Part shown: positions 1-64,000 of the stretch, in pieces
Numbering within the stretch: position 1 is the first letter of the stretch
Layout: each line of letters begins with the position of its first letter
Origin: Plantactinospora endophytica
GTDB lineage: Bacteria > Actinomycetota > Actinomycetes > Mycobacteriales > Micromonosporaceae
Assembly (NCBI RefSeq): GCF_016862915.1
Contig: NZ_BONW01000039.1
Coordinates: forward strand, 186,001 to 250,000
DNA length: 64,000 nt
Direction of reading: 5' to 3'
The notes under the pieces: model-generated
The model's input: the letters and a program-made list of their open reading frames with translations, nothing else
What the model was told of the DNA's origin: nothing
Database searches by the model: none
Translations under genes and position numbers: made by a program

Positions 1-1755
1 CCGTTGATCGGGTGGGCGCCGAAGGCCCGGGACGGCTCGTGCGGCTTCTCGGTCGCCAAGTACGGCCCGCAGCAGCGTACCGACGAGTGGCGGCCCGACT
101 GCGGCAACGGCGTACGGCCGGACGGCACGCTCGTGACCGGCAACGACCCGCACGACACCAGTGTGGAGGCCGGCCCGGAGTACGTCCGGGAGTGGCTCCG
201 CCACCTGACCGGCAAGTACGGCACCGCGGCCGAGGGCGGGGTGAAGTTCTACAACCTGGACAACGAGCCGGACATCTGGCACTCCACCCACCGGGACGTG
301 CACCCGACCGGCGCCAGTTCGGCGGAACTGCGCGACCAGGCGTACGCGATCGGCGCGGCGGTCAAGGAGGTCGACCCGACGGCGGCGACGCTCGGCCCGG
401 TCGGCTGGGGCTGGACGTCCTGGGATCACTCCGGACTCGACCAGGAGGAGTGCGGGCGTACCGGGTGCTGGGCGAACCCGCCGGACCGGCCGAACCGGAA
501 CGGGCTGCCGTTCGCCACCTGGTACCTCCAGCAGATGCGCGACTACGAGGCACGGCACGGGCAGCGGGTGCTCGACTACTTCGACATGCACTTCTACCCG
601 CAGGCCGCCGGGGTGGCGTTCGGCAACGGCAACGACCCGGCCACCAACGCGCTGCGGCTGCGCTCGACCCGGGCGCTCTGGGACCCGACGTACACCGACG
701 AGAGCTGGATCAACACCCAGGTGCGGCTGGTGCCCCGGATGAAGGAACTGGTGGCGGCGAACTATCCGGGGACGAGGACGGCCATCACCGAGTACAACTG
801 GGGGGCGCTGGACCACGTCAACGGCGCGCTGGCCCAGGCGGACGTACTCGGGATCTTCGGTCGGGAGGGGTTGGACCTGGCGACCCTCTGGGCGCCGCCG
901 GCCGCGAGCCAGCCGGGCGCGTACGCCTTCCGGATGTACCGCAACTACGACGGTGCCGGCGGCCGGTTCGGCGACCTCGGGGTCCGGGCGACCTCCGCCG
1001 ACTCCGAACAGCTCTCGGTGTACGCCGCCGAGCGCGGCTCGGACGGTGCGTTGACCGTGATGGTGGTGAACAAGAGCGGTGTCGAACGGACCAGTTCGCT
1101 GTCGCTGCGCGGCCGGACCGCGCCGTCCACCCAGGTCTACCGCTACGGTGCCGGCAACCTCGGCGCGATCGTCCGCGAGGCCGACCAGCGGATTCTGGTG
1201 CCGCCGCCGGTGGCCGGCGCACCGAACGGCATCCTGTCGCACACCTTCCCGGCCGACTCGGTGACCCTCTTCGTGATCGGCGGGCCGAGCACCCCGCCGC
1301 CGCTGTCGGTGCTGCACCGCAACCTGGACCGGTGGCCGACGGACGGCCAGATCCGGCCGGCGGTCGACGTCGACAACCCCGGTCGGGTGCCGGTCGACCT
1401 GTCCCGGGTGACGCTGCGCTACTGGTTCAGCCGGGACGGCGGCCGTGGTGCCGTGCAGGCGGCCTGCGTACAGGCCGCGATCGGGTGCGCCAACGTCACG
1501 CAGTCGCTGGTCACGCTGCCCAGGCCCCGGCGCGGGGCGGACGGATATCTGGAACTCGGGTTCGCCCGGGGCGCCGGGGTGCTGCCGGCGGCCGGCCGGA
1601 CCGGTCCGATCGAGGTGCGGTTGACCAAGGCGGACGGGTCCCGGTTCGTCGAGACCGACGACCACAGTTGGCGGGCGGCCCGGCCTGACTACGAGGCCAG
1701 CACCCGGATAACCGTCTACCTGGACGGCGTACGCATCGCCGGGACCGAACCGTAG
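1..1755 (+). CDS. Glycoside hydrolase family 44 (endoglucanase/xyloglucanase type), 5' end cut by the window
   Basis: The open frame already runs at base 1, so the start codon and presumed signal peptide lie upstream; only about 584 codons are present. The N-terminal part matches the GH44 core: GWAPKARDGSCGFSVAKYG, then CGNGVRPDG, then NEPDIWHST around residues 89-97, whose Glu is the family's acid/base, and ITEYNWG around residue 262, whose Glu fits the nucleophile. The core ends near residue 430. The last 150 residues, with LRYWFSRDGG, resemble a CBM3-like beta-sandwich cellulose-binding module. GH44 enzymes are secreted and cut beta-1,4-glucans such as cellulose, carboxymethylcellulose and xyloglucan. 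The gene looks monocistronic. Family assignment is from remembered motifs; substrate is inference. Confidence 0.85.
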   Translation, partial: PLIGWAPKARDGSCGFSVAKYGPQQRTDEWRPDCGNGVRPDGTLVTGNDPHDTSVEAGPEYVREWLRHLTGKYGTAAEGGVKFYNLDNEPDIWHSTHRDVHPTGASSAELRDQAYAIGAAVKEVDPTAATLGPVGWGWTSWDHSGLDQEECGRTGCWANPPDRPNRNGLPFATWYLQQMRDYEARHGQRVLDYFDMHFYPQAAGVAFGNGNDPATNALRLRSTRALWDPTYTDESWINTQVRLVPRMKELVAANYPGTRTAITEYNWGALDHVNGALAQADVLGIFGREGLDLATLWAPPAASQPGAYAFRMYRNYDGAGGRFGDLGVRATSADSEQLSVYAAERGSDGALTVMVVNKSGVERTSSLSLRGRTAPSTQVYRYGAGNLGAIVREADQRILVPPPVAGAPNGILSHTFPADSVTLFVIGGPSTPPPLSVLHRNLDRWPTDGQIRPAVDVDNPGRVPVDLSRVTLRYWFSRDGGRGAVQAACVQAAIGCANVTQSLVTLPRPRRGADGYLELGFARGAGVLPAAGRTGPIEVRLTKADGSRFVETDDHSWRAARPDYEASTRITVYLDGVRIAGTEP

Positions 1756-1942
1756 CGGTGCAGACGACTCTGTCCGGGGAGTGTGCCGGGAACCCGGCCG
1801 CGTCGAAGTCGATGGTGCCGCGATCCGGCCGGGAGTTGTCCGGTCGGGGCGGTCAGGATTAAGTTACCGAGCAGTACCCGGACTTTCGGCCGGCCGGCAT
1901 CTCGCGGTGCCGGCCGGCCCACGATCGGTTGAAGAGGTGTGC

Positions 1943-2719
1943 ATGCCAGGTCTGTTCTCGGTGCAGGACAAGGCGGTGCTGGTCACCGGCGGCACCCGGG
2001 GGATCGGTCTGATGATCGCCAGGGGATTCGTCGAGGCCGGCGCTCAGGTGATCATCTCGTCCCGCAAGGCGGACGTCTGCGCCGAGGTCGCCGAGCAGCT
2101 CTCCGAGTACGGCCGGTGCGTGGCGATCCCGGCGGACATCTCCAGCACGGCCGGGGCGGGTCGGCTCGCCGAACAGGTCTTGTCCCGGGTGCCGGCGCTG
2201 GACGTACTGGTCAACAACGCCGGTGCGACCTGGGGAGCCCCGCTGGAGGCGTACCCGGAGAGTGCCTTCGACAAGCTCTGGGCGGTCAACGTCAAGGCGG
2301 TCTTCCAGTTGACCACCGCCCTGCTGCCCGCGCTGCGCGCCTCGGCCAGCGCCGACGACCCGGCCCGGGTGATCAACATCGGCTCGATCGACGGCATCCG
2401 GGTGCCCTGGATGGAGGTGTACGCCTACTCGGCCACCAAGGCCGCCGTACACATGCTGACCCGGAGCCTGGCCCACCAGCTCGCCCCGGAGCACATCACG
2501 GTGAACGCGATCGCCCCTGGCCCGTTCGAGAGCAAGATGATGGCGTTCGCGCTGGACGACCCGGCGACCCGGGCGACGATCGAGCACCAGGTGCCGCTCG
2601 GCCGGATCGGCCGGCCCGACGACATGGCCGGGGCGGCGATCTACCTCGCCTCGCGGGCCGGGGCATACCTCACCGGAGCGGTCATTCCGGTCGACGGCGG
2701 CATCACCACGCACGGCTGA
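1943..2719 (+). CDS. Short-chain dehydrogenase/reductase (classical SDR)
   Basis: This 258-residue protein is a full-length classical SDR. It shows the NAD(P)-binding TGGTRGIG near residue 15, the structural VNNAG near residue 93 and the catalytic YSATK near residue 160 after a Ser in NIGSID; it ends with the usual LTGAVIPVDGG segment. ATG 1943 is chosen because a GAAGAGG ribosome-binding sequence lies just upstream and the glycine-rich motif follows at the normal distance; the frame is open further upstream but without family sequence. Substrate cannot be told. Gluconate 5-dehydrogenase or 3-oxoacyl-ACP-reductase-like annotations would both be possible. The gene stands alone, convergent with the SsgA-like gene. 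Confidence 0.9.
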   Translation: MPGLFSVQDKAVLVTGGTRGIGLMIARGFVEAGAQVIISSRKADVCAEVAEQLSEYGRCVAIPADISSTAGAGRLAEQVLSRVPALDVLVNNAGATWGAPLEAYPESAFDKLWAVNVKAVFQLTTALLPALRASASADDPARVINIGSIDGIRVPWMEVYAYSATKAAVHMLTRSLAHQLAPEHITVNAIAPGPFESKMMAFALDDPATRATIEHQVPLGRIGRPDDMAGAAIYLASRAGAYLTGAVIPVDGGITTHG

Positions 2720-2864
2720 CCGGACGGGCCGTCAACGCCCGGTCCCGTCCGCCGGTGTCCACCCGACCGTCTCTCGGCGCCCACCCTGCCCGGTCCGTCG
2801 GTCTCCGCCCGACCCTTTGTCGGAGCCGGCCCTGACTCGTCCGGAGCCGGCCTGACCGTGCAGA

Positions 2865-2897
2865 CGCCGCGCGGACCTCGGCAGGGTCCGCGCGGCG
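2865..2897. terminator. Hairpin between convergent genes
   Basis: A perfect 13-bp stem (2865-2877 with 2885-2897) encloses a 7-base loop. It sits between the SDR gene and the convergent SsgA-like gene and could end transcription from both sides. There is no T-run on either side, as is common in actinomycetes. Confidence 0.6.
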
Positions 2898-2949
2898 GCG
2901 ATTGCGTTCCAACGGTGTGACGTGCCCGCGAGGCCGTCGCGGGGAACGG

Positions 2950-3381
2950 TCAGCGACCGGCCAGCAGTCGGTTGACCGCGGTGTCGACGTCGAGGTGGTC
3001 CCCTTCCCGGCCTCGGGGCACCACCACGTACGTCCGGCGCAGGAACCTGACCAGGACGCTACGTGGCACCTCGAACAGTGCGTTACCGTCCGGTGATGAG
3101 AGCGCGAGCGCGACGAAGTCGCCCCGAGGTGTGGCCCAGGGCCAGACCCGGACGTCGCCGATCCCGGCCGGCTCATCGAGGCCGGTGACGAGCAGCTCCC
3201 GCGCGAAGGACCAGCTCACCGCTTCGCCTCCGGCGGATTCCGCGTGGAACAGGACATGGACCGCATACGGGTCGGCTGGGTCGTAGCGCAGACTGGCACG
3301 CACGGGCAGAGCCGTGGCGTCAGGTGCAACGAGCCTTAACGACGTCTCGACCTCGACCGTGGTCGGTCGGATGACACTCAT
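2950..3381 (-). CDS. SsgA-family (SALP) sporulation/cell division regulator
   Basis: The 143-residue protein has the hallmark SsgA-like segments RYDPADPYAVHVLFH, FARELLVTGL, GDVRVWPW and VALALSSPDGNALFEVPRS. SsgA-like proteins occur only in morphologically complex actinomycetes and control where septa form and peptidoglycan is remodelled during sporulation; SsgB recruits FtsZ. Length and motifs fit a full member; which paralogue group cannot be settled. ATG 3381 is chosen because a GGGGGGAGAA ribosome-binding sequence lies 6-12 bases upstream, although the frame is open 29 codons further. The gene is divergent from the PGPGW gene across a 275-bp region that is clearly poorer in GC than its surroundings and probably holds both promoters. 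Confidence 0.92.
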   Translation of the reverse strand: MSVIRPTTVEVETSLRLVAPDATALPVRASLRYDPADPYAVHVLFHAESAGGEAVSWSFARELLVTGLDEPAGIGDVRVWPWATPRGDFVALALSSPDGNALFEVPRSVLVRFLRRTYVVVPRGREGDHLDVDTAVNRLLAGR

Positions 3382-3656
3382 GGACGTTCTCCCCCCGGCA
3401 CCGCTGCGGGACGTATGTGTCCCGCCTTTCCCATCCTCAGGTGCTACTTCATGGTTACGCTCCGCCATACGCTGATATCACCCAGTAGTGGGAAGAGGCT
3501 TCCTAGCCACCGATCGAAATCGAATCTTTATGTAGGATGTCCAGTTCTGCCCAGGTACTCGATCCCACCCGACGCCGGATGGTTCAGTCGTCGACTCACT
3601 CCGGTAACGTCCAGTCGTCCTGTTGAGTGACGGGCCGGGCCACACTGGGGGTTGAA

Positions 3657-4274
3657 ATGGCTACGAATCCATCCTCAATGGAGAAAGCAGCTCTGTCCGG
3701 GGCGTCGAGGGTGAACGGGGCCGGCGCCGGGGTCCGCTCCGGCGTCACGGGGGCGGTCGAAGAGCGGAGGTACGACGTGCCGGAGGACGAGCGCGTTTCA
3801 TCGGGGGACCGGGCCGGACCTGCGAGGGGATCCCCTTCGGGCATCGGCGACGAGATTCCGCTCGACCCGTTCGTGACGCAGAACCGGCGGCAGCGCGCCC
3901 GCCGCACGCTGGAGATCATCCGGGCCAACCCGACCGGCCGGATCGCGCTGAAGGTGTTCGTGGCGGTCGCCGGTGCGATCGTCGTCACACTCGGACTCGC
4001 GTTGATTCCGCTGCCCGGGCCGGGCTGGCTGATCGTCATCGGCGGACTGGGCATCTGGGCGGTGGAGTTCCACTGGGCCAAACGGCTGCTCACCTTCACC
4101 CGACGGCACGTACAGAGCTGGGCGCGTTGGGTACGTGAACAGTCCCTGTTGGTCCGGATAGTCATCGGTTCGGTCGGCCTGGTGTTCGTGGCGGCGGTGG
4201 TCTGGCTGTCGGTACGGGCCAGCCTGGGGATCGACCTCATCGCCCGATTCATGCACTACATCGCGACGCACTGA
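3657..4274 (+). CDS. TIGR02611-type (PGPGW) membrane protein
   Basis: This 205-residue protein has a hydrophilic N-terminal 75 residues, then a membrane region with the signature LIPLPGPGWLIVIGG (about residues 114-128), and a last hydrophobic stretch near residues 170-190. That matches the actinobacterial PGPGW putative transmembrane family, whose function is unknown. ATG 3657 follows a GGGGG ribosome-binding stretch; GTG 3627 would add ten residues and is less likely. The gene directly precedes tRNA-Val by 50 bases. Confidence 0.8.
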   Translation: MATNPSSMEKAALSGASRVNGAGAGVRSGVTGAVEERRYDVPEDERVSSGDRAGPARGSPSGIGDEIPLDPFVTQNRRQRARRTLEIIRANPTGRIALKVFVAVAGAIVVTLGLALIPLPGPGWLIVIGGLGIWAVEFHWAKRLLTFTRRHVQSWARWVREQSLLVRIVIGSVGLVFVAAVVWLSVRASLGIDLIARFMHYIATH

Positions 4275-4324
4275 CCCCGGAGATGCGCGGGCTCCGGCCG
4301 ATCAGGTACAGTCGTCCGCGCTGA

Positions 4325-4396
4325 GGGCGATTAGCTCAGCGGGAGAGCGCTTCGTTCACACCGAAGAGGTCACTGGTTCGATCCCAGTATCGCCCA
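4325..4396 (+). tRNA. tRNA-Val (anticodon CAC)
   Basis: A complete cloverleaf can be drawn. The acceptor stem pairs GGGCGAT (4325-4331) with ATCGCCC (4389-4395) and the discriminator is A. The D-arm has AGCTCAGCGGGAGAGC, the anticodon stem CTTCG/CGAAG encloses TTCACAC with anticodon CAC, and the T-arm carries GGTTCGATCC. The 3' CCA is not encoded (ACG follows). A TACAGT hexamer at 4307-4312 is a plausible -10 box. Confidence 0.97.
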
Positions 4397-4405
4397 CGCA
4401 GGTAG

Positions 4406-4439
4406 AGAGGCCCGGATCACATCGATGATCCGGGCCTCT
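4406..4439 (+). terminator. Hairpin terminator behind tRNA-Val
   Basis: A perfect 14-bp stem (4406-4419 with 4426-4439) encloses the 6-base loop CATCGA, nine bases after the tRNA. It lacks a strong T-run but its position and strength suit a terminator for the tRNA transcript. Confidence 0.8.
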
Positions 4440-4662
4440 GCTCATTCCGGAGTGACCGACCGGACCACGGTGGATCCTCCCGCGACTGTCGTAGCGGGCT
4501 GGCCACCAGGTCGGCGACGGGCGCCGACCTGATGCCGTCGAGGGCGGGAAACGAAACCACGTCACAGTTCGCGCGGCCTCTGGGTCAGCGGGGTCCGAGC
4601 CCCAGCAGGGTCCGAGCCCCGGCCGGGGCGACGCCCGGCGGAGGTCGGCGCGGCGGCCGGGC

Positions 4663-4971
4663 TTATCCCGCAGCCGCCTCCTCGCCGGCGACGTTTCCCC
4701 GCATGAGCCACGTCGGGCCTTCGGCGTAACCGCTGACCTCGCCGAAGAAAGCACCGAAGTACGGGCCTTCGGCGTGCGTGTTGAATGCCTTGGCGTCCGT
4801 GTAAACCTCGTCCAGGTAGAAGAGGTCCGGGTTCTTCTCGTCCGCGATGACCTCCAACCGGCGAGAGCCGGGTTCGTTCGCGAGAGAGTCACGTGCGACC
4901 TTCCTGGCCGCCCGGACGAAGTCGTCGCGATGGTCTGGCTGGACGGTGAACGAAACGAGCAATTGGTACAT
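4663..4971 (-). CDS. Antibiotic biosynthesis monooxygenase (ABM) domain protein
   Basis: The 102-residue protein is a single ABM domain: MYQLLVSFTVQPDHRDDFV at the start, EPGSRRLEVI in the middle, FYLDEVYTDAKAF and HAEGPYFGAF towards the end. The ferredoxin-like ABM fold forms dimers that oxidise aromatic substrates without cofactor or act as small quinone- or heme-related oxygenases. It is the last gene of a minus-strand group with NRPS-like fragments, so it may once have tailored their product. ATG 4971 begins the domain. The same frame is open far upstream, which would fuse it to the carrier-protein relic, but no other family member has such an extension as far as I know. Confidence 0.8.
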   Translation of the reverse strand: MYQLLVSFTVQPDHRDDFVRAARKVARDSLANEPGSRRLEVIADEKNPDLFYLDEVYTDAKAFNTHAEGPYFGAFFGEVSGYAEGPTWLMRGNVAGEEAAAG

Positions 4972-4979
4972 CGCGCTGT

Positions 4980-5175
4980 CTACCCCCGGACCACCGGCGC
5001 TAACGCGGCGAGACGCGGGTGGCCGCCGAGGTCGGAGAAGTCGTCGTACCCCCGATCCGGGCGACGCCGAGCCTTGGCGCTCCAGCAGCCGGGTCAGCGG
5101 TTGCTCCGGTGCGGTGCGCGGCGGTACGTAATCCGAGGTCATGTTCAGCTCGTCGCGGTGCACCGTCGCGGTCAC
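4980..5175 (-). pseudogene. Frameshifted peptidyl-carrier-protein relic
   Basis: A GTG at 5175 overlaps the stop of the condensation-like gene as GTGA. The reading frame begins MTATVHRDELN and gives YVPPRTAPEQPLTRLL, matching the linker and first helix of an NRPS carrier domain. One base later the next frame supplies WSAKARRRPDRGYDDFSDLGGHPRLAALAPVV and then TAG; this is the usual Trp of helix 1 followed by the DxFFDLGGHS phosphopantetheine motif (the last 12 residues of interest are GYDDFSDLGGHP). So a +1 shift near 5055 splits the domain, and Pro replaces the Ser that would carry the cofactor. The relic also ends before the last helix. It is very probably non-functional. Confidence 0.72.
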
Positions 5176-6083
5176 CGTTCCACCTCCATCGCGGCGTGGG
5201 CGGTCCGGACGCTGATCCGCGGAGTGGTGACCAGCAGCCAGAGCGCGTGCCGGAAGTCGGCGGCCAGCCGGGCGACACCGGCCTCGTCGAACATCCGGGG
5301 GTTGTACATCACCCGGACCACGAACGAGGTGTACGGCTCCATCACCCAGAGGAAGTCCACCGGCATCACCGGCTGCTCCTGGATCACCCCGGGCGGCAGC
5401 CTCATCCGCTGGTAGCCGACGGTCGCGCCGTCGTTGGCGACATCCGGGATCGGCTGGCAGAGCTGGATCGGCGTCGGCACCACGGTGGGGTTGTCGAAGG
5501 CAGCGGCGGCGATGTTCGGCAGCGCCTCCAGCACCCGGACCAGGGGTACGTCGTTGGCCCGCGCGGCGGTCCGGGCCCGGTGCACCCGGGCCAGCACCGT
5601 CGCGAGGGTCTGCCTGCCGGGTACGGCCAGCCGCAGCACGTGGCCGTCGACGAAGAAACCGGCGGTGTCCCACTGTTGCCGGCTGCGGCCCGCCCCGAGG
5701 ACCGGGATCGCGATCTCGGAGCCGCCGGTCCGCGCGGTGAGGCTGAGCGCGTACGCCGTCAGCAGCATCGTGAAGAGGGACGTCCGGGCGGTACTGGCGG
5801 CCAGGCGTACCTCCCGCACGGTCTCGTCGGGCAGTTCGAAGGTGTGCAGCACGCGTACCCCGCCGGTGCCGTCGACCGGGCGGGGGCGGTCCGCCGGGAT
5901 ACCCATCGCGGGCAGGTCGCCGAGGGTCCGTTCCCAGTACGACAGGGCCGTACGGATCTGCTTCTCCCGTCCGGCCGTGCCCTCGGCGAGCGCGCACTCG
6001 GCGTACTGCGGCACCGGGCTGTGGTCCGGGGGCTCGCCCCGCAGTCGGCGCCGGTACCCGGCCGGCACGTTTCGGCCGGTCAT
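5172..6083 (-). CDS. Truncated NRPS condensation-domain protein (C-terminal lobe only)
   Basis: The 303-residue protein matches the second half of a condensation domain: ALSYWERTLGDLP and IPADRPRP near the start, TAGFFVDGHVLRL in the middle (family GFFVNTL), VPLVRVLEAL, and a closing MYNPRMFDEAGVARL. The first lobe, which holds the catalytic HHxxxDG motif, is absent and is not found in any frame upstream, where the reductase gene lies. ATG 6083 overlaps the reductase stop as ATGA, so the two are translationally coupled. Without HHxxxDG it is unlikely to catalyse peptide bond formation; it may be a scaffold, a binding protein or a decaying remnant. Confidence 0.75.
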   Translation of the reverse strand: MTGRNVPAGYRRRLRGEPPDHSPVPQYAECALAEGTAGREKQIRTALSYWERTLGDLPAMGIPADRPRPVDGTGGVRVLHTFELPDETVREVRLAASTARTSLFTMLLTAYALSLTARTGGSEIAIPVLGAGRSRQQWDTAGFFVDGHVLRLAVPGRQTLATVLARVHRARTAARANDVPLVRVLEALPNIAAAAFDNPTVVPTPIQLCQPIPDVANDGATVGYQRMRLPPGVIQEQPVMPVDFLWVMEPYTSFVVRVMYNPRMFDEAGVARLAADFRHALWLLVTTPRISVRTAHAAMEVER

Positions 6084-7396
6084 ACCGGACTCGCCTGCAA
6101 CACCATCGGCTCTCCGTCGTCGAAACCCCGCTGCTCCGGGACCCGCTGCGTCGAGGTCCGCGTCGAACGTCCCCGGTCCGGAATCCGCGCGGGACCTGCC
6201 GGTCGCGGAATCAGGGTCGGCGGAATCAGGCCCTCGGCCCGGGCCTGGTAGTCCAGCGAGGCGACGAAGGCCCGTTCGACAAGCGCGGCGGTCGGTGCCG
6301 GTGGCCCGCCCGGCATCGTCCCGAGGTCGCTCGGAAACCGGCCGCCGTCGTCGAAGAGGCTGGCCAGGGCCATCAGGTTGGCGAACCGGCGGCGGTGCCG
6401 CGCCGGTAGCGGGTCGACGAAGACCGGCCGGATGACGCGTTCCACCATGGCCGGCGGCGCGAACCGGGGCACCGTCACCGGCAGGCCGAGCACGCCGCAT
6501 CTGGCCAGGACCAGGTCCACCAGCCGTTGCACGGTGGGCGCGGCGTCACCTGCGGTGATCCAGTACTCGCCGGCCCGCTGCTGCCCGTCGGCCCGCTGGT
6601 TGTCGCGTTGCCGCCGTCCGTCGCGCTGCTGCCCGCCGGCCTCCTGGTCGTCGCGCTGCCGTCCGTCGTGCTGCTGCCCGTCGGGCTGCTGGTCGTCGGT
6701 CTGCTGGTCGTCGGGCTGCTGGTCGTGGGTCGGCACTGCGGGCGGGGCCAGGGCGAGGGCCGCCAGCGCCTCCGCCACCAGGTCCCGGGGCAGCACGTCG
6801 ACGGGTGCGCCGGGGATGAAGGGCAGCACCGGCAGCAGGTTGCGCATGATCGCCGAGGTGGTGCTGTGCAGGCCCTGGAACCGGCTCGTCTCACCACCGG
6901 CCGAGTCGCCGATCACCACCGAGATCCGGGCGATCGCGGCCGGCAGGCCGCTGCGGCGTACGGCCTCCTCGGCGGCGAGCTTGCTGGCCAGATAGCGCCG
7001 GGGGTCGACGGTGTTGCCCAGGTCGCCGTTGCGGGCCGGCCGGGCCAGGTCGTGCCGGGCCACGAAGGCGGTCGAGGCGAACACCAGCCGCGCCCCGGCG
7101 TCGGCCGCGAACCGGACGATCTGCTCGGTGCCCCGGATGTTCTGGGCGCGCATCGTGTCGTCGTCGGCGCTGAAGTCGGTAGATCCGGCGCAGTGCAGCA
7201 CCACGTCGGTGCCGCCGGCCAGCTCGGCGTACCGGGCCCGGCTGAGGCCGAGCCACGGCCGGGTGACGTCCCCGCGTACCGTCCGGCCGGGTACCGCAGC
7301 GCGGTAGGTCAGCGCGGTCACCCGGTGGCTGGCCAGCCGACGGAGTACCGCCGCACCGACCACCCCGGACGCGCCGGTGAGCAGAATCGAGGTCAT
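6080..7396 (-). CDS. NAD(P)-dependent thioester-reductase-like protein with a Gln/Asp repeat insert
   Basis: The protein has 438 residues. Its N-terminal 225 residues form an extended-SDR reductase domain of the NAD_binding_4 type: ILLTGASGVVG at residue 4, VVLHCAGSTDFSADDD, NIRGTEQIV, and YLASKLAAEE as the YxxxK motif. Such domains release peptides or acyl chains from carrier proteins as aldehydes or alcohols. Between residues about 222 and 275 lies a hydrophilic insert built of DDQQP-like repeats, after which EYWITAGD resumes. The C-terminal 150 residues resemble no domain I know. A GGGAGG ribosome-binding sequence precedes ATG 7396. It heads the NRPS-like group. Confidence 0.75.
   Translation of the reverse strand: MTSILLTGASGVVGAAVLRRLASHRVTALTYRAAVPGRTVRGDVTRPWLGLSRARYAELAGGTDVVLHCAGSTDFSADDDTMRAQNIRGTEQIVRFAADAGARLVFASTAFVARHDLARPARNGDLGNTVDPRRYLASKLAAEEAVRRSGLPAAIARISVVIGDSAGGETSRFQGLHSTTSAIMRNLLPVLPFIPGAPVDVLPRDLVAEALAALALAPPAVPTHDQQPDDQQTDDQQPDGQQHDGRQRDDQEAGGQQRDGRRQRDNQRADGQQRAGEYWITAGDAAPTVQRLVDLVLARCGVLGLPVTVPRFAPPAMVERVIRPVFVDPLPARHRRRFANLMALASLFDDGGRFPSDLGTMPGGPPAPTAALVERAFVASLDYQARAEGLIPPTLIPRPAGPARIPDRGRSTRTSTQRVPEQRGFDDGEPMVLQASPV
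6571..6733. repeat. Degenerate ~15-bp tandem repeat inside the reductase gene
   Basis: The stretch repeats a 15-bp theme that codes for D-D-Q-Q-P/T on the minus strand, about eleven times with decay. It stays in frame throughout, so it lengthens rather than breaks the protein. On the plus strand the same bases would read as a hydrophobic Leu/Val run, which is a by-product. Confidence 0.8.
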
Positions 7397-7902
7397 CCGG
7401 TACCTCCCGATGGGCGTCGGATCGTGCCACCGCGTCGACCGGCATCCGGTGCCGTACTGCGGTGGAACGGCCGGTGAGCGCCTACGAGCTGCCGCCCCGA
7501 CCGCGCCCCGTCCGCATCACCCAGCAAAGGACGATGTGGTCGCAGCCGCCAGGTCTGGCCCTGTTCGAACCTGTTCGGATCAGTTCCGAACAGCCCGGCC
7601 AGCCCGGATCCGGGCGCCGACGACCCGGCACCAACGGCGCGCCGGCCAGAACCTTCGACGTACCGTCCGGGTTGCTGGCCAGCTCGTCCCACAGCCAGGG
7701 CGACTGCTCGCGGTTCGGCCCGGGGGAGGACGCCGGAGGGTCAGCCGGACGCGGCGCCGGACGTTCCGCCGGACGGGGCGGACCAGGCCTCCGGCGGTGC
7801 CGGGTCGACCAGGAACAGCTGACCGGCGTGCCCGGGATCGCAGGGCAGACGCGACCGCACAGAGGCCGGGACGGTCGTACCCGGGCACTACGATCCCCGG
7901 TC
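7397..7902. other. 506-bp gap without a supported gene
   Basis: The space lies between the divergent reductase and DUF1963-like genes. It holds the reductase ribosome-binding sequence at its left edge and a TACGAT hexamer at its right edge. All open frames crossing it are shadow frames without family features; I see nothing else. Confidence 0.5.
7889..7894 (+). promoter_or_regulatory. Probable -10 box TACGAT for a leaderless transcript
   Basis: TACGAT fits the actinobacterial TANNNT -10 consensus and lies 8 bases before GTG 7903, the spacing expected when transcription begins at the start codon. This is the reason for choosing GTG 7903 over ATG 7945. Confidence 0.5.
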
Positions 7903-8813
7903 GTGACCGCCGTCCGACACACCACGATCGCCAGCCCGATCGACATGCGTGAGCTTCTTCCACAGGTCGTGCCCTTCGCCCGCACGGCGACCCGGCTGCA
8001 CCCCCGCAAGGGGACGCCCGGTGTCGGGCAGAGTTCGATGGGCGGCACGCTGCTGTGGCCAGCCGACGAGCCCTGGCCGGGCTGCGGGGGCGAACACCCC
8101 GAGGACCATCTCGACGCCGGGCCGGACGATCCGGCCCGAGGCCCTTGGTGCCGGTGCTGCAACTCTTCGCCGCCGACGTCCCTGACCTGCCGTTTCCCGC
8201 CAGTACGGACCTGTTGCAGGTGCTCTGGTGCCCGTTCGACCACGAGCCGTGGATATCGCCCCGGCCGTACCTGCGCTGGCGGCGTAGCGCCGACGTCGGC
8301 GCCCGGCTCGCGACGATGCCCGTACCCCACGAGGAGGTCGATCCGGAGCGGGTTCCGGATTCCTGCACGCTCGACCCGGAACGGGTGGTGGAGTACCCGA
8401 GCCACGACCTGCCCCGCGAGGTGTGGAATCAGATCGACGACACCGTACGCCGGCTGGCGGAGCAGACGGGCTGGCGGTACGAGCAGCATCTGTCGGAGGT
8501 GCCCGGGACCAAGGTCGGCGGCTATCCCGGCTGGACCCAGGCGCCGGACTGGCCGGTGTGCGATTGCGGCACCGGGATGGAACACCTGCTCACCGTCGCG
8601 AGCTGGGAGTTCGACCGGGGCGACGACCGGCGGTGGATCCCCGTCGAGGACCTGCCCACGATGGCGGGCTGGGAGTTCGACGACGACGACCACCCGTGGC
8701 GGGCGATCCAGAACCCGGCCGGCATCATGCTTGGAGACGTCGGCGGCATCTACCTCTTCGTCTGTCCGTCCTGTCCGGAGCGTCCGTTCGACTACCGGTT
8801 CGACTGTTCCTGA
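7903..8813 (+). pseudogene. DUF1963 (YwqG-like) gene split by a frameshift
   Basis: The first part, from GTG 7903 to about 8140, reads MRELLPQVVPFARTATRLHP and SSMGGTLLWPADEPWPGCGG, the normal beginning of a DUF1963 protein. The second part lies in the -1 frame from about 8140 to the stop at 8813: PLVPVLQLFAADVPDLPFP, TDLLQVLWCPFDHE, PGTKVGGYPGWTQ, HLLTVASWEFD and CPSCPERPFDYRFDCS at the end. Both halves are well conserved, with only the junction around 8110-8150 disturbed, so the break is recent or a sequencing error of one base. No slippery heptamer is visible there. The family's function is unknown. Confidence 0.8.
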
Positions 8814-9080
8814 CGCAGGCCCGACCGCACTGGGCGACGGGCGTACCCGCACGCCGGGCGGGAGGCGTCGCCGCACGCCGAGGTGATGCGCGTCGCCACA
8901 CGCTATGCGACCGGTTGCGGCACGCTGTGCGACGGACGTTGCGGTACGCGTTGTGGCCCGGCCGGCCGAGCGGCCATACTGGCAGCCTTCCGAGGAGGCA
9001 CGGCCACACCGGTGGCCTTTCGTGGGCGTCCGGGGCCAGCGTCCGGCTGTCGCGATCGCGGAAGCTCGGTGACGAGCAAC

Positions 9081-9086
9081 AGGAGG
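9081..9086 (+). promoter_or_regulatory. Perfect Shine-Dalgarno AGGAGG that points to an ATC start
   Basis: AGGAGG is followed after seven bases by ATC at 9094, in frame with the epimerase-like protein. An in-frame TGA at 9070 excludes any start further upstream, and the next GTG (9238) would remove the nucleotide-binding motif. Confidence 0.7.
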
Positions 9087-9093
9087 TAGCACC

Positions 9094-10113
9094 ATCGGCG
9101 CCCGCAGGGTTCTCTTCGTCGGCGGCAGCGGGATCATCAGCTCCGCCTGTTCCCGGCTCGCCGTCGCGCACGGCATCGAGCTGACGGTCCTCAACCGGGG
9201 CACCACCACCCGGCGACCACTGCCGGCCGGGGTCACCGTGCTGCGGGCCGACATCCGCGACCCTGACTCGGTCCGGGCCGCGCTCGGCCGCCGGGAGTTC
9301 GACGCGGTGGTCGACTGGATCGCCTTCACCCCGGCACACCTGCGTACCAGCATGGAACTGTTCCGGGACCGCACCGGCCAGTACGTCTTCGTCAGCTCGG
9401 CGTCGGCCTACCAGACCCCGCCGGCCCGGCTGCCGATCGTGGAATCGACGCCGTTGCGCAACCCGTACTGGCGGTACTCCCGGGACAAGATCGCGTGTGA
9501 GGACCTGCTCGTCCGGGCCTACCGCGACGAGGCGTTCCCGGCCACCATCGTGCGCCCGTCGCACACCTACGACCGGACCCTGGTGCCGTTCGACGGCGGC
9601 TGGACCGTGCTCGACCGGATGCGCCGGGGCCGGGAGGTGGTGGTGCACGGCGACGGTACGTCACTGTGGACACTCACCCACCACACCGACTTCGCCCGGG
9701 GGCTGGTGCCGCTGCTCGGGCATCCCGCCGCGATCGGGGACGTCTTCCACATCACCTCCGACGAGGTGCTCACCTGGAACCAGATCGCCGACACGCTGGC
9801 CGCGGCGGCCGGGGTGACGGCCCGGATCGTGCACGTACCGTCGGCCGCGATCGCGGCGGCGGACCCCGAGTGGGGTGCCGCGCTGCTCGGCGACAAGGCG
9901 CACTCGATGGTCTTCGACAACAGCAAGGTGCGCCGGCTGGTGCCGGACTTCGTGGCGACCGTGCCGTTCGCCCAGGGCGCCCGGGAGATCGTCGACTGGT
10001 ACGACGCCGACCCGACCCGGCAGCGGGTCGACGCCCGGATGGACGCGCTGCACGACCGGCTGGTCGAGGCGTACCGGATCCGGGATCTCGTTCCGGCCGG
10101 CTCGGAGGACTAA
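9094..10113 (+). CDS. NAD-dependent epimerase/dehydratase-family protein, probable ATC start
   Basis: From ATC 9094 the protein has 339 residues and starts with RVLFVGGSGIISSAC, the Rossmann glycine motif of the extended SDR family, then ELTVLNRG. Later features are DAVVDWIAF, YVFVSSASAYQ, and YSRDKIACEDLL with an Arg-Asp-Lys in place of the classic YxxxK spacing, then ATIVRPSHTYD. This matches the actinobacterial SDR-family oxidoreductases related to isoflavone-reductase-like epimerases. An annotation starting at GTG 9238 would lose 48 residues including the cofactor loop. Its stop overlaps the convergent nucleotidyltransferase stop by three bases. Substrate unknown. Confidence 0.85.
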   Translation: MGARRVLFVGGSGIISSACSRLAVAHGIELTVLNRGTTTRRPLPAGVTVLRADIRDPDSVRAALGRREFDAVVDWIAFTPAHLRTSMELFRDRTGQYVFVSSASAYQTPPARLPIVESTPLRNPYWRYSRDKIACEDLLVRAYRDEAFPATIVRPSHTYDRTLVPFDGGWTVLDRMRRGREVVVHGDGTSLWTLTHHTDFARGLVPLLGHPAAIGDVFHITSDEVLTWNQIADTLAAAAGVTARIVHVPSAAIAAADPEWGAALLGDKAHSMVFDNSKVRRLVPDFVATVPFAQGAREIVDWYDADPTRQRVDARMDALHDRLVEAYRIRDLVPAGSED

Positions 10114-11051
10114 CCAGCCGAAGACGCGGTGGCCAGCCGGATCCGGACCAGCAGGTCGTGCAGGGCCGGCTCCGCCGTCGGCCGCTCGGGTAGCCGGGAC
10201 GCCTGCTGCGCCTCGTCCAGCACGGTGTGCAGGGCGGCCAGGTCGGCGTGCAGACGGTCCGCGCCGGGCGCGTCGGGGACCCCGGCGAGCAGGTCGTGCT
10301 CGCCGGCCGCCTTCGCCCCGATCAGCGTGCCGAGGTAGCCCGGCGCCTCGGCCAGCTTGGCCAGCAGGGTCGGCAGGTGGGCCTCCAGTCGACCGGTCCG
10401 CATCAGGTGGATGCCGGTGAGCAGGGTCCGGAACGTGTAGAGCAGCGGCTTCAGCTCACCGCTGCGCTCGTAGAGCCGGTGCTGGGTGTGCGCGAAGCCC
10501 CGGTAGTGGTGGGCGTGGTGCCGGGTGAGGCAGGCGGGTGCCAGCGCGACCAGTTCGGCGTGCGCGTCCCCGGTGACCACCACCAGCGGGGAGAGGAGCT
10601 GCTCCAGCACGTACCCGTTGCGCCGCAGCAGCAGGTGGCCGAACTTCGCCGCGTCGTGGGTGACCAGGTCGATCTCGACCCCGTCCCGGGTCCAGCTCCG
10701 GTCCACCGTGGCCGGCCCGTGCCGCAGCCCGACCACCTCGGCGGCCGGCAGCAGGTGTGCGCCGCGCAGGTCGACGTCGGAGTCCCGGGACGGGAAGCCG
10801 TACAGGTGGGCCCCGGAGACGGTGGCGAAGAGCAGCGGGTACGGCTGGTCGGCCAGCACGCCGGACAGGCTGGCCGGATCGAGCCGGGTCAGATCGGGGC
10901 CCGGCCCGCCCCGACCGGTGTCACCGACCGTCCGGGCGCCGTCCCCGCGCATCATCCGAGTGCTGTCCGTATCCGTCGTCCAAGTGCCGTCCGCGTGCGT
11001 CATCAGGGTCCCGTCCGAAGCCGTCGTCCGAGTGTTCTCCGCGTGCGTCAT
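10110..11051 (-). CDS. Nucleotidyltransferase-domain protein, second of a pair, with N-terminal octapeptide repeats
   Basis: This 313-residue protein carries the DNA-polymerase-beta-type signature SGAHLYGFPSRDSDVDLRG (G-[GS], then DxD) around residues 78-96, and a second acidic residue in GVEIDLVTHD. The C-terminal half is helical with TRHHAHHYRGFAHTQHRLY. The first 46 residues are a low-complexity run of eight-residue repeats such as THADGTWT and TDTDSTRM. ATG 11051 overlaps the upstream stop as ATGA, so this start is supported despite the odd N-terminus. It is paralogous to the upstream gene; YcgL-type nucleotidyltransferases have unknown targets. Confidence 0.82.
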   Translation of the reverse strand: MTHAENTRTTASDGTLMTHADGTWTTDTDSTRMMRGDGARTVGDTGRGGPGPDLTRLDPASLSGVLADQPYPLLFATVSGAHLYGFPSRDSDVDLRGAHLLPAAEVVGLRHGPATVDRSWTRDGVEIDLVTHDAAKFGHLLLRRNGYVLEQLLSPLVVVTGDAHAELVALAPACLTRHHAHHYRGFAHTQHRLYERSGELKPLLYTFRTLLTGIHLMRTGRLEAHLPTLLAKLAEAPGYLGTLIGAKAAGEHDLLAGVPDAPGADRLHADLAALHTVLDEAQQASRLPERPTAEPALHDLLVRIRLATASSAG

Positions 11052-11069
11052 CCGAGTGCCTCCCGGGCG
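10950..11069. repeat. Five copies of a 24-bp tandem repeat across a gene junction
   Basis: Units of 24 bp (10950-10973, 10974-10997, 10998-11021, 11022-11045, 11046-11069) share the core CGTCRTCCGAGTGCCGTCCG with several mismatches. They code for the eight-residue repeats of the second nucleotidyltransferase; the fifth unit contains the ATGA overlap and the last codons of the first. Confidence 0.85.
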
Positions 11070-11998
11070 CTGCGGGCCCGTACCGAGTAGAGCCAGGCGT
11101 CCACTCTGGCCGTTTCGGGTACGGCCGGCAGCGGGGTGTGCGACACGGCGTCGTCGAGGTCGGCGTGCAGGGCCAGCCGCCAGCGTTCCACCTCCGGCCA
11201 GGGCACCTCGCCCCGGCGTACGGCCAACAGCCGGTCGCGGTGCGGCCCGACGTCCAGCTCCAGCCGGCCCTCCCGGAGCAGGTCACGGGCGGCGATGAGC
11301 AGCCGGAGCAGGTGCATGACGTGCTTCCACCGGGGCTCGCCGTGCTGCCGCAGGTCCGCCTCCAGCTTCTTGAACTGACTAAGCACGTAGCCCGAGTAGG
11401 TCTGGTAGGCGAGTTGGGACAGGAACGCGGGCCGCAGTTTGAGAAGCTCCTCGCCGACCGGGGTGACGGTGAGCACGGTCCGCGAGTGCAGCACCTCCAG
11501 CAGGTTCGGGTTGGCCTTCAGGGCCAGTTCGCAGAAGCGCTCGACCTCCCAGGAGAACCGCTCCGGCTCCGGCCCGTCGAGGTGGCTCGGCGGCTTGACC
11601 AGTGACCAGAAGGCGGCGGTGGGCGCGGCGTAGACGCCCCGGACGTCGGTGTCGGAGTCCTCGGTCGCCAACCCGAAGGCGCGGGACCCGACCACCGCGG
11701 CGTAGACGGTGTGCCGGCCGACCAGCTCCGGCGCGTCGACCGCCGCCGTCCCCGCCTCGACCGCCAGATCCCACTGGTACGCCTTGCGCAGCGCGAGCTG
11801 CCCACGCGGGCTGTGCAGCCGGCGCCCGTCGGTGAGCTGGACCAGGTAGCCGTCCACTGCCGCGTCGTAACCGAGCACCCGGCCGGTGGCACCGCGCTGC
11901 ACCCGGGCACCCGTCAGGTCGGCGGCGGTCTGCCGGAGAACCACCTGGGTACCGTCGGGCAACCGGGGCGCCGTTGATCGCCTCGACATGGCGCACAT
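11048..11998 (-). CDS. Nucleotidyltransferase-domain protein, first of a pair
   Basis: The 316-residue protein shows VVGSRAFGLATEDSDTDVRG around residues 103-122, a full GS...DxD nucleotidyltransferase motif, followed by EVERFCELALKANPNLLEVL and the helical segment RPAFLSQLAYQTYSGYVLSQ. The first 80 residues form an extra domain with GYLVQLTDGRRLHSPRGQL. Length and layout match YcgL-like nucleotidyltransferases of unknown substrate. ATG 11998 is used; ATG 11989 is equally possible because neither has a clear ribosome-binding sequence. It is coupled to the following paralogue by an ATGA overlap. Confidence 0.83.
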   Translation of the reverse strand: MCAMSRRSTAPRLPDGTQVVLRQTAADLTGARVQRGATGRVLGYDAAVDGYLVQLTDGRRLHSPRGQLALRKAYQWDLAVEAGTAAVDAPELVGRHTVYAAVVGSRAFGLATEDSDTDVRGVYAAPTAAFWSLVKPPSHLDGPEPERFSWEVERFCELALKANPNLLEVLHSRTVLTVTPVGEELLKLRPAFLSQLAYQTYSGYVLSQFKKLEADLRQHGEPRWKHVMHLLRLLIAARDLLREGRLELDVGPHRDRLLAVRRGEVPWPEVERWRLALHADLDDAVSHTPLPAVPETARVDAWLYSVRARSAREALG

Positions 11999-12040
11999 CG
12001 TGCCGTACCCGACCTCCCGGCCGCATCCGGTATCGCAGCA

Positions 12041-12211
12041 CGGTATCCGAGGTGTCGGGCCGGTCCCGAGGTGTGGGGTCGTACTTGAGGTGTCACCTCT
12101 TACCCGAGGTATCGCGTCGTATCCGAGGTTCCCGAAGCCCCGGGATCACGGCGGTCCCGGCGGCACCTCCGGGCACCAGGTGTGTCGGCGGTGCCAGGTG
12201 TGTCGGCGGTG
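12041..12211. repeat. Repeats in the gap upstream of parE
   Basis: The 425-bp space 11999-12423 between the divergent nucleotidyltransferase pair and parE has no supported gene. From 12041 to about 12140 a CCGAGGTGT-like element recurs five times about every 20 bases. At 12176-12193 and 12194-12211 the 18-mer CCAGGTGTGTCGGCGGTG is perfectly duplicated. Promoters for both directions should also lie here. Confidence 0.7.
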
Positions 12212-12423
12212 CCGGACCCCGCCCGGCCGCCCCCGGCGGCAACTCCTGTCGTACCCGGTCGCGACAATCGGGTGATGTTCCTCGCCACGCGGCACGGCCG
12301 GGCCGGACGGTGCCGCCCCCCGGTCCGCGCAGTAGGTACGCTCGCTACCGGCGCCGGGCCCCGCCCCGGCGTCCAGCGCGCCGACCGGCGGCGCACGACC
12401 GGCAAGCCTGGGAGTTCACCTCG

Positions 12424-14481
12424 TTGACTGCACAGCCTGAAATCCTGTACGGGGCCGACGACCTCACCCACCTCGAGGGTCTGGACGCGGTCCGGAAGCG
12501 ACCCGGCATGTACATCGGGTCGACCGACGGCCGTGGCGTGGGTCACCTGCTCAACGAGATCGTGGACAACTCCACCGACGAGGGTGTCGCCGGTCACGCG
12601 ACCCGGGTCGAGGTCACCCTGCACGCCGACGGGTCGGTGCAGGTCGACGACGACGGCCGGGGGATTCCGACCGACGTGCACGCCAAGTCCGGCCTCTCCG
12701 GCGTGGAGTTGGTGCTGACCCGGCTGCACGCCGGTGGCAAGTTCGGCAACTCCGGCTACAAGACCTCCGGCGGCCTGCACGGGGTCGGTGCCTCGGCGGT
12801 CAACGCGCTCGCCCGGCGGTTCGACGTCACGGTGCGCCGAGAAGGCAAGATCCACCAGATGTCGTTCCAGCACGGCGTACCGGGAATCTTCGACGGGGCC
12901 GGCGCCGGCGCGTCCTTCGCCGCGCACCCGGGGCTGCGGCTGCTCGGCAAGATGAAGCGGGGCGAGTCGGCCGGCACCTCGATCCGCTACTGGCACGACG
13001 CCCGCTACTTCGAGAGCGGCGCCGTCCTCGACGTCGAGACGGTCCGCACCAAGCTGCGGCACACCGCGTTCCTGGTGCCCGGCGTGACCTACGTGCTGCG
13101 CGACGCCACCGGCGGGGCGATCAGCGCCGAGACCTTCCACTTCCCGAACGGCCTGGCCGACATGGTCGACTACCTGGCGCCGGCCGCCGACAAGCCGGTC
13201 TCCGGCACGCTGCTGGTCACCGGCGAGGGCACCTACCGGGAGAACGCGGCCGACGCCAACGGCGTGATGCGGAGCAACGTCGAGCGCCGTGCCGAGGTCG
13301 AGGTGGCGTTCCGCTGGGGCACCGGCTACGACCGCACCGTGGAGTGCTTCACCAACACCATCCGGAACGTGCACGGCGGCACCCACCGCCGGGGCTTCGA
13401 GCGGGGCGCCACCCGGGCCCTGGTCGACGCGATCCGTAACGCCCGCGGCCTGCTCAAGCCGAAGGAGGACGCCCCGGTCCTGGACGACATCCTCGAGGGC
13501 CTCACCGCCGTCGTGCACGTCCGGATCCCGGAGCCGCAGTTCACCTCGCAGACCAAGGACGAGCTTTCCACCGCCCCGGTGACCAAGGTGGTGCAGACCG
13601 TCGTCGAGCAGCACATCAAGGCCTGGCTGGAGGATCGCAAGACCAAGGCCGAGGCGCGTACGGTGCTCCAGAAGATCGTCGACGCGGCCCGGGTCCGGCT
13701 GACCCAGAAGCAGCAGAAGGACGCCGCCCGGCGCAAGACCGCGCTGGAGGGCGCGGCGATGCCGCCGAAGCTGGTCGACTGCCGCTCCACCGGGGTCGAA
13801 CGCAGCGAACTGTTCATCGTCGAGGGGGACAGCGCGCTCGGCACCGCCCGGCTGGCCCGCTCCTCGGAATACCAGGCGCTGCTGCCGATCCGGGGCAAGA
13901 TCCTCAACGTGCAGAAGGCCAGCCTCCAGCAGGTGCTGGACAACGCCGAGTGCTCGGCGATCGTCCAGGTGCTGGGGGCCGGCTCGGGGCGTACCTTCGA
14001 CCTCGCCTCGCTGCGGTACGGCCGCATCCTGATCATGGCGGACGCGGACGTCGACGGCTCGCACATCCGTACCCTGTTGATCACGCTCTTCGCGAAGTAC
14101 ATGCGGCCGGTGATCGAGGCCGGCCGGCTCTACGCCGCCGTGCCGCCGCTGCACAAGATCAGCACCAGGGGCAAGAACCCGGAGACCTTCTACACCTACA
14201 CCCAGGCGGAGATGGTCGGCACGGTCAGCCGGCTGGAGAAGGCCAGGAAGCAGGTCGTCACCCCGATTCCCCGGTTCAAGGGGCTCGGTGAGATGGACGC
14301 CGACGAACTCTGGGACACCACGATGAACCCGGCCAGCCGGATGGTCCGGCGGATCACCATGGACGACGCCGAGGCGGCCGAGCAGGTCCTGGAACTGCTG
14401 ATGGGCGAGAAGGTCGAGCCCCGGAAGAACTGGCTGATCGACTCGGCGAACCGGGTCGACCAGGAGGCGATCGACGCCTGA
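12424..14481 (+). CDS. parE: DNA topoisomerase IV / type IIA topoisomerase subunit B
   Basis: This is a 685-residue ATPase subunit. It has the GHKL motifs EIVDNSTDEG (near residue 43), VDDDGRGIP and GGLHGVGASAVNAL, and the TOPRIM metal sites IVEGDSALG near residue 465 and ADADVDGSHIRTLL near residue 540, ending with RFKGLGEMDADELWDTTMNP. It hydrolyses ATP to drive strand passage with the A subunit encoded next. The short form without the extra domain of gyrase B and its pairing away from oriC fit the actinobacterial topo IV-like second locus rather than gyrB. TTG 12424 is chosen because GGGAG lies ten bases upstream and family members start there. Confidence 0.9.
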   Translation: MTAQPEILYGADDLTHLEGLDAVRKRPGMYIGSTDGRGVGHLLNEIVDNSTDEGVAGHATRVEVTLHADGSVQVDDDGRGIPTDVHAKSGLSGVELVLTRLHAGGKFGNSGYKTSGGLHGVGASAVNALARRFDVTVRREGKIHQMSFQHGVPGIFDGAGAGASFAAHPGLRLLGKMKRGESAGTSIRYWHDARYFESGAVLDVETVRTKLRHTAFLVPGVTYVLRDATGGAISAETFHFPNGLADMVDYLAPAADKPVSGTLLVTGEGTYRENAADANGVMRSNVERRAEVEVAFRWGTGYDRTVECFTNTIRNVHGGTHRRGFERGATRALVDAIRNARGLLKPKEDAPVLDDILEGLTAVVHVRIPEPQFTSQTKDELSTAPVTKVVQTVVEQHIKAWLEDRKTKAEARTVLQKIVDAARVRLTQKQQKDAARRKTALEGAAMPPKLVDCRSTGVERSELFIVEGDSALGTARLARSSEYQALLPIRGKILNVQKASLQQVLDNAECSAIVQVLGAGSGRTFDLASLRYGRILIMADADVDGSHIRTLLITLFAKYMRPVIEAGRLYAAVPPLHKISTRGKNPETFYTYTQAEMVGTVSRLEKARKQVVTPIPRFKGLGEMDADELWDTTMNPASRMVRRITMDDAEAAEQVLELLMGEKVEPRKNWLIDSANRVDQEAIDA

Positions 14482-14561
14482 TCCGTCGGGCGGGCGGACA
14501 CGCGGTTACGACAGCGGCCGGGAGAACACCGGTCGGGCGAGGGAAGAGAGCACTTCACGTC

Positions 14562-17087
14562 ATGGCACGCCGTACGGGTAAGGGACCGAAGGTCGACCTG
14601 TCCGCCTTCGACCAGGCGGGGGCCCGGGTCCTGGACAACCCACTGGCCACCGAGGTCGAGGACTCCTACCTGGAGTACGCCTTCTCGGTGATCCACTCCC
14701 GCGCGCTGCCGGACGCGCGGGACGGCCTCAAGCCGGTGCACCGACGCATCCTCTACTCGATGAGCGAGCAGGGGCACCGGCCCGACCGGGCGCACGTGAA
14801 GTCGGCCCGGGTCATTGGCGATGTGATGGGCAAGTTTCATCCGCACGGCGACACCGCGATCTACGACGCGATGGTGCGGCTGGCCCAGGACTTCTCGCTG
14901 AACACCCCACTCATCGACGGGCATGGAAACTTCGGGTCCCCGGACGACGGACCGGCAGCGGCGAGGTACACCGAAGCCCGGATGTCCCGGGAGGCGATGC
15001 TGCTGGTTGGCGAGCTGGGCGAGGGGACCGTCGACTTCAAGCCCAACTACGACGGCTCGCTGACCGAGCCCTCGGTGCTGCCGGCCGCCTTCCCGAACCT
15101 GCTGGTCAACGGCACCTCCGGGATCGCGGTCGGAATGGCCACCAACATGATCCCGCACAACCTCGGCGAGGTCGTCGCGGCGGCCCGGTGGCTGATCGAC
15201 CACCCGGACGCCGAGCTGGACAAACTGATGGAGTTCGTGCCCGGCCCGGACCTGCCGACCGGCGGGATGCTGCTCGGCCTCGACGAGGTGCGCAAGGCGT
15301 ACGAGACGGGCCGGGGCGTGGTGCGGATGCGGGCCCGGGTGGAGACCGGTCCGCTGGAGGGCAGCCGGGGCCGGCAGGCGATCACCGTGGTCGAGCTGCC
15401 GTACGGGGTCGGCGCCGAGAAGATCATCGAGGCGATCACCGACGAGGTACGCGGCAAGCTGATCACCTCCGGCCCGCGCAAGGGGCAGCGGCAGGCGGCC
15501 CGGCTCCAGGGCATCGCCGACGTCAAGGACCTGACCGACCGGGAGAACGGCACCCGGCTGGTGATCGAGTGCAAGGTCGGGGTGAACCCGCAGGCGCTGC
15601 TGGCCGACCTCTACCGGCTCACCCCGCTGGAGCAGTCGTTCGGGGTCAACAACCTCGTCCTGCTGGACGGCCAGCCGCAGACCCTCGGGCTCAAGCGCCT
15701 GCTGGAGGTCTTCCTGGCCCACCGCTACGAGGTGGTGACCCGGCGTACGACGTTCCGCCGTCAGAAGCGCGCCGACCGGCTGCACCTGGTCGACGGTCTG
15801 CTGATGGCGCTGCTCGACATCGACGAGGTGGTCCGGCTGATCCGGGCCAGCGAGAACGCCCAGGCCGCCAAGGACGGGCTGATGAGCCAGTTCGGGCTCT
15901 CCGACATCCAGGCCACCTACATCCTGGACACCCCGCTGCGCCGGCTCACCAAGTTCGACCGGATCGAGCTGGAGGTGGAGCGGGAGCGGCTGCGCGACGA
16001 GATCGCGGCGCTGACCGAGATCCTGGACGACGACCGGGTGCTCCGCAAGGTCGTCTCCGAGGAGCTGAAGGTGGTGGTCGACGAGTTCGCCGCACCCCGG
16101 CGTACCACGCTGATCGACGGGGACCTCAAGGAGGTGCTGGCCGCCTCGGCGCCGGCCGGGCCGCTGGAGGTCGCCGACGACCCGTGTCAGGTGATCCTCT
16201 CCGCCACCGGGCTGGTCGCCCGGACCGCCGCCGAGTCCGAGGAGGCCGCCGAGGGGCGGCGCCGCAACGGCCGGACCAAGCACGACGCGGTACGTGCCGT
16301 CGTACACACCACAGCGCGCGGGCAGGTGCTGCTGGTGACCAGCGCCGGGCGGGCGTTCAAGACCGACGTACTGCCGCTGCCGGTGCTGCCGGAGCAGGCC
16401 GGCACGGTCTCGCTCTCCGGCGGCATGTCCACCGCCGAACTGGTACCGCTGGAGCAGGGCGAGACGGTGGTCGGGCTGGCGCCGCTCGGTGAGCGTGGCG
16501 CCGGTTCGCCGGGCCTGGCGCTCGGTACCCGGCAGGGTGTGGTCAAGGTCTGCGCGCCGGACTGGCCGGTCCGGTCGGACGAGTTCGAGGTGATCGGGCT
16601 GCGCGACGGCGACGAGGTGGTCGGGGCGACCTGGCTCACCGACGGCGCGGAGACGCTCACCTTCGTCGCCTCGGACGCCTCGCTGCTGCGCTTCCCGGCC
16701 ACCCTGGTCCGCCCGCAGGGCCCCAAGGGCGGCGGCATGGCCGGGATCAATCTCGGCGCCGACGCCGAGGTGGTCTTCTTCGGCGCGGTCCGCACCGAGG
16801 AGGACGAGCACGGCGAGCCGATGGTGGTCACGTCCAGCGGCAGCGGAGTCAAGGTGACCCCGTTCGCGCTCTATCCGGCGAAGGGTCGGGCCACCGGCGG
16901 GGTACGCGCACAGCGTTTCCTCAAGGGCGAGTCCAGGCTGGTCGTCGCCTGGGTCGGGCCCCGGCCGGTCGGGATCAGCAAGCGCGGCGAGCCGATGGCG
17001 CTGCCCGAGCCGGACCAGCGCCGGGACGGTTCCGGGGCGGCGATGTTCGGCCCGGACAAGGTCGGCCACCTGATCGAACGCGGCTGA
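14562..17087 (+). CDS. parC: DNA topoisomerase IV / type IIA topoisomerase subunit A
   Basis: The 841-residue protein is the DNA-cutting subunit. The quinolone-target segment HPHGDTAIYDAMVRLAQ comes first, then AARYTEARMS with the active-site Tyr at residue 136 that forms the covalent DNA bond. A coiled coil occupies about residues 445-520 and a beta-pinwheel C-terminal domain fills the last 320 residues, with imperfect repeats such as GKGG- and GVRAQRF-like blades. It follows parE by 80 bp in the same direction and presumably forms an A2B2 enzyme that unlinks daughter chromosomes. ATG 14562 follows a GAGGGAAGAGAG stretch. Confidence 0.9.
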   Translation: MARRTGKGPKVDLSAFDQAGARVLDNPLATEVEDSYLEYAFSVIHSRALPDARDGLKPVHRRILYSMSEQGHRPDRAHVKSARVIGDVMGKFHPHGDTAIYDAMVRLAQDFSLNTPLIDGHGNFGSPDDGPAAARYTEARMSREAMLLVGELGEGTVDFKPNYDGSLTEPSVLPAAFPNLLVNGTSGIAVGMATNMIPHNLGEVVAAARWLIDHPDAELDKLMEFVPGPDLPTGGMLLGLDEVRKAYETGRGVVRMRARVETGPLEGSRGRQAITVVELPYGVGAEKIIEAITDEVRGKLITSGPRKGQRQAARLQGIADVKDLTDRENGTRLVIECKVGVNPQALLADLYRLTPLEQSFGVNNLVLLDGQPQTLGLKRLLEVFLAHRYEVVTRRTTFRRQKRADRLHLVDGLLMALLDIDEVVRLIRASENAQAAKDGLMSQFGLSDIQATYILDTPLRRLTKFDRIELEVERERLRDEIAALTEILDDDRVLRKVVSEELKVVVDEFAAPRRTTLIDGDLKEVLAASAPAGPLEVADDPCQVILSATGLVARTAAESEEAAEGRRRNGRTKHDAVRAVVHTTARGQVLLVTSAGRAFKTDVLPLPVLPEQAGTVSLSGGMSTAELVPLEQGETVVGLAPLGERGAGSPGLALGTRQGVVKVCAPDWPVRSDEFEVIGLRDGDEVVGATWLTDGAETLTFVASDASLLRFPATLVRPQGPKGGGMAGINLGADAEVVFFGAVRTEEDEHGEPMVVTSSGSGVKVTPFALYPAKGRATGGVRAQRFLKGESRLVVAWVGPRPVGISKRGEPMALPEPDQRRDGSGAAMFGPDKVGHLIERG

Positions 17088-17177
17088 GCCGGACGGCTGG
17101 CGGCGGCACGAACGAACCGGGTCGCCGTCTGGACTGCGAGTGTCGGCGGTTGTGCGTGGTGACGCCCAGCTCCACCC

Positions 17178-17240
17178 GTGGTCAGCGCACAGGGTGGTCA
17201 GTGCACGGGGTGGTCAGTGCACGGGGTGGTCAGTGCACGG
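17178..17240. repeat. Four copies of a 16-bp repeat after parC
   Basis: GTGGTCAGTGCACGGG recurs at 17178, 17194, 17210 and 17226, the first copy with mismatches and the last one cut short. Each unit contains the palindrome GTGCAC. The array lies between the convergent parC and YbaK-type genes. Confidence 0.88.
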
Positions 17241-17263
17241 TGGTCGGTGGGCGGGCGGAGGAG

Positions 17264-17728
17264 TCAGCGGGGCGGTTCCGGGTCGGTGACGTCGGCGACC
17301 TGGCCGTCGAGGCTGGCCAGCGCGATGTCGGCGGCCAGCGCGACGGCGGCGCCGTGTTCCCCGGTGCCGAGCGTGATGGTCCGGCCCCGGAGCCGCTCGT
17401 CCGCCACCACCGGCCACGCCGTGCGGGAGCCGAACGGGGTGATGGTGCCGCGCTCGTAGCCGGTCGCCGACCGGGCCTCGTCGGCGCCGGGCAGGGACAG
17501 CCGGTTCACGCCGAGCAGGGTGCGCAGTTTCGGCCAGGAGATGACCCGGTCACCGGGTACCAGGACGAAGACGAAGTCCTGCTCGCCCCGGCGTACCACG
17601 ATGGTCTTCACCACGTCCGGGACCTCGACGCCGATCGCCTCGGCCGCCTCGGCGACGCTGCGGACCGGGCCGTGCCGGATCACCCGGTGCGGGATACCGG
17701 CCGAGTTGAGGGCGTCGATCGCGGACAT
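17264..17728 (-). CDS. YbaK/EbsC-family aminoacyl-tRNA deacylase-like protein
   Basis: The 154-residue protein is a single YbaK domain: SVAEAAEAIGVEVPDVVKTIVVR (in part SVAEAAEAIGVEVPDVVKT) with the conserved Lys, FVFVLVPGDRVISWPKL, and GYERGTITPFGSR, the family's G-x-x-x-G-x-x-x-P loop. Family members clear mischarged tRNA, for example Cys- or Ala-tRNAPro, in trans. ATG 17728 is chosen over longer frames because a TACGGT hexamer lies six bases before it. Divergent from the NmrA-like gene. Confidence 0.88.
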   Translation of the reverse strand: MSAIDALNSAGIPHRVIRHGPVRSVAEAAEAIGVEVPDVVKTIVVRRGEQDFVFVLVPGDRVISWPKLRTLLGVNRLSLPGADEARSATGYERGTITPFGSRTAWPVVADERLRGRTITLGTGEHGAAVALAADIALASLDGQVADVTDPEPPR

Positions 17729-17734
17729 GGCGCC

Positions 17735-17740
17735 ACCGTA
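17735..17740 (-). promoter_or_regulatory. Probable -10 box TACGGT, leaderless YbaK-type gene
   Basis: On the minus strand TACGGT is followed by six bases and then ATG 17728, the layout of an actinobacterial leaderless start. Confidence 0.5.
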
Positions 17741-17868
17741 CCCGCCGGCCCGGCGGCTCCGGGCCGGGTCCACCGACCCCGGGCCGGACCGGCCCGGCTG
17801 GACGCTCGGACATCCGTCCGAGCGTCCGAGCCATTTCGCGTCGCCGATGGCCGGGGTTGACTGGGTGC

Positions 17869-18714
17869 ATGAGCGACGCACCCATCGTGGTCCTCGGCGG
17901 TACCGGAAAGACCGGCCGGCGGGTCGCCGCCCTGTTGGCGCGGCAGGGCCGACCGGTCCGCGCGGCCTCCCGGAGCGCCCCGACCCGCTTCGACTGGTAC
18001 GACGACCGCACCTGGGCGCCGCTGCTGGCCGGAGCCGAAGCCGTCTACCTGGTCGACTCCGGCGGCCCGGACGCGGCGGCCCGGCTCGCCGACCTCTGTG
18101 CGCAGGCCGTCGCCGCCGGAGTGCACCGCCTGGTGCTGCTCTCCTCCCGGGACTGGGGGCTCTCCGGCGATCCCGAGCGGCTCGCTTGCGAACGGGCGGT
18201 CGAGGCCGCCGGGGTCGACTGGACGATCCTCCGCCCGACGTGGTTCGGGCAGAACTTCAGCGAGGCGCCGCTGCTGCGGGATCCGGTGCTGGACGGCGAA
18301 CTCGTGCTGCCGACCGGTGACGGCCTGGAGCCGTTCGTCGACGCCGACGACATCGCCGAGGTGGCGGTCACCGTGCTCACCGGCCCCGGTCACGCGGGGC
18401 GGACCTACGATCTCTCCGGGCCCCGGCTGCTCAGCTTCGGTGCGGCGGTACGCGAGATAGCCGAGGCGACCGGACGGGAGGTGCGGTACCGGCCGGTGTC
18501 CGGGGCGGAGTACGTCGCCCGGCTCGCCGGGACAGACGTACCAGCCGACGAGGTGCAGATCCTGGACCTGCTTTTCGGCTGGATCGCGCAGGGGCGCAAC
18601 GCACACCTTTCCGACGGGGTGCGGCAGGTGCTGGGGCGGGAGCCCCGGGACTTCGCGGACTACGTCCGGGCCACCGCACCGACCGGAATCTGGAACCCCG
18701 ACCGGCGCGGGTAG
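17869..18714 (+). CDS. NmrA-like NAD(P)H-binding protein
   Basis: The 281-residue protein starts with PIVVLGGTGKTGRRVAALL, the NmrA-type GGTGxTG loop, and contains AVYLVDSGGP, VHRLVLLSSRDWG, WTILRPTWFGQNF and FVDADDIAEVAV, all usual for the NmrA/ergot-alkaloid-protein branch of atypical SDRs. These bind NAD(P) as sensors or reduce small substrates. ATG 17869 begins the Rossmann strand at the normal distance; the in-frame TTG 17857 is less likely. The last codons and stop are part of a duplicated 43-bp unit. Confidence 0.87.
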   Translation: MSDAPIVVLGGTGKTGRRVAALLARQGRPVRAASRSAPTRFDWYDDRTWAPLLAGAEAVYLVDSGGPDAAARLADLCAQAVAAGVHRLVLLSSRDWGLSGDPERLACERAVEAAGVDWTILRPTWFGQNFSEAPLLRDPVLDGELVLPTGDGLEPFVDADDIAEVAVTVLTGPGHAGRTYDLSGPRLLSFGAAVREIAEATGREVRYRPVSGAEYVARLAGTDVPADEVQILDLLFGWIAQGRNAHLSDGVRQVLGREPRDFADYVRATAPTGIWNPDRRG

Positions 18715-18775
18715 CCGCCGGGGCCGGGGTAGCTGGAATTTCCAACCGGCGCGGTAACCGCCGGAGCCGGAGTAG
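18690..18775. repeat. Duplicated 43-bp unit that includes a stop codon
   Basis: Unit 1 (18690-18732) starts CTGGAACCCCGACCGG and contains the last codons and TAG of the NmrA-like gene. Unit 2 (18733-18775) starts CTGGAATTTCCAACCGG and repeats it with about 80% identity. The rest of the gap to 18917 holds no gene. Confidence 0.8.
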
Positions 18776-18916
18776 GTAGTACCGGGCAACCGGGCACGAG
18801 CCCGATCAGCGGCGACCGGACCGGCCGGTGACGTTGCGCGGCGGCGAGCCGAGGCAGCGGACAGCACACCACCGGGCGGCACCCGGCGCCACCGAACAGT
18901 ACCGAGAGGACGTGGA

Positions 18917-19996
18917 ATGTCGATCGACGCCAGCACCGGCCAGCGGGACGGCCAGGACGGGACCGACTCTGCCGGTCCGGACCTGAGCAGCCGGGAGATC
19001 CGCCTGGTGGCTCGGCCGACCGGTGAACCGGGGCCGGAGAACTTCGAACTGGTCCGGACTACCGTGCCGGCGCCGGGGCCGGGCCAGATCCTGGTCCGCA
19101 ACACCTGGCTGTCGGTGGACCCGTACATGCGGGGCCGGATGGACGACCGGAAGTCGTACATCGCGCCGTTCCGGATCGGGGCCGCCCTGGACGGCGGGGC
19201 GGTCGGCGAGGTCGTCGCCTCCGAGGCCGAGTCGGTACCGGTCGGGGCGACCGTGTCGCACTTCCTCGGCTGGCGCGAGTACGCCGTCCTCGACGCCGCC
19301 GCCGCGACCGTGGTCGACACCGGGATCGCGCCCGCCGAGGCGTACCTGGGGGTGCTCGGTCTGACCGGTCTGACCGCCTACGTCGCGCTCACCGACACCG
19401 CCACGGTACGCCCCGGCGACGTGGTCTTCGTCTCGGCCGCCGCCGGTGCGGTCGGCTCCGTCGCCGGACAGTTCGCCCGCAAGCTCGGCGCGTCCCGGGT
19501 CGTCGGCTCGGCCGGCGGGCCGCAGAAGGCGCGCCGGCTGGTGGCGGAGTTCGGCTACGACGCCGCGATCGACTATCGGGCCGGCTCGGTGGCCGCGCAG
19601 TTGGCGACGGCGGCGCCGGACGGGATCGACGTCTACTTCGACAACGTCGGCGGCGACCACCTGGCGGCGGCGCTGGGTGCCCTGCACGTGGGCGGTCGGG
19701 TCGCGCTGGTCGGCGCGATCAGCGGCTACAACGCGACCGCGCCGGTGCCCGGCCCGGCCAACCTCGCGCTGGCCGTCAGCAAGCGGCTCAGCCTGCGCGG
19801 CATGCTGGTGACCGACCACCTGGACCGGTTCGCCGAGTACCTGCCGCTGGCCGCCAGCTGGCTGGCCGACGGTTCGCTGCGGACCGTGTCCACGGTCCGG
19901 GAGGGGATCGAGGCGGCGCCGGGCGCCTTCCTGGAGATGCTCCGGGGCGGCAACGTCGGCAAGATGCTGGTCCGCCTTGCCGACGGGCCGAGCTAG
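18917..19996 (+). CDS. NADP-dependent MDR oxidoreductase (leukotriene-B4-dehydrogenase/CurA type)
   Basis: The 359-residue protein is a zinc-free medium-chain reductase. It has WLSVDPYMRGRMDDRKSY near residue 70, the typical substrate-side segment, then the cofactor site VSAAAGAVGSVAGQFARKLG near residue 175 and DVYFDNVGGDHL. Relatives reduce the double bond of enones such as 15-oxo-prostaglandins or curcumin with NADPH. GAGAGGACGTGGA precedes ATG 18917. The 3' end, with the stop codon, is the first copy of a tandem repeat. Confidence 0.9.
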   Translation: MSIDASTGQRDGQDGTDSAGPDLSSREIRLVARPTGEPGPENFELVRTTVPAPGPGQILVRNTWLSVDPYMRGRMDDRKSYIAPFRIGAALDGGAVGEVVASEAESVPVGATVSHFLGWREYAVLDAAAATVVDTGIAPAEAYLGVLGLTGLTAYVALTDTATVRPGDVVFVSAAAGAVGSVAGQFARKLGASRVVGSAGGPQKARRLVAEFGYDAAIDYRAGSVAAQLATAAPDGIDVYFDNVGGDHLAAALGALHVGGRVALVGAISGYNATAPVPGPANLALAVSKRLSLRGMLVTDHLDRFAEYLPLAASWLADGSLRTVSTVREGIEAAPGAFLEMLRGGNVGKMLVRLADGPS

Positions 19997-20114
19997 GGAG
20001 AGCTGCACCGCCTCGCCGACGAGCCGGGGCAGGGCAGGACGCTGATGCGGCTCGCCGACGAGTCGAGCTGGGGAGAGCTGCTCCGGCTCGCCGACGGGTC
20101 GAGCTGGGGGAACG
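19967..20114. repeat. Four copies of a 36-39-bp unit spanning the stop codon of the MDR gene
   Basis: Read in the gene's own frame the units are LVRLADGPS-stop-GE, LHRLADEPGQGRT, LMRLADESSWGE and LLRLADGSSWGN. Where copies 3 and 4 have TGG, copy 1 has TAG, the actual stop. The array fills most of the 142-bp gap to the AraC gene. Confidence 0.85.
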
Positions 20115-20138
20115 CTGGTCAGGCTCCCGACGGTCGGG

Positions 20139-21104
20139 TCAGGGGACGGCCGCGCCGCGTTCCGGGACGGGGGTCCGGGACGCGGCGCGGTGCTCGCTGG
20201 GGCGTACGCCCTGGGTGCGCTTGAAGGCGACGCTCAGGGCGTACCCGTTGGCGTAGCCGACCTGCCGGGCGATGGCGTCGACGGTGGCGTCGGTCTGCCG
20301 GAGCAGGTCGGCGGCGAGGCAGGTCCGCCAGGCGGCGAGGTACGCCATCGGCGGCTGGCCGACCAACTCCGTGAAGCGTTTGGCCAGCGCCGCCCGGGAG
20401 ACGCCGACCTTGCCGGCCAGCGTTGCCACCGTCCACGGATGGGCCGGGTCGTCGTGCAGCAGGCGCAGTGCGGGGCCGACCACCGGGTCGGCGTGTGCCC
20501 GGTACCAGTGCGGTGCGCGGGTGCCCGGACGGTCGAACCAGTCCCGCAGGGTGGCGACGAGCAGCAGGTCGAGCAGCCGGTCCAGCACCACCTGCTGCCC
20601 CGGCTTGTCGCGGCCGAGTTCCCGGGCGATCATCTGCATCGTCGGCGATCCGGCGGGATCGGCCGGCACCACGGCGATCCGGGGCAGTGCGGTCAGCACT
20701 CGCCGGGCGACACTGCTGCGGACCAGGTAGGTGCCCTTGAGCAGCACCGTCGACCGGGCCGGGTCGGCGTCGGCCCGGCACATCGAGATCCGTTCGTCCA
20801 CCACCCGCCCGTCCGGGGTGGTGCACCGGCGTGCGTCGTGCACGAGTACCTGCGGGGTGGTGTCCGGGCTGTCGGCGACCTCGTACGGCTCGGTGCCGAC
20901 CACCATCGCCACGTCCCGGGTACGCAGCCGGATCGGCTCGCCGCCGTCCGGCCGTAGCCAGGCGTCCCCGCCGAGCATGGTCAGCAGGGTGAGCGGGGCG
21001 GCCTCCACGATCCGCAGCGACCACGGCGGCCGGAGCGTCGAGCGGTCGAAGAGCGCACCCTCCGGCCGGACATCCTGGAGCAGCCGCGACAGGGCATCGA
21101 GCAC
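20139..21104 (-). CDS. AraC-family transcriptional regulator
   Basis: The 321-residue protein has an N-terminal cupin-type sensor of about 200 residues (LLTMLGGDAWLRPDGGEPI, VLLKGTYLVRSSVARRVL) and two C-terminal helix-turn-helix units: WTVATLAGKVGVSRAALAKRF and ATVDAIARQVGYANGYALSV followed by FKRTQGVRPSEHR (signature of the AraC second motif). The effector is unknown. Such cupin_6 members often control a neighbouring oxidoreductase gene; candidates are the MDR gene downstream or the divergent amine oxidase. GTG 21104 has a TAGACT hexamer six bases upstream. Confidence 0.92.
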   Translation of the reverse strand: MLDALSRLLQDVRPEGALFDRSTLRPPWSLRIVEAAPLTLLTMLGGDAWLRPDGGEPIRLRTRDVAMVVGTEPYEVADSPDTTPQVLVHDARRCTTPDGRVVDERISMCRADADPARSTVLLKGTYLVRSSVARRVLTALPRIAVVPADPAGSPTMQMIARELGRDKPGQQVVLDRLLDLLLVATLRDWFDRPGTRAPHWYRAHADPVVGPALRLLHDDPAHPWTVATLAGKVGVSRAALAKRFTELVGQPPMAYLAAWRTCLAADLLRQTDATVDAIARQVGYANGYALSVAFKRTQGVRPSEHRAASRTPVPERGAAVP

Positions 21105-21110
21105 GGGAAC

Positions 21111-21116
21111 AGTCTA
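21111..21116 (-). promoter_or_regulatory. Probable -10 box TAGACT, leaderless AraC gene
   Basis: Minus-strand TAGACT lies six bases before GTG 21104, and no ribosome-binding sequence is present, so the mRNA probably starts at the GTG. Confidence 0.55.
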
Positions 21117-21360
21117 GACACGGAAACATCCGAATGCCTGGATTGGTCCGCAACCGTCCACGATGGGTAGTGTCCGCCGCGAGGCGACGCGTAACCGTTC
21201 GGTCATATCCGGCATCACCGTGTCGATCCGTCCGACCTGCCCGGACCGCCGATCCGGCGGCAGCGCTGAAACAAATCGGCAACTTTCTCTGTTCCTCGAC
21301 GGAAACACACCCCTTGAAGACTCGGCGTCCCATGCACTTGATCTTCGGACAGGGGGCGGC

Positions 21361-22962
21361 ATGAACCAGCACGAGCAGTCCACGGTCAGTCGGCGGGGCT
21401 TCCTCCGCGCGGTCGGAGTCAGCGGGGGCGCCGGGGCGATGCTCGCCACCATGGGTGCGCTCGGGCTCGCCCCGACCGCCGCGTCGGCCGCACCGCCGTT
21501 CCGGGCACCGAGCCGCGCCGACTTCAGCCTGACCGGCCGGTCAGGCGCCCGGGTGGTGGTGCTCGGCGGCGGCGTCGCCGGCCTCGCCGTCGCATACGAG
21601 CTGGGCAAGGCGGGGTACGACTGCACGGTGCTGGAGGCGCGCTCCCGGGCCGGCGGCCGGAACCTGACCATCCGGGGCGGCGACGTGGAGACCGATCTCG
21701 ACGGTCACACCCAGCGGGCGACGTTTTCCGACGGGGTCTACTTCAACGCCGGCCCGGGCCGGATCGCGCAGTGGATGGTCACCATGGACTACTGCCGCGA
21801 GCTGGGCGTACCCGTGGAGGTGTTCACCAACGCGAACGCGGACGCCTGGATCTACAACGCCTCGGCCGGGATGACCGCCCCGGTCCGCTACCGCACCGCC
21901 AAGGCGGACGTCTACGGCTACGTCTCGGAACTGCTGGCCAAGGCGACCGACCAGGGCGCGCTGGACGACCGGCTGACCGCCACCGACAAGCAGCGGCTGC
22001 TGTCGTTCCTGCAGAGCTACGGCGCGATCGGCGGGCGCACCGACGGCTGGGCGTACACCGGCACCGGGCGGCGGGGCTATGTCAGCTATCCGGGCGCCGG
22101 CAACGACGAGGGTGTACCGCTGGGCGCCCCGCCGCCGCTGGCCGACGTCTTCGCCAGCAACGTCGGCCGGTACTTCTCCTTCGAGCTGGGCTATGACCAG
22201 GCGATGCTGATGTTCCAGCCGGTCGGCGGGATGGACCAGATTCCCCGGGCACTGGCCAAGGCGGTCGGCCGGCACCGGATCCAGCTCGGTGCCGAGGTGA
22301 CCGGGGTGACCGACCAGGGCGGCCGGGTCGAGGTGACCTACCGGCAGGGCGGCCGGGAACGGCTGCTCAAGGCCGACTTCTGCGTGGCGACGCTGCCGCC
22401 GCACCTGATGGCCAAGGTGCCGCACAACCTCGGCACCGGCGTGACGGCGGCGCTCGGCAGCTTCCCGACCACCGCCTCCGGCAAGATCGGTCTGGAGTAC
22501 CGCAGCCGCTGGTGGGAGCTTGACCAGCGGATCTACGGCGGCATCACGGAGACCGACCTCGACCTGTCGCACATCTGGTACCCGTCCTACGGCTTCCACG
22601 GCCGGCGTGGGCTGATCGTCGGCTACTACAACACCGGGGCGAACGCGCGGGCGTACAGTGCGCTGACTCCGGCGCAGCGGCAGGAGCGGGCGGTGATGCA
22701 GGGCGTGAAGATCCACGGTGAGAAGTACCGCAGCGAACTGGTCACGTCGGTATCGCACGCCTGGGACCGGACCCGCTACCTGGAGGGCGCCTGGACCTCG
22801 CCGCCGCACGGCAGTACCGGCTACGACCTGCTGCTCCAGCCCTCCGGCCGGGTCTACTTCGCCGGTGACTGGCTCAGTCACGAGGTGGCCTGGCAGCACG
22901 GCGCGTTCGTCTCGGCCCGCACGGTGGTCACCGCCCTGCACCAGCGGGTGATGTCCTGCTGA
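21361..22962 (+). CDS. Tat-exported flavin monoamine oxidase / L-amino-acid-oxidase-like protein
   Basis: The 533-residue protein starts with a Tat signal: SRRGFLRAVG at residues 10-19, a hydrophobic stretch and ASAAPP as a likely cleavage region near residue 47. VVVLGGGVAGLAVAYELGKA near residue 62 binds the FAD ADP part, followed by LEARSRAGGR. The C-terminal flavin motif is GRVYFAGDWLS near residue 498. Enzymes of this group oxidise amines or L-amino acids to imines with release of H2O2. Folding before export fits a flavoprotein. GGACAGGGGGC precedes ATG 21361. It converges with the benzoylformate-decarboxylase-like gene, leaving only 16 bp. Confidence 0.9.
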   Translation: MNQHEQSTVSRRGFLRAVGVSGGAGAMLATMGALGLAPTAASAAPPFRAPSRADFSLTGRSGARVVVLGGGVAGLAVAYELGKAGYDCTVLEARSRAGGRNLTIRGGDVETDLDGHTQRATFSDGVYFNAGPGRIAQWMVTMDYCRELGVPVEVFTNANADAWIYNASAGMTAPVRYRTAKADVYGYVSELLAKATDQGALDDRLTATDKQRLLSFLQSYGAIGGRTDGWAYTGTGRRGYVSYPGAGNDEGVPLGAPPPLADVFASNVGRYFSFELGYDQAMLMFQPVGGMDQIPRALAKAVGRHRIQLGAEVTGVTDQGGRVEVTYRQGGRERLLKADFCVATLPPHLMAKVPHNLGTGVTAALGSFPTTASGKIGLEYRSRWWELDQRIYGGITETDLDLSHIWYPSYGFHGRRGLIVGYYNTGANARAYSALTPAQRQERAVMQGVKIHGEKYRSELVTSVSHAWDRTRYLEGAWTSPPHGSTGYDLLLQPSGRVYFAGDWLSHEVAWQHGAFVSARTVVTALHQRVMSC

Positions 22963-22978
22963 CCAGATCCGGCGGCGA

Positions 22979-24580
22979 TCACAGCAGCGGCGCGACGTCC
23001 CGGGTGATCGGCACGGCCAGCACGGTCGGGCTCTCGGTGCCGAGCGCGGCCCGGAACGCCGTCCGGAACTCGTCCACCGACTCCACCTGGTGGGCGGTGC
23101 AGCCGTAGCCCCGGGCGATGCCGGGGATGTCCAGGCCGGGCAGTTCCAGTCCGGGCACCCCGGGCGCGTCCTCCAACTCGGCGAACGCCTTCAGCACGCC
23201 GTACTCCTGGTTGACCGGGACCACGAAGACGACCGGCAGCCGGTGCTGGGCGGCGGTCCAGAGCGCCTGCGGCGAGTACTGGAACGAGCCGTCCCCGATC
23301 ACCGCGACCACCGGCCGGTGCTGCCGGGTGTCCCGTTGGGCGAGCGCGATGCCGACCGCCGCCGGCAGCGCGAACCCCAGGCCGCCGCTGGCCATCTTGA
23401 AGTACGACGCCGGCCGGGTGATGGTCAGTTGCCGGTGCAGCACGCTGAGGTTGGACGGGGACTCGGGGACCACCACCCCGTCCGCCGGCCACTCGGCGGC
23501 GAGTGCGCCGAAGAGCGCCTCCGGGGAGAGCGGGATGCCGCTGGATCCGTCCGACGCAGCGGGGCGGGGCGGTGGCAGCGGCCGGTCGGTCGCCGGCAGC
23601 AGTCCGGTCAGTCCGGCGCAGGCCAGCGTCACGTCGCCGACCAGGCTCTCGCCGACCGGGGCCCGGGCCGCCTCGTCGGGGTCGTCGGTGATGTGCAGCA
23701 GCCGGGTACCGCTGGGCAGGTAACCCTGCCGACCGGGCACGTACGGGTAGTAACGGAACACCGGGGCACCGATCACCAGTACGGTGTCGTGGCCGACCAG
23801 CTTCTCGGCCAGCGGTCCGATCGCCGGCGGCAGCAGCCCCTGGAACTGCGGATGGTCCTGCGGGAAGCCGACCCGGTCCGCGAACGGGGGCTGCCAGACC
23901 GGTGCCCGGGTCCGTTCGGCGAGCGCGACGGCCTCCTCCCAGCCGCCGCCCCGGTCGACTCCGGAGCCGATCACCAGCATCGGGTTCCGGCTGCCGGCCA
24001 GAATCTCGGCGAACCGGGCCAGTCCGGCCGGGTCTGGCGCGACCCGGGTACTCACGCTGCGTACCTCGGCGGGGCCGGTGGCTGGTTCGTCCCAGTCGTC
24101 CAGCGGCAGCGAGAGGTACACCGGCCCGGCCGGCGGCTGTACGGCGGTGGCGTACGCCCGCATGAACGCCTCGGGAATGTCCTGTGCGCGCAGCGGCTCG
24201 TGACTCCATTTCACGTACGGCTCGGGTAGTTGGGTCGGGCGCACATTCGTCAGCATCGGTTCGAACAAATTCATCGTCCGGGTCTGCTGTCCGGCGGTCA
24301 CGATCATGGGCGTCTTGTTGTGCCAGGCGGTGACGAGGCTGCCCATTCCGTTTCCGGTGCCGGGTGCGGTGTGCAGGTTGACGTGCACCGGCCGGCCGCT
24401 GGCCTGGGCGTAGCCGTCCGCCATCGCGACCACGCTGGCCTCCTGGAGTGCCAGAACGTACGCGAAGTCGGCCGGAAAGTTCTTCAGGAATGGCTCCTCG
24501 GTGGAGCCGGGGTTGCCGAACAGGGTGGTCAGGCCGAGGGAACGAAGCAGGTCGTAGGTCGCTTCGTGCACCGTTGTCAT
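22979..24580 (-). CDS. mdlC: Benzoylformate decarboxylase-like TPP enzyme
   Basis: This 533-residue thiamine-diphosphate enzyme matches benzoylformate decarboxylase best: LFGNPGSTEEPFL near residue 20 holds the Ser that binds the carboxylate, LALQEASVVAMADGYA has the catalytic Glu near residue 47, NLHTAPGTGNGMG has the active-site His near 70, and GDGSFQYSPQALWTAAQHRL begins the TPP/Mg site near 423. The known enzyme turns phenylglyoxylate into benzaldehyde and CO2. One active-site His of the FRYHQY segment is Tyr here (FRYYPY). AGGAGG lies ten bases before ATG 24580. No other mandelate-pathway gene is nearby, so the physiological substrate is open. Confidence 0.82.
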   Translation of the reverse strand: MTTVHEATYDLLRSLGLTTLFGNPGSTEEPFLKNFPADFAYVLALQEASVVAMADGYAQASGRPVHVNLHTAPGTGNGMGSLVTAWHNKTPMIVTAGQQTRTMNLFEPMLTNVRPTQLPEPYVKWSHEPLRAQDIPEAFMRAYATAVQPPAGPVYLSLPLDDWDEPATGPAEVRSVSTRVAPDPAGLARFAEILAGSRNPMLVIGSGVDRGGGWEEAVALAERTRAPVWQPPFADRVGFPQDHPQFQGLLPPAIGPLAEKLVGHDTVLVIGAPVFRYYPYVPGRQGYLPSGTRLLHITDDPDEAARAPVGESLVGDVTLACAGLTGLLPATDRPLPPPRPAASDGSSGIPLSPEALFGALAAEWPADGVVVPESPSNLSVLHRQLTITRPASYFKMASGGLGFALPAAVGIALAQRDTRQHRPVVAVIGDGSFQYSPQALWTAAQHRLPVVFVVPVNQEYGVLKAFAELEDAPGVPGLELPGLDIPGIARGYGCTAHQVESVDEFRTAFRAALGTESPTVLAVPITRDVAPLL

Positions 24581-24834
24581 CGGAAGGAGCCTCCTGGTGT
24601 CCTCGTCCCACACTCCGACCACCCGGCCAAGCCGGTCATTTCCGTCATACCGTACGCGTACATGATCATGCTGGTTTATGCGGCCTCCCGCCGACGGCCC
24701 GCAGCCCGGTCGCGGGACGTCCGAATCGGGGTGTCGGTTCCTGTTTTCGCTGTTCAGGGGGTTGGCATCGACAGAACGCGGCCAGTAATGTCGGCGAGTC
24801 CGGTCCGGCCCCTTGGTCGCCGTGCGGGTGACAC

Positions 24835-24990
24835 CGGAGCGGACCCGCCGAGTCGTTAGGTAACGAGCCGGGGACCCACAGTTATCTGGGGTGAATCCGC
24901 GAGCCACCCGGCCCGCGGTAGGGCGGCCTTCCCGCCCGAATCCGTCAGCTAACCCGGTAGGCGGTGTCGGAAGGAGTAGCTGTTCGTGCC
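24835..24990 (+). promoter_or_regulatory. c-di-AMP riboswitch (ydaO/yuaA type)
   Basis: The stretch carries the characteristic actinobacterial ydaO consensus in order: GTAACGAGCCGGGGACCCAC, CTGGGGTGAATCC, GGTAGGGCGGCCTTCCCGCC, CGAATCCGTCAGCTAACC, CGGTAGGCGG and GGAAGGAG. In actinomycetes this RNA lies upstream of cell-wall hydrolase and resuscitation-factor genes and switches expression off when c-di-AMP binds. Here the next plus-strand gene is a secreted C39-like protein about 420 bases further on. The outer limits are approximate. Confidence 0.93.
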
Positions 24991-25412
24991 GCACCATCCG
25001 GGCTCCGGCCCGTCCCCCCAGTTCCCTCGCTGCGTCGCCGAGCGGCTTCCGGCCGCCGCGACCGTTCCGGGCCGCCCGGCCCACGGCAGGTACCCGACCC
25101 TGGCCTGACAGCGGTATGTGACGCGAACCTCGTCGACGCGCGGGCGCTCCGGGCCCGCCGGCCGGATGGCCGGCAGTTCCCGGTAAGGCCGCCGGACGGC
25201 CGCGACGGGTCGTGGTGGGACTGATTCCGCCGGTACGCCGATAGGGCGCATTCGCCGGTCGGCCCGCCGTCGGTCGGTCCCGCCGATTTCTCCGGCACCT
25301 TCGCCGTGCGATTCTCGCGCGATTTCGCGTCGCATTCCGGCAGCGGACAGAAACGCCGCGTCATTTCCCGCCCCCGGGAACGGTGACGCGCATTTCCTCT
25401 GGAGGATAAACG
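24991..25412 (+). other. Long leader between riboswitch and C39-like gene
   Basis: This 422-bp stretch has no supported gene. It should contain the riboswitch's expression platform; a GGGCCGCCCGGCCC palindrome near 25070 is one candidate hairpin. The last 15 bases hold the TGGAGGATAAACG ribosome-binding region. The 254 bases before the riboswitch (24581-24834) also show no gene and should hold the promoters of both divergent genes. Confidence 0.5.
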
Positions 25413-26270
25413 TTGAAGCACGCAATTAACGGGCGGTTCAGAACCGCCATGTCCGGCCGGCGCAACCGGCTCGCGCTCGCCTCGGCCGCGGTGCTGGCCG
25501 CCGCCGCGTCCACCGGGGTCGTACTGACCTCGACCGGGCCGGACGCCCCGGCGGCGTCGACCGTCGCCGTCGCCGAGGTCGGCGCCCCGGCGGCCGGCCA
25601 GGCCGCGGCGCCCGCCACCACCGCGCCGCCGACCGGCGCCCCGGGAACGACCGCCCCGGCGACCCCGTCGCAGCCGGCCACCGCCGAGCCGACCAAGGCG
25701 GCCAGCAAGGCGGCGAAGGCGGCCCCGGCCAGCACCCCGAGCAAGCCACCGGCCCCGCCGGAGTCGAAGCTGCTGGACTACCAGTTCCAGGCCCAGATCA
25801 ACGGCTGGTACTGCGGCCCGGCCGCCACCCGGATCGCGCTCACCGTCCGGGACAAGCAGCCCAGCCAGGACGCCGTCGCCGCCGAACTCGGCACCACGAT
25901 GAGCGGCACCAACTCGGCCGAGGACACCACCCGGGCGCTGAACGAGATCACCGGGACGGACTTCTACCGCACCACCGCCATCCCCGGCGGCGCGGCCACC
26001 CCGGCCCAGATGGACAAGCTCCAGGGCGACGTCGTGCACGCGGTCACCAGCGGGTACGCCGTGGTGGTCAACATCGCCGGCTCGGTCACCGACCTCGACG
26101 GCGGCTGGCACAGCTACCCCGGCGGCCACTACCTCACCGTGGTCGGCTACCGCGACGACGGCCGTACGGTGAAGATCGCCGACCCGGCCATCCCGGGCGA
26201 GGACAGCAACTACTGGCTGAGCACCATCGACCTGGCGAACTGGGCGGCCACCCGGGGCTACTCGTCCTGA
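25413..26270 (+). CDS. Secreted C39-family peptidase-like protein
   Basis: The 285-residue protein has an N-terminal signal: RRNRLALASAAVLAAAAS near residues 15-32. A Pro/Ala/Thr-rich linker follows to about residue 118. The catalytic domain shows QAQINGWYCGPAATRIAL near 128 (Gln and Cys of the papain-like fold) and WHSYPGGHYLTVVGY near 233 with the His, followed by IADPAIPG with the Asp. This matches C39-like cysteine peptidases with the CGPA box. TTG 25413 follows GGAGG at 7-base spacing. Control by the c-di-AMP riboswitch suggests a role in cell-wall turnover or germination, but its substrate is unknown. Confidence 0.85.
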   Translation: MKHAINGRFRTAMSGRRNRLALASAAVLAAAASTGVVLTSTGPDAPAASTVAVAEVGAPAAGQAAAPATTAPPTGAPGTTAPATPSQPATAEPTKAASKAAKAAPASTPSKPPAPPESKLLDYQFQAQINGWYCGPAATRIALTVRDKQPSQDAVAAELGTTMSGTNSAEDTTRALNEITGTDFYRTTAIPGGAATPAQMDKLQGDVVHAVTSGYAVVVNIAGSVTDLDGGWHSYPGGHYLTVVGYRDDGRTVKIADPAIPGEDSNYWLSTIDLANWAATRGYSS

Positions 26271-26467
26271 TCCGACCCGCTCGCCGGTGAACACGAACGC
26301 CGGCCCGACCCACCACCCGGACGACCCGTGCCGACCGGGGGATGGGACGGGCCGGCGTCGTCGTTCGTACCGGTCCCGAGCAGGGGAGGAGTGCGGTCAG
26401 GCGGTCCCCCGTCAACGGTGCGAGGTCAGGCGGCTTCCTGTGCGGAGCGGCTGGCAGGCGGCGGGGC

Positions 26468-26998
26468 TCACTGGCCCTCCCACACCGCCTTGGCGCCGGT
26501 GTCACCCGTGCGGAACACGTAGTAGAGGGCGAACCCGGCTGCGGCCAGGGACAGCACCCCGAGTACCACGGTCAGCACCGGGGAGCCCTTGGCGGCGGCG
26601 GGCGCACTGCCCGGCTCGGCGTCGCCGGTCGTCGCCGGAGCCGCCGCGCCCTTCGGCTTGACCAGGAAGACCAGCACCAGGGCCAGCACCCCGAGCAGGA
26701 GCGTCGCGTACAGGGTGGTGGTGCCGAGATCCTGGTGCTCGGCGAGTCGGGGGACGTACTCCGGGCTGACCCGGTTACGGGACTCCAGCCGGGCCAGGAA
26801 GCGGTCGCCGGAGAGCTTGGCCATCAGCGCGGCGAGCGGGGTGGCGACCGCGAGCAGCCCCAGCACCCAGCGCAGATGCGGGCGGACGAACGGGACGAAC
26901 GCGTACCCGACCGCGGTCAGGGCCAGCAGCGGGATGAAGACCACTGCGGCATGGACCAGGAAGGGATGGGCAGGAATGCCCATGAACTCCTCAAGCAC
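26468..26998 (-). CDS. DUF2231 membrane protein
   Basis: The 176-residue protein has four hydrophobic segments: roughly residues 15-36, 43-60, 96-112 and 142-160. The start GIPAHPFLVHAAVVFIPLL with HP..VH is the DUF2231 hallmark. Function unknown; the His residues may bind heme or metal. GTG 26998 is preceded by GAGGAGG at 5-base spacing, whereas the in-frame ATG 26983 would have only three bases between its ribosome-binding sequence and start. Confidence 0.85.
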   Translation of the reverse strand: MLEEFMGIPAHPFLVHAAVVFIPLLALTAVGYAFVPFVRPHLRWVLGLLAVATPLAALMAKLSGDRFLARLESRNRVSPEYVPRLAEHQDLGTTTLYATLLLGVLALVLVFLVKPKGAAAPATTGDAEPGSAPAAAKGSPVLTVVLGVLSLAAAGFALYYVFRTGDTGAKAVWEGQ

Positions 26999-27169
26999 CG
27001 GCGCCTCCTCGGCGACAGATCAGTTCGGCGAAGACAGGGGATGGCCGACAGGCGTACGGGCCGGGCGGACGGAGGGTCCGGACGACCTGGCGGGTTTCGG
27101 AACGTTGACATGGTGCCCGTGGTGCTGATCGTTGACAAGTGCCGGACCGGTACGAGTCGGTGATCCGGT

Positions 27170-27973
27170 TCAAAGAGGACGGACGGCCGCCGAGGATGCC
27201 GGTGCGGGCGGTTCGCCGACGAGGTACTCGGTGTACTCGGCGACCGGGGTGAAACCGAGCCGGTCGTACAGCTTGTAGGCGGCGGTGTTCTCCGCGACCA
27301 CGTTCAGCGCCACCGTGTCGACGGTCTCCAGCAGTCGCCGGCAGAGCGTCGCCACCACCGTGCTGGCCAGCCCCTGTCCCCGGTACGCCGCAGCGGTGGT
27401 CACGTTGCCCAGCGCGCTCACCCGGTACCGGGGCGACCAGACGTGCACCCCGGCGACGGCGACCAGCTCGCCGTCCCGGCGCATCCCCACGTAGTGGCCG
27501 GTCTCGACCATCCGGGGGTCGAACCAGTTGCCCGGATAGGCCGCCCGGTAGAACGCGGTCAGTTCCGGGATGTCGGCCTCGGTGAGCACCTCGCCGCCCG
27601 GCGCCACCCGCTCCAGCCGGTCCGGGTCGGTCAGCGCCATCTTCAGGTGCGGACCGCGCGACCTGACCGGGTACTCCCGGGCCAGCACCTCCGCGCCGCC
27701 GGGGGAGAGGTGCGCCTCGAAGTGCCGGGGCAGCACCGGCAGCAGCCCGGTGAGCAGCTCGGTCAGTACCGCAGGCGAGCGGTGCAGCGCCAGCAGCACC
27801 GGTGTGGGCGCACCGTGGTAGACCAGTGCCACCGCGTCGCCTTGGCGGTACCAGGTGGTGTACGGCCAGTAGAAGTCGTCGAGGTCGCCGAGCTCGTACG
27901 CGTGCAGGTGCGGATCGCGGCGCAGCAGGCCGGCGAGTTCGTTCCGGTCGTGGCTGGCTTCGATCTTCGTCAC
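27170..27973 (-). CDS. GNAT-family N-acetyltransferase
   Basis: The 267-residue protein has an N-terminal domain of about 120 residues and a C-terminal GNAT domain. The acetyl-CoA loop is TTAAAYRGQGLASTVVATL (R-x-x-G-x-G/A) near residue 193, followed by ALNVVAENTAAYKLYDRLGF, the usual motif B. The substrate is unknown. GTG 27973 is the first start of the frame; no clear ribosome-binding sequence is visible. Confidence 0.87.
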   Translation of the reverse strand: MTKIEASHDRNELAGLLRRDPHLHAYELGDLDDFYWPYTTWYRQGDAVALVYHGAPTPVLLALHRSPAVLTELLTGLLPVLPRHFEAHLSPGGAEVLAREYPVRSRGPHLKMALTDPDRLERVAPGGEVLTEADIPELTAFYRAAYPGNWFDPRMVETGHYVGMRRDGELVAVAGVHVWSPRYRVSALGNVTTAAAYRGQGLASTVVATLCRRLLETVDTVALNVVAENTAAYKLYDRLGFTPVAEYTEYLVGEPPAPASSAAVRPL

Positions 27974-28004
27974 CGACGCATCATGGCACAGCCGACGCCG
28001 CCAC

Positions 28005-28110
28005 CCAGCAGACCGGTGCGCCAGCAGACTGCGGCGCCAGGAGAACGAGTGCCGGCAGAAGGCGCCAGGAGACCGGGGATGCCAGGAGACCGGAAAGCTT
28101 AGGAGACCGG
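28005..28110. repeat. Degenerate repeats after the TagF-like gene, including its stop
   Basis: CCAGCAGACCGG or CCAGGAGACCGG recurs about six times at 16-28-bp spacing between 28005 and 28110. The copy at the right edge contains the reverse complement of the gene's last codons and TAA stop (GGTCTCCTAA); further copies read GGTCTCCTGG. Confidence 0.65.
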
Positions 28111-29799
28111 AGCCGGGCGCGGCGACGGTACCGGCGACGGCGCACCGGCACCCTCCACCTGCCGGCGGGCCTCGTCGAGGAACCCGTCGGCGTAGCGCTG
28201 CTCGGGGAAGTCGCCGAGATAGCGGGTACGGGTCCGCCAGCGGGTCTCGGCCAGCGGATCGGTGTCGAGCAGCCGGTCGAGTACGTCGTCCAGGTTGGAC
28301 ATCTGCGCGTCCAGCACGTAGCCCGAGCCGGCCAGCGGGAACCCCTCGACGAACCGCTCACCCTCGCCGACCCGGTCGGTGACCGCGTACGGTTTGCCGG
28401 AGTAGAGGTAGTCGGAGATGACCGCGGAGACGTCCGAGACCAGCGCGTCGGAGGCGTTGACACAGTCGACCAGGCTCATCTTCTTCGCCGCGTCGGCGCC
28501 GAAGACGTGCCGTCGCCCGGTGCTGGCCCGGTGCTCGGCGAGGAGCTGCTCGATCCGGGCGAGCTGCCGGGCCGACGCCGGGTTCTGCGAGGTGTACGGG
28601 TGGGCCCGCAGGATCACCGTCACGCCCCGGTCCAGCAGCCGGCGGACCAGGGTCTCGCCGACCGGCAGCGAGCAGTGGTCGACGTCGGCGTTGTGCCCGG
28701 TCCAGGTCGGCGTGTAGAGCACCACCTTGTCGGCCCGGTCCCGGATCGGCTCCCGGCGCACGGCGATCGACTCCACCTGCGGGCGGCCGACGATGGCGAA
28801 CTTCTCCCGGGGGATGCTCACGCCGTTGCGGGCGTACCTGTCGATCGCCGCCTGCCCGGCCACGAAGATCCGGTCGAAGATCGCGGAGACCGGGTTGGCG
28901 CTCGGCGCCTTGTCGCTGTCGCCGTGGTGCAACTGGATGTGCGTGAGGTGCGCGAACCTGATGCAGTGGCTGTTCTTGGCGCCGTGGTTGACGTAGAACG
29001 CCACCCGCAGGCTCGGCACGATCGCCTCGTCGATCGAGCGTGGCGTCGGGCAGACCACCACCGGCGCCTTCGTGGCGGCCGAGATCGTCGGCAGGAAGTT
29101 CGGCTCGCGGAGCAGCACCATGAACGGCCGACCGATCCGTTCCAGGTACGGCAGCCACATCATGACCTGGTATTCCGAGCCGGGCGGCGCGGAGAAGTAG
29201 AGCAGGAACTCCGGCTGGTGCCGGCGGATTGCCGAGGTGACCGCGCTCTGCCCGCCGGAGGGGCGCAGTCGGCGCAGCGCGATCGGCCCGACCGCGCCGA
29301 CGGCACAGGCCGCGCCGACCAGCACGGTGAGCACCAGGGCGGGCCAGACCGGCAGGTCGAGCGCCGCGCTGCCGGCGAGTACGACCAGCAGGACCAGGAC
29401 CGCCGGCCCGAGCCGGTCGGCGACCAGCAGCGGCCAGGAGCGTACGCCCAGGTTGGCCGAGCGCACCTCCAACTCGACGGCGTCCCGCAGTGGCCGCTCG
29501 GCCAGCGTCAGCCCGAGCAGGGCCGCGCCGGTGAGCACCAGCCCGACCCAGTTCAGCTCGGACTCGGGCACCCCGTGGGCGTACCCGACGAGTACCCCGG
29601 CGATCAGCAGGACCGGTTCGGCGACCAGGTCGGCGCGCGGGTTGACCCGTCGCTCCACCCAGACCGAGGCCGCACCGGCCACCGCCAGGCCGAGGCCGAG
29701 CAACTCGGCCGAGGTCAGGGCCAGGACCAGGAAGGACAGCACGGCCAGGCCGGCACTCAGACACCGGACGGTCAGCTTCCTGACCAGATCGCCACGCAT
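28099..29799 (-). CDS. CDP-glycerol/CDP-ribitol polyol-phosphotransferase (TagF/TarL-like) with membrane domain
   Basis: The 566-residue protein has an N-terminal membrane part of about five hydrophobic segments (residues 10-185) and a C-terminal Glyphos_transf domain of about 380 residues. Key segments are VAFYVNHGAKNS, LTHIQLHHGDSDKAPS with the catalytic His region, VLYTPTWTGHN, VTVILRAHPYTSQNP and LVSDVSAVISDYLYSGKPY near residue 465. Family enzymes polymerise glycerol- or ribitol-phosphate into teichoic acid. Most TagF proteins are peripheral; here a membrane anchor seems fused. GGAAGGAAGCGC precedes ATG 29799. The adjacent cytidylyltransferase suggests CDP-ribitol as donor. Confidence 0.85.
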   Translation of the reverse strand: MRGDLVRKLTVRCLSAGLAVLSFLVLALTSAELLGLGLAVAGAASVWVERRVNPRADLVAEPVLLIAGVLVGYAHGVPESELNWVGLVLTGAALLGLTLAERPLRDAVELEVRSANLGVRSWPLLVADRLGPAVLVLLVVLAGSAALDLPVWPALVLTVLVGAACAVGAVGPIALRRLRPSGGQSAVTSAIRRHQPEFLLYFSAPPGSEYQVMMWLPYLERIGRPFMVLLREPNFLPTISAATKAPVVVCPTPRSIDEAIVPSLRVAFYVNHGAKNSHCIRFAHLTHIQLHHGDSDKAPSANPVSAIFDRIFVAGQAAIDRYARNGVSIPREKFAIVGRPQVESIAVRREPIRDRADKVVLYTPTWTGHNADVDHCSLPVGETLVRRLLDRGVTVILRAHPYTSQNPASARQLARIEQLLAEHRASTGRRHVFGADAAKKMSLVDCVNASDALVSDVSAVISDYLYSGKPYAVTDRVGEGERFVEGFPLAGSGYVLDAQMSNLDDVLDRLLDTDPLAETRWRTRTRYLGDFPEQRYADGFLDEARRQVEGAGAPSPVPSPRPAPVS

Positions 29800-29852
29800 G
29801 CGCTTCCTTCCTCACGGATCGCCGGACGGGGGCCCGCCGGAGCGGGATTCGG

Positions 29853-31445
29853 CTAGGGGGTGCCGACCCGGGGTGGTGGCACCAGTTCGGTGGTGGAGCG
29901 TTGCCGGCCGATCCGACCGGACCCGGCGGCCTGCTCCGGCCCGCCGGAACCGTTCGGCTCGGTGCTGCCGTTGGCGGCGGTGGCCGGACCGGTCGGGTCG
30001 GTGGCCGGGTCGCCGGGGGCGCGGCGGACGTCGACCACCTGGCCGGTCAGCCCGGACAGCAGCACGTCCAGCGAGACCCGGGCCACCGTGTCGGCCGCCA
30101 GCAGGGTGTGTTCCGGCTCGTCCCCGAACGCCCGGGTCCGCATCGGGGTCGCGGTCCGCTCGGGGTTGACGCAGTTCACCCGTACGCCGAACTCGGACCA
30201 CTCGTCCGCGAGCGCCTGGGTCAGGTTGACCACGGCGGCCTTGGTGGCGGAGTAGAGGGCGTACCGGGCCCGGCCCCGGGTGTAGGAGCTGGAGGTGTAG
30301 AGCAGCAACTGGCCCCGGGTCTGCCGCAGGTAGGGCAGCGCCTGCCGGGCGATGTCCACCGGCGCGACCAGGTTGACCTGGAACATCTGCGCGATGGTCG
30401 CCTCGTCCATCTCGGCCAGCGCGCCCATCCGGAGCACCCCGGCGGTCACCACCACGTGGTCGATCCGGCCGGTCGCCTCGAACGCACCGCGCAGCGCGGC
30501 GGCGACGTCCTCGGCCCGCTCCACGTGGGTACCGGTGGTCGACCGGCTGACCGGGAAGACGTCCGCGCCGTAGCCCCGGGCGATCTCGGCCAGCCGCGCT
30601 CCGATGCCCTCGCTGCCGCCGAAGACCACCACCGTCCGGCCGCTCAGCTCCTCGGTGTACGCCCGATCGTCGCCCAGTCCCGGCGCCTGTGCGGCGGCGA
30701 GCTGGAACAGCTTGTCCGCCAGGTGTACGTCGACCGGGTGGGTCACCTTGATGTTCTCGTCCGAGCCCTCGATCACCTTGATCGGCACCTCGGGCAGGTA
30801 GCGCAGCACCACCCCGCAGTCGTCGGTGGCGCTGAACTCCGGGTCCTCGCCGGCCACCTCGTAGGCGGCCCGGATGGTGCCGGACCGGAACGCCTGCGGC
30901 GTCTGCCCCCGGCGCAGCCGGGACCGGACCGGGATGTCGGTGATGCAGTCGTCCTCGTCCACCTGGATGATCGTGTCGGCGGACGGGATGGCCACGTCGA
31001 CGGCGGAGTGCGTCCAGAGCGCGTTGACGCACTCCCGGACGATCCGGGGGCTGAGCAGCGGCCGGACCGCGTCGTGGAAGAGGATGTTGCAGTCGTCCGG
31101 GCCGATCGCGGCCAGTGCGAGCCGGGTGGTGGCGTTCCGGGTGTCGCCGCCCTCGATCACCTGGCTGACCTTGCGGAAGCCGGCCTTGTCGACGATCTGC
31201 CGCGCCTCGTCGAGGAAGCCCGGCGCCATCAGCACGATGATGTCGTCGATCTCGGGCGCGGACTCGAAGACCGCGACGGTGTGTTCGAGGATCGGCTTTC
31301 CGGCGATCTTGAGGAGCTGCTTGGGGATGCCCAGCCCGACCCGGGTCCCGGTGCCTCCGGCCAGCACCACCGCGACGGTCCGGGTGGGCCGCCACGGGGC
31401 GGCGTCCGGCTGGCCGGCCGGCCGCGTCGCCGGGTTCTGCACCAT
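29853..31445 (-). CDS. Bifunctional cytidylyltransferase/SDR (CDP-ribitol-synthase type)
   Basis: The 530-residue protein fuses two enzymes. Residues 22-255 are an IspD/TarI-type cytidylyltransferase: VAVVLAGGTGTRVGLGIPKQ, ILFHDAVRPLLSPRIV and RRGQTPQAFRSGTIRAAY. Residues 268-480 are a classical SDR: VVFGGSEGIGARLAEIA, VVTAGVLRMG and YALYSATKAAVVNL. This layout is that of Bcs1-like enzymes, which reduce ribulose-5-phosphate and activate ribitol-5-phosphate with CTP to CDP-ribitol. The last 50 residues are a Gly/Pro/Ser-rich tail. ATG 31445 follows GAGGATC. It is encoded just before the TagF-like polymerase. Confidence 0.87.
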   Translation of the reverse strand: MVQNPATRPAGQPDAAPWRPTRTVAVVLAGGTGTRVGLGIPKQLLKIAGKPILEHTVAVFESAPEIDDIIVLMAPGFLDEARQIVDKAGFRKVSQVIEGGDTRNATTRLALAAIGPDDCNILFHDAVRPLLSPRIVRECVNALWTHSAVDVAIPSADTIIQVDEDDCITDIPVRSRLRRGQTPQAFRSGTIRAAYEVAGEDPEFSATDDCGVVLRYLPEVPIKVIEGSDENIKVTHPVDVHLADKLFQLAAAQAPGLGDDRAYTEELSGRTVVVFGGSEGIGARLAEIARGYGADVFPVSRSTTGTHVERAEDVAAALRGAFEATGRIDHVVVTAGVLRMGALAEMDEATIAQMFQVNLVAPVDIARQALPYLRQTRGQLLLYTSSSYTRGRARYALYSATKAAVVNLTQALADEWSEFGVRVNCVNPERTATPMRTRAFGDEPEHTLLAADTVARVSLDVLLSGLTGQVVDVRRAPGDPATDPTGPATAANGSTEPNGSGGPEQAAGSGRIGRQRSTTELVPPPRVGTP

Positions 31446-31641
31446 TGCCGATCCTCACTGACTGTGCGTGGTGGACTGGGTGTTCCCGGGCGTCGTCGCA
31501 CCGTTCGCGCCGCCTGGGCGGTATCGGGCGGATCCGCGTCGGGGGCGGGGTCGCGGACGACCCCTAGGACCCTAGCGCGGCGGGGGCGGGGCAGGGCGCC
31601 TGAGCGCTGCCGCCGCCCCCGGTGAACCGCCGGTGTCCGGA

Positions 31642-32466
31642 CTACGTCCGGTTCATGTACTTCTCGTACTCCGGCACGACCTCGTCGGTGGGGCCGTCCG
31701 CCCGGATCACCCCGGACTCCAGCCAGATCGACCGCTCACAGGTGGTCCGGATGGTGTCGATGCTGTGGCTGACCAGGAAGACCGTGCCGGCCTCGGCGCG
31801 CAGTTCACGTACCCGCTGCTCGCTGCGGCGGCGGAACCGGGCGTCACCGGTGGCCAGCGCCTCGTCGATCAGCAGTACGTCGTGCTTCTTCGCCGCCGCG
31901 ATGGAGAACCGCAGCCGGGCGGCCATACCGGAGGAGTAGGTCCGCATCGGCAGCGAGCTGAAGTCGCCCCGGTCGTTGATGCCGGAGAACTTGATGATGT
32001 CCGGGGTGATCTGCCGCACCTGGGGCGGGGTCATCCCCATCGCCAGGCAGCCGAGCGCCACGTTGCGCTCGCCGGAGAGGTCGTTGAGCAGCGCCGCGTT
32101 CACGCCGAGCAGCGAGGGCTGGCCCTGGGTGTAGACGGCGCCCCGGCTGGCCGGCAGCAGTCCGGCGATCGCCCGCAGCAGGGTCGACTTGCCGGAGCCG
32201 TTGCTGCCGATCAGGCCGACCGCCTCGCCCCGGTACGCGGTGAAGCTGACGCCCTTGACCGCGTGCACCTCGCGGACGGCGGCGGACTTGGTGCCGGTCA
32301 CCATCCGCTTGAGGGCGGCCACCGGGCTGCCGTTGCCGCCCGCGCCGGCGCCGTACACCCGGTAGACCACGTGCACGTCGTCGACGACGACGGTGGGGAT
32401 CCGGGGACCGCCGACGGTGGTGGTGGTCGCCGAGAGGTCGGTCTTGGGGTCGATCGGCTCAGCCAC
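31642..32466 (-). CDS. ABC transporter ATPase for surface polysaccharide (TagH/RfbE type)
   Basis: The 274-residue protein has Walker A GLIGSNGSGKSTLL near residue 85, the signature YSSGMAARLRFSIA near 180, and Walker B DVLLIDEALATGD. The signature YSSGM is typical of polysaccharide and teichoic-acid exporters. GTG 32466 is taken because GAAGGAG lies seven bases upstream; the frame is open further but overlaps the permease. It overlaps the permease stop by eight bases. Together they should move an undecaprenyl-linked polymer across the membrane. Confidence 0.92.
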   Translation of the reverse strand: MAEPIDPKTDLSATTTTVGGPRIPTVVVDDVHVVYRVYGAGAGGNGSPVAALKRMVTGTKSAAVREVHAVKGVSFTAYRGEAVGLIGSNGSGKSTLLRAIAGLLPASRGAVYTQGQPSLLGVNAALLNDLSGERNVALGCLAMGMTPPQVRQITPDIIKFSGINDRGDFSSLPMRTYSSGMAARLRFSIAAAKKHDVLLIDEALATGDARFRRRSEQRVRELRAEAGTVFLVSHSIDTIRTTCERSIWLESGVIRADGPTDEVVPEYEKYMNRT

Positions 32467-33355
32467 GGCCGTACTCCTTCTCACCACGCCAGAAGTAGAT
32501 GAACCCGAGCACACCGGCCAGTACCGCCCAGCCGATGCCGAGCAGCCAGGACTGGGTCTGCGACGCGGTGACCGGCGCCGTCTCCATCAGCGCGTGCCGC
32601 ATCAGCTCGATGTAGACCAGCAGCGGGTTGAGCTGCACCAGGGAGGCTGCCCACTCCGGCAGGTGCTTCTCGAAGTTCTGCACGCTGTAGAGCACGCCGG
32701 AGGCGTACATCCAGGTACGCATCACGAACGGGACGAGCTGCTTCAGGTCGGTGATCTTCGACCCGAGCCGGGCCATCGCCATCGCGACACCGGCGTTGAA
32801 GACCGACTGGAGCAGCATGGCCGGGATCAGCAGCAGCCATTCGAGGGTCAGTGGCTCGCCGTCGATCAGCACGATGCCGGCGAGTACGACGATCGAGGCG
32901 AGCAGGTGCTGGAACTGGGTCAGCGTGATCGCGATCGGCAGGCTGGCCCGGGGGAAGTGCAGCGCCCGGATCAGCCCCAGGTTGCCGCTGATCGCCGTCA
33001 CGCCGCCGCTGACCACGGACTGGGTGAAGGTGAAGACGAACAGCCCGGTGCAGAGGTAGGCGATGAAGTTCTCGACCTCCCGGCTGGTGCCGAGGATGAC
33101 GCCGAAGATCAGGTAGTAGACCGCCGCGTTGGTCAGCGGGGTCAGTACCTGCCAGAGCCGCCCCAGCCGGGCCGTGCTGAACGAGGCCGCCAGCTTGGCA
33201 TTGGCGTAGGCGGTGATGAAGTGCCGATACGACCAGAGCTGGTTGACGTACCGCCCGAGGCTGGGTCGCGCTCCGGCGACCGACAGACCGTACCGGGCGG
33301 CCAGTTGTGCCTGGGTCAGCTCTGAATCGGGATGTGCTACCGCCGTGCTGGCCAT
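32459..33355 (-). CDS. ABC-2 polysaccharide/teichoic-acid export permease (TagG type)
   Basis: The 298-residue protein has about six membrane segments after an 80-residue cytoplasmic start. LGRLWQVLTPLTNAAVYYLIFG near residue 68 (LGRLWQVLTPLTNAAV in part) is the typical entry into the first helix of O-antigen/teichoic-acid ABC-2 permeases, and the last helix is WAVLAGVLGFIYFW. ATG 33355 has GGAG at nine bases; the longer frame from 33463 would run into the divergent TetR promoter region. First gene of a four-gene minus-strand unit with TagH-like, CDP-ribitol synthase and polymerase. Confidence 0.9.
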   Translation of the reverse strand: MASTAVAHPDSELTQAQLAARYGLSVAGARPSLGRYVNQLWSYRHFITAYANAKLAASFSTARLGRLWQVLTPLTNAAVYYLIFGVILGTSREVENFIAYLCTGLFVFTFTQSVVSGGVTAISGNLGLIRALHFPRASLPIAITLTQFQHLLASIVVLAGIVLIDGEPLTLEWLLLIPAMLLQSVFNAGVAMAMARLGSKITDLKQLVPFVMRTWMYASGVLYSVQNFEKHLPEWAASLVQLNPLLVYIELMRHALMETAPVTASQTQSWLLGIGWAVLAGVLGFIYFWRGEKEYGRG

Positions 33356-33454
33356 AGCTGGGCGCTCCGATCTGTCCGGGCTTGAAAGATGCGCGCGACT
33401 TGCGGGCCGAGCTGTTGCGGTGGAACGCCTTTTCGGCCGTCGCTGCGTGGCAAG

Positions 33455-33468
33455 GTAGTCCAAACTAC
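33455..33468. promoter_or_regulatory. Inverted repeat, possible TetR operator
   Basis: GTAGTCCAAACTAC has perfect 5-bp arms around CCAA and lies in the 155-bp divergent region between the exporter operon and the TetR gene. TetR regulators often bind such sites and repress both directions. Confidence 0.35.
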
Positions 33469-33497
33469 GTCGGGACGCAACCGTACCGTCGTCGCGC

Positions 33498-33503
33498 TAT
33501 ATT
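33498..33503 (+). promoter_or_regulatory. -10 box TATATT for a leaderless tetR transcript
   Basis: TATATT stands out in this GC-rich DNA and lies seven bases before GTG 33511. No ribosome-binding sequence is seen, so the mRNA probably begins at the GTG. Confidence 0.6.
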
Positions 33504-33510
33504 GGCCGAC

Positions 33511-34155
33511 GTGGCGACCGACAACCGGCGTGCTCCAGCGGGAGCGGCGGTACTCCGTGGGGAGATAACCACCGCACTCCGCCGGGCCGTGATGCAGGAA
33601 CTCGCCGCGGTCGGCTACGGACGCCTCTCGATCGAGGCGGTCGCGCGCCGGGCCGGCGTCGGCAAGACGGCGATCTATCGCCGATGGAGTTCGAAGCTGG
33701 AGATGGTGCTGGAGATCGTGTCCCGGGTTGCCGGACAGAGCCTACCGTTACCGGACACCGGCAGCCTAAAGGGTGACCTGGAGGTGCTGCTGGCGATCGT
33801 GGCCAGGGCACTGAGACACCCGCTGGCCTCGCAGATCGTTCCGGACCTGCTGGCCGAGGCGGCCCGCAACCCGGAAATCGCGCAGACCCTCCAGCAGGCC
33901 CTGCGGGCGAACCAGCGGGATGTCGGCATACTCTTGATCGACCGGGCGGTCGGTCGCGGTGAGCTTCCCCCGGAGGCGGATCCGGACGTCGCGGTCGACC
34001 TGATCATCGGTCCGCTCTACTGGCGGCTCGCCGTCGCCCGCACCCCGTTCCCGGAGGACTACCTGCCTCGAATGGCCGCCGCGATCGCGGCCGGGCTCGG
34101 CGTGCGGGGCCCGGTGCCGGTGGAAGGGGGCCTTGACGTCGCTCTGCCCGGCTGA
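33511..34155 (+). CDS. TetR-family transcriptional regulator
   Basis: The 214-residue protein has the TetR helix-turn-helix at residues 20-65: GYGRLSIEAVARRAGVGKTA then IYRRWSSK. The rest is the helical ligand-binding domain of the TetR_C_33-like sort with LRHPLASQIVPDLLAEAARN. GTG 33511 is set by the -10 box seven bases upstream. It is divergent from the exporter operon and upstream of the WbpE/WbpB-like pair, so either may be its target. Confidence 0.92.
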   Translation: MATDNRRAPAGAAVLRGEITTALRRAVMQELAAVGYGRLSIEAVARRAGVGKTAIYRRWSSKLEMVLEIVSRVAGQSLPLPDTGSLKGDLEVLLAIVARALRHPLASQIVPDLLAEAARNPEIAQTLQQALRANQRDVGILLIDRAVGRGELPPEADPDVAVDLIIGPLYWRLAVARTPFPEDYLPRMAAAIAAGLGVRGPVPVEGGLDVALPG

Positions 34156-34311
34156 CCGTCGGCGGCCGAACCGGCCGTACGCGCCGCAGCCCCCGGCACC
34201 CCCCGGGACCCGCTCCACCCCGTGACCTGAACCCCACCACCCATTTCATCGACCGCGTCAAGAGCTAGCATCGCTGCCGGACGCGATCCCCTCGTCGACA
34301 GGAGGATGCCC

Positions 34312-35418
34312 ATGACTGGGCAGCAAGACCTGATTCCACCCGCGAAACCAGTTATCGGAGAAGCTGAGATCGAGGCCGCCGTACGGGTGCTCCGCAGCGG
34401 CCGGGTGGTCCAGGGGCCGGAGGTGGCCGCGTTCGAGGAGGAGTTCTCCGAACTGGTCGCCGGACGGCACTGTGTCGCGGTCAACTCGGGCACGTCCGCC
34501 CTGCACCTGTCCCTGATGGCGCTGAACATCGGCCCCGGCGACGAGGTCATCGTGCCGTCGTTCTCCTTCGCGGCCAGCGCGAACGCGGTCCGTTTGGTCG
34601 GTGCCGAGCCGGTCTTCGCGGACATCGAGGCCGGCAGCTTCTGCCTGGACCCGGCGGCGGTCGAGGCCGCCATCACCCCGCGCACCGTGGCGATCATGCC
34701 GGTGCACCTCTACGGCCACCCCGCCGCGATGGACAAGCTGATGCCGATCGCGGAGCGGCACAACCTGGCCGTCGTCGAGGACGCCGCCCAGGCGCACGGC
34801 GCGGCCCTGAACGGCACGCCGGTCGGCAGCTTCGGCGCGGCCGGGTGCTTCAGCTTCTACCCCACCAAGAACATGCACTCGCTCGAGGGCGGCATGATCA
34901 CCACCGGTGACCCGGAGCTGGCCCGTACCCTGCGGCTGCTGCGCAACCAGGGCATGGAGCAGCGGTACGCCAACGAGATCGTCGGGGCGAACGTGCGGCT
35001 CACCGACGTGGCGGCGGCGATCGGCCGGGTGCAGCTCCAGCAGCTCCCGGAGTGGACCGAGCAGCGCCGGTCGAACGCCAAGTTCCTCGACTCCCGGATC
35101 ACCGGGGCGGTCACCCCGCCGGTCGCCGACGCGGCCCGGCACGTCTACCACCAGTACACGATCCGGGTGACCGGGGACCGGGACGGCGCCCAGCAGAAGC
35201 TGCTGGACCGGGGCGTCGGGAACGCCGTGTACTATCCGACTCCGATCCACCGGTTGAAGCCGTATCTCGGCGAGGACGGCAAGCCGGGTCCGTGGACCCT
35301 GCCGGAGACCGAGCGGGCCGCCCGTGAGGTCATCTCGCTGCCGATCCACCCGTCGCTGAGCGCGACCGACCTGGAGCGGATCGCCGACGCCGTGAACAGC
35401 CTGGAGGGCTCACAGTGA
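34312..35418 (+). CDS. DegT/DnrJ/EryC1-family sugar aminotransferase (WbpE-like)
   Basis: The 368-residue PLP enzyme shows AVNSGTSALHLSLMAL near residue 60, VVEDAAQAHGA near 153 and SFYPTKNMHSLEGG near 180 with the Schiff-base Lys. It fits the branch that aminates UDP-3-keto-hexuronates (WbpE/WlbC). AGGAGG lies before ATG 34312; ATG 34306 directly touches that sequence and is unlikely. The next gene overlaps as GTGA and encodes a Gfo/Idh/MocA dehydrogenase, the exact partner of WbpE: the dehydrogenase oxidises C3 and this enzyme installs the amino group, forming UDP-GlcNAc3NA. Confidence 0.88.
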   Translation: MTGQQDLIPPAKPVIGEAEIEAAVRVLRSGRVVQGPEVAAFEEEFSELVAGRHCVAVNSGTSALHLSLMALNIGPGDEVIVPSFSFAASANAVRLVGAEPVFADIEAGSFCLDPAAVEAAITPRTVAIMPVHLYGHPAAMDKLMPIAERHNLAVVEDAAQAHGAALNGTPVGSFGAAGCFSFYPTKNMHSLEGGMITTGDPELARTLRLLRNQGMEQRYANEIVGANVRLTDVAAAIGRVQLQQLPEWTEQRRSNAKFLDSRITGAVTPPVADAARHVYHQYTIRVTGDRDGAQQKLLDRGVGNAVYYPTPIHRLKPYLGEDGKPGPWTLPETERAAREVISLPIHPSLSATDLERIADAVNSLEGSQ

Positions 35419-36461
35419 GTGTCGTCAGCGGCCAGGGGCGTACGCTGCGCGCCGGCCTGATCGGGCTCGGCGCGATGGGGCGCAACCACGCCCGGGTGCT
35501 GTCCAACCTGGACGGTGTCGAGCTGGTCGGCGTCGCCGATCCGGCCGGCGACACCACCGGCACGGTCCGGGCGCCGGTGGTGGCGACCCTGGCCGAGCTG
35601 ATCGCGATGAAGCTGGACTACGCGGTCGTGGCCTGCCCCACCGCCCTGCACGAGCAGGTCGGCCTGGAACTCGCCGCGAACGGCGTCAGCGCGCTGATCG
35701 AGAAGCCGCTGGCCCAGTCCGTGGAGACCGCGCAGCGGCTGGTGGCGGCCTTCGAGTCGGCCGGCCTGGTGGCCGGGGTCGGGCACATCGAGCGGTACAA
35801 CCCGGCGTTGCAGAACCTGCGCAGCCGGCTGGAGGCGGGCGAACTGGGCGAGGTCTTCCAGGTCGTCACCCGCCGGCAGGGCCCGTTCCCGCACCGGATC
35901 GCCGACGTCGGCGTGGTGATGGACCTGGCCACCCACGACATCGACCTGACGAGCTGGGTCACCGGCCGGGAGTACGTCTCGGTGTCGGCCCGTACGGTCT
36001 CCCGCAGCGGCCGGCTGCACGAGGACATGGTGGCGGCGGTCGGCCAGTTGACCGACGGCACGATGGTGAACCACCTGGTGAACTGGTTGAGCCCGCTGAA
36101 GGAGCGGTCGACGGTGATCACCGGCGACCGGGGCTGCTTCATCGCCGACACCCTCACCGCCGACCTCACCTTCTACGCCAACGGCGCCATCGACACCGAG
36201 TGGGAGGCGCTGCGCGCGTTCCGTGGGGTGGCCGAGGGCGACATGGTCCGGTTCGCCATCCCGAAGCGGGAGCCGCTGCTCGTCGAGCACGAGCGGTTCC
36301 GCGACGCGGTGGAGGGCAAGGACAGCGACATCGTGACGCTGCGCCAGGGTCTGCGTACGGTCCAGGTGGCGGCAGCGGTGCTCCAGTCCGCGACGGACGG
36401 CAGCACCGTGTCGGTGGCACCGGGCGACCGGACCGTCGGCGACCTCTCCACGACCGGCTGA
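35415..36461 (+). CDS. Gfo/Idh/MocA-family sugar dehydrogenase (WbpB-like)
   Basis: The 348-residue protein begins RAGLIGLGAMGRNHARVL, the NAD(P)-binding loop, then AVVACPTALHEQ and SALIEKPLAQS with the conserved EKP near residue 98, then GHIERYNPAL and MDLATHDIDL with the catalytic His-Asp region near residue 175. Such enzymes oxidise C3 of UDP-N-acetylglucosaminuronate. GTG 35415 overlaps the aminotransferase stop (GTGA), so both are made together. Confidence 0.9.
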   Translation: MSVVSGQGRTLRAGLIGLGAMGRNHARVLSNLDGVELVGVADPAGDTTGTVRAPVVATLAELIAMKLDYAVVACPTALHEQVGLELAANGVSALIEKPLAQSVETAQRLVAAFESAGLVAGVGHIERYNPALQNLRSRLEAGELGEVFQVVTRRQGPFPHRIADVGVVMDLATHDIDLTSWVTGREYVSVSARTVSRSGRLHEDMVAAVGQLTDGTMVNHLVNWLSPLKERSTVITGDRGCFIADTLTADLTFYANGAIDTEWEALRAFRGVAEGDMVRFAIPKREPLLVEHERFRDAVEGKDSDIVTLRQGLRTVQVAAAVLQSATDGSTVSVAPGDRTVGDLSTTG

Positions 36462-36494
36462 AACCGCGCGCGGCCCCGGTGGCCGCGCGCGGTT
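36462..36494 (+). terminator. Strong hairpin right after the WbpB-like gene
   Basis: A perfect 14-bp stem (36462-36475 with 36481-36494) of almost only G and C encloses the loop CCGGT. It starts at the base after the TGA stop, so it very likely ends the two-gene transcript. Confidence 0.8.
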
Positions 36495-36580
36495 CCACCG
36501 CACCCGTATCTCCGAGCTCTGTCTGCACAGTCCCGTCGCAGGCGGGTAAGAGTCAGCTCGTTCTAACTGGAGGATCGCGC

Positions 36581-39187
36581 ATGGCACCGCCCGCTCGCCG
36601 ACCGCGACTGGCAGTGATCGTCGGTAATGCCATCACCGGGGACTCCCGGGTACAGAAGACCGCCATCTCCGCCGCCCGGGCCGGCTGGGAGGTGCTGCTG
36701 ATCGGCGCCGGGCGGGGCCGCGCCGTCAAGTCGACAATGGGCGCCGTCCAGGTCGTCCGGGTCGGCGTCGGGGCGCACATGCGGGCGAAGCAGAAGGGCC
36801 ACAAGCTTCGCCGGATCGTCACCCAGTTCGGCATCGCCGACAAGGAGGCGTTGGCGCGCACCCGGGCGGCGAACCAGACCTGGGTACGCCAGACCACCGC
36901 CCGGATGGGCCGGATGCGGGCCACCGAGGGCCGCTCGGCGGCGGTGAACGCGATCGCCGTACCGGCCAGCCGGGCGTTGGGCGCACTGGTCCGGGCCCGC
37001 CGGATGACCCACCAACTGCGGGTCCGGGCCTTCCAGTGGGAGCAGCGCTACCAGGCGTCGCCGACCGGGCAGTGGGCCAAGGACTGGCCCTACCTGCTCG
37101 ACCTCGACCTCGCGTTCGGCCCGGCGATCGAGGAGTTCAAGCCGGACGTCATCCACGCCAACGACATCACGATGATCGGCACGGCGGCGCAGAGCGTCGC
37201 CCGGATGCGGGCCCGGGGCGAGAAGGTCAGGTGGCTCTACGACGCGCACGAGTACGTGACCGGCGTCGACTGGCCGGAGCCGTTGCAGGCCAGCGCGTTC
37301 GCCGCGCTGGAGAAGGAGTTCATCCGGTTCGCCGACGCGGTGGTGACGGTCTCCCCGGAGATCGCCGAGCTGCTGCGCAAGGACTACAAGCTGAAGAAGA
37401 CCCCGCTGGTGGTCCGGAACGTGCCGATCCGGGAGACGGTCAACACCGGGCGGGACACCTATTCGGTACGCCGGGCCTGCGGCCTGGAGCCGGACGTGCC
37501 GCTGCTGGTCTACTCGGGCTGGCTGGCCGCCGAGCGGGGGCTCGGGGTGGCCGTCAACGCCCTGCCGGAGCTGCCCGAGTTCCACCTCGCGATCGTCTCC
37601 GGGCGGACCAGCCCGGAGCTGACGACGCTGCTGGAGAAGGCCGACCAGTTGGGCGTACGGCAGCGGATCCACGTGGTGCCGTACGTGCCGCAGCACGCCG
37701 TACCCGACTACCTCTCCTCGGCGGACCTCGGCCTGATCTGCTCGAAGCGGACGCTGAACTACGAGATCTCGCTTCCCACGAAGCTCGCCGAATACCTGCA
37801 CGGCAGGCTGCCGGTGGTGGTCAGCGACGTGAAGACGCTCAGCGCGTACGTCCGGAAGCACAAGGTCGGCGAGGTCTTCCGCTCCGACGACGCGGCGAGC
37901 TTCGTCGCCACCGTCACGCACGCGATGGCGAACCGGAAGCAGTTGGCCGACGCGATCACCGAGGAGATCCTGGAGGACCTTTCCTGGGAGACGCAGAGCG
38001 CCGGCCTGATGCAGCTCTACCAGCAGATCTCCGGGATCACCCCGCCCAACCCGCGCCCGGAGGTGCGCTGGTCGCTGACCGAGCAGCCGGTGCCGGTGGC
38101 CGGTCCGGCGACCGAGCCGGGGCCGCTGCCCCGGTGGCGTCCGCTGGACCACACCAAGGTCCGGCTGGGTCTCGGCCCGGCCAACTACGCGGGCCAGCTC
38201 GCCACCTTCGCGCAGGCGATCTGCCGGAGCAACGCCGAGGTCTCCGCCGAGGTCGTGATGGTGAAGACCTCGCCGACCCTGCTCTATCCGGCGGACGTCT
38301 ACGTCGACCAGGCCCGGCTGCCCGACCTGGACTGCCAGTTGGAGCAGGTGCAGCGGGCGATCGGCCGCTACACGCACCTGGTGGCGGACGCGTTCCTGCC
38401 CTTCTTCGGACACCTGAACGGCAACAACATCGAGGGTGACCTGCCGGCCCTGCACCGCGCCAAGATCAAGGTCGCGCTGCTCGGCCACGGCAGCGAGGTA
38501 CGTCATCCCAAGCGGCACCTGGCCCGGCACGAGTTCTCGCTGTTCCGGGACGCCCCGGACGGCTACGTCGAGCGCTACACGGTGCGGGCCGAGCGGAACC
38601 GGAAGGTGGCCGAGGAGACCGGGTTGCCGCTCTTCGTCACCACCCCGGACCTGCTCGACGACCTGCCCTGGGCCACCTGGGCGCCGCTGGTGGTGGACCT
38701 GGACGCCTGGGCCACCGACGAGCCGATCATGGAGCGGGCCCGGCCGGTGGTGCTGCACGGTCCGTCGAAGCGCTGGACCAAGGGCACCGACCGGATCCTG
38801 CCGGTGCTGAACGACCTGCACGAGCGGGGCGCGATCGAGCTGCGGCTGGCCGAGAACGTCGCCTGGAAGGACATGGCGGACCTGGTCAAGACGAGTGACA
38901 TCGTCATCGACCAGTTCACCACCGGCAGTTACGGCACGTTCGCGGTGGAGGCGATGGCCGCCGGCAAGCCGGTGGTGGCATACCTCAGCGAGAGCGTCGC
39001 CGGGACGGTCGGCACGACCCCGCCGATCGTGAACGCCACCCCGGCCAACCTGCGCCAGGTGTTGGAGTCCCTGCTGGACGACCGGGCCGGCACCGCACGC
39101 CGGGGCGCAGAGTCGATCGCCTACGTCCGGGAGTACCACGACGGCCGGCGTACCGCGCAGGCGTTCGCGGGCTTCCTGGCCAGTTGA
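36581..39187 (+). CDS. Large glycosyltransferase with two GT-B-like regions
   Basis: The 868-residue protein starts with RLAVIVGNAITGDSRVQKTA, which recurs in two other GTs of this locus. Residues 1-500 form a GT4-type enzyme: VIHANDITMIGTAA, WLYDAHEYVTG, VVTVSPEIAELLR, LLVYSGWLAAERGLGVAV and LPTKLAEYLHGRLPVVVSD. After a Pro-rich linker (about 510-545), residues 550-868 look like a second, shorter GT-B half: VRLGLGPANYAGQLATF, KVALLGHGSEVRHPK, VVLHGPSKRWTKGTDRILP and FTTGSYGTFAVEAMAAGKP. It may add two sugars or use the second part for acceptor binding. GGAGG at 7-base spacing supports ATG 36581. Confidence 0.85.
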   Translation: MAPPARRPRLAVIVGNAITGDSRVQKTAISAARAGWEVLLIGAGRGRAVKSTMGAVQVVRVGVGAHMRAKQKGHKLRRIVTQFGIADKEALARTRAANQTWVRQTTARMGRMRATEGRSAAVNAIAVPASRALGALVRARRMTHQLRVRAFQWEQRYQASPTGQWAKDWPYLLDLDLAFGPAIEEFKPDVIHANDITMIGTAAQSVARMRARGEKVRWLYDAHEYVTGVDWPEPLQASAFAALEKEFIRFADAVVTVSPEIAELLRKDYKLKKTPLVVRNVPIRETVNTGRDTYSVRRACGLEPDVPLLVYSGWLAAERGLGVAVNALPELPEFHLAIVSGRTSPELTTLLEKADQLGVRQRIHVVPYVPQHAVPDYLSSADLGLICSKRTLNYEISLPTKLAEYLHGRLPVVVSDVKTLSAYVRKHKVGEVFRSDDAASFVATVTHAMANRKQLADAITEEILEDLSWETQSAGLMQLYQQISGITPPNPRPEVRWSLTEQPVPVAGPATEPGPLPRWRPLDHTKVRLGLGPANYAGQLATFAQAICRSNAEVSAEVVMVKTSPTLLYPADVYVDQARLPDLDCQLEQVQRAIGRYTHLVADAFLPFFGHLNGNNIEGDLPALHRAKIKVALLGHGSEVRHPKRHLARHEFSLFRDAPDGYVERYTVRAERNRKVAEETGLPLFVTTPDLLDDLPWATWAPLVVDLDAWATDEPIMERARPVVLHGPSKRWTKGTDRILPVLNDLHERGAIELRLAENVAWKDMADLVKTSDIVIDQFTTGSYGTFAVEAMAAGKPVVAYLSESVAGTVGTTPPIVNATPANLRQVLESLLDDRAGTARRGAESIAYVREYHDGRRTAQAFAGFLAS

Positions 39188-39202
39188 CCTCCACGCCGGG
39201 GC

Positions 39203-39297
39203 GGGACCTCGCGTCCTGCCCCGGCACCGGACAGGCTGGGACTCCGGTCCCGGCACGGCCACTGAGGGGCTGGGATCTCGCGCTCTGCCCCGGCACC
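39203..39297. repeat. Two 26-bp direct repeats
   Basis: 39203-39228 and 39272-39297 are nearly identical 26-mers (GGGACCTCGCGTCCTGCCCC and its variant, each followed by GGCACC). They lie between two convergent genes and before the terminator hairpin. Confidence 0.7.
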
Positions 39298-39304
39298 TGA
39301 CGAC

Positions 39305-39352
39305 TTCGGCCGCTGACCGGCTCCCGGGCAACCGGGGCGGTCAGCGGCCGAA
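39305..39352. terminator. Hairpin between convergent genes
   Basis: A perfect 15-bp stem (39305-39319 with 39338-39352) encloses an 18-base loop that can itself fold (CCCGG/CCGGG). It separates the large GT gene from the convergent small gene and can serve both. Confidence 0.7.
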
Positions 39353-39373
39353 AACGTTCTGCGGCAGGACCTG

Positions 39374-39958
39374 TCAGCCGACCGGTGCCGACAGCACGGC
39401 GCTCACGTCGAAGCAGAGGGTCGGGGCGGCGCCCCGGGCCGTCAGGTTGGCCAGCACGGTGGCGGCGGCCGGCATCGACCCCGGGTCGGCGACCAGCAGG
39501 ACGTCGAAGCGCCCCTGCTGGAGCACGTACCGGTCGAGCAGCCGCAGCCGGGGGTCGCCCTTCTTGGCGTACAGCGGCTGGAAGAGCCGGCGGTAGACCG
39601 GCAGGCCGACCCGGCGGTGCACCCGGTCCGCGAACGCCCGCTGGTAGGCCCGGTTCGCCTTCTTGGAGCCGCCGGCCAGCGGCCCCCGCCCGACCGCCTT
39701 GAACAGGAACCCGGGGCCCCGGACCAGCACCAGTTGCTCGACGGCCAGCGGTGCCAGCCGGAGTTCGAGTTTGGTCAGGTCGACGACCCGGAGCTGCTTG
39801 GGCAGCTTCTCCCGGCGCCACTTGGCCATGTCGCTGACCACCAGGGTGGCGGTGCCGCCGGCGGCGATCACCTGGGCGACGTCCGCCAGTACGGCGAGCC
39901 GGCGCGAGCCCTCCAGGGCCAGGATCAACACCTGCGGTTCAGCCATCGGTACGGGCAT
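39374..39958 (-). CDS. Protein of unknown function, stand-alone copy of a GT4-associated ~190-residue domain
   Basis: I do not recognise this 194-residue protein. It begins with a Rossmann-like strand, QVLILALEGSRRLAVLADVA, then GGTATLVVSDMAKW, a basic middle with RRVGLPVYRRLFQPLY, and ends FDVLLVADPGSMPAAATVLA and TLCFDVSAVLS. The same order of features forms the C-terminal part of the GT at 53133-55352 (VVVVAISAGNVRRSKAF, GYQVFRPLVLWRIAR, RRVVVSGVDGVTIG, TTSLAWTDD). It overlaps the stop of the GT4 gene upstream, so both are translated together. It may be an acceptor-binding or half GT-B domain partner. ATG 39946 is an alternative start. Confidence 0.75.
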   Translation of the reverse strand: MPVPMAEPQVLILALEGSRRLAVLADVAQVIAAGGTATLVVSDMAKWRREKLPKQLRVVDLTKLELRLAPLAVEQLVLVRGPGFLFKAVGRGPLAGGSKKANRAYQRAFADRVHRRVGLPVYRRLFQPLYAKKGDPRLRLLDRYVLQQGRFDVLLVADPGSMPAAATVLANLTARGAAPTLCFDVSAVLSAPVG

Positions 39959-41228
39959 CCCATCCGGTCGTGGTCGACGCTCCCGCGCCCGCTCCGCCGA
40001 ACCACGCCTCCCGGTGGCTGCGGGCGACGGCGGGATAGCTGTACTTGTCGGCGAGTTCGCGCTGGGCGCGGGGCAGGTCGAGGCCGTGCGGGAAGCGGTC
40101 CCGCAGCCGGCGGTAACCGTCCACGATCGACTCCGCGTTCTCCTCGACCGGGATCAGCTCGCCGGCCGCCTGCTCCAGCCCGGCCAGCGTCTCCTCCGGC
40201 CCGCCGCACCGGGTGACCAGCACCGGCGTACCGGCGGCGATCGCCTCGACGATGGTCATGCCGAAGGTCTCGAACCGGCTCGGGTGCACCAGCAGGTCGT
40301 GCTCGCGCATCATCCGCAGCGCCTCGTCCGGCGGCAGCGCACCGGCGAAGGTGACCGCCTCGGTGACGCCGAGTTCGGCGGCCCGCCGGGTCAGGTCCTT
40401 GCGGAGCTGTCCCTCGCCGACGAAGGTGAGCGAGAGGTCCGGCTCCTCGGCCCGGCACTTGGCGAACGCCTCCAGCAGCCAGGAGACGCCCTTTCGGGGC
40501 AGCAGGCCGCCGACGAAGAGCCAGCGGTGCAGCGCGGTGACCGGAGTGGCCCGGGGCTGGTCGAAGGCGATCGGGTTCGGGATGAAGCCGATCTTGTCGG
40601 CGTGGTGCGGAAACGCCTCGACCAGCGGCTTGCGTACGGCGTCGCCGACGGCGAAGAAGCCGGCGCAGCGGTGCAGCAGTTCGTCGTACATCGCCCGGGC
40701 CTCGGGCTGTTCCAGCACCAGGTTGAGGAAGGTGGCGTGCTCGGTCACGAAGACCCGGGCGTCGGGGCGCGCGTTGTGCAGCGCCGCCCAGCCCCCGGGA
40801 AGCCCGACGTGGGCGTGCACCACCGGCGCGTCGAGCGGCACGTTGCCGATCGACGACCGGAGCGCCTCCGTGTGGTTGCGGGAGATCTCCGCGTAGTCCG
40901 GGGTGACCGGCATCACCACCGGCAGGTGCACCAGATCGGCGCCGCCGACGGTGGGCCGCCGGTGCACCCCGTGCGGCAGCAGGGCCCGGTACGCCTCGTC
41001 GATCGCGGCGGTGGTCTCCGCCGGCAGCCGGTGCCCCCACTCGTCGGTGTGGTAGACGGTGACCCGTCGGTATTCGGGCGCGGTCGCCTCCACCATCGCC
41101 TGCACGAACGCGCCCCGGAACGGGCGCTGGCCGGTGGGATACCACGGGGTGACGACGGCGACGTCGCTGGCGATGTTCGTCTGCACCTGGTTCGGTCCTC
41201 GCTTCGCCGGGCGGTCTCGGTCAGGCAT
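39939..41228 (-). CDS. GT4-family glycosyltransferase
   Basis: The 429-residue GT-B enzyme has VAVVTPWYPTGQRPFRGAF near residue 22, VVHAHVGLPGGWAAL, WLFVGGLLPRKGVSWLLEAF near 245, LTFVGEGQLRKDL and SRFETFGMTIVEAIAAGTP near 335, which includes the E-x7-E nucleotide-sugar site. It transfers an unknown sugar with retention. ATG 41228 overlaps the epimerase stop by eight bases; GTG near 41190 is an alternative. Its first half resembles the middle of the GT at 53133-55352. Confidence 0.9.
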   Translation of the reverse strand: MPDRDRPAKRGPNQVQTNIASDVAVVTPWYPTGQRPFRGAFVQAMVEATAPEYRRVTVYHTDEWGHRLPAETTAAIDEAYRALLPHGVHRRPTVGGADLVHLPVVMPVTPDYAEISRNHTEALRSSIGNVPLDAPVVHAHVGLPGGWAALHNARPDARVFVTEHATFLNLVLEQPEARAMYDELLHRCAGFFAVGDAVRKPLVEAFPHHADKIGFIPNPIAFDQPRATPVTALHRWLFVGGLLPRKGVSWLLEAFAKCRAEEPDLSLTFVGEGQLRKDLTRRAAELGVTEAVTFAGALPPDEALRMMREHDLLVHPSRFETFGMTIVEAIAAGTPVLVTRCGGPEETLAGLEQAAGELIPVEENAESIVDGYRRLRDRFPHGLDLPRAQRELADKYSYPAVARSHREAWFGGAGAGASTTTGWDARTDG

Positions 41229-42300
41229 GCCGCTCGAGGATCTGGACGACCCGCTGCGCGGCGGTGCCGTCGCCGTACGGGGCGGCGCGTTCGGCCGTCG
41301 GGGTGGCGCGGGTCGCCGTACCGCTCCAGTCGACCACCTCGGCCGGGTTGGGCACGAGGCGGTTCCAGTCGCCGTCCAGCGTCTCGACCCACTCGGTCTC
41401 CGGGCGCAGCGTGGTGCAGACCCGGCCGAGCAGGAACGCCTCCTTCTGCAACCCGCCCGAGTCGGTGACCACACCGGTCGAGCCGAGCACCGCGGCGATC
41501 ATGGCGGCGTAGCCGACCGGCCGACCGACGTGGATGGCGCCCTGGGCGAGCTTGAGACCGTACTGCTCGGCCCGGGCCAGCAGCCGGGGGTGGGCCAGCA
41601 GGGCGACCGGGACGGGCAGCTCGGCCAACGCCGCGACCAGCCCGGCGAGCCGCTCGGGGTCGTCGGTGTTCTCCGCCCGGTGCAGCGTGGCGAGCAGGTA
41701 CGGCGACTGCGGGTCGATCCCCTCCGGCAGCGTCGGCGCCGGGTGCTCGCCGGCCAGCACGGCGTCCCGGATCCGCAGGCAGACGTCGACCATCACGTCT
41801 CCGGCGAGCACGGAACGGGCGGCCAGACCCTCGTCGGCGAGGTGCCGCATGGCCTCCTCGGTCGGGGCCAGCAGCAGGTCGGCGGCGTGGTCGGTGAGTA
41901 CCCGGTTGTGCTCCTCCGGCATCCGCCGGTTGAACGAGCGCAGCCCGGCCTCCAGGTGGGCGACCTTCAGGTGCTGCTTGACCGCCGAGACCGCACCCGC
42001 CAGCGTCGAGTTGGTGTCGCCGTAGACGAGCACCCAGTCCGGGTTCTGCTCGGCCAGCACCGGGTCGATGCCGGCCAGCACCGCACCGGTCTGCACGCCG
42101 TGGCTGCCGGAGCCGACCCCGAGGTGCACGTCCGGGTCGGGGATGCCGAGGCCGGAGAAGAAGACGTCGGAGAGGTCGGCGTCGTAGTGCTGGCCGGTGT
42201 GCACGATGACGTGCTCGTGGTCCGTTCTGGCGAAGGCGGCCGCGATCGGCGCGAGTTTCACCAACTGCGGGCGGGCTCCGACAACGCTGACAACCTTCAC
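41221..42300 (-). CDS. wecB: Non-hydrolysing UDP-N-acetylglucosamine-type 2-epimerase (WecB/WbpI-like)
   Basis: The 359-residue protein matches the bacterial 2-epimerases: VVSVVGARPQLVKLAPI at the start, VIVHTGQHYDADLSDVFF, YGDTNSTLAGAVSA, HLEAGLRSFNRRMPEEHNR near residue 130, and TDSGGLQKEAFLLGRVC near 275. It inverts C2 of UDP-GlcNAc or, like WbpI, of UDP-GlcNAc3NAcA. The segment GVGSGSHGVQTGAVL is more like the WbpI branch, and other genes of the diamino-uronate route are present, so I favour the second substrate. GTG 42300 follows GGGAG at nine bases. Confidence 0.88.
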   Translation of the reverse strand: MKVVSVVGARPQLVKLAPIAAAFARTDHEHVIVHTGQHYDADLSDVFFSGLGIPDPDVHLGVGSGSHGVQTGAVLAGIDPVLAEQNPDWVLVYGDTNSTLAGAVSAVKQHLKVAHLEAGLRSFNRRMPEEHNRVLTDHAADLLLAPTEEAMRHLADEGLAARSVLAGDVMVDVCLRIRDAVLAGEHPAPTLPEGIDPQSPYLLATLHRAENTDDPERLAGLVAALAELPVPVALLAHPRLLARAEQYGLKLAQGAIHVGRPVGYAAMIAAVLGSTGVVTDSGGLQKEAFLLGRVCTTLRPETEWVETLDGDWNRLVPNPAEVVDWSGTATRATPTAERAAPYGDGTAAQRVVQILERHA

Positions 42301-42467
42301 TGCGGATTACTCCCGGCGTCGATCGACGGTGGAATGCGGGGCATCGGGCTGTTCGGGCGCCCCGGCCGCGCGAGCTTCGCGCGACAAGGCGGGAATGGTA
42401 CAGCACCCCTGGTGCCCACACGATACGTCACTCGATCGGTGATCTCCCACTCGGCCGGTGGCGACGA

Positions 42468-43322
42468 TCACCCGGCGTCCGACCCCGGTCCGGGCCGCCG
42501 GGCCGACCGGCGACCGCGCCACACCCGGGCCAGTTCCCGGGGTACGCCGGCCAGCGCGCGCGCCGGAACCCGCGCTCCCCGGGCGACCGCGCTGCCGAGC
42601 TGGTACCCGGCCGAGGACTCGACCTCGGCGAGCCGCCGCCGGGCGTCCCGGAGCAGTTCGTCCCGTTCGGCGAGCAGCCGCTGTTGCGACTCGACCCGCT
42701 CGGTCAACTCGGCCAGCCGCCGCCGCACCGGCCGGCTCACCAGGTCCGCGAGCTGGTACTCGTTGACCACCCGCAACACGGTCGCCAACTCCCCGCCGTC
42801 CCCGGAGTCTCCGTCGTTCCCGCCGTCCGGTTCCGCCGGCCCGGGCCCGGCCGGTTCGACGGGAGTGCGGGCGTCGATCAGGTAGCCGCGCAGCGGGGCC
42901 AGCCGGGTCACCCGCTCGACGACCAGCGCGCCGGACACCCCACGGATGGCGGCCCGGTCCAGCGGGGTGACCTCCCTGATCTGGCAGCGCCCGGCCACCA
43001 GCGGCCCGACCAACCGGTGGTACGGCAACTCCTCGACCGACCAGCCGATCAGCAGCGCCGCCCGGGTGCCCGGCGAGAACCGGCGCAGCACCGGGGTCAG
43101 CGCGTCCGGGTCGACGTGCGCGGGCGAGGCGGCGCCGAGCAGGCAGAACAGCATCGTCTCCGGGCCGAACCCCGCCCCGGCGGCCTGCTCCAGCGCCACC
43201 CGCCGGTAGCCGACCTCGGCCGGCAGCCGCAGGTGCCGTTCCAGCGTGACGTCGGGGTGGCTGACGTCGACGACCTCGCGTACCCCGTCGAGATAGCGGG
43301 GGAGGAGTTCGGAGATCCGCAT
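42468..43322 (-). CDS. Unknown protein with C-terminal coiled coil, linked to a methyltransferase
   Basis: I do not recognise this 284-residue protein. Residues 1-150 are a mixed alpha/beta domain with RISELLPRYLDGV, ETMLFCLLGAASP, PGTRAALLIGWSVEELPYHR and GALVVERVTRLAPLRGYLI. An acidic Gly-rich linker (about 155-185) leads to a coiled coil around 190-240 (ELTERVESQQRLLAERDELL), then YQLGSAVARGARVPARAL and a basic tail. It is encoded 16 bp after a SAM methyltransferase and probably works with it. The YQLG-x-arginine-rich ending also occurs on other polysaccharide-locus proteins and may bind the membrane surface. Confidence 0.75.
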   Translation of the reverse strand: MRISELLPRYLDGVREVVDVSHPDVTLERHLRLPAEVGYRRVALEQAAGAGFGPETMLFCLLGAASPAHVDPDALTPVLRRFSPGTRAALLIGWSVEELPYHRLVGPLVAGRCQIREVTPLDRAAIRGVSGALVVERVTRLAPLRGYLIDARTPVEPAGPGPAEPDGGNDGDSGDGGELATVLRVVNEYQLADLVSRPVRRRLAELTERVESQQRLLAERDELLRDARRRLAEVESSAGYQLGSAVARGARVPARALAGVPRELARVWRGRRSARRPGPGSDAG

Positions 43323-43338
43323 CGGCGGCGTTCCTTCC

Positions 43339-43980
43339 TCAGCCGGTCCGGGTGAAGACGTAGAACCCGTTGGGATTGCCCCGGAAGGCGTACGGCCGCC
43401 AGCCGTCGAACCGGAGCCCACACTCCCGGGCCAGTGGTACGTACCGGTTCCTGCCCCGGACGACCTGGTAGTTCCCGTACGTCCGGTCGCCGTCCTCGCC
43501 CCAGTCGGCGAGCGCCAGCCGGCCCCGCAGTCGGACCAGCGAGGCGAGGTTGCGTACCGACCGCTCCCACTCGTCGTCGTCGAGGATGTGGAACAGCACG
43601 TCGACCGAGAGCACCACGTCGTAGAGCCATGGGCTGCGCCAGCCGGAGAGGCTGGACTGGAAGTAGCGGGCTCCGCCACCCCGCTCCCGGCAGTACGCCA
43701 GTGCGCTCTCGCTGGCGTCGATCCCGTCGACCTGGTGGCCGAACCGGGCCAGTTCCCGGCTGAACCAGCCCTTGCCGCAGCCGGCGTCGAGCAGGAAGAG
43801 CGGCGCCACCGGGTCGGACTGGTGGCCGACGATGTCCAGCAGGAGGCTGAGCCGCAGGATGTAGAACATCCGGTTGGTGGGCTCGTCGAACGACATGTCC
43901 CCGCCGGAGCGGAGGTCGCCCTCCCGCTGGTGCCGGGCGTTCCAGTAGGCGGCGTTCTCCTCGGCGGACAACAGTCCCAC
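43339..43980 (-). CDS. Class I SAM-dependent methyltransferase
   Basis: The 213-residue protein has motif I FLLDAGCGKGWFSRELA near residue 63, GIDASESALAYC with the acidic residue that binds the ribose, DVVLSVDVLFHIL near 120 and GRLALADWGED. The start AYWNARHQREGDLRSGG resembles sugar- and polysaccharide-acting methyltransferases. It probably caps or modifies the glycan. GTG 43980 follows GAGCGAGG. Confidence 0.87.
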   Translation of the reverse strand: MGLLSAEENAAYWNARHQREGDLRSGGDMSFDEPTNRMFYILRLSLLLDIVGHQSDPVAPLFLLDAGCGKGWFSRELARFGHQVDGIDASESALAYCRERGGGARYFQSSLSGWRSPWLYDVVLSVDVLFHILDDDEWERSVRNLASLVRLRGRLALADWGEDGDRTYGNYQVVRGRNRYVPLARECGLRFDGWRPYAFRGNPNGFYVFTRTG

Positions 43981-44097
43981 CCTCGCTCACCATCCTCGCC
44001 TCGCTGCCGGCGTACCTTCCGGTGGCTCCGGCGGCGACGCTAACACGCGACCGTCCGGGCAGAACGGATCTACCCGGCAGGGGTGGGGCGAAACCGG

Positions 44098-45279
44098 TCA
44101 AACGATGGTGCGCAGGTACGGCACCCGGGCGGCGCCGAGCGACGCCGCGAAGGACACGAGCACGATCACCAGGTAGGCGCCGACCATGAGGACCAGGGAG
44201 CGGGCCTCGGCCACCCCCGGCACGGTCTGCCGGAGCACCTCCAGCACCAGCAGGTGCATCAGGAACACCCCGAACGACGCGTCGGAGAGCCGGACGAGGA
44301 TCCGGCCGACCCGGGGCGGCGGGGTCACCCGGGCGCCGACCCCGACGGCGAGCAGGAAGACGCAGACGGCCGCGACGGCCACCGTGGTGCCGAGGTAGCC
44401 GACCGGGAGCAGCGCCTGGAGCCAGGGGTGCTCCGGGCGTACGCCCCACTGCCAGACCGCCTCGGCCATCAGCAGTACCGCCAGCACTCCCGCCACCACC
44501 AGGCCGCGCCGGCCGAGCACGACCCGGTGCAGCGCCCAGCCGGCCACGAAGTAGCCGACGTACGGCCACCACATGGTCAGCGCGCCGAGGTGGATCGGGC
44601 GGGGTGCGCCGATCATGGCAGCCGCACCCGAGGCCACGAAGGTGACCATGGTGAAGGCCAGCGCCACCCCGGCCAGGATCATCGCCCGGCGCCGGCCGCC
44701 GTCCTTGAGGAACGCCGCCAGCACCGGCGCGACCAGGTACAGCCCGGCGATCAGCCAGAGGAAGTAGAGCGCCGTGAAGACCCGCGCGTCCATCAGGTTG
44801 CGGGCCAGCAGGTTCAGGCTCAGCTCCTCGCCCCGCCACAGCACCCGTACGCCCACCAGGTAGACGAGGTGCCAGGCGACCAGGGCGGGGATGATCCGGA
44901 CGAACCGCTTCCGGTAGAAGGCGGCCGGCCCGGCGGCGTGTGCCCGGGGTGCCAGGGTGAGCGCACCGCTGATCATCACGAAGACCGGGACCACCCAGGT
45001 CACCCCGAGGTCGATCGCCGCCGCCGTCCACCAGGTCAGCGTGTGTCGCAGGTCGTCGTGTCCGAGTACGAGCCCGACCACGTGGATCGCGACGACTCCG
45101 CAGACGGCCACCACCCGGAGTGCGTCCAGCCCCCACTGCCGGGCCGGTCGGCCGGTGCCCGCCGCGCCGACCGTGCCGCTGGCCGTGGCGTCGACGGAGG
45201 TCTCCGGGGCGGGTGTGCCGGTCGCCGCCGACCCGGGCGTGTCCTGGGTCGGCAGTTCCGGTTGGGCCGGCATCCTCAT
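44098..45279 (-). CDS. Membrane acyltransferase (acyltransferase-3 family)
   Basis: The 393-residue protein has about ten membrane segments after a 48-residue soluble start. LDALRVVAVCGVVAIHVVG near residue 51 is the family's R-x10-H motif, PVFVMISGALTLAPR and FYRKRFVRIIPALVAWHLVY follow. Such proteins move acetyl or other acyl groups from CoA through the membrane onto sugars of wall polymers (OatA, WecH). ATG 45279 is supported by a TAGTAT box seven bases upstream. Confidence 0.9.
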   Translation of the reverse strand: MRMPAQPELPTQDTPGSAATGTPAPETSVDATASGTVGAAGTGRPARQWGLDALRVVAVCGVVAIHVVGLVLGHDDLRHTLTWWTAAAIDLGVTWVVPVFVMISGALTLAPRAHAAGPAAFYRKRFVRIIPALVAWHLVYLVGVRVLWRGEELSLNLLARNLMDARVFTALYFLWLIAGLYLVAPVLAAFLKDGGRRRAMILAGVALAFTMVTFVASGAAAMIGAPRPIHLGALTMWWPYVGYFVAGWALHRVVLGRRGLVVAGVLAVLLMAEAVWQWGVRPEHPWLQALLPVGYLGTTVAVAAVCVFLLAVGVGARVTPPPRVGRILVRLSDASFGVFLMHLLVLEVLRQTVPGVAEARSLVLMVGAYLVIVLVSFAASLGAARVPYLRTIV

Positions 45280-45286
45280 CGCGCGA

Positions 45287-45292
45287 ATACTA
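45287..45292 (-). promoter_or_regulatory. -10 box TAGTAT, leaderless acyltransferase gene
   Basis: Minus-strand TAGTAT lies seven bases before ATG 45279, and no ribosome-binding sequence is present. Confidence 0.55.
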
Positions 45293-45344
45293 GTGGTGCC
45301 GGCGGCACCGGTGAATTCGGCCGAGCCGATGCGAAACCGGGCGG

Positions 45345-45362
45345 TTGCCGTACACTCGTCGG
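45345..45362 (+). promoter_or_regulatory. Conserved promoter-like element 1
   Basis: TTGCCGTACACTCGTCGG matches the element at 47164 in 17 of 18 bases. TACACT inside fits a -10 box about 42 bases before ATG 45399. No clear -35 box lies at 17-18 bases upstream. Confidence 0.45.
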
Positions 45363-45398
45363 GTCCTCGGGGGCCCTTGGAAGGCGGAGAAGCCAAAA

Positions 45399-47048
45399 AT
45401 GGTGGTTGACGGCGCGGCCGGGATGTCCGACTCCCGTCGGCGGATTGTCATGTTGGTCGACAACGCGGTCACGGGTGACTCCCGGGTGCAGAAGGTCGCC
45501 CGTTCGGCTGCCGAGGCCGGCTGGGACGTCATCCTGCTGGGCTGCTCGCCGACCGGGCAGACGCAGACCTGGCAGCTCGGCCAGGCCGAGGTGCGGCTGG
45601 TGCCGTTCCCGCAGCCGCTGGCCAAGAAGCGGCACGAGTTCCGGCGGGTCTTCCGGCGCGGTCCGCTGGCGTACCCGCCGAGCGGGATCGCCGAGCACCG
45701 CGCGCAGTGGGTCCGGGCCTGGCGGGCCGACCTGGGGGTCCGGCGGGCGCAGTTCGCCCTGGCCAAGCGCGGCGGCGGCCCGGTGCCGGCCGGTGGCGCC
45801 CGGCGGCTGAAGCTGGAGGAGCAGGCTGCGGCGCTGCTCAAGAAGTGGGTCTCGTTCCGCTACTGGCAGCTCACCAGCGCCCAGCGGTCCCGCCGCCGCC
45901 TGGAGGGGCCGATCGACCGCTTCTACACCTGGTTCTGGGGCGCGGTGCAGGGCGACCGGAGCTGGCGGAAGCTGGAGCCCGGGCTCTGGGACTACGAGCT
46001 GGCCTTCGGTCCGGTGATCGACCAGCTGGCCCCCGACCTGATCCACGCGCACGACTACCGGATGATCGGAGTGGGTGCCCGGGCGACCGTCCGGGCCCGG
46101 GCCGCCGGCAAGACCGTGCAACTGGTCTGGGACGCCCACGAGTTCCTGCCGGGGCTCAGCTCGGCGACCAAGCGGGGCCGCTGGCTGAAGGCGCACGTCG
46201 CGCACGAGCGGGAGTACGCGCCCTTCGCCGACGTGGTGCTGACGGTTTCCGAGGGCCTGGCGGAGATGTTGAAGGAGTCGCACGGCCTGGCCGAGCTGCC
46301 GACGGTGGTGATGAACGCGCCGGACGTGACGGTACGGGACCGGTCGACCGAGTCCGGCGCCGACGAGCCGGTCACCGACATCCGCGCCCGGTGCGGGCTG
46401 GGTCCGGGAACGCCGCTGCTGGCGTACTCGGGCGGGATCGCACCCGTGCGTGGCGTCGACGTGATGATCGACGCGCTGCCGACGCTCACCGACGTGCACG
46501 TGGCACTGGTCTCGGTGCCGCCGGGGAAGCGCTCGACCGCCTCGATCGACACCCTGCTCGCCCGGGCCGCCAAGCTCGGCGTGGCCGACCGGGTGCACCT
46601 GCTGCCGTACGTGCCGCACTGGCAGGTCTCCGAGTTCCTCTCCACCGCCGACGCCGCGGTGAGCCCGCTGGTGCACCTGACCAACCACGAGATCGCACTC
46701 AGCAACAAGTTCTTCGAGTACTCGCAGGCCCGGTTGCCGATGGTGGTCAGCGACGTGCGGACGATGGCCGCCACCGTCCGCTCCACCGGCCAGGGCGAGG
46801 TGTTCAAGGCCCAGGACGTGCAGGACTACATCCGGGCGGTCCGGGCGGTACTCGCCGACCCGGCGCGCTACCGGGCCGCGTACGACCGGCCGGGGCTGCT
46901 GGAGAGCTGGACCTGGGAGGCCCAGGCGAGGGTGCTCGTCGACGTCTACCGTCGGCTGCTGCCCGGTCGTCCAGCCACCGCGCAACCGGATGTTCCGGGT
47001 CACCTCGTCACTACCGGTACGCAACGCACGCTCGAAACCACGGGCTGA
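45399..47048 (+). CDS. GT4-family glycosyltransferase, first of a tandem pair
   Basis: The 549-residue protein begins RRIVMLVDNAVTGDSRVQKV, then GWDVILLGCSP. A 120-residue basic insert (about 75-190) with KKWVSFRYWQLTSAQRSRR separates the first Rossmann strands from LIHAHDYRMIGVGARA and VWDAHEFLPGL. The C-terminal domain has PLLAYSGGIAPVRGVDVMI, VHLLPYVPHWQVSEFLSTAD and NKFFEYSQARLPMVVSDVRT. It follows the retaining GT4 pattern. GGAG nine bases before ATG 45399 supports the start. The next gene is a paralogue about 180 bp downstream. Confidence 0.9.
   Translation: MVVDGAAGMSDSRRRIVMLVDNAVTGDSRVQKVARSAAEAGWDVILLGCSPTGQTQTWQLGQAEVRLVPFPQPLAKKRHEFRRVFRRGPLAYPPSGIAEHRAQWVRAWRADLGVRRAQFALAKRGGGPVPAGGARRLKLEEQAAALLKKWVSFRYWQLTSAQRSRRRLEGPIDRFYTWFWGAVQGDRSWRKLEPGLWDYELAFGPVIDQLAPDLIHAHDYRMIGVGARATVRARAAGKTVQLVWDAHEFLPGLSSATKRGRWLKAHVAHEREYAPFADVVLTVSEGLAEMLKESHGLAELPTVVMNAPDVTVRDRSTESGADEPVTDIRARCGLGPGTPLLAYSGGIAPVRGVDVMIDALPTLTDVHVALVSVPPGKRSTASIDTLLARAAKLGVADRVHLLPYVPHWQVSEFLSTADAAVSPLVHLTNHEIALSNKFFEYSQARLPMVVSDVRTMAATVRSTGQGEVFKAQDVQDYIRAVRAVLADPARYRAAYDRPGLLESWTWEAQARVLVDVYRRLLPGRPATAQPDVPGHLVTTGTQRTLETTG
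46848..46921 (+). repeat. 74-bp segment identical to 48649-48722
   Basis: These 74 bases near the 3' end of the first tandem GT gene are identical to 48649-48722 in the second, coding ADPARYRAAYDRPGLLESW and the next residues, while flanking sequence has diverged. Confidence 0.9.
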
Positions 47049-47163
47049 CCGGCACGACCGACACCGGCACGACCTGCGGGATCTCCCGTCGAGCAGGCAG
47101 GCGTGCCGGTGCCGACGATCATCGATCTGCGGCGACGGTCACGATCGGCAACCGCACCCGGGA

Positions 47164-47181
47164 TTGCCGTACACTCGCCGG
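47164..47181 (+). promoter_or_regulatory. Conserved promoter-like element 2
   Basis: TTGCCGTACACTCGCCGG is the second copy of the element at 45345, about 57 bases before ATG 47227. It suggests the two tandem GT genes were copied with their promoter. Confidence 0.45.
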
Positions 47182-47226
47182 AGTCTCCTGGAAAGCCCCG
47201 ACCGGAAGGGCAGAGAAGACACAGTC

Positions 47227-48852
47227 ATGGAGTTCGACGGCGCCGCCGAGGCGCGGAACACGCGTGGGCGCGTGGTGATGCTGGTCGACAACGGGGTGAA
47301 CGGTGACTCCCGGGTGCAGAAGGCCGCCCGGTCGGCCGCTGCCGCCGGCTGGGAGGTGATCCTGCTCGGCCGCTCCCCGCACGGGCAGCCGCAGAGCTGG
47401 CGGCTCGGCGACGCCGAGGTCCGGCTGCTGCCGATGCCGGATCCGCTGGCCCGGCGCCGCCACGAGTACCGGCGGGCCTGGCTGCGTTGGCCGCTCGCCT
47501 ATCCGCCCAACGGCATCGCCCCGTGGCGGGCCCAGGCGGCCAAGGCCCGCCAGGCGGACCTGCGGTTCCGGCAGGCGCAGCTCACCCTGGCCGCCCGGGC
47601 CGGCCGCCCCGACCCGCTCGGCCAGCGGCTGCTCCGGCTGCGGACGCTGACGGCACAGCTACGCCGCCGCTGGGTCTCCTTCCGGTACTGGCAGCTCACC
47701 CGGGCGCAGAACGGCCGGAAGTACCGCAACCCGTGGGACCGCAGTTTCACCTGGTTCTGGCAGCGGACCCGGGGCGACGGGGCCTGGCGCCGACTCGAAC
47801 CGGGGCTGTGGGACTACGAGCTGGCGTACGGGCCGGTGGTGGACCAACTCGCGCCGGACCTGATCCACGCCAACGACTTCCGGATGCTCGGGGTGGCCGC
47901 CCGCGCCAAGATCCGGGCACAGACCGCCGGCCGGACGATCAGGCTGGTCTGGGACGCCCACGAGTTCCTGCCCGGCCTCAAGCCGTGGCGGGACAACGCC
48001 CGCTGGCTGCCGGCGAACGTCGGCCACGAGCGCGAGTACGCCCCGTACGCCGATGCCGTGGTCACCGTCTCCGAGGCGCTCGGCGACCTGCTGCGCGGCC
48101 AGCACGACCTGACCGAACGTCCGGCCGTGGTGCTGAACGCGCCGGCCGTCGGCGACCGGCCGACCGGGGTGGACGAGCCGCAGCCGGACATCCGCCGGCT
48201 CTGCGGGATCGGTCCCGAGGTGCCGTTGCTGGTCTACAGCGGTGCGGCGGGTCACCAGCGCGGCGTCGACACCATGGTGGCGGCGTTGCCGGAGCTGCCC
48301 GGAGCGCACGTCGCGATGGTGGTCAACAAGCCGACCGGTCCGCAGACGCTGGAGGTGCTGCGCCGGGCCGCCCGGCTCGGGGTGGCCGACCGGGTGCACG
48401 TGCTGCCGTACGTGGCGCACTGGCAGGTGGTGCCGTTCCTGGCCGGCGCCGACGTCGGGGTGATCCCGATCCACCACTGGCCCAACCACGAGATCGCGCT
48501 GATCACCAAGTTCTTCGAGTACTCGCACGCCCGGCTGCCGATCGTGGTCAGCGACGTCAAGACGATGGCCGACACGGTCCGCTCGACCGGGCAGGGCGAG
48601 GTCTTCCGGGCCGAGGACGTGGCCGACTACGTCCGCGCCGTCCGGGCCGTACTCGCCGACCCGGCGCGCTACCGGGCCGCGTACGACCGGCCGGGGCTGC
48701 TGGAGAGCTGGACCTGGGAGGCACAGGCCGGAATCCTCGACGAGGTCTACACCCGGCTGCTGCCCGGTTCGGCCCGTCCCGGGGCGGGCCTGCCGTCGAG
48801 CGCGGATGCGCTGGCCGGCGGCTCGCGGCCGACCGTCGGGCTGCCGGCGTGA
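47227..48852 (+). CDS. GT4-family glycosyltransferase, second of a tandem pair
   Basis: The 541-residue protein is paralogous to the preceding gene over its whole length: VVMLVDNGVNGDSRVQKAA, WVSFRYWQLTRAQNGRK, LIHANDFRMLGVAARA, VWDAHEFLPGLKP, LLVYSGAAGHQRGVDTMV and TKFFEYSHARLPIVVSDVKT. The donor-site neighbourhood differs (IPIHHWPNHEIAL against SPLVHLTNHEIAL), so the sugar may differ. The last 30 residues are a Gly/Ala/Ser-rich tail. ATG 47227 is the first codon of the homologous region. Confidence 0.9.
   Translation: MEFDGAAEARNTRGRVVMLVDNGVNGDSRVQKAARSAAAAGWEVILLGRSPHGQPQSWRLGDAEVRLLPMPDPLARRRHEYRRAWLRWPLAYPPNGIAPWRAQAAKARQADLRFRQAQLTLAARAGRPDPLGQRLLRLRTLTAQLRRRWVSFRYWQLTRAQNGRKYRNPWDRSFTWFWQRTRGDGAWRRLEPGLWDYELAYGPVVDQLAPDLIHANDFRMLGVAARAKIRAQTAGRTIRLVWDAHEFLPGLKPWRDNARWLPANVGHEREYAPYADAVVTVSEALGDLLRGQHDLTERPAVVLNAPAVGDRPTGVDEPQPDIRRLCGIGPEVPLLVYSGAAGHQRGVDTMVAALPELPGAHVAMVVNKPTGPQTLEVLRRAARLGVADRVHVLPYVAHWQVVPFLAGADVGVIPIHHWPNHEIALITKFFEYSHARLPIVVSDVKTMADTVRSTGQGEVFRAEDVADYVRAVRAVLADPARYRAAYDRPGLLESWTWEAQAGILDEVYTRLLPGSARPGAGLPSSADALAGGSRPTVGLPA
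48649..48722 (+). repeat. 74-bp segment identical to 46848-46921
   Basis: Second copy of the identical block; see the first copy. The likely cause is gene conversion or strong constraint after tandem duplication. Confidence 0.9.
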
Positions 48853-48868
48853 GGACGACGGTGGCCTG

Positions 48869-50440
48869 ATGGGAACGCCCGACGTCAGCGTGGTGGTGGC
48901 GGTCTACAACACCATGCCCTACCTCACCAAGTGCCTGAACTCGTTGGTCCGGCAGAGCATCGGCCGGGACCGGATGGAGGTCGTCGCGGTCGACGACGGC
49001 TCCACCGACGGCAGCGGCCGGGAACTCGACCGCTTCGCCCGGCTCTATCCGGACACCGTCAAGGTGGTCCACCAGGAGAACTCCGGCGGTCCGGCCGTCC
49101 CCAGCAACCGGGGCCTGGAACTGGCCACCGGCCGGTACGTCTTCTTCATCGGCGCCGACGACTACCTCGGCGAGGAGGCGCTGGAACGGCTGGTCACCGC
49201 CGCCGACGAGTACGGCTCGGACGTGGTGCTGGGCAAGACCGTCGGGGTGAACAGCCGCAACATCCACCAGGCGGTCTTCGCCCGCAACGAGACCGATCTC
49301 GACCTCTTCGACTCGGCCCTGCCCTGGGCGCTGTCGAACACCAAGCTGTTCCGCCGGGAGCTGGTCGAACGGCACGGGCTGCGCTATCCGGAGGACATGC
49401 CGGTCGGCAGCGACCAGCCGTTCACCCTGGAGGCGTGCTACCGGGCGAAGCGGATTTCCGTGCTTGCCGACTACCGCTTCTACCACGCCGTACGCCGGCT
49501 CAACGCGCACAACATCACCTACCGCTCCCGGCACGAGGAGCGGCTGCGCTGTGCCGAGCAGTTGGTGGAGTTCGTCGCCGGCCTGATCACGCCGGGCAAG
49601 CAGCGCGACGCCGTGCTGCTCCGGCACTTCACCTGGGAAATCGCCCGGCTGCTGGAGGACGACTTCCTCCGGCTCGACCGGGCCGTCCAGGAACGGGTGG
49701 TGGCCGGCATCCGGGCGCTGGCCGACCAATACCTGACCGACGACATCCGGGAGCGGTTGGAGATCGAGGCGCGGTTGCGGATCTCCACCGCGCAGCGGGG
49801 TACCGTCGACGACCTGCTCGCGGTGATCCGGCAGGACGCCGAGCAGGGCGTACCGCCGACGATCGTGGACGGCGACCGCTGGTACGCCGGCTATCCCGGC
49901 TTCCGGGACGACCGGCTGGAGATGCCGGACCGTTGGTTCGACGTCTCGGACAGCGCGGCCGACTGGCTGGCCCGGATGGACGCGGTCGACCTGGAGTGGG
50001 AGACCGCCGCCGACGGCAGCCGGGGCCTGACGATCACCGCGCACACCCCGCGCCGCAACCTGGCCAGCCTCACCTCCGGCCCGATCGGGCTGGCCGCCGG
50101 TGACGTGGTCGGCGCTACCCTGGAGACCAGCCGGGACGCCGACGGCACCACGGTGAAGGCCCGGTTCCGGGTGGAGCAGTTGCTGGCCGGGGTCGGGGTC
50201 GGCGGCACGCTCTTCACGGTCCGGTCCCAGTTGACCGCGTTCGGCACCACCGGCTCCAGCCCGCTGCGGATGCCGACCCGGCCGACCGCGCCCCGCATGA
50301 TCTTCCGCCGGGGAGTCCGGTTCTTCGTCATCACGCCCACCACGAGTCACCGTGGGCAACTTGTCATCGCAATAGCACCTGTCACGCCCCGCCGGGTCAT
50401 GGCCCAGCTACGGCGCAGGTTGCCCAAGGGAGGAAAGTAG
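48869..50440 (+). CDS. TarS-like family-2 glycosyltransferase
   Basis: The 523-residue protein has a GT-A domain: VSVVVAVYNTMPYLTKCLNS at the start, VVAVDDGSTDGSGREL, QENSGGPAVPSNRGLELATG and FFIGADDYLGEEAL with the DxD-type site near residue 93, then TVGVNSRNIHQAVF, ALSNTKLFRRELV and MPVGSDQPFTLEACYRAKRI. The order and wording of these parts resemble TarS/TarP, which put GlcNAc on poly(ribitol phosphate). A C-terminal 200-residue beta-rich part could be the oligomerisation or substrate domain of that family. It overlaps no gene but starts 17 bp after the tandem GT pair. Confidence 0.83.
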   Translation: MGTPDVSVVVAVYNTMPYLTKCLNSLVRQSIGRDRMEVVAVDDGSTDGSGRELDRFARLYPDTVKVVHQENSGGPAVPSNRGLELATGRYVFFIGADDYLGEEALERLVTAADEYGSDVVLGKTVGVNSRNIHQAVFARNETDLDLFDSALPWALSNTKLFRRELVERHGLRYPEDMPVGSDQPFTLEACYRAKRISVLADYRFYHAVRRLNAHNITYRSRHEERLRCAEQLVEFVAGLITPGKQRDAVLLRHFTWEIARLLEDDFLRLDRAVQERVVAGIRALADQYLTDDIRERLEIEARLRISTAQRGTVDDLLAVIRQDAEQGVPPTIVDGDRWYAGYPGFRDDRLEMPDRWFDVSDSAADWLARMDAVDLEWETAADGSRGLTITAHTPRRNLASLTSGPIGLAAGDVVGATLETSRDADGTTVKARFRVEQLLAGVGVGGTLFTVRSQLTAFGTTGSSPLRMPTRPTAPRMIFRRGVRFFVITPTTSHRGQLVIAIAPVTPRRVMAQLRRRLPKGGK

Positions 50441-50445
50441 AAGGC

Positions 50446-51729
50446 ATGAAAATCTGCGTTGTCGCTCTGGGGAAGATCGGCCTGCCGCTGGCCGTGCAGT
50501 TCGCCGACAAGGGGCACACGGTGATCGGCGCCGACGTGTCCGAGCGGGTCGTGAAGCTCGTCAACGACGGCGCGGTGCCGTTCCCCGGCGAGGCCGACCT
50601 GGACGTCAAGCTCAAGGAGGCGGTGGCGGCCGGCCGGCTCTCCGCGACCACCGACACCGCCTCGGCGGTCGCCGAGTCCGAGGCCGTGGTCGTGGTGGTG
50701 CCGCTCTTCGTCGACGCGGAGGGGACGCCGGACTTCGGCTGGATGGACGACGCCACCCGGGCGATCGCGGCCGGGCTCAAGCCGGGCACCCTGGTCAGCT
50801 ACGAGACCACCCTGCCGGTGGGCACCACCCGCAACCGCTGGGCGCCGATGCTGGAACAGGGCTCCGGGCTCAAGGTCGGCACCGACTTCACCCTGGTCTT
50901 CAGCCCCGAGCGGGTGCTGACCGGCCGGGTCTTCGCCGACCTGCGCCGCTACCCGAAGCTGGTCGGCGGGGTGGACGAGGCGTCGGCGAAGCGCGGCGTC
51001 GAGTTCTACGAGGCGGTGCTCGACTTCGACGAGCGCCCCGACCTGTCCCGCCCGAACGGCGTCTGGGACCTGGGCTCGGCCGAGGCGTCCGAGCTGGCCA
51101 AGCTCGCCGAGACGACGTACCGGGACGTGAACATCGGGCTGGCGAACCAGTTCGCCCGGTTCGCCGACACCGTCGGCGTCGACGTGATCAAGGTCATCGA
51201 GGCCTGCAACACCCAGCCGTACAGCCACATCCACTCGCCGGGCATCGCCGTCGGCGGGCACTGCATCCCGGTCTACCCCCGGATGTACCTCTGGAACGAC
51301 CCGTCCGCCACCGTCGTCCGGGCGGCCCGGGAGGCCAACGCCGGGATGCCGGACTACGCCGTCGAGCTGCTCGCCGCCGCCTGGGGCGACCTGACCGACG
51401 TCGAGGTGCTGGTGCTCGGTGCGGCGTACCGGGGCGGGGTCAAGGAGACCGCGTTCTCCGGTGTCTTCCCGACCGTCGAGGCGCTGCGCGCCCGGGGCGC
51501 GAAGCCGTACGTCTCCGACCCGATGTACACCGCCGAGGAGCTGACCGCGCTCGGACTCCCGGCGTACCAGGGCGAGCGGGTCGAGGCCGTGGTGGTGCAG
51601 GCCGACCACGCCGAGTACCGCACCCTGGCCGAGACCGACCTGCCCGGCGTACGGGTGGTCGTCGACGGTCGCCGGGTGACCGACGCCACCCGCTGGCCGA
51701 ACGTACGCCGGATCGTCATCGGCGGCTGA
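50446..51729 (+). CDS. Nucleotide-sugar dehydrogenase (UDP-GlcNAc/ManNAc 6-dehydrogenase, WbpA/WecC type)
   Basis: The 427-residue enzyme starts KICVVALGKIGLPLAVQFAD, the NAD site, has SYETTLPVGTTRNRW, FSPERVLTGRVF, SAEASELAKLAETTYRDVNI near residue 210 with the catalytic Lys, and AVGGHCIPVYPRMYLW near 265 with the catalytic Cys. It oxidises C6 of a UDP-N-acetylhexosamine to the uronate in two steps. It supplies the first step of the diamino-uronate route found in this locus. It begins five bases after the TarS-like gene, with AAGG upstream of ATG 50446. Confidence 0.9.
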   Translation: MKICVVALGKIGLPLAVQFADKGHTVIGADVSERVVKLVNDGAVPFPGEADLDVKLKEAVAAGRLSATTDTASAVAESEAVVVVVPLFVDAEGTPDFGWMDDATRAIAAGLKPGTLVSYETTLPVGTTRNRWAPMLEQGSGLKVGTDFTLVFSPERVLTGRVFADLRRYPKLVGGVDEASAKRGVEFYEAVLDFDERPDLSRPNGVWDLGSAEASELAKLAETTYRDVNIGLANQFARFADTVGVDVIKVIEACNTQPYSHIHSPGIAVGGHCIPVYPRMYLWNDPSATVVRAAREANAGMPDYAVELLAAAWGDLTDVEVLVLGAAYRGGVKETAFSGVFPTVEALRARGAKPYVSDPMYTAEELTALGLPAYQGERVEAVVVQADHAEYRTLAETDLPGVRVVVDGRRVTDATRWPNVRRIVIGG

Positions 51730-51786
51730 CCGGTACCCCCACCCGGCGCCACCGCCCCCGCCGCTATCCGACAGGAGTGACTAGCC

Positions 51787-53130
51787 ATCACCACGCCGTC
51801 TGCCCGGGGACGTTCTCGGCCTCCCCGGGTCCTGTATCTGTCGTTCTACTTTCCGCCCAGCCGGGCCAGCGGGGTGTTCCGGGCCCGGGCCACCGCCAAC
51901 CGGCTGGCGGAGGACGGTTGGGACGTGACCGTCTTCACCGCGCCCCGGGAGTTCTTCGCGGAGCACCTGGGCGGGGCCAGCGACGAGACGCTGGAGGCCA
52001 CCGTCGACCCCCGGGTACGGGTGGAGCGGGTCAAGCTGGGTGTGCACCACTGGGAGACGGACGTCCGCAGGTTCGGCTTCTTCCGGGGCATGTTCCCGAA
52101 CGTCAGTGACCGGATCTACCAGGCCGGGCAGCAGAAGATCTTTCCCGAGCACTACCTCGGGTGGCTGCCCGGTCTGCTCCGCACCGCGCTCAAGCGGCAC
52201 CTGCGGCGCCGCTACGACCTGGTGCTCGCCACCGGTAACCCGTTCGTCTCGTTCGTCGCGGCATGGGCGCTGGGCAGGATGCTCCGGATCCCGTACGTCG
52301 TCGACTACCGGGACGCCTGGACGTTCAACCAGTTCACCGAGGAGCTGATCTTCCCCGAGGGCAGCACCATGATGCGCTGGGAGGGGCGGGTGCTGCGCGG
52401 CGCCGCCGAGAGCGTCTTCGTCAACGACGGCATGCGGCAGTGGCACGCCGAGCGCTATCCGTTCGCCGCCGAGCGGATGAAGGTGGTGCCGAACGGCTGG
52501 GAGCCGGAGATCCTCGGCCGGGCGACCTTCCAGGCGCCGGAGCCGGACCGGCCGCTGCGGTTCGGCTATCTCGGCACGGTCACCAACCACATGCCGCTGG
52601 ACGTGCTCTTCGCCGGCTGGCGGCTGGCGAAGGCGCATCCGCTGCTCGCCACCGCCTCCCTGGAGGTGCACGGCCACCTGGGCTTCTTCCCGCACAACAT
52701 CGCGCCGCTGAAGGCCCGGATCGAGGAGGAGTCCGACCTGAACGTGCGCTACAGCGGCCCGTTCGGCAAGACCGAGGCCGCCGGGGTGTACGGCCGGACC
52801 GACGTGCTGGTCTTCTGTGTACCGGGTGCCCGGTACGTGACGTCCGGCAAGGTCTTCGAGTACATGGCGACCGGCAAGCCGGTGGTGTCGGTGCACATTC
52901 CGGAGATCGCCGCCACCGAGGTGCTCTCCGGCTATCCACTGTGGTTCGCCGGTAAGAAGCTGGACGCCGAGAGTGTTGCCCAGTCGCTGATCGCCGCCGC
53001 CAAGGCCGCCCGGGACCTGGACTCCGCCACGCACGAGGCTGCGGTCCGGCACGCCGAGACGTACACCCGGGCGGCGACGCTCGGCCCGTGGGAGGCCCGG
53101 CTGCGCCGGCTCGCGGAAGGGGCCCGCTGA
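51787..53130 (+). CDS. GT4-family glycosyltransferase, probable ATC start
   Basis: The protein has about 447 residues when read from ATC 51787: after RPPRVLYLSFYFPPSRASGV it shows ATANRLAEDGWDVTVFTAP, LVLATGNPFVSFVAAWALGR, VVDYRDAWTFNQFTEEL, MKVVPNGWEPEIL, LRFGYLGTVTNHMPLDVLF and VTSGKVFEYMATGKPVVSV. An in-frame TGA at 51778 closes the frame, and the only codons with AGGAG (51773-51777) at a usable distance is ATC 51787. GTG 51874 would cut off the first beta strand of the GT-B fold. It is followed by the next GT after two bases. Confidence 0.87.
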   Translation: MTTPSARGRSRPPRVLYLSFYFPPSRASGVFRARATANRLAEDGWDVTVFTAPREFFAEHLGGASDETLEATVDPRVRVERVKLGVHHWETDVRRFGFFRGMFPNVSDRIYQAGQQKIFPEHYLGWLPGLLRTALKRHLRRRYDLVLATGNPFVSFVAAWALGRMLRIPYVVDYRDAWTFNQFTEELIFPEGSTMMRWEGRVLRGAAESVFVNDGMRQWHAERYPFAAERMKVVPNGWEPEILGRATFQAPEPDRPLRFGYLGTVTNHMPLDVLFAGWRLAKAHPLLATASLEVHGHLGFFPHNIAPLKARIEEESDLNVRYSGPFGKTEAAGVYGRTDVLVFCVPGARYVTSGKVFEYMATGKPVVSVHIPEIAATEVLSGYPLWFAGKKLDAESVAQSLIAAAKAARDLDSATHEAAVRHAETYTRAATLGPWEARLRRLAEGAR

Positions 53131-53132
53131 CC

Positions 53133-55352
53133 ATGGCCTACTCGAACGTGGTGTACGTCGCGCTGGGCACGGAACGGATCCGGGCCGCGCGCTGGCACGT
53201 GAACCGGCTCGCCGAGACCGGCGCCCGGGTCACCCTGGTCGTCCCGAACCATCCACAGTGGAAGAACCCGAACACCCCGGCCGAGGTCACCGTGCGCAGG
53301 CTCGGGGCCCGGGAGCCCCGGAAGGCGTTGCGGGCGGCCCGCCGGCTGCTGCTCGGCCGGGGCGGTCCGCTGCGCGACGCCGACCTACTGGTGGTCGGCG
53401 ACCCGGAGGCGCTGCCGGTGGCCTGGACCGCGCTGCGCAAACGGCCGGAGCTGGCCGTCCGGCTCGAACCGGCCGAGCAGCCGGAGCGGCGTACCGGACT
53501 GACCGACCTGGCGGTGGTCACCCCCTGGTACCCCTCACCCGAGGACGCCGACTCCGAGTTCGTCCCGTCGGCGCTGGCGGCGGTGGACCCGTCGATCGAG
53601 CGGATCTCGGTGCTGCACGCCGAGGAGTGGCGCTACCCACCACAGTCGGCCGTCGCACCGCACATCGACGTACTGGTCGAGCGGTTCGGTCCGAAGTGGA
53701 CCCTTCCGGTGGTGACCGACCACCCTCGGGGCGAACTCACCCGGGTCGCGGTGCCGAATCCCGCCCAGTCCCGGGCGTTCGCCGAGCACGCCGAGGCGAA
53801 CCTGCGGATGGTGCAGGCCGCGCTGCCCAGTGGCCGAATCGAGGCACCGCTGGTGCACGGGTACGGCGGGCTTGCCGGTGGACTGCCGGCCGTTCGGTTG
53901 GCCCGTCCGGATGCCCGGGTGGTGGTCTCCGAGCAGTCCGACCGGCTCGCCGAGCTGCTCGGCCAGCCCGCCGCGAAGAAGCTCTACGCCGAGGTGCTGG
54001 GCCGGGCCACCGCTCTGCTCTGCGTCAACCCGCAACTGCGTGACCTGGTCGCCGGCCAGTTCCCGCAGTACGCGGCGAAGCTGCACGTGCTGCCGTACCC
54101 GGTCGACCCGGACCGGTTCCCGCTCCGCCCGACCCCGCCCGGCGACCTGCTCCGCTGGCTCTACGTCGGCGAACTCCCCGACGAACGGGCGGTCCGGGCC
54201 CTGCTCTCCGGTTTCGCCCGCGCGGTGGGCGGCGAGCCGGAGGCGAGGCTGACCGTGGTCGGCACCCGGGCGATGGCCGGTACGGTCCGGGCCCGCGCCC
54301 GTGACCTGGACCTCGCGGACAAGGTCATGTTGCGCACCAGCGTGCCGGCGGAGGAATATCCGGCCCTGCTGCACGGGGCCGACCTGCTGGTGCACCTGGG
54401 CCGGCACGACACGTTCAGCCCGGTCGTGGCGGAGGCGGTCGTCACCGGGCTGCCGGTCTTCGCCACCCGCAGCCCGGGTGCCGAGGACGTGCTCGGCGCC
54501 GTCGAGCCGCTCGCCGGTCTGCTGGTCGAGCTGACCAACGACCCGAAGGTGGTCGTCGAGGGCTTCCGCGAGCTGCGCGAACGGCTCGGCACGCTGAACC
54601 CGGCGGCGGCCCGTGCCGCAGTGCTCGCCCGATTCGGCCGGGAGGGTGTGGCGGCGGCGCTCCGCGAGCACTACGGCCTCGACCCGGTCGCCGTACCGGA
54701 GCCGGTCGCCGCGACGGCTCCGGAGTCCGTCGACGCCGCAGCGGGGTCGACGGGCAGCACCCGCGCCGCCCAGGTCCCCGGCCCGGTGCCGAAGGACGCC
54801 GACCGGGTGGTCGTGGTGGCGATCAGCGCCGGCAACGTACGCCGGAGCAAGGCGTTCACCCACTCGGTGGTGGCCCGGGGCCTGCACGTCGACCTGATCA
54901 CCGCCGACCCGGGCGCGGCGAACCGGGTGGGGCTGGGACACAGCGTCCGGATCCACCCGTTGGCCGCACACGAGGAGCGTCGCCCGATGCTCCGGGCGGA
55001 GCAGTTGCTGCTGCGCAAGGTGCCGGGCAAGTTCCTCGCGGTGGCCCGGGGCCGGACCCGGCGGATGTCGGCGCTCCGGCCGGAGTTGACGGTCGCCGTC
55101 GCCCAGTGGGCGCACAACCGGGCCGCGGGAGCCTTCCACCACAAGATCTTCAACCGTGGCTACCAGGTGTTCCGGCCGCTGGTGCTGTGGCGGATCGCCC
55201 GCCGGCAGACGGTGCCGAAGCTCGACCTGGGGCGTACCCGTCGGGTGGTGGTCTCCGGCGTCGACGGCGTGACCATCGGCTGGAAGCTGGCCCGCCGGCA
55301 CCCGAAGCTGCCGGTGACCACGTCGCTGGCCTGGACCGACGACAAGAGTTGA
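53133..55352 (+). CDS. Three-part glycosyltransferase: N-terminal Rossmann piece, GT4 core, C-terminal unknown domain
   Basis: The 739-residue protein has three regions. Residues 1-120 start VVYVALGTERIRAARWHVNR and resemble a lone first half of a GT-B fold. Residues 140-540 are a GT4 enzyme similar to the one at 39939-41228: LAVVTPWYPSPEDADSEFV, APLVHGYGGLAGGLPAV, WLYVGELPDERAVRALLSGF and HDTFSPVVAEAVVTGLPVF. A Pro/Ala linker (about 545-570) leads to residues 572-739, which match the small protein at 39374-39958. The donor sugar is unknown. ATG 53133 follows GGAAGGGG; the gene begins two bases after the preceding stop. Confidence 0.85.
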   Translation: MAYSNVVYVALGTERIRAARWHVNRLAETGARVTLVVPNHPQWKNPNTPAEVTVRRLGAREPRKALRAARRLLLGRGGPLRDADLLVVGDPEALPVAWTALRKRPELAVRLEPAEQPERRTGLTDLAVVTPWYPSPEDADSEFVPSALAAVDPSIERISVLHAEEWRYPPQSAVAPHIDVLVERFGPKWTLPVVTDHPRGELTRVAVPNPAQSRAFAEHAEANLRMVQAALPSGRIEAPLVHGYGGLAGGLPAVRLARPDARVVVSEQSDRLAELLGQPAAKKLYAEVLGRATALLCVNPQLRDLVAGQFPQYAAKLHVLPYPVDPDRFPLRPTPPGDLLRWLYVGELPDERAVRALLSGFARAVGGEPEARLTVVGTRAMAGTVRARARDLDLADKVMLRTSVPAEEYPALLHGADLLVHLGRHDTFSPVVAEAVVTGLPVFATRSPGAEDVLGAVEPLAGLLVELTNDPKVVVEGFRELRERLGTLNPAAARAAVLARFGREGVAAALREHYGLDPVAVPEPVAATAPESVDAAAGSTGSTRAAQVPGPVPKDADRVVVVAISAGNVRRSKAFTHSVVARGLHVDLITADPGAANRVGLGHSVRIHPLAAHEERRPMLRAEQLLLRKVPGKFLAVARGRTRRMSALRPELTVAVAQWAHNRAAGAFHHKIFNRGYQVFRPLVLWRIARRQTVPKLDLGRTRRVVVSGVDGVTIGWKLARRHPKLPVTTSLAWTDDKS

Positions 55353-55360
55353 GTACCGGC

Positions 55361-55394
55361 GGTGGTGGCTCCGCCGACCGGCGGAGCCACCACC
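55361..55394. terminator. Hairpin between convergent genes
   Basis: A perfect 15-bp stem (55361-55375 with 55380-55394) encloses the loop GACC. It lies eight bases after the GT stop and before the repeats and convergent WbpD-like gene. Confidence 0.8.
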
Positions 55395-55409
55395 CGGGGT
55401 TCGGCCGAA

Positions 55410-55511
55410 GGTGGCGCGGAGCCGCCGTCCGAGTGTGTTCGGAGGCGGCACCGCGCCGCCGTCCGAATGTGGTCGGAGGCGGCGCGGAGCCGTCGTCCGG
55501 GTTCGGTCAGA
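55410..55511. repeat. Three 34-bp tandem repeats reaching into a stop codon
   Basis: Units 55410-55443, 55444-55477 and 55478-55511 share GGCGGCGCGGAGCCGCCGTC with mismatches. The third unit contains the TGA and last codon of the minus-strand WbpD-like gene. Confidence 0.82.
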
Positions 55512-56061
55512 GGTCGTGCGGCGGGTTCTCCTTGTCCCGGGAGACCACCTGGCCCTTGACGTCGACCCAGCCGAGTGGGCGGGCCGGGTTGCCGGCCACC
55601 AACTGGTGCGGCTTGACGTCCTTGGTCACCACCGAGCCGGCGGCGATCATCGCGTACTCGCCGATCTCGACGCCGCAGACGATGGTGGCGTTCGCGCCGA
55701 TCGAGGCACCCTTGCGTACCGTCGTCGGGGTGATCTGCCAGTCCGGGTTCTGGGCACGCGGCCGGAGGTCGTTGGTGAACACCGCGCACGGGCCGACGAA
55801 GACCTCGTCCTCGATCGTCACGCCCTGGTAGACGGAGACGTTGTTCTGGATCTTCACCAGGTCGCCGACCACGACGTTCGCGTCCACGTAGACGTTCCGC
55901 CCGATGATGCAGTTCGCGCCCACCTGGGCGGTGGAACGGACGTGGGCGAGGTGCCAGACCTTGGTGCCGTCGCCGATCCGCGCGCCCGCGTCGACCTCGG
56001 CCGAGGGGTGCACGAAGACCGTGTCGGGCAGGGCGGGAGGTTCGTTCGTCGCTGAAGTCAC
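55507..56061 (-). CDS. Left-handed beta-helix N-acetyltransferase (WbpD-like)
   Basis: The 184-residue protein is a hexapeptide-repeat acetyltransferase: FVHPSAEVDAGARIGDGTKV, VWHLAHVRSTAQVG, CIIGRNVYVDANVVVG, VKIQNNVSVYQGVTIED, FTNDLRPRAQN and GASIGANATIVCGVEIGEYA. The wording is that of WbpD, which acetylates the 3-amino group of UDP-GlcNAc3NA to UDP-GlcNAc3NAcA. Trimers with acetyl-CoA between subunits are expected. GTG 56061 is chosen because TATCCT lies eight bases upstream. It completes the diamino-uronate set. Confidence 0.9.
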   Translation of the reverse strand: MTSATNEPPALPDTVFVHPSAEVDAGARIGDGTKVWHLAHVRSTAQVGANCIIGRNVYVDANVVVGDLVKIQNNVSVYQGVTIEDEVFVGPCAVFTNDLRPRAQNPDWQITPTTVRKGASIGANATIVCGVEIGEYAMIAAGSVVTKDVKPHQLVAGNPARPLGWVDVKGQVVSRDKENPPHDL

Positions 56062-56069
56062 GGCTTCGG

Positions 56070-56075
56070 AGGATA
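56070..56075 (-). promoter_or_regulatory. -10 box TATCCT, leaderless WbpD-like gene
   Basis: Minus-strand TATCCT lies eight bases before GTG 56061; no ribosome-binding sequence is seen. Confidence 0.45.
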
Positions 56076-56245
56076 CGGGAGGACGCCCGAGGTGTCCGCG
56101 TTCGGGGCCGCGTCGCCACCGCCGGGGGACCACGCCCCGATCGCGCCGTGGACCGCCGGTCGCCGTCCCTGGGGCGGCGGTGGTCCGCCAGCAGCATCCG
56201 TCAGCGGTGGTCTGCCGGCAGCATCCGTCGTCGGTGATCCGAGTG

Positions 56246-57940
56246 TCAGCCCGGCGGGCGCAGCGGCGCCGCCGGCAGGTAGATCCGGTGCCGGCCGACC
56301 TGGGTCACCCCGACCGGCACGCCGGACCGGTGCCGCAGGGCCTGGAACGCGGCGTCCGCGACCGTGCCGGCCTCGAAGACGAAGGCCGGCCGCTCGGCGG
56401 CGCGGACCCGCCTCGGGTACGCCGGATAGCGGTCCTGCCCCGGCCGCAGGTTCTCGCCGAGCACCGCACACGCCACCCGTTCCCGGGTGACGAACACCAG
56501 CCGGTTGCAGGTCCAGTACTCGGCGTAGACAGCGGTGACGCCGGCCCGCTCCAGCGTACGGGCGAGCTCCCGCTGCTGCCGCTCCTCGGCCCGGATCGTG
56601 CCGATCTCGCCGACCAGGTGTGCACTGGTGCCGAAGAGCAGCACCACCAGCAGGGCGAGTACGGCGCTGGCCAGCACCCCGGCGACCCGGGTCAGCGGGC
56701 CGGCGGCGAGCCGCCCCGACCAGCGGGCGACCAGCCAGAGCGGCCAGAGTACGGCGGGCAGCGAGATCTGCAGGATCGACAGGTACCGGGCGCTGGCCAG
56801 TGGTGCACTGCCGGCGAGTGAACTGCGGGCGTACGCGGCGATGGTGAGCGCGGCGCCGAGCACCAGGGCGAGCTGGGTGGCGTACCCGATCCGGGCGGCC
56901 CGGACCGCGCCGCTGTCCGGCGGACCGGTTGCTGCGGATCGTCGGCCGGCCCGGACCAGCCCGAGCACCGCCAGCACCCCGGCGGCGAGCAGCAGGGCCA
57001 GGTAGAACACGCCCCACGACATCTCCACGGCGTCGCAGCGTTCCGGCCGGCAGAGCCCGCCGGCCAGCGGGATGCCGACCAGCAGCGCGCCGTGCAGCCG
57101 GGTGCTGCCCGGGGTCGACGGGACCTCGCCCTCGCTGACCTGGCGCAGCACGGAGATCGAGTCCTGCCCGGCCGGTGCGGTCAGGTTGTCGACGACCAGT
57201 GGTGCGACGCCGAGCAGGAACCCGGCGACCAGCACGACGCCGGCCCAGCCGAGCAGGTCACGCCAACAGCCCACCAGCAGCACCCCGAAGGCGACCGCCA
57301 GATAGGGCAGGACCAGCCAGTCGTCCCAGACGCAGAGCCCGGTGACCAGGCCGAAGAGACCGAACGCCCAGAGCCGGTGCCGGCTGCGCCGCTGACCGAG
57401 GGCGAGCGCGATCAGCAGCAGTCCGAGTACCGCCGGCTTGACCTCCGGGCGTCCGCCGACGGCGGTGATCTGGTCCCGGACCACCCGTTCGCCGCCGAGC
57501 GCGAGTATCCCGACGGTGAAGGTGGCCAGCCAGGGGGAGTAGAGCCGGCGGGTGAGCCGGTACGCCAGGTAGAGGAAGGCGGCGTACAGGAACAGCAGCG
57601 GGATCCGCAGCGTGGTCCAGCCGGCACCGAAGAGCAGGAACAGCGGTGCGGCGAGATAGCTCTGCACGGTGCCCATGTAGTGCTGGCCGTAGAGGAAGAC
57701 CGGCAGTTCGCGGCCCTGCGCGATGTGCAGCGCGACCAGCCCGAAGGTCGCCTCGTCACTGTTCGAGCCGGGCACCGTCAGCAGGATCAGCGCCAGCCGG
57801 TAGCCCAGGCCGAGCAGGCCGAACCCGAGCGCGAGCACGCCCGGTCGGTCGAGCGAACGCACCAGCCGGCCCCCGCGCGGCACCGCCACCGACACTCCCC
57901 GCGCCACCGTGGCCGTACCGCCCGCCTCGAAGTCTCGCAC
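56246..57940 (-). CDS. GT-C-type integral membrane glycosyltransferase
   Basis: The 564-residue protein has about ten to eleven hydrophobic segments between residues 33 and 430 and a soluble C-terminal 130 residues. The first outer loop carries PGSNSDEATFGLVAL with Asp-Glu, the usual catalytic-acid place of GT-C (GT39-like) enzymes, then FLYGQHYMGTVQSYLAAPLF. Such proteins use polyprenyl-phosphate sugars outside the membrane. The C-terminal part has VYAEYWTCNRLVFVTRERVA. It may decorate the exported glycan. GTG 57940 starts the frame; the first 30 residues are weakly conserved and the start is uncertain. Confidence 0.75.
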   Translation of the reverse strand: MRDFEAGGTATVARGVSVAVPRGGRLVRSLDRPGVLALGFGLLGLGYRLALILLTVPGSNSDEATFGLVALHIAQGRELPVFLYGQHYMGTVQSYLAAPLFLLFGAGWTTLRIPLLFLYAAFLYLAYRLTRRLYSPWLATFTVGILALGGERVVRDQITAVGGRPEVKPAVLGLLLIALALGQRRSRHRLWAFGLFGLVTGLCVWDDWLVLPYLAVAFGVLLVGCWRDLLGWAGVVLVAGFLLGVAPLVVDNLTAPAGQDSISVLRQVSEGEVPSTPGSTRLHGALLVGIPLAGGLCRPERCDAVEMSWGVFYLALLLAAGVLAVLGLVRAGRRSAATGPPDSGAVRAARIGYATQLALVLGAALTIAAYARSSLAGSAPLASARYLSILQISLPAVLWPLWLVARWSGRLAAGPLTRVAGVLASAVLALLVVLLFGTSAHLVGEIGTIRAEERQQRELARTLERAGVTAVYAEYWTCNRLVFVTRERVACAVLGENLRPGQDRYPAYPRRVRAAERPAFVFEAGTVADAAFQALRHRSGVPVGVTQVGRHRIYLPAAPLRPPG

Positions 57941-58079
57941 AGCGCTCCGCGCCCGGCGCCCGGATCCGCCCAGGTCCGGTCGGTGTACCCGGTCCGGCAG
58001 CCCGGTTCGGGGGATCTTCCCGGCGGGTTAGTTGATCTGTCTCGTAGCCGGACCGGAAGCTCTGTGGCAGGGTGTCAAG

Positions 58080-59135
58080 GTGTCGCTGATACCCGCCGGT
58101 CCGGCGCCCGCGCCCCGGCTGCACCGGGCGGCCCGCATCGAGGACGCGGTGCACCAGTTCATCGAGCGTCGGCTGGGGCAGGGCGGATGGGATGTCACGA
58201 TCATCCCGTACGCCGGCTACGGTGCCCCGGGCTGGATCCGGGTGCTCGGCCGGGTGCTGCTGACCCGGCTCCGCCACCGTCCCCGTCGCCGCCCCGAGAA
58301 GGTACGCGGCTGGCGCAGCTTCGCCACCCTGCCGGTGCAGCACGCGCCGGTGGTGATCGAGGCGGGTGGCCGACGGCACGAGGCTCGGGCCGACCGGAGC
58401 GGCTTCATCGACCTCGTGGTCGAGGCGGACCTGGCGCCCGGCTGGCAGAGCGTACGGCTGGCCAGTCCCGGCGCCGAGCCGGTCGACGCGCCGGTCCGGA
58501 TCGTCGACCCGGCACTGCGGATCGGGGTCCTCTCCGACATCGACGACACGGTGATGGTCACCGCGCTGCCCCGGCCGCTGCTGGCCGCGTGGAACACCTT
58601 CGTGCTGGACGAGCACGCCCGGATGGCCGTACCCGGAATGGCGGTGCTGTACGAGCGCCTGGTCAACGCGCACCCCGGCGCCCCGGTGCTCTATCTCTCC
58701 ACCGGTGCCTGGAACGTGGCGCCGACGCTGACCCGGTTCCTGTCCCGGCACCTCTATCCGGCCGGCCCGCTGCTGCTGACGAACTGGGGGCCGACGGCGG
58801 ACCGGTGGTTCCGCAGCGGCCGGGAGCACAAGCGGGCCACCCTGAAGCGGCTGGTCCGGGAGTTCCCGGAGGTCCGGTGGCTGCTGATCGGCGACGACGG
58901 CCAGCACGACCAGGAGATCTACGCCGAGTTCGCCGCCGAGCACCCGGACAACGTGGCCGGGGTGCTGATCCGTCGGCTCTCCCCGACCCAGGCGGTGCTG
59001 GCGGGTGGTTTTCCCGCTCCGGCCGGCGCCACCGACGGCAGTACCCCGGCCGCCGGCCTGCTCGGCGAGCGCTGGTTCTGTGCGCCCGACGGCGCCGGTC
59101 TGTGGCGGCTGCTGCGGGAGGCGAACCTAGTCTGA
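58080..59135 (+). CDS. App1-family phosphatase (HAD-like, phosphatidate-phosphatase type)
   Basis: The 351-residue protein has an N-terminal beta domain (GWRSFATLPVQHAPVVIEAGG in shortened form GWRSFATLPVQ, then GFIDLVVEADLAPGWQ) and a C-terminal HAD-like catalytic domain: GVLSDIDDTVMVTALP with the DxDxT/V nucleophile near residue 157, VLYLSTGAWNVAPTL and WLLIGDDGQHDQEIYAEF. Yeast App1 dephosphorylates phosphatidate; bacterial substrates are unknown. GTG 58080 is taken, TTG 58032 is possible. Its stop overlaps the convergent ArsR gene by nine bases. Confidence 0.85.
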   Translation: MSLIPAGPAPAPRLHRAARIEDAVHQFIERRLGQGGWDVTIIPYAGYGAPGWIRVLGRVLLTRLRHRPRRRPEKVRGWRSFATLPVQHAPVVIEAGGRRHEARADRSGFIDLVVEADLAPGWQSVRLASPGAEPVDAPVRIVDPALRIGVLSDIDDTVMVTALPRPLLAAWNTFVLDEHARMAVPGMAVLYERLVNAHPGAPVLYLSTGAWNVAPTLTRFLSRHLYPAGPLLLTNWGPTADRWFRSGREHKRATLKRLVREFPEVRWLLIGDDGQHDQEIYAEFAAEHPDNVAGVLIRRLSPTQAVLAGGFPAPAGATDGSTPAAGLLGERWFCAPDGAGLWRLLREANLV

Positions 59136-59462
59136 CCGGCGGCGATCGCGTCGCCCCCGGGCGATCTCGGTGCCGAGGGCGTCGAGGCGCTGCGTCCAGA
59201 ATCCCCGGTAGCGTTCCAGCCACCTGTCGATCTCCTGGAGCGGGGTGGGATCGACCGCGTAGAGCCGCCGGGTGCCGGCGGCGCGTACGGTGGTGAAGCC
59301 GTTCTCCCGGAGCACCCGCAGGTGTTGCGAGACGCCCGGCTGGGAGATCCCGAACTCCGCCTGGATCACGGCGCTGACGTCGCCGGCCGACCGCTCGCCG
59401 TCGGCGAGCAGTTCCAGGATCCGCCGCCGGACGGGATCGCCGAGAACGTCGAACGCGTGCAC
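59127..59462 (-). CDS. ArsR-family winged-helix regulator
   Basis: The 111-residue protein has the ArsR fold: FDVLGDPVRRRILELLADGE at the start, AEFGISQPGVSQHLRVLREN as recognition helix, and TVRAAGTRRLYAVDP as wing. No Cys metal site is present, so it belongs to the metal-independent branch that often controls END-domain (SRPBCC/AHSA1) genes; none is nearby. GAAAGGA at seven bases supports GTG 59462. Confidence 0.92.
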   Translation of the reverse strand: MHAFDVLGDPVRRRILELLADGERSAGDVSAVIQAEFGISQPGVSQHLRVLRENGFTTVRAAGTRRLYAVDPTPLQEIDRWLERYRGFWTQRLDALGTEIARGRRDRRRSD

Positions 59463-59712
59463 GTCGCCATCCTTTCAGCGTTCACTTATATAACCAGAGT
59501 CTAACGTCAATCCGGAGGTCGGTCCGGACGACCCTACCGGCCCGGTGCCGGCCCCCACCGGGCCGCCGGCCCCGATAGCCGGCCACCGGTCCCGGTGCTG
59601 CGGCCCGCCCCCGACGGCGGGCGAGCCACCGGTCGAGGCGGTGCGGCACGGTGCTGGCGGCGGGCGGACCACCGGTCGGGGCGGTGCGGCAGGGTGCTGG
59701 TAGACAGGTGCG

Positions 59713-60564
59713 ATGCGGCTCCGCCTGATCCAGATCGACGCCTTCGCCGACCGGGTGTTCCAGGGCAACCCGGCGGCCGTGATGCCCCTGCCCGGCTGGC
59801 TGCCGGACACCGTCCTGCAAGCCGTCGCCGAGGAGAACAATCTCTCCGAGACCGCGTTCTACACCTCGGAACTGCCGTCCGACGCCGCCCCGCCACCCGG
59901 TGACGATCCCGCCTACCACCTGCGCTGGTTCACCCCCGCCGTCGAGGTGGACCTGTGCGGGCACGCGACGCTGGCCACCGCCGGGCAGCTCTTCGACGAC
60001 GTCCACCCGGGAGCCCGCCGGCTGCTCTTCTGGACCCGCAGCGGTTGGCTGCCGGTCACCCGGGCCGACCGGGACGGCGAACTGGAGCTGGACTTCCCGG
60101 CCGGTCGACTGCGGGCCGTACCGGACGACGACGAGGTCTCCCGCACCGCCGTGGCCGCGCTCGGCATCGACCCCGAACAGCGGTTCGCCGACACCGACCT
60201 GGTCTACGTGGTCCGGACCGCCGCCGAGGTGCGGGCCGTCGCGGCGGACTTCACCGTAATGGCCCGACTGCCGGTACGCGGCGCGATCGTCACCGCGCCC
60301 GGCGACACCGACGGGGTGGACTTCGTCAGCCGGTGGTTCGGCGCCGGTGCTGGCGCGTTCGAGGACCCGGTGACCGGTTCGGCACACAGCCAGATCGCGC
60401 CCTACTGGGCGGAGCGCCTCGGTCGGCCGGTGTTGACCGCCCGGCAGCTCTCGGCCCGGGGTGGCACGGTGCACTGCGTGCTCGACGGCGACCGGGTACT
60501 GCTGCGCGGCAGCTACCGCCGCTACCTCGACGGCACCGTCACACTTCCCGAACCGGCACGGTAG
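59713..60564 (+). CDS. PhzF-family isomerase/epimerase
   Basis: The 283-residue protein has QIDAFADRVFQGNPAAVMPL at the start, AEENNLSETAFYT with the catalytic Glu near residue 45, RWFTPAVEVDLCGHATLAT near 77 and EDPVTGSAHSQIAPYWAERL near 218, all family hallmarks. PhzF itself isomerises a phenazine precursor; most relatives have unknown substrates. ATG 59713 has AGG close by. The 250 bp before it (59463-59712) contain two imperfect copies of a CCACCGGTCG-GGCGGTGCGGC element and no gene. Confidence 0.92.
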   Translation: MRLRLIQIDAFADRVFQGNPAAVMPLPGWLPDTVLQAVAEENNLSETAFYTSELPSDAAPPPGDDPAYHLRWFTPAVEVDLCGHATLATAGQLFDDVHPGARRLLFWTRSGWLPVTRADRDGELELDFPAGRLRAVPDDDEVSRTAVAALGIDPEQRFADTDLVYVVRTAAEVRAVAADFTVMARLPVRGAIVTAPGDTDGVDFVSRWFGAGAGAFEDPVTGSAHSQIAPYWAERLGRPVLTARQLSARGGTVHCVLDGDRVLLRGSYRRYLDGTVTLPEPAR

Positions 60565-60595
60565 CGGCCCGCCGGCCCGGTGTACCCGGCCCGGT

Positions 60596-62230
60596 TCAGT
60601 GGCCGCGGAACGCCTCTTCCAGCCACCAGGCGCCGTGCTCGCTGGTGACCTTCGCGTCGACCACCAGCGGCCGGTCCCGGGGGCCGACCAGCCAGTCCCG
60701 TACCGGGCCGAGGTCGTCGACGGTGCGTACGGTCAGCGCGGCGCAGCCGTAGCCCCTTGCGATCGAGGCGAGGTCGGTGTCGGGGAACCGGACCAGGTCC
60801 AGCGGGTGGCCGTCCGGGCCGAAGTGGTGCACCTCGGCGCCGTACGCCGCGTCGTCGTAGACCACCACCAGCAGCGGCAGGGCGAGCCGGACGGCGGTGA
60901 CGAGTTCGGCCGCCGACATCAGGAACCCGCCGTCGCCGAGCGCCGCCACGGTGAGCCGGTCCGGCCGGGCCACCGCGGCGCCGAGTGCACTGGCCAGACC
61001 CAGCCCGATCGACTGGAACGCCTGGGTGAAGCAGAAGCCGAGCACGTCGGGTACGGAGAGGAACATCGACGGATAGCCCATGAAGTTGCCGGAGTCGACC
61101 GCCACGGTCCGCTCGGCCGGCAGCAGGTCGTCCAGGGCGATGCTCAACGTACGCGGGTCGATCCGCCCGGCGACACTGTTGTCCGAATAGGACACGTCCC
61201 GCCAGCGCCCCTCGGCGGCGATGCGTCGGCGCAGTTCCTCAGTGCGCTGGGTGCCGACCGGCCGGCCCACGCCCGGTTCCTTGTCCAGCCAGCGCGACGC
61301 GTACCGGGCGACCCGGGCGACGTCGCCGGAGACGTACACGTCGACCCGGGGATGCGGGTCGGACGCGACCGGCGCCTCGTCGACCTGGACCACGGTGGCC
61401 GTCGGCGAGATCAGCCGGCCGTGCCGGGTCGTCCACATGTTCAGCGTGCTGCCCCAGGCGACCACCAGGTCGGCCGCGCCGATCAGTTCGGCGGCGAGCG
61501 GGGTGGCGAACCCGCCCGAGACGTCGAGATACCACGGGTCGCCGACGAAGAGTCCCTTCGCGGCGGCCGAGACCGCCAGCAGCGCGGCACACTCGTCGGC
61601 CAGCCGGACCAGCGGCTCCCGCGCGTCCCGGGCGCCGCGTCCGGCCACGAAGACCGGACGCTGGGCGGCGGTCAGCGCCCGGACCAGCGGCTCGACGTCG
61701 GGAACCCAGGCGGCGGGGGCACGGCCCGGCTCGATCGGGCCGGTCCACGGCGCCATCTCCCGGGACTGCACGTCCAGCGGCAACCCCAGCACCACCGTCG
61801 TGCCCGAGGCCGCCCGCCGGTACGCGGCCTCGACGTCCACCACCACGTGCTCGGGGCGTACGGGCTGGTAGTGCAGGCCGAGCGCGGTGGCGGTGTGCGG
61901 CAGGTCGATGAAGAAGTTCGACAGTGGTGCCGTCGCCTCCGGGGCCAGCACCAGCATCGGCGTCCGGCTCTTGGCCGCCTCGACGATCCCGGTCAACGCG
62001 TTGGTGACCCCCGGCCCCTGGTGCACCGAGAGCACCCCGACCGACCCCGACGTACGCGCGTAGCCGTCCGCCATGCTCGCCGCGCCGCCCTCGTGCGCGG
62101 CGGCCACGAACCGGGCACCCGCCGCGACCAGGCTGTTCGTGACGTGGAAGTTGCCGCTGCCCACCACCCCGAATACGTGCCGCACTCCGAGCGCGGCGAG
62201 TACCCGACCGACCACCTCGGCGACCCGCAT
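60596..62230 (-). CDS. Acetolactate-synthase-like TPP-dependent enzyme
   Basis: The 544-residue protein has the three TPP-enzyme domains. LGVRHVFGVVGSGNFHVTN starts the PYR domain and AAAHEGGAASMADGYARTSG has the catalytic Glu near residue 48. The middle domain has VFVAGRGARDAREPL. The PP domain shows VAALGDGGFLMSAAELVTAV near 420, with DDAAYG where most enzymes have an Asn in the Mg site. It belongs to the broad AHAS-like group; substrate unknown. It follows the cyclase gene by 47 bp in the same direction, so they may degrade or make a keto acid together. Confidence 0.85.
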   Translation of the reverse strand: MRVAEVVGRVLAALGVRHVFGVVGSGNFHVTNSLVAAGARFVAAAHEGGAASMADGYARTSGSVGVLSVHQGPGVTNALTGIVEAAKSRTPMLVLAPEATAPLSNFFIDLPHTATALGLHYQPVRPEHVVVDVEAAYRRAASGTTVVLGLPLDVQSREMAPWTGPIEPGRAPAAWVPDVEPLVRALTAAQRPVFVAGRGARDAREPLVRLADECAALLAVSAAAKGLFVGDPWYLDVSGGFATPLAAELIGAADLVVAWGSTLNMWTTRHGRLISPTATVVQVDEAPVASDPHPRVDVYVSGDVARVARYASRWLDKEPGVGRPVGTQRTEELRRRIAAEGRWRDVSYSDNSVAGRIDPRTLSIALDDLLPAERTVAVDSGNFMGYPSMFLSVPDVLGFCFTQAFQSIGLGLASALGAAVARPDRLTVAALGDGGFLMSAAELVTAVRLALPLLVVVYDDAAYGAEVHHFGPDGHPLDLVRFPDTDLASIARGYGCAALTVRTVDDLGPVRDWLVGPRDRPLVVDAKVTSEHGAWWLEEAFRGH

Positions 62231-62277
62231 GCCGTCCCGCCCGTCCCGTCGCCCCTGTCCGCCCCGACTTCCCGCCG

Positions 62278-63039
62278 CTACCGCTCGACCAGGGCGAGTA
62301 CCCGGCACGGGCTGCCCGAGCCGCCGACGATCGGCAGCGGCCCGGCGACCACCACCGCGCCGGTCGGCGGAAGCTGCGCCAGGTTGCGGAGCTGGGTGAG
62401 GCCGTACTTGTCGGCGCCGAGCAGGAACGAGTGGCAGGGGAACGGCGGGTCGAACGAGTGCGCGCCGCCCGCGTCGGTGCCGACGGTCTCGACGCCGACC
62501 CCCTGGACCGAGGACTCCTCGGCCAGCCACTTGGCGCAGGCGGGCGAGATCCCGGGGGTACGGCCCGCGTTGGCGTACCGCTGCGCGTCGTCCCCGTACG
62601 CGTCCCAGCCGGTCCGGTAGAGCAGCCAGCCGCCGGCCGGCAACGGCCCGTGCTCGGCCTCCCAGGCCCGGACGTGTTCGACCTCCAGCAGGAAGTCGGG
62701 GTCGGCGGCGGCCTCCGCGGTGTGGTCGAGTACCACCGCCGGGGCGACGAGCCGGCTCGCCGGCACCTGCGAGACGTCGTCGCCGTGCTGACCGCTGACC
62801 CAGTGCACCGGCGCGTCGAAGTGCGTACCGGTGTGCTCGCCGGTGGTGAAGTTGTTCCAGTACCACGCCGGGCCGCGCTCGTCGTACCGGCTGATCTCGC
62901 TCAGTCCGAACGGGACGGTCTGGCCGAACGGCTCGGGGAGGTTCAGGATCGGCGTCTGCGCCGAGAGCGGGGCGGTGAGGTCCACGACCTCGACCCGGCC
63001 GGTGGCGAGCGCGGCAACAAGATCTTGCAGCACGGTCAT
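62278..63039 (-). CDS. Cyclase-family (kynurenine-formamidase-like) metal hydrolase
   Basis: The 253-residue protein has VVDLTAPLSAQTPIL near residue 18 and the metal motif TTGEHTGTHFDAPVHW (HxGTHxDxPxH) near 68, then VGVETVGTDAGGAHSFDPPF and HSFLLGADKYGLTQL. Family members open amide or lactone rings. It forms an operon with the TPP enzyme. ATG 63039 has a TAGGTT box six bases upstream. Confidence 0.9.
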   Translation of the reverse strand: MTVLQDLVAALATGRVEVVDLTAPLSAQTPILNLPEPFGQTVPFGLSEISRYDERGPAWYWNNFTTGEHTGTHFDAPVHWVSGQHGDDVSQVPASRLVAPAVVLDHTAEAAADPDFLLEVEHVRAWEAEHGPLPAGGWLLYRTGWDAYGDDAQRYANAGRTPGISPACAKWLAEESSVQGVGVETVGTDAGGAHSFDPPFPCHSFLLGADKYGLTQLRNLAQLPPTGAVVVAGPLPIVGGSGSPCRVLALVER

Positions 63040-63045
63040 GGCGAG

Positions 63046-63051
63046 AACCTA
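63046..63051 (-). promoter_or_regulatory. -10 box TAGGTT, leaderless cyclase-family gene
   Basis: Minus-strand TAGGTT lies six bases before ATG 63039 with no ribosome-binding sequence between. Confidence 0.5.
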
Positions 63052-63286
63052 CCGGAGTTTGCGGTGAACCGGACCCGCGCGATCGGTCAGGAGATCGCCC
63101 CCGCCCGGCGGTCCACCGGGCAGGGCCGCGCGGAGTTGTTACCGGGACGCCGTACGGCCGCCCGGGGGAGTCGCGGACGGACCGGCGACCACCCCCGGAC
63201 GGGCCGTCACCGGTCGGTGGCCTCCGCCGTGCCGACCCGGACCCGTGCCTCGTCGACCCGGATCTGCGTCCTGGCGTCCCGGCCGG

Positions 63287-63802
63287 TCATTGCCACGACG
63301 ACGAGTAGACCCGCGGTACGCCGCAGTAGCCGATCGGCCGGCTCGACACCGCCGAGGCCCGGCAGACCTGCACGACCAGGGTGTCGACGCCGGTCGACGG
63401 CTGGCGGGGGCCGAGCCGGAAGGTGAACTTGACGATGTCGTTGTCCACCTTCTCCGCTGCCTGGGCGATCAGTGTGCCCCGGCCGTAGGCGTAGAAGGTG
63501 ACGATGCTGTGCAGCCCGTCGTCGACACAGATCGGGCCGGGGTCGCGCTCGTACGGTCGGTCGGCGAGGGTGCCGGTGACGTCGACCGAGCCGAGCCCGG
63601 GGGGTGCGGTGACCGGCAACCAGTCGAGGGTGCCTTCGGTGGCGCCGTACCGGCAGGTGTCGCCGCTGTCGGCGGCGAACGGTTGCGGGGCGAGGCGGGT
63701 GTCGCCGCCGGTCCCGGCCAGTGCGGGGGCGGAGAGGACGGTGCCGACCGCGAGCAGGGCGGTGGCGAGGACGACGGCCGAGCGGCGGATCGATCGGGGC
63801 AT
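63287..63802 (-). CDS. Small secreted protein of unknown function
   Basis: The 171-residue protein has a signal peptide: RRSAVVLATALLAVGTVLSAP (RRSAVVLATALLAVGTVL in the core) with cleavage likely after APALA near residue 27. Four Cys residues (in DTCRYG, GPICVDDG, VQVCRAS and GYCGVP) could form two disulfides. I know no family for it. AGGAG at eight bases supports ATG 63802. The last 198 bases of the window turn AT-rich near 63970-64000 and show no gene. Confidence 0.75.
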   Translation of the reverse strand: MPRSIRRSAVVLATALLAVGTVLSAPALAGTGGDTRLAPQPFAADSGDTCRYGATEGTLDWLPVTAPPGLGSVDVTGTLADRPYERDPGPICVDDGLHSIVTFYAYGRGTLIAQAAEKVDNDIVKFTFRLGPRQPSTGVDTLVVQVCRASAVSSRPIGYCGVPRVYSSSWQ

Positions 63803-64000
63803 GGCTGTCACTCCTGATCGGACGGACGGTGCTGGACGGTTGCGGTGGCGGTGGCCGGGCGGCGGGTCACGGTGCCGGGGTGAGCGGTCCACGGACCGGG
63901 CGGGTGGGCGCCAGGCGCGCGGACTCCGGCCGGACGTGCTCCCGCCCGGTCAGCCATCCGAAACACATTGTCACACGTCTATTTAATAACTTCGGCTGCC

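Follow-up and report, generated by a model that had tools for sequence, protein, structure and literature searches.

The window, by which we mean the whole 64,000-nucleotide stretch of the Plantactinospora endophytica genome analysed here, holds genes for sugar-nucleotide conversion, family GT4 glycosyltransferases (GTs) and an exporter, along with several copies of a domain of about 190 residues, labelled A, A' and B. The features are as follows (positions in the window).

31642..33463, minus strand: ABC exporter, ATPase and membrane subunits (Pfam)
34306..35418, plus strand: DegT-type aminotransferase, WbpE-like (Pfam)
35415..36461, plus strand: GFO/IDH/MocA oxidoreductase, WbpB-like (Pfam)
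39374..39958, minus strand: standalone domain A, 194 residues, 194 codons; second possible start at 39946
39939..41186, minus strand: GT4a, partner of A and an intact GT4 (Pfam Glycos_transf_1, Glyco_transf_4)
41221..42300, minus strand: UDP-sugar 2-epimerase, WbpI-like (Pfam; TIGR00236, 256 bits, cut-off 210)
50446..51729, plus strand: nucleotide-sugar dehydrogenase, WbpA-like (Pfam; TIGR03026, 292 bits, cut-off 190)
51874..53130, plus strand: GT4b, the second GT4 (Pfam); no closer relative of the domain was identified than its N-terminal half
53133..55352, plus strand: fused protein, 739 codons
53133..53486, plus strand: A' domain (fused-protein residues 1-118), lacking the long insert
53487..54722, plus strand: GT4a-like core (fused-protein residues 119-530)
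54723..54788, plus strand: linker of the fused protein, residues 531-552
54789..55349, plus strand: B domain (fused-protein residues 553-739)
55507..56133, minus strand: hexapeptide acyltransferase, WbpD-like (Pfam)

The enzyme classes of the Wbp pathway to UDP-ManNAc3NAcA, which we take to be a dehydrogenase, an oxidoreductase, an aminotransferase, an acetyltransferase and a 2-epimerase, are all represented in the window by Pfam matches; only the epimerase and the dehydrogenase pass curated cut-offs, which are those of broader families. A Wbp route to diacetamido-dideoxy-mannuronic acid that involves five enzymes has been described (PMC10622841). The best NCBIfam model for the ATPase of the exporter is TagH, with a score below the TagH cut-off. 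The window and the six relatives fetched first each contain 7 or 8 of the eight marker genes tested, and 50 of 53 loci carry one or more of the five Wbp-type markers (none in L065, L159 and L164; both L065 and L164 correspond to the G033 region, where genes around the fused gene were missed by the simple gene caller). Because many short loci carry just one or two markers, the link with this sugar, strong in the vicinity of the window, becomes looser further away. The cluster probably builds an acidic cell-surface sugar chain.

The first-pass annotation had proposed that the domain occurs alone at 39374-39958 and fused to a GT at 53133-55352, and this homology is confirmed by sequence alignment and profile comparison. 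Alignment of 27 A rows with 27 B rows (hhalign) gives 99.3% over 160 columns, with E = 4.1e-20. BLASTP joins A to the fused protein at two places, residues 551-640 (31.6 bits, E = 2e-5) and residues 1-77 (32.7 bits, E = 8e-6), so that the domain is present there twice, in the order A', GT4 core, linker and B; in the hhalign comparison, the N-terminal 125 residues, which include A', match A at 97.2% and B at 97.3%. The C-terminal copy originally placed at residues ~572-739 is thus real, but starts near residue 553, and the second, shorter copy at the N-terminus (1-118) had been missed. When 226 proteins from seven loci were searched with a profile of nine standalone proteins, the fused protein was matched with E = 4.2e-11 and the next window protein only with E = 0.19. 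The B domain of the window is also homologous to standalone B genes in three other genomes (G002, G005 and G006). These alignments show that A, B and A' are homologous to one another. The order of segments that A and the C-terminal copy had been said to share is borne out by the same order of predicted secondary structure elements, and the standalone gene does overlap a GT4 gene resembling the middle of the fused protein: the GT4a stop lies within the start region of the A gene, and the GT4a product matches the fused core with E = 1e-54. Split and fused forms are recurrent, the latter being found in several genera. Searches of Pfam, NCBIfam and PHROGs with A of the window produced no match, and neither did a search of PDB sequences with the A family profile, up to E = 10.

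AlphaFold2 models suggest what kind of fold this is; here, the comparison uses the secondary structure and scores of the models rather than coordinates. The A model (mean pLDDT 82.6, pTM 0.70) is Rossmann-like with a helical insert, in the order b1-a1-b2-b3-long helical insert-b4-a-b5, where the insert is the least certain part (block pLDDT 57-79). In the model of the fused protein (pLDDT 85.7, pTM 0.76), B shows the same order of elements as A, with long helices at 618-696; A' has the order b1-a1-b2-b3-a-a-b4-a-b5 and lacks the long insert; and the core contains the strands of both GT-B halves, with residues 519-551 in the linker region below pLDDT 50. A Foldseek search with this model matched MshA (3c48, E = 1.2e-14) and BshA (6n1x, E = 3.7e-13), and the core (119-530) is accordingly predicted to adopt the GT-B fold of GT4 enzymes. 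The strand order predicted for A and B fits the N-terminal half of GT-B. Foldseek of the A model yielded nothing in PDB at E <= 0.001; the top match was to a hydrogenase domain (0.016), followed at 0.03-0.3 by GT-B enzymes mixed with unrelated folds, so that the structural match of A is not significant.

The likely origin of the domain emerges from profile-profile comparison. With shallow profiles, the N-half of GT4b was the best match outside the family among the window profiles, at 9-25%, too weak for a claim of homology, and the comparison was therefore redone with deeper profiles, built from 105 sequences of A and B, of which 64 remained once redundancy had been filtered out, and from 56 of the GT4b type. 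In this comparison, the A+B profile aligned with the GT4b N-half at 96.6% and E = 4.9e-10, with 150 columns in order. The B profile alone gave 93.4% over 148 columns, and the A profile alone 78.2% over just 54 columns. The controls, namely, the reversed A+B profile (E = 0.6) and the best of 30 column shuffles (E = 0.025), fell well short of this value. Among 30 window-protein profiles, a set without A and the fused gene, the one for full-length GT4b ranked first (E = 9e-7) and the next best profile reached 0.0027; the GT4b C-half gave E = 0.051. GT4a's own N-half was rejected as a source of the domain (E = 0.13; the other GT4a half gave 0.35). The profile of the N-terminal extension family of the GT at 45399-47048 was matched at 32.5% (E = 4.7e-4); across the N-terminal extensions of other window GTs (45345-48852 and 36200-39187), the match to the domain was weak, 8.8-46%, and these were likewise discarded. 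The extensions of these GTs look like a family of their own, the profiles of which share members. None of the 32 A members tested matches the Pfam families of the GT4 N-domain (Glyco_transf_4, Glyco_trans_4_4); four other Pfam families match one member each, the best being EACC1 (E = 0.0027). Taken at the level of profiles, these results point to homology of the domain with a GT4 N-half over its whole length. Each of A, A' and B would be an orphan copy of one half of a GT-B glycosyltransferase of the GT4b type, namely, the N-terminal Rossmann half on the acceptor side. They resemble the N-half of GT4b-type enzymes (the Pfam Glyco_trans_4_4/Glyco_transf_4 region) in the whole-length profile match and in a predicted strand order that fits. 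Unlike a GT-B enzyme, they lack the donor-binding half and a GT4 Pfam match; unlike the GT4b N-half, the domain is a separate partner gene or an addition to complete GT4s, and the long cationic insert is a feature of A and B, in the rows of which its charge was computed.

Another line of evidence comes from gene order, read in all loci, most of which were picked because they hold the domain, so that the counts are not an unbiased sample. Thirty-six of the 37 A genes lie directly behind GT4a on the same strand, the remaining one being at a locus edge, and 36 of the 37 GT4a genes are followed by A, the exception being a 281-residue gene in L172. For B, 24 of 27 genes (one of them weak and hand-labelled) directly follow GT4b; the other three B or B-like genes, in genomes of another family, directly follow a different GT4. 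Thirteen of 18 fused genes directly follow GT4b (not so in G165, G169, G217, G221 and G951). Conversely, 40 close GT4b genes are followed by B (24), by the fused gene (13) or by neither (3: G165, G169 and G951, where the fused gene is elsewhere in the locus). An earlier count over 27 of these loci gave 28/28 for A, 18/18 for B and 9/10 for the fused gene, and the complete order GT4a-A-GT4b-B is present in Actinomadura mexicana. A search with GT4b also found a distant GT4b class at about 48 places. In all 13 of the places fetched, a protein of 702-727 residues is encoded directly downstream; the N-terminus of these proteins matches A' at 92.4%, and all five that were tested match a GT C-half in Pfam, two of them above the curated cut-off.

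The co-occurrence of the domain with GT4 genes, which had been named as a point that would support the proposal, is borne out: all 63 standalone copies with a visible upstream gene lie directly behind a GT4 gene. The further suggestion that the domain and one GT4 core act as a single enzyme is partly supported. The split/fused pairing behind it does recur, but there are two different GT4s, GT4a and GT4b, each of which matches the Pfam families of both the N- and the C-half and is a complete GT-B without the domain, and the fused core has changed. At the five conserved GT4 positions (His, Arg, Lys, E-x7-E), the names and roles of which we presume from PimA-type enzymes, the fused core of the window has Y, E, R, D and E, so that four of five are changed (Y244, E347, R352 and D426), the third change being Lys to Arg; accordingly, the domain and core of 53133-55352 probably do not form one working enzyme.

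Fused and split GT4a cores (23 and 28 rows) fall on opposite sides of a branch with 100/100 support. Not all fused cores can be regarded as dead, since 17 of the 23 fused rows retain all five positions (H, R, K, E, E); the other six, which have lost two to five of them, form one clade (99/99), and thus, the loss may be a single event. Among the split GT4a, H, K, E and E are kept in 28/28 and the Arg in 0/28, so that loss of the Arg alone is not proof of inactivity. Comparison of the window with one relative (G001), the only pair of genomes used, gave dN/dS of 0.234 for the fused core, 0.210 for B, 0.446 for A' and 0.93 for the linker (22 codons), with ten other cluster genes at 0.09-0.43. The low values for the core and B indicate that the protein is kept although its core is probably inactive; the fused protein of the window is under purifying selection and, as far as the substitutions tell, probably a pseudo-enzyme, so that the split gene at 39939-41186 is the likelier source of a working GT4a. 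The split GT4a-A pair accompanies all six decayed fused genes and, in the fetched loci, five of 12 intact ones (G165, G169, G217, G221 and G951), absence of the pair being judged from the fetched stretch and from searches that scored few candidates per genome. These five cases undercut the idea that decay is tied to the presence of the pair and show that the pair does not force decay.

The insert of A and B is strongly basic: across 32 A rows its median net charge is +14, and across 22 B rows +12.5, compared to 0 (A) and +1 (B) outside the insert; of 700 stretches of 80 residues taken from other window proteins, 11 reach +12. Having no nucleotide-sugar-binding half, A, A' and B should not transfer sugar alone. 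We favor, with some confidence, a scheme in which these orphan GT-B N-halves serve as accessory subunits of GT4s, A of GT4a and B of GT4b, and in which the cationic helical insert holds an acidic lipid-linked acceptor or the growing chain beside the GT4 active sites; A and B would then be non-catalytic, acceptor- or polymer-binding subunits of two GT4s that make an acidic polysaccharide. In one GT4a clade, A' is fused ahead of the core, in many cases with B at the other end, in a gene that often directly follows GT4b; this A'-GT4a-B fusion next to GT4b suggests a single assembly in which the four parts act together. In the window, the decayed fused core would have kept a scaffolding role, with the split GT4a-A pair doing the chemistry.

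Three other readings address parts of the same evidence. The strict adjacency of the genes, the fusion of A', GT4a and B, and the retention of the fused protein of the window despite the seeming loss of catalysis would also be expected if the domains were assembly scaffolds only, holding GT4a and GT4b together through the insert as a protein-protein interface with no substrate contact. A plain interface would not usually show the conserved high positive charge of the insert, unless the surface of the partner is acidic, and we regard a purely structural role as fairly unlikely. Acceptors in such pathways are usually lipid-linked. This fits the proposal, slightly less probable in our view, that the insert is a membrane anchor drawing soluble GT4s to the membrane, as do the cationic amphipathic stretches, the hydrophobic moment of which is up to 0.53 in A and 0.51 in B of the window; the best stretch of A is, however, polar on average (mean hydrophobicity -0.29) and that of B is neutral (0.04). 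The relationship of the domain to a GT-B N-half, finally, raises the prospect that A or B takes the place of the N-half in the active site of the partner and alters acceptor specificity, in the manner of Alg13/Alg14. Both GT4a and GT4b have an N-half of their own, and the core of the fused protein, with A' and B on either side, is complete, which makes such a swap improbable. The scheme of acceptor-holding subunits can be extended to a chain-holding clamp, in which A, B and the two GT4s, in some lineages with the pseudo-GT, would constitute a polymerase complex for an acidic wall polysaccharide of actinobacteria. The basic inserts would grip the acidic chain as it grows and set the order or length of addition; we offer this extension as speculative and rather doubtful.

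Several known systems are partially similar. In Alg13/Alg14 (bacterial PssD/PssE), two chains jointly make one GT-B enzyme. ALG13/14 is described as a heterodimer (PMC9527342). The likeness is that of a GT-B-derived chain beside another GT chain; the difference is that, here, the partner GT4s already own both halves rather than missing the N-half. In GtfA/GtfB of serine-rich repeat adhesins, an active GT-B is likewise paired with a GT-like partner, but these belong to other families, and the target there is an adhesin, whereas the locus here is one for a surface polysaccharide; the GtfB model is absent among the NCBIfam matches of the fused protein (11 matches) and of A (0 matches), and the GtfA model TIGR02918 scores 29 bits on GT4a, against a cut-off of 575. 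A glycosyltransferase with a dedicated partner is also seen in EryCIII and its activator EryCII (PMC3391682); EryCII is a P450 homologue, whereas the partner here appears to derive from a GT half. In the literature searches, no title or opening of an abstract named the domain or the cassette. For a domain family that has no convincing match in the catalogues, the analysis points to a likely origin, and it shows a way for a GT-B half to persist alongside complete enzymes as their partner. The complex, if real, would be a concrete test case for the building of acidic wall polymers in Micromonosporaceae and for what pseudo-glycosyltransferases do.

Scans of viral contigs and genome contigs with single proteins detected no relative, and plasmids gave no match to the domain. 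Across the phylum, 4 of 396 genomes match A, the matches besides the window's own being weak and short; across the class, 10 of 296 match B, strongly only in the window genome, G951, G864, G855 and G810. Among 300 sampled genomes of the window's family, 48 are matched by the A profile, 51 by the fused protein (E <= 1e-20) and 85 by GT4b (E <= 1e-60).

The split and the intact fused forms of the GT4a protein differ at one of the five conserved GT4 positions. In split GT4a (39939-41186, minus strand, and 27 split relatives), the Arg of the GR motif found in the intact fused relatives is replaced by S, G, A, T or N, and the H, K, E and E positions are retained.

Each of the 13 fetched genes of the distant GT4b class, that is, relatives found by searching with GT4b itself (51874-53130, plus strand), is followed directly downstream by a gene for a protein of 702-727 residues:

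L153 6345-8480, 702-727-residue protein
L154 5320-7503, 702-727-residue protein
11 similar genes

The N-terminus of these proteins resembles A', the N-terminal copy of the domain in the fused protein (53133-55352); their GT core is weak by Pfam, although an E-x7-E-like motif is present in their consensus.

Two other proteins of the window:

48806-50440, GT2 protein with TarS linker domain
36200-39187, one protein with two GT4-type stretches (by Pfam)

The GT2 protein is present in all six of the first-fetched relatives. Two cluster proteins (56246-57940 and 42468-43679) had no match in Pfam, nor did their trimmed forms in NCBIfam at E 1e-10. An N-terminal region of about 150 residues is common to three large GT4 proteins of the window apart from GT4a, GT4b and the fused protein (45345-48852 and 36200-39187); with one another these regions give 100% in hhalign, on overlapping member sets, and the A/B domain matches them only weakly.
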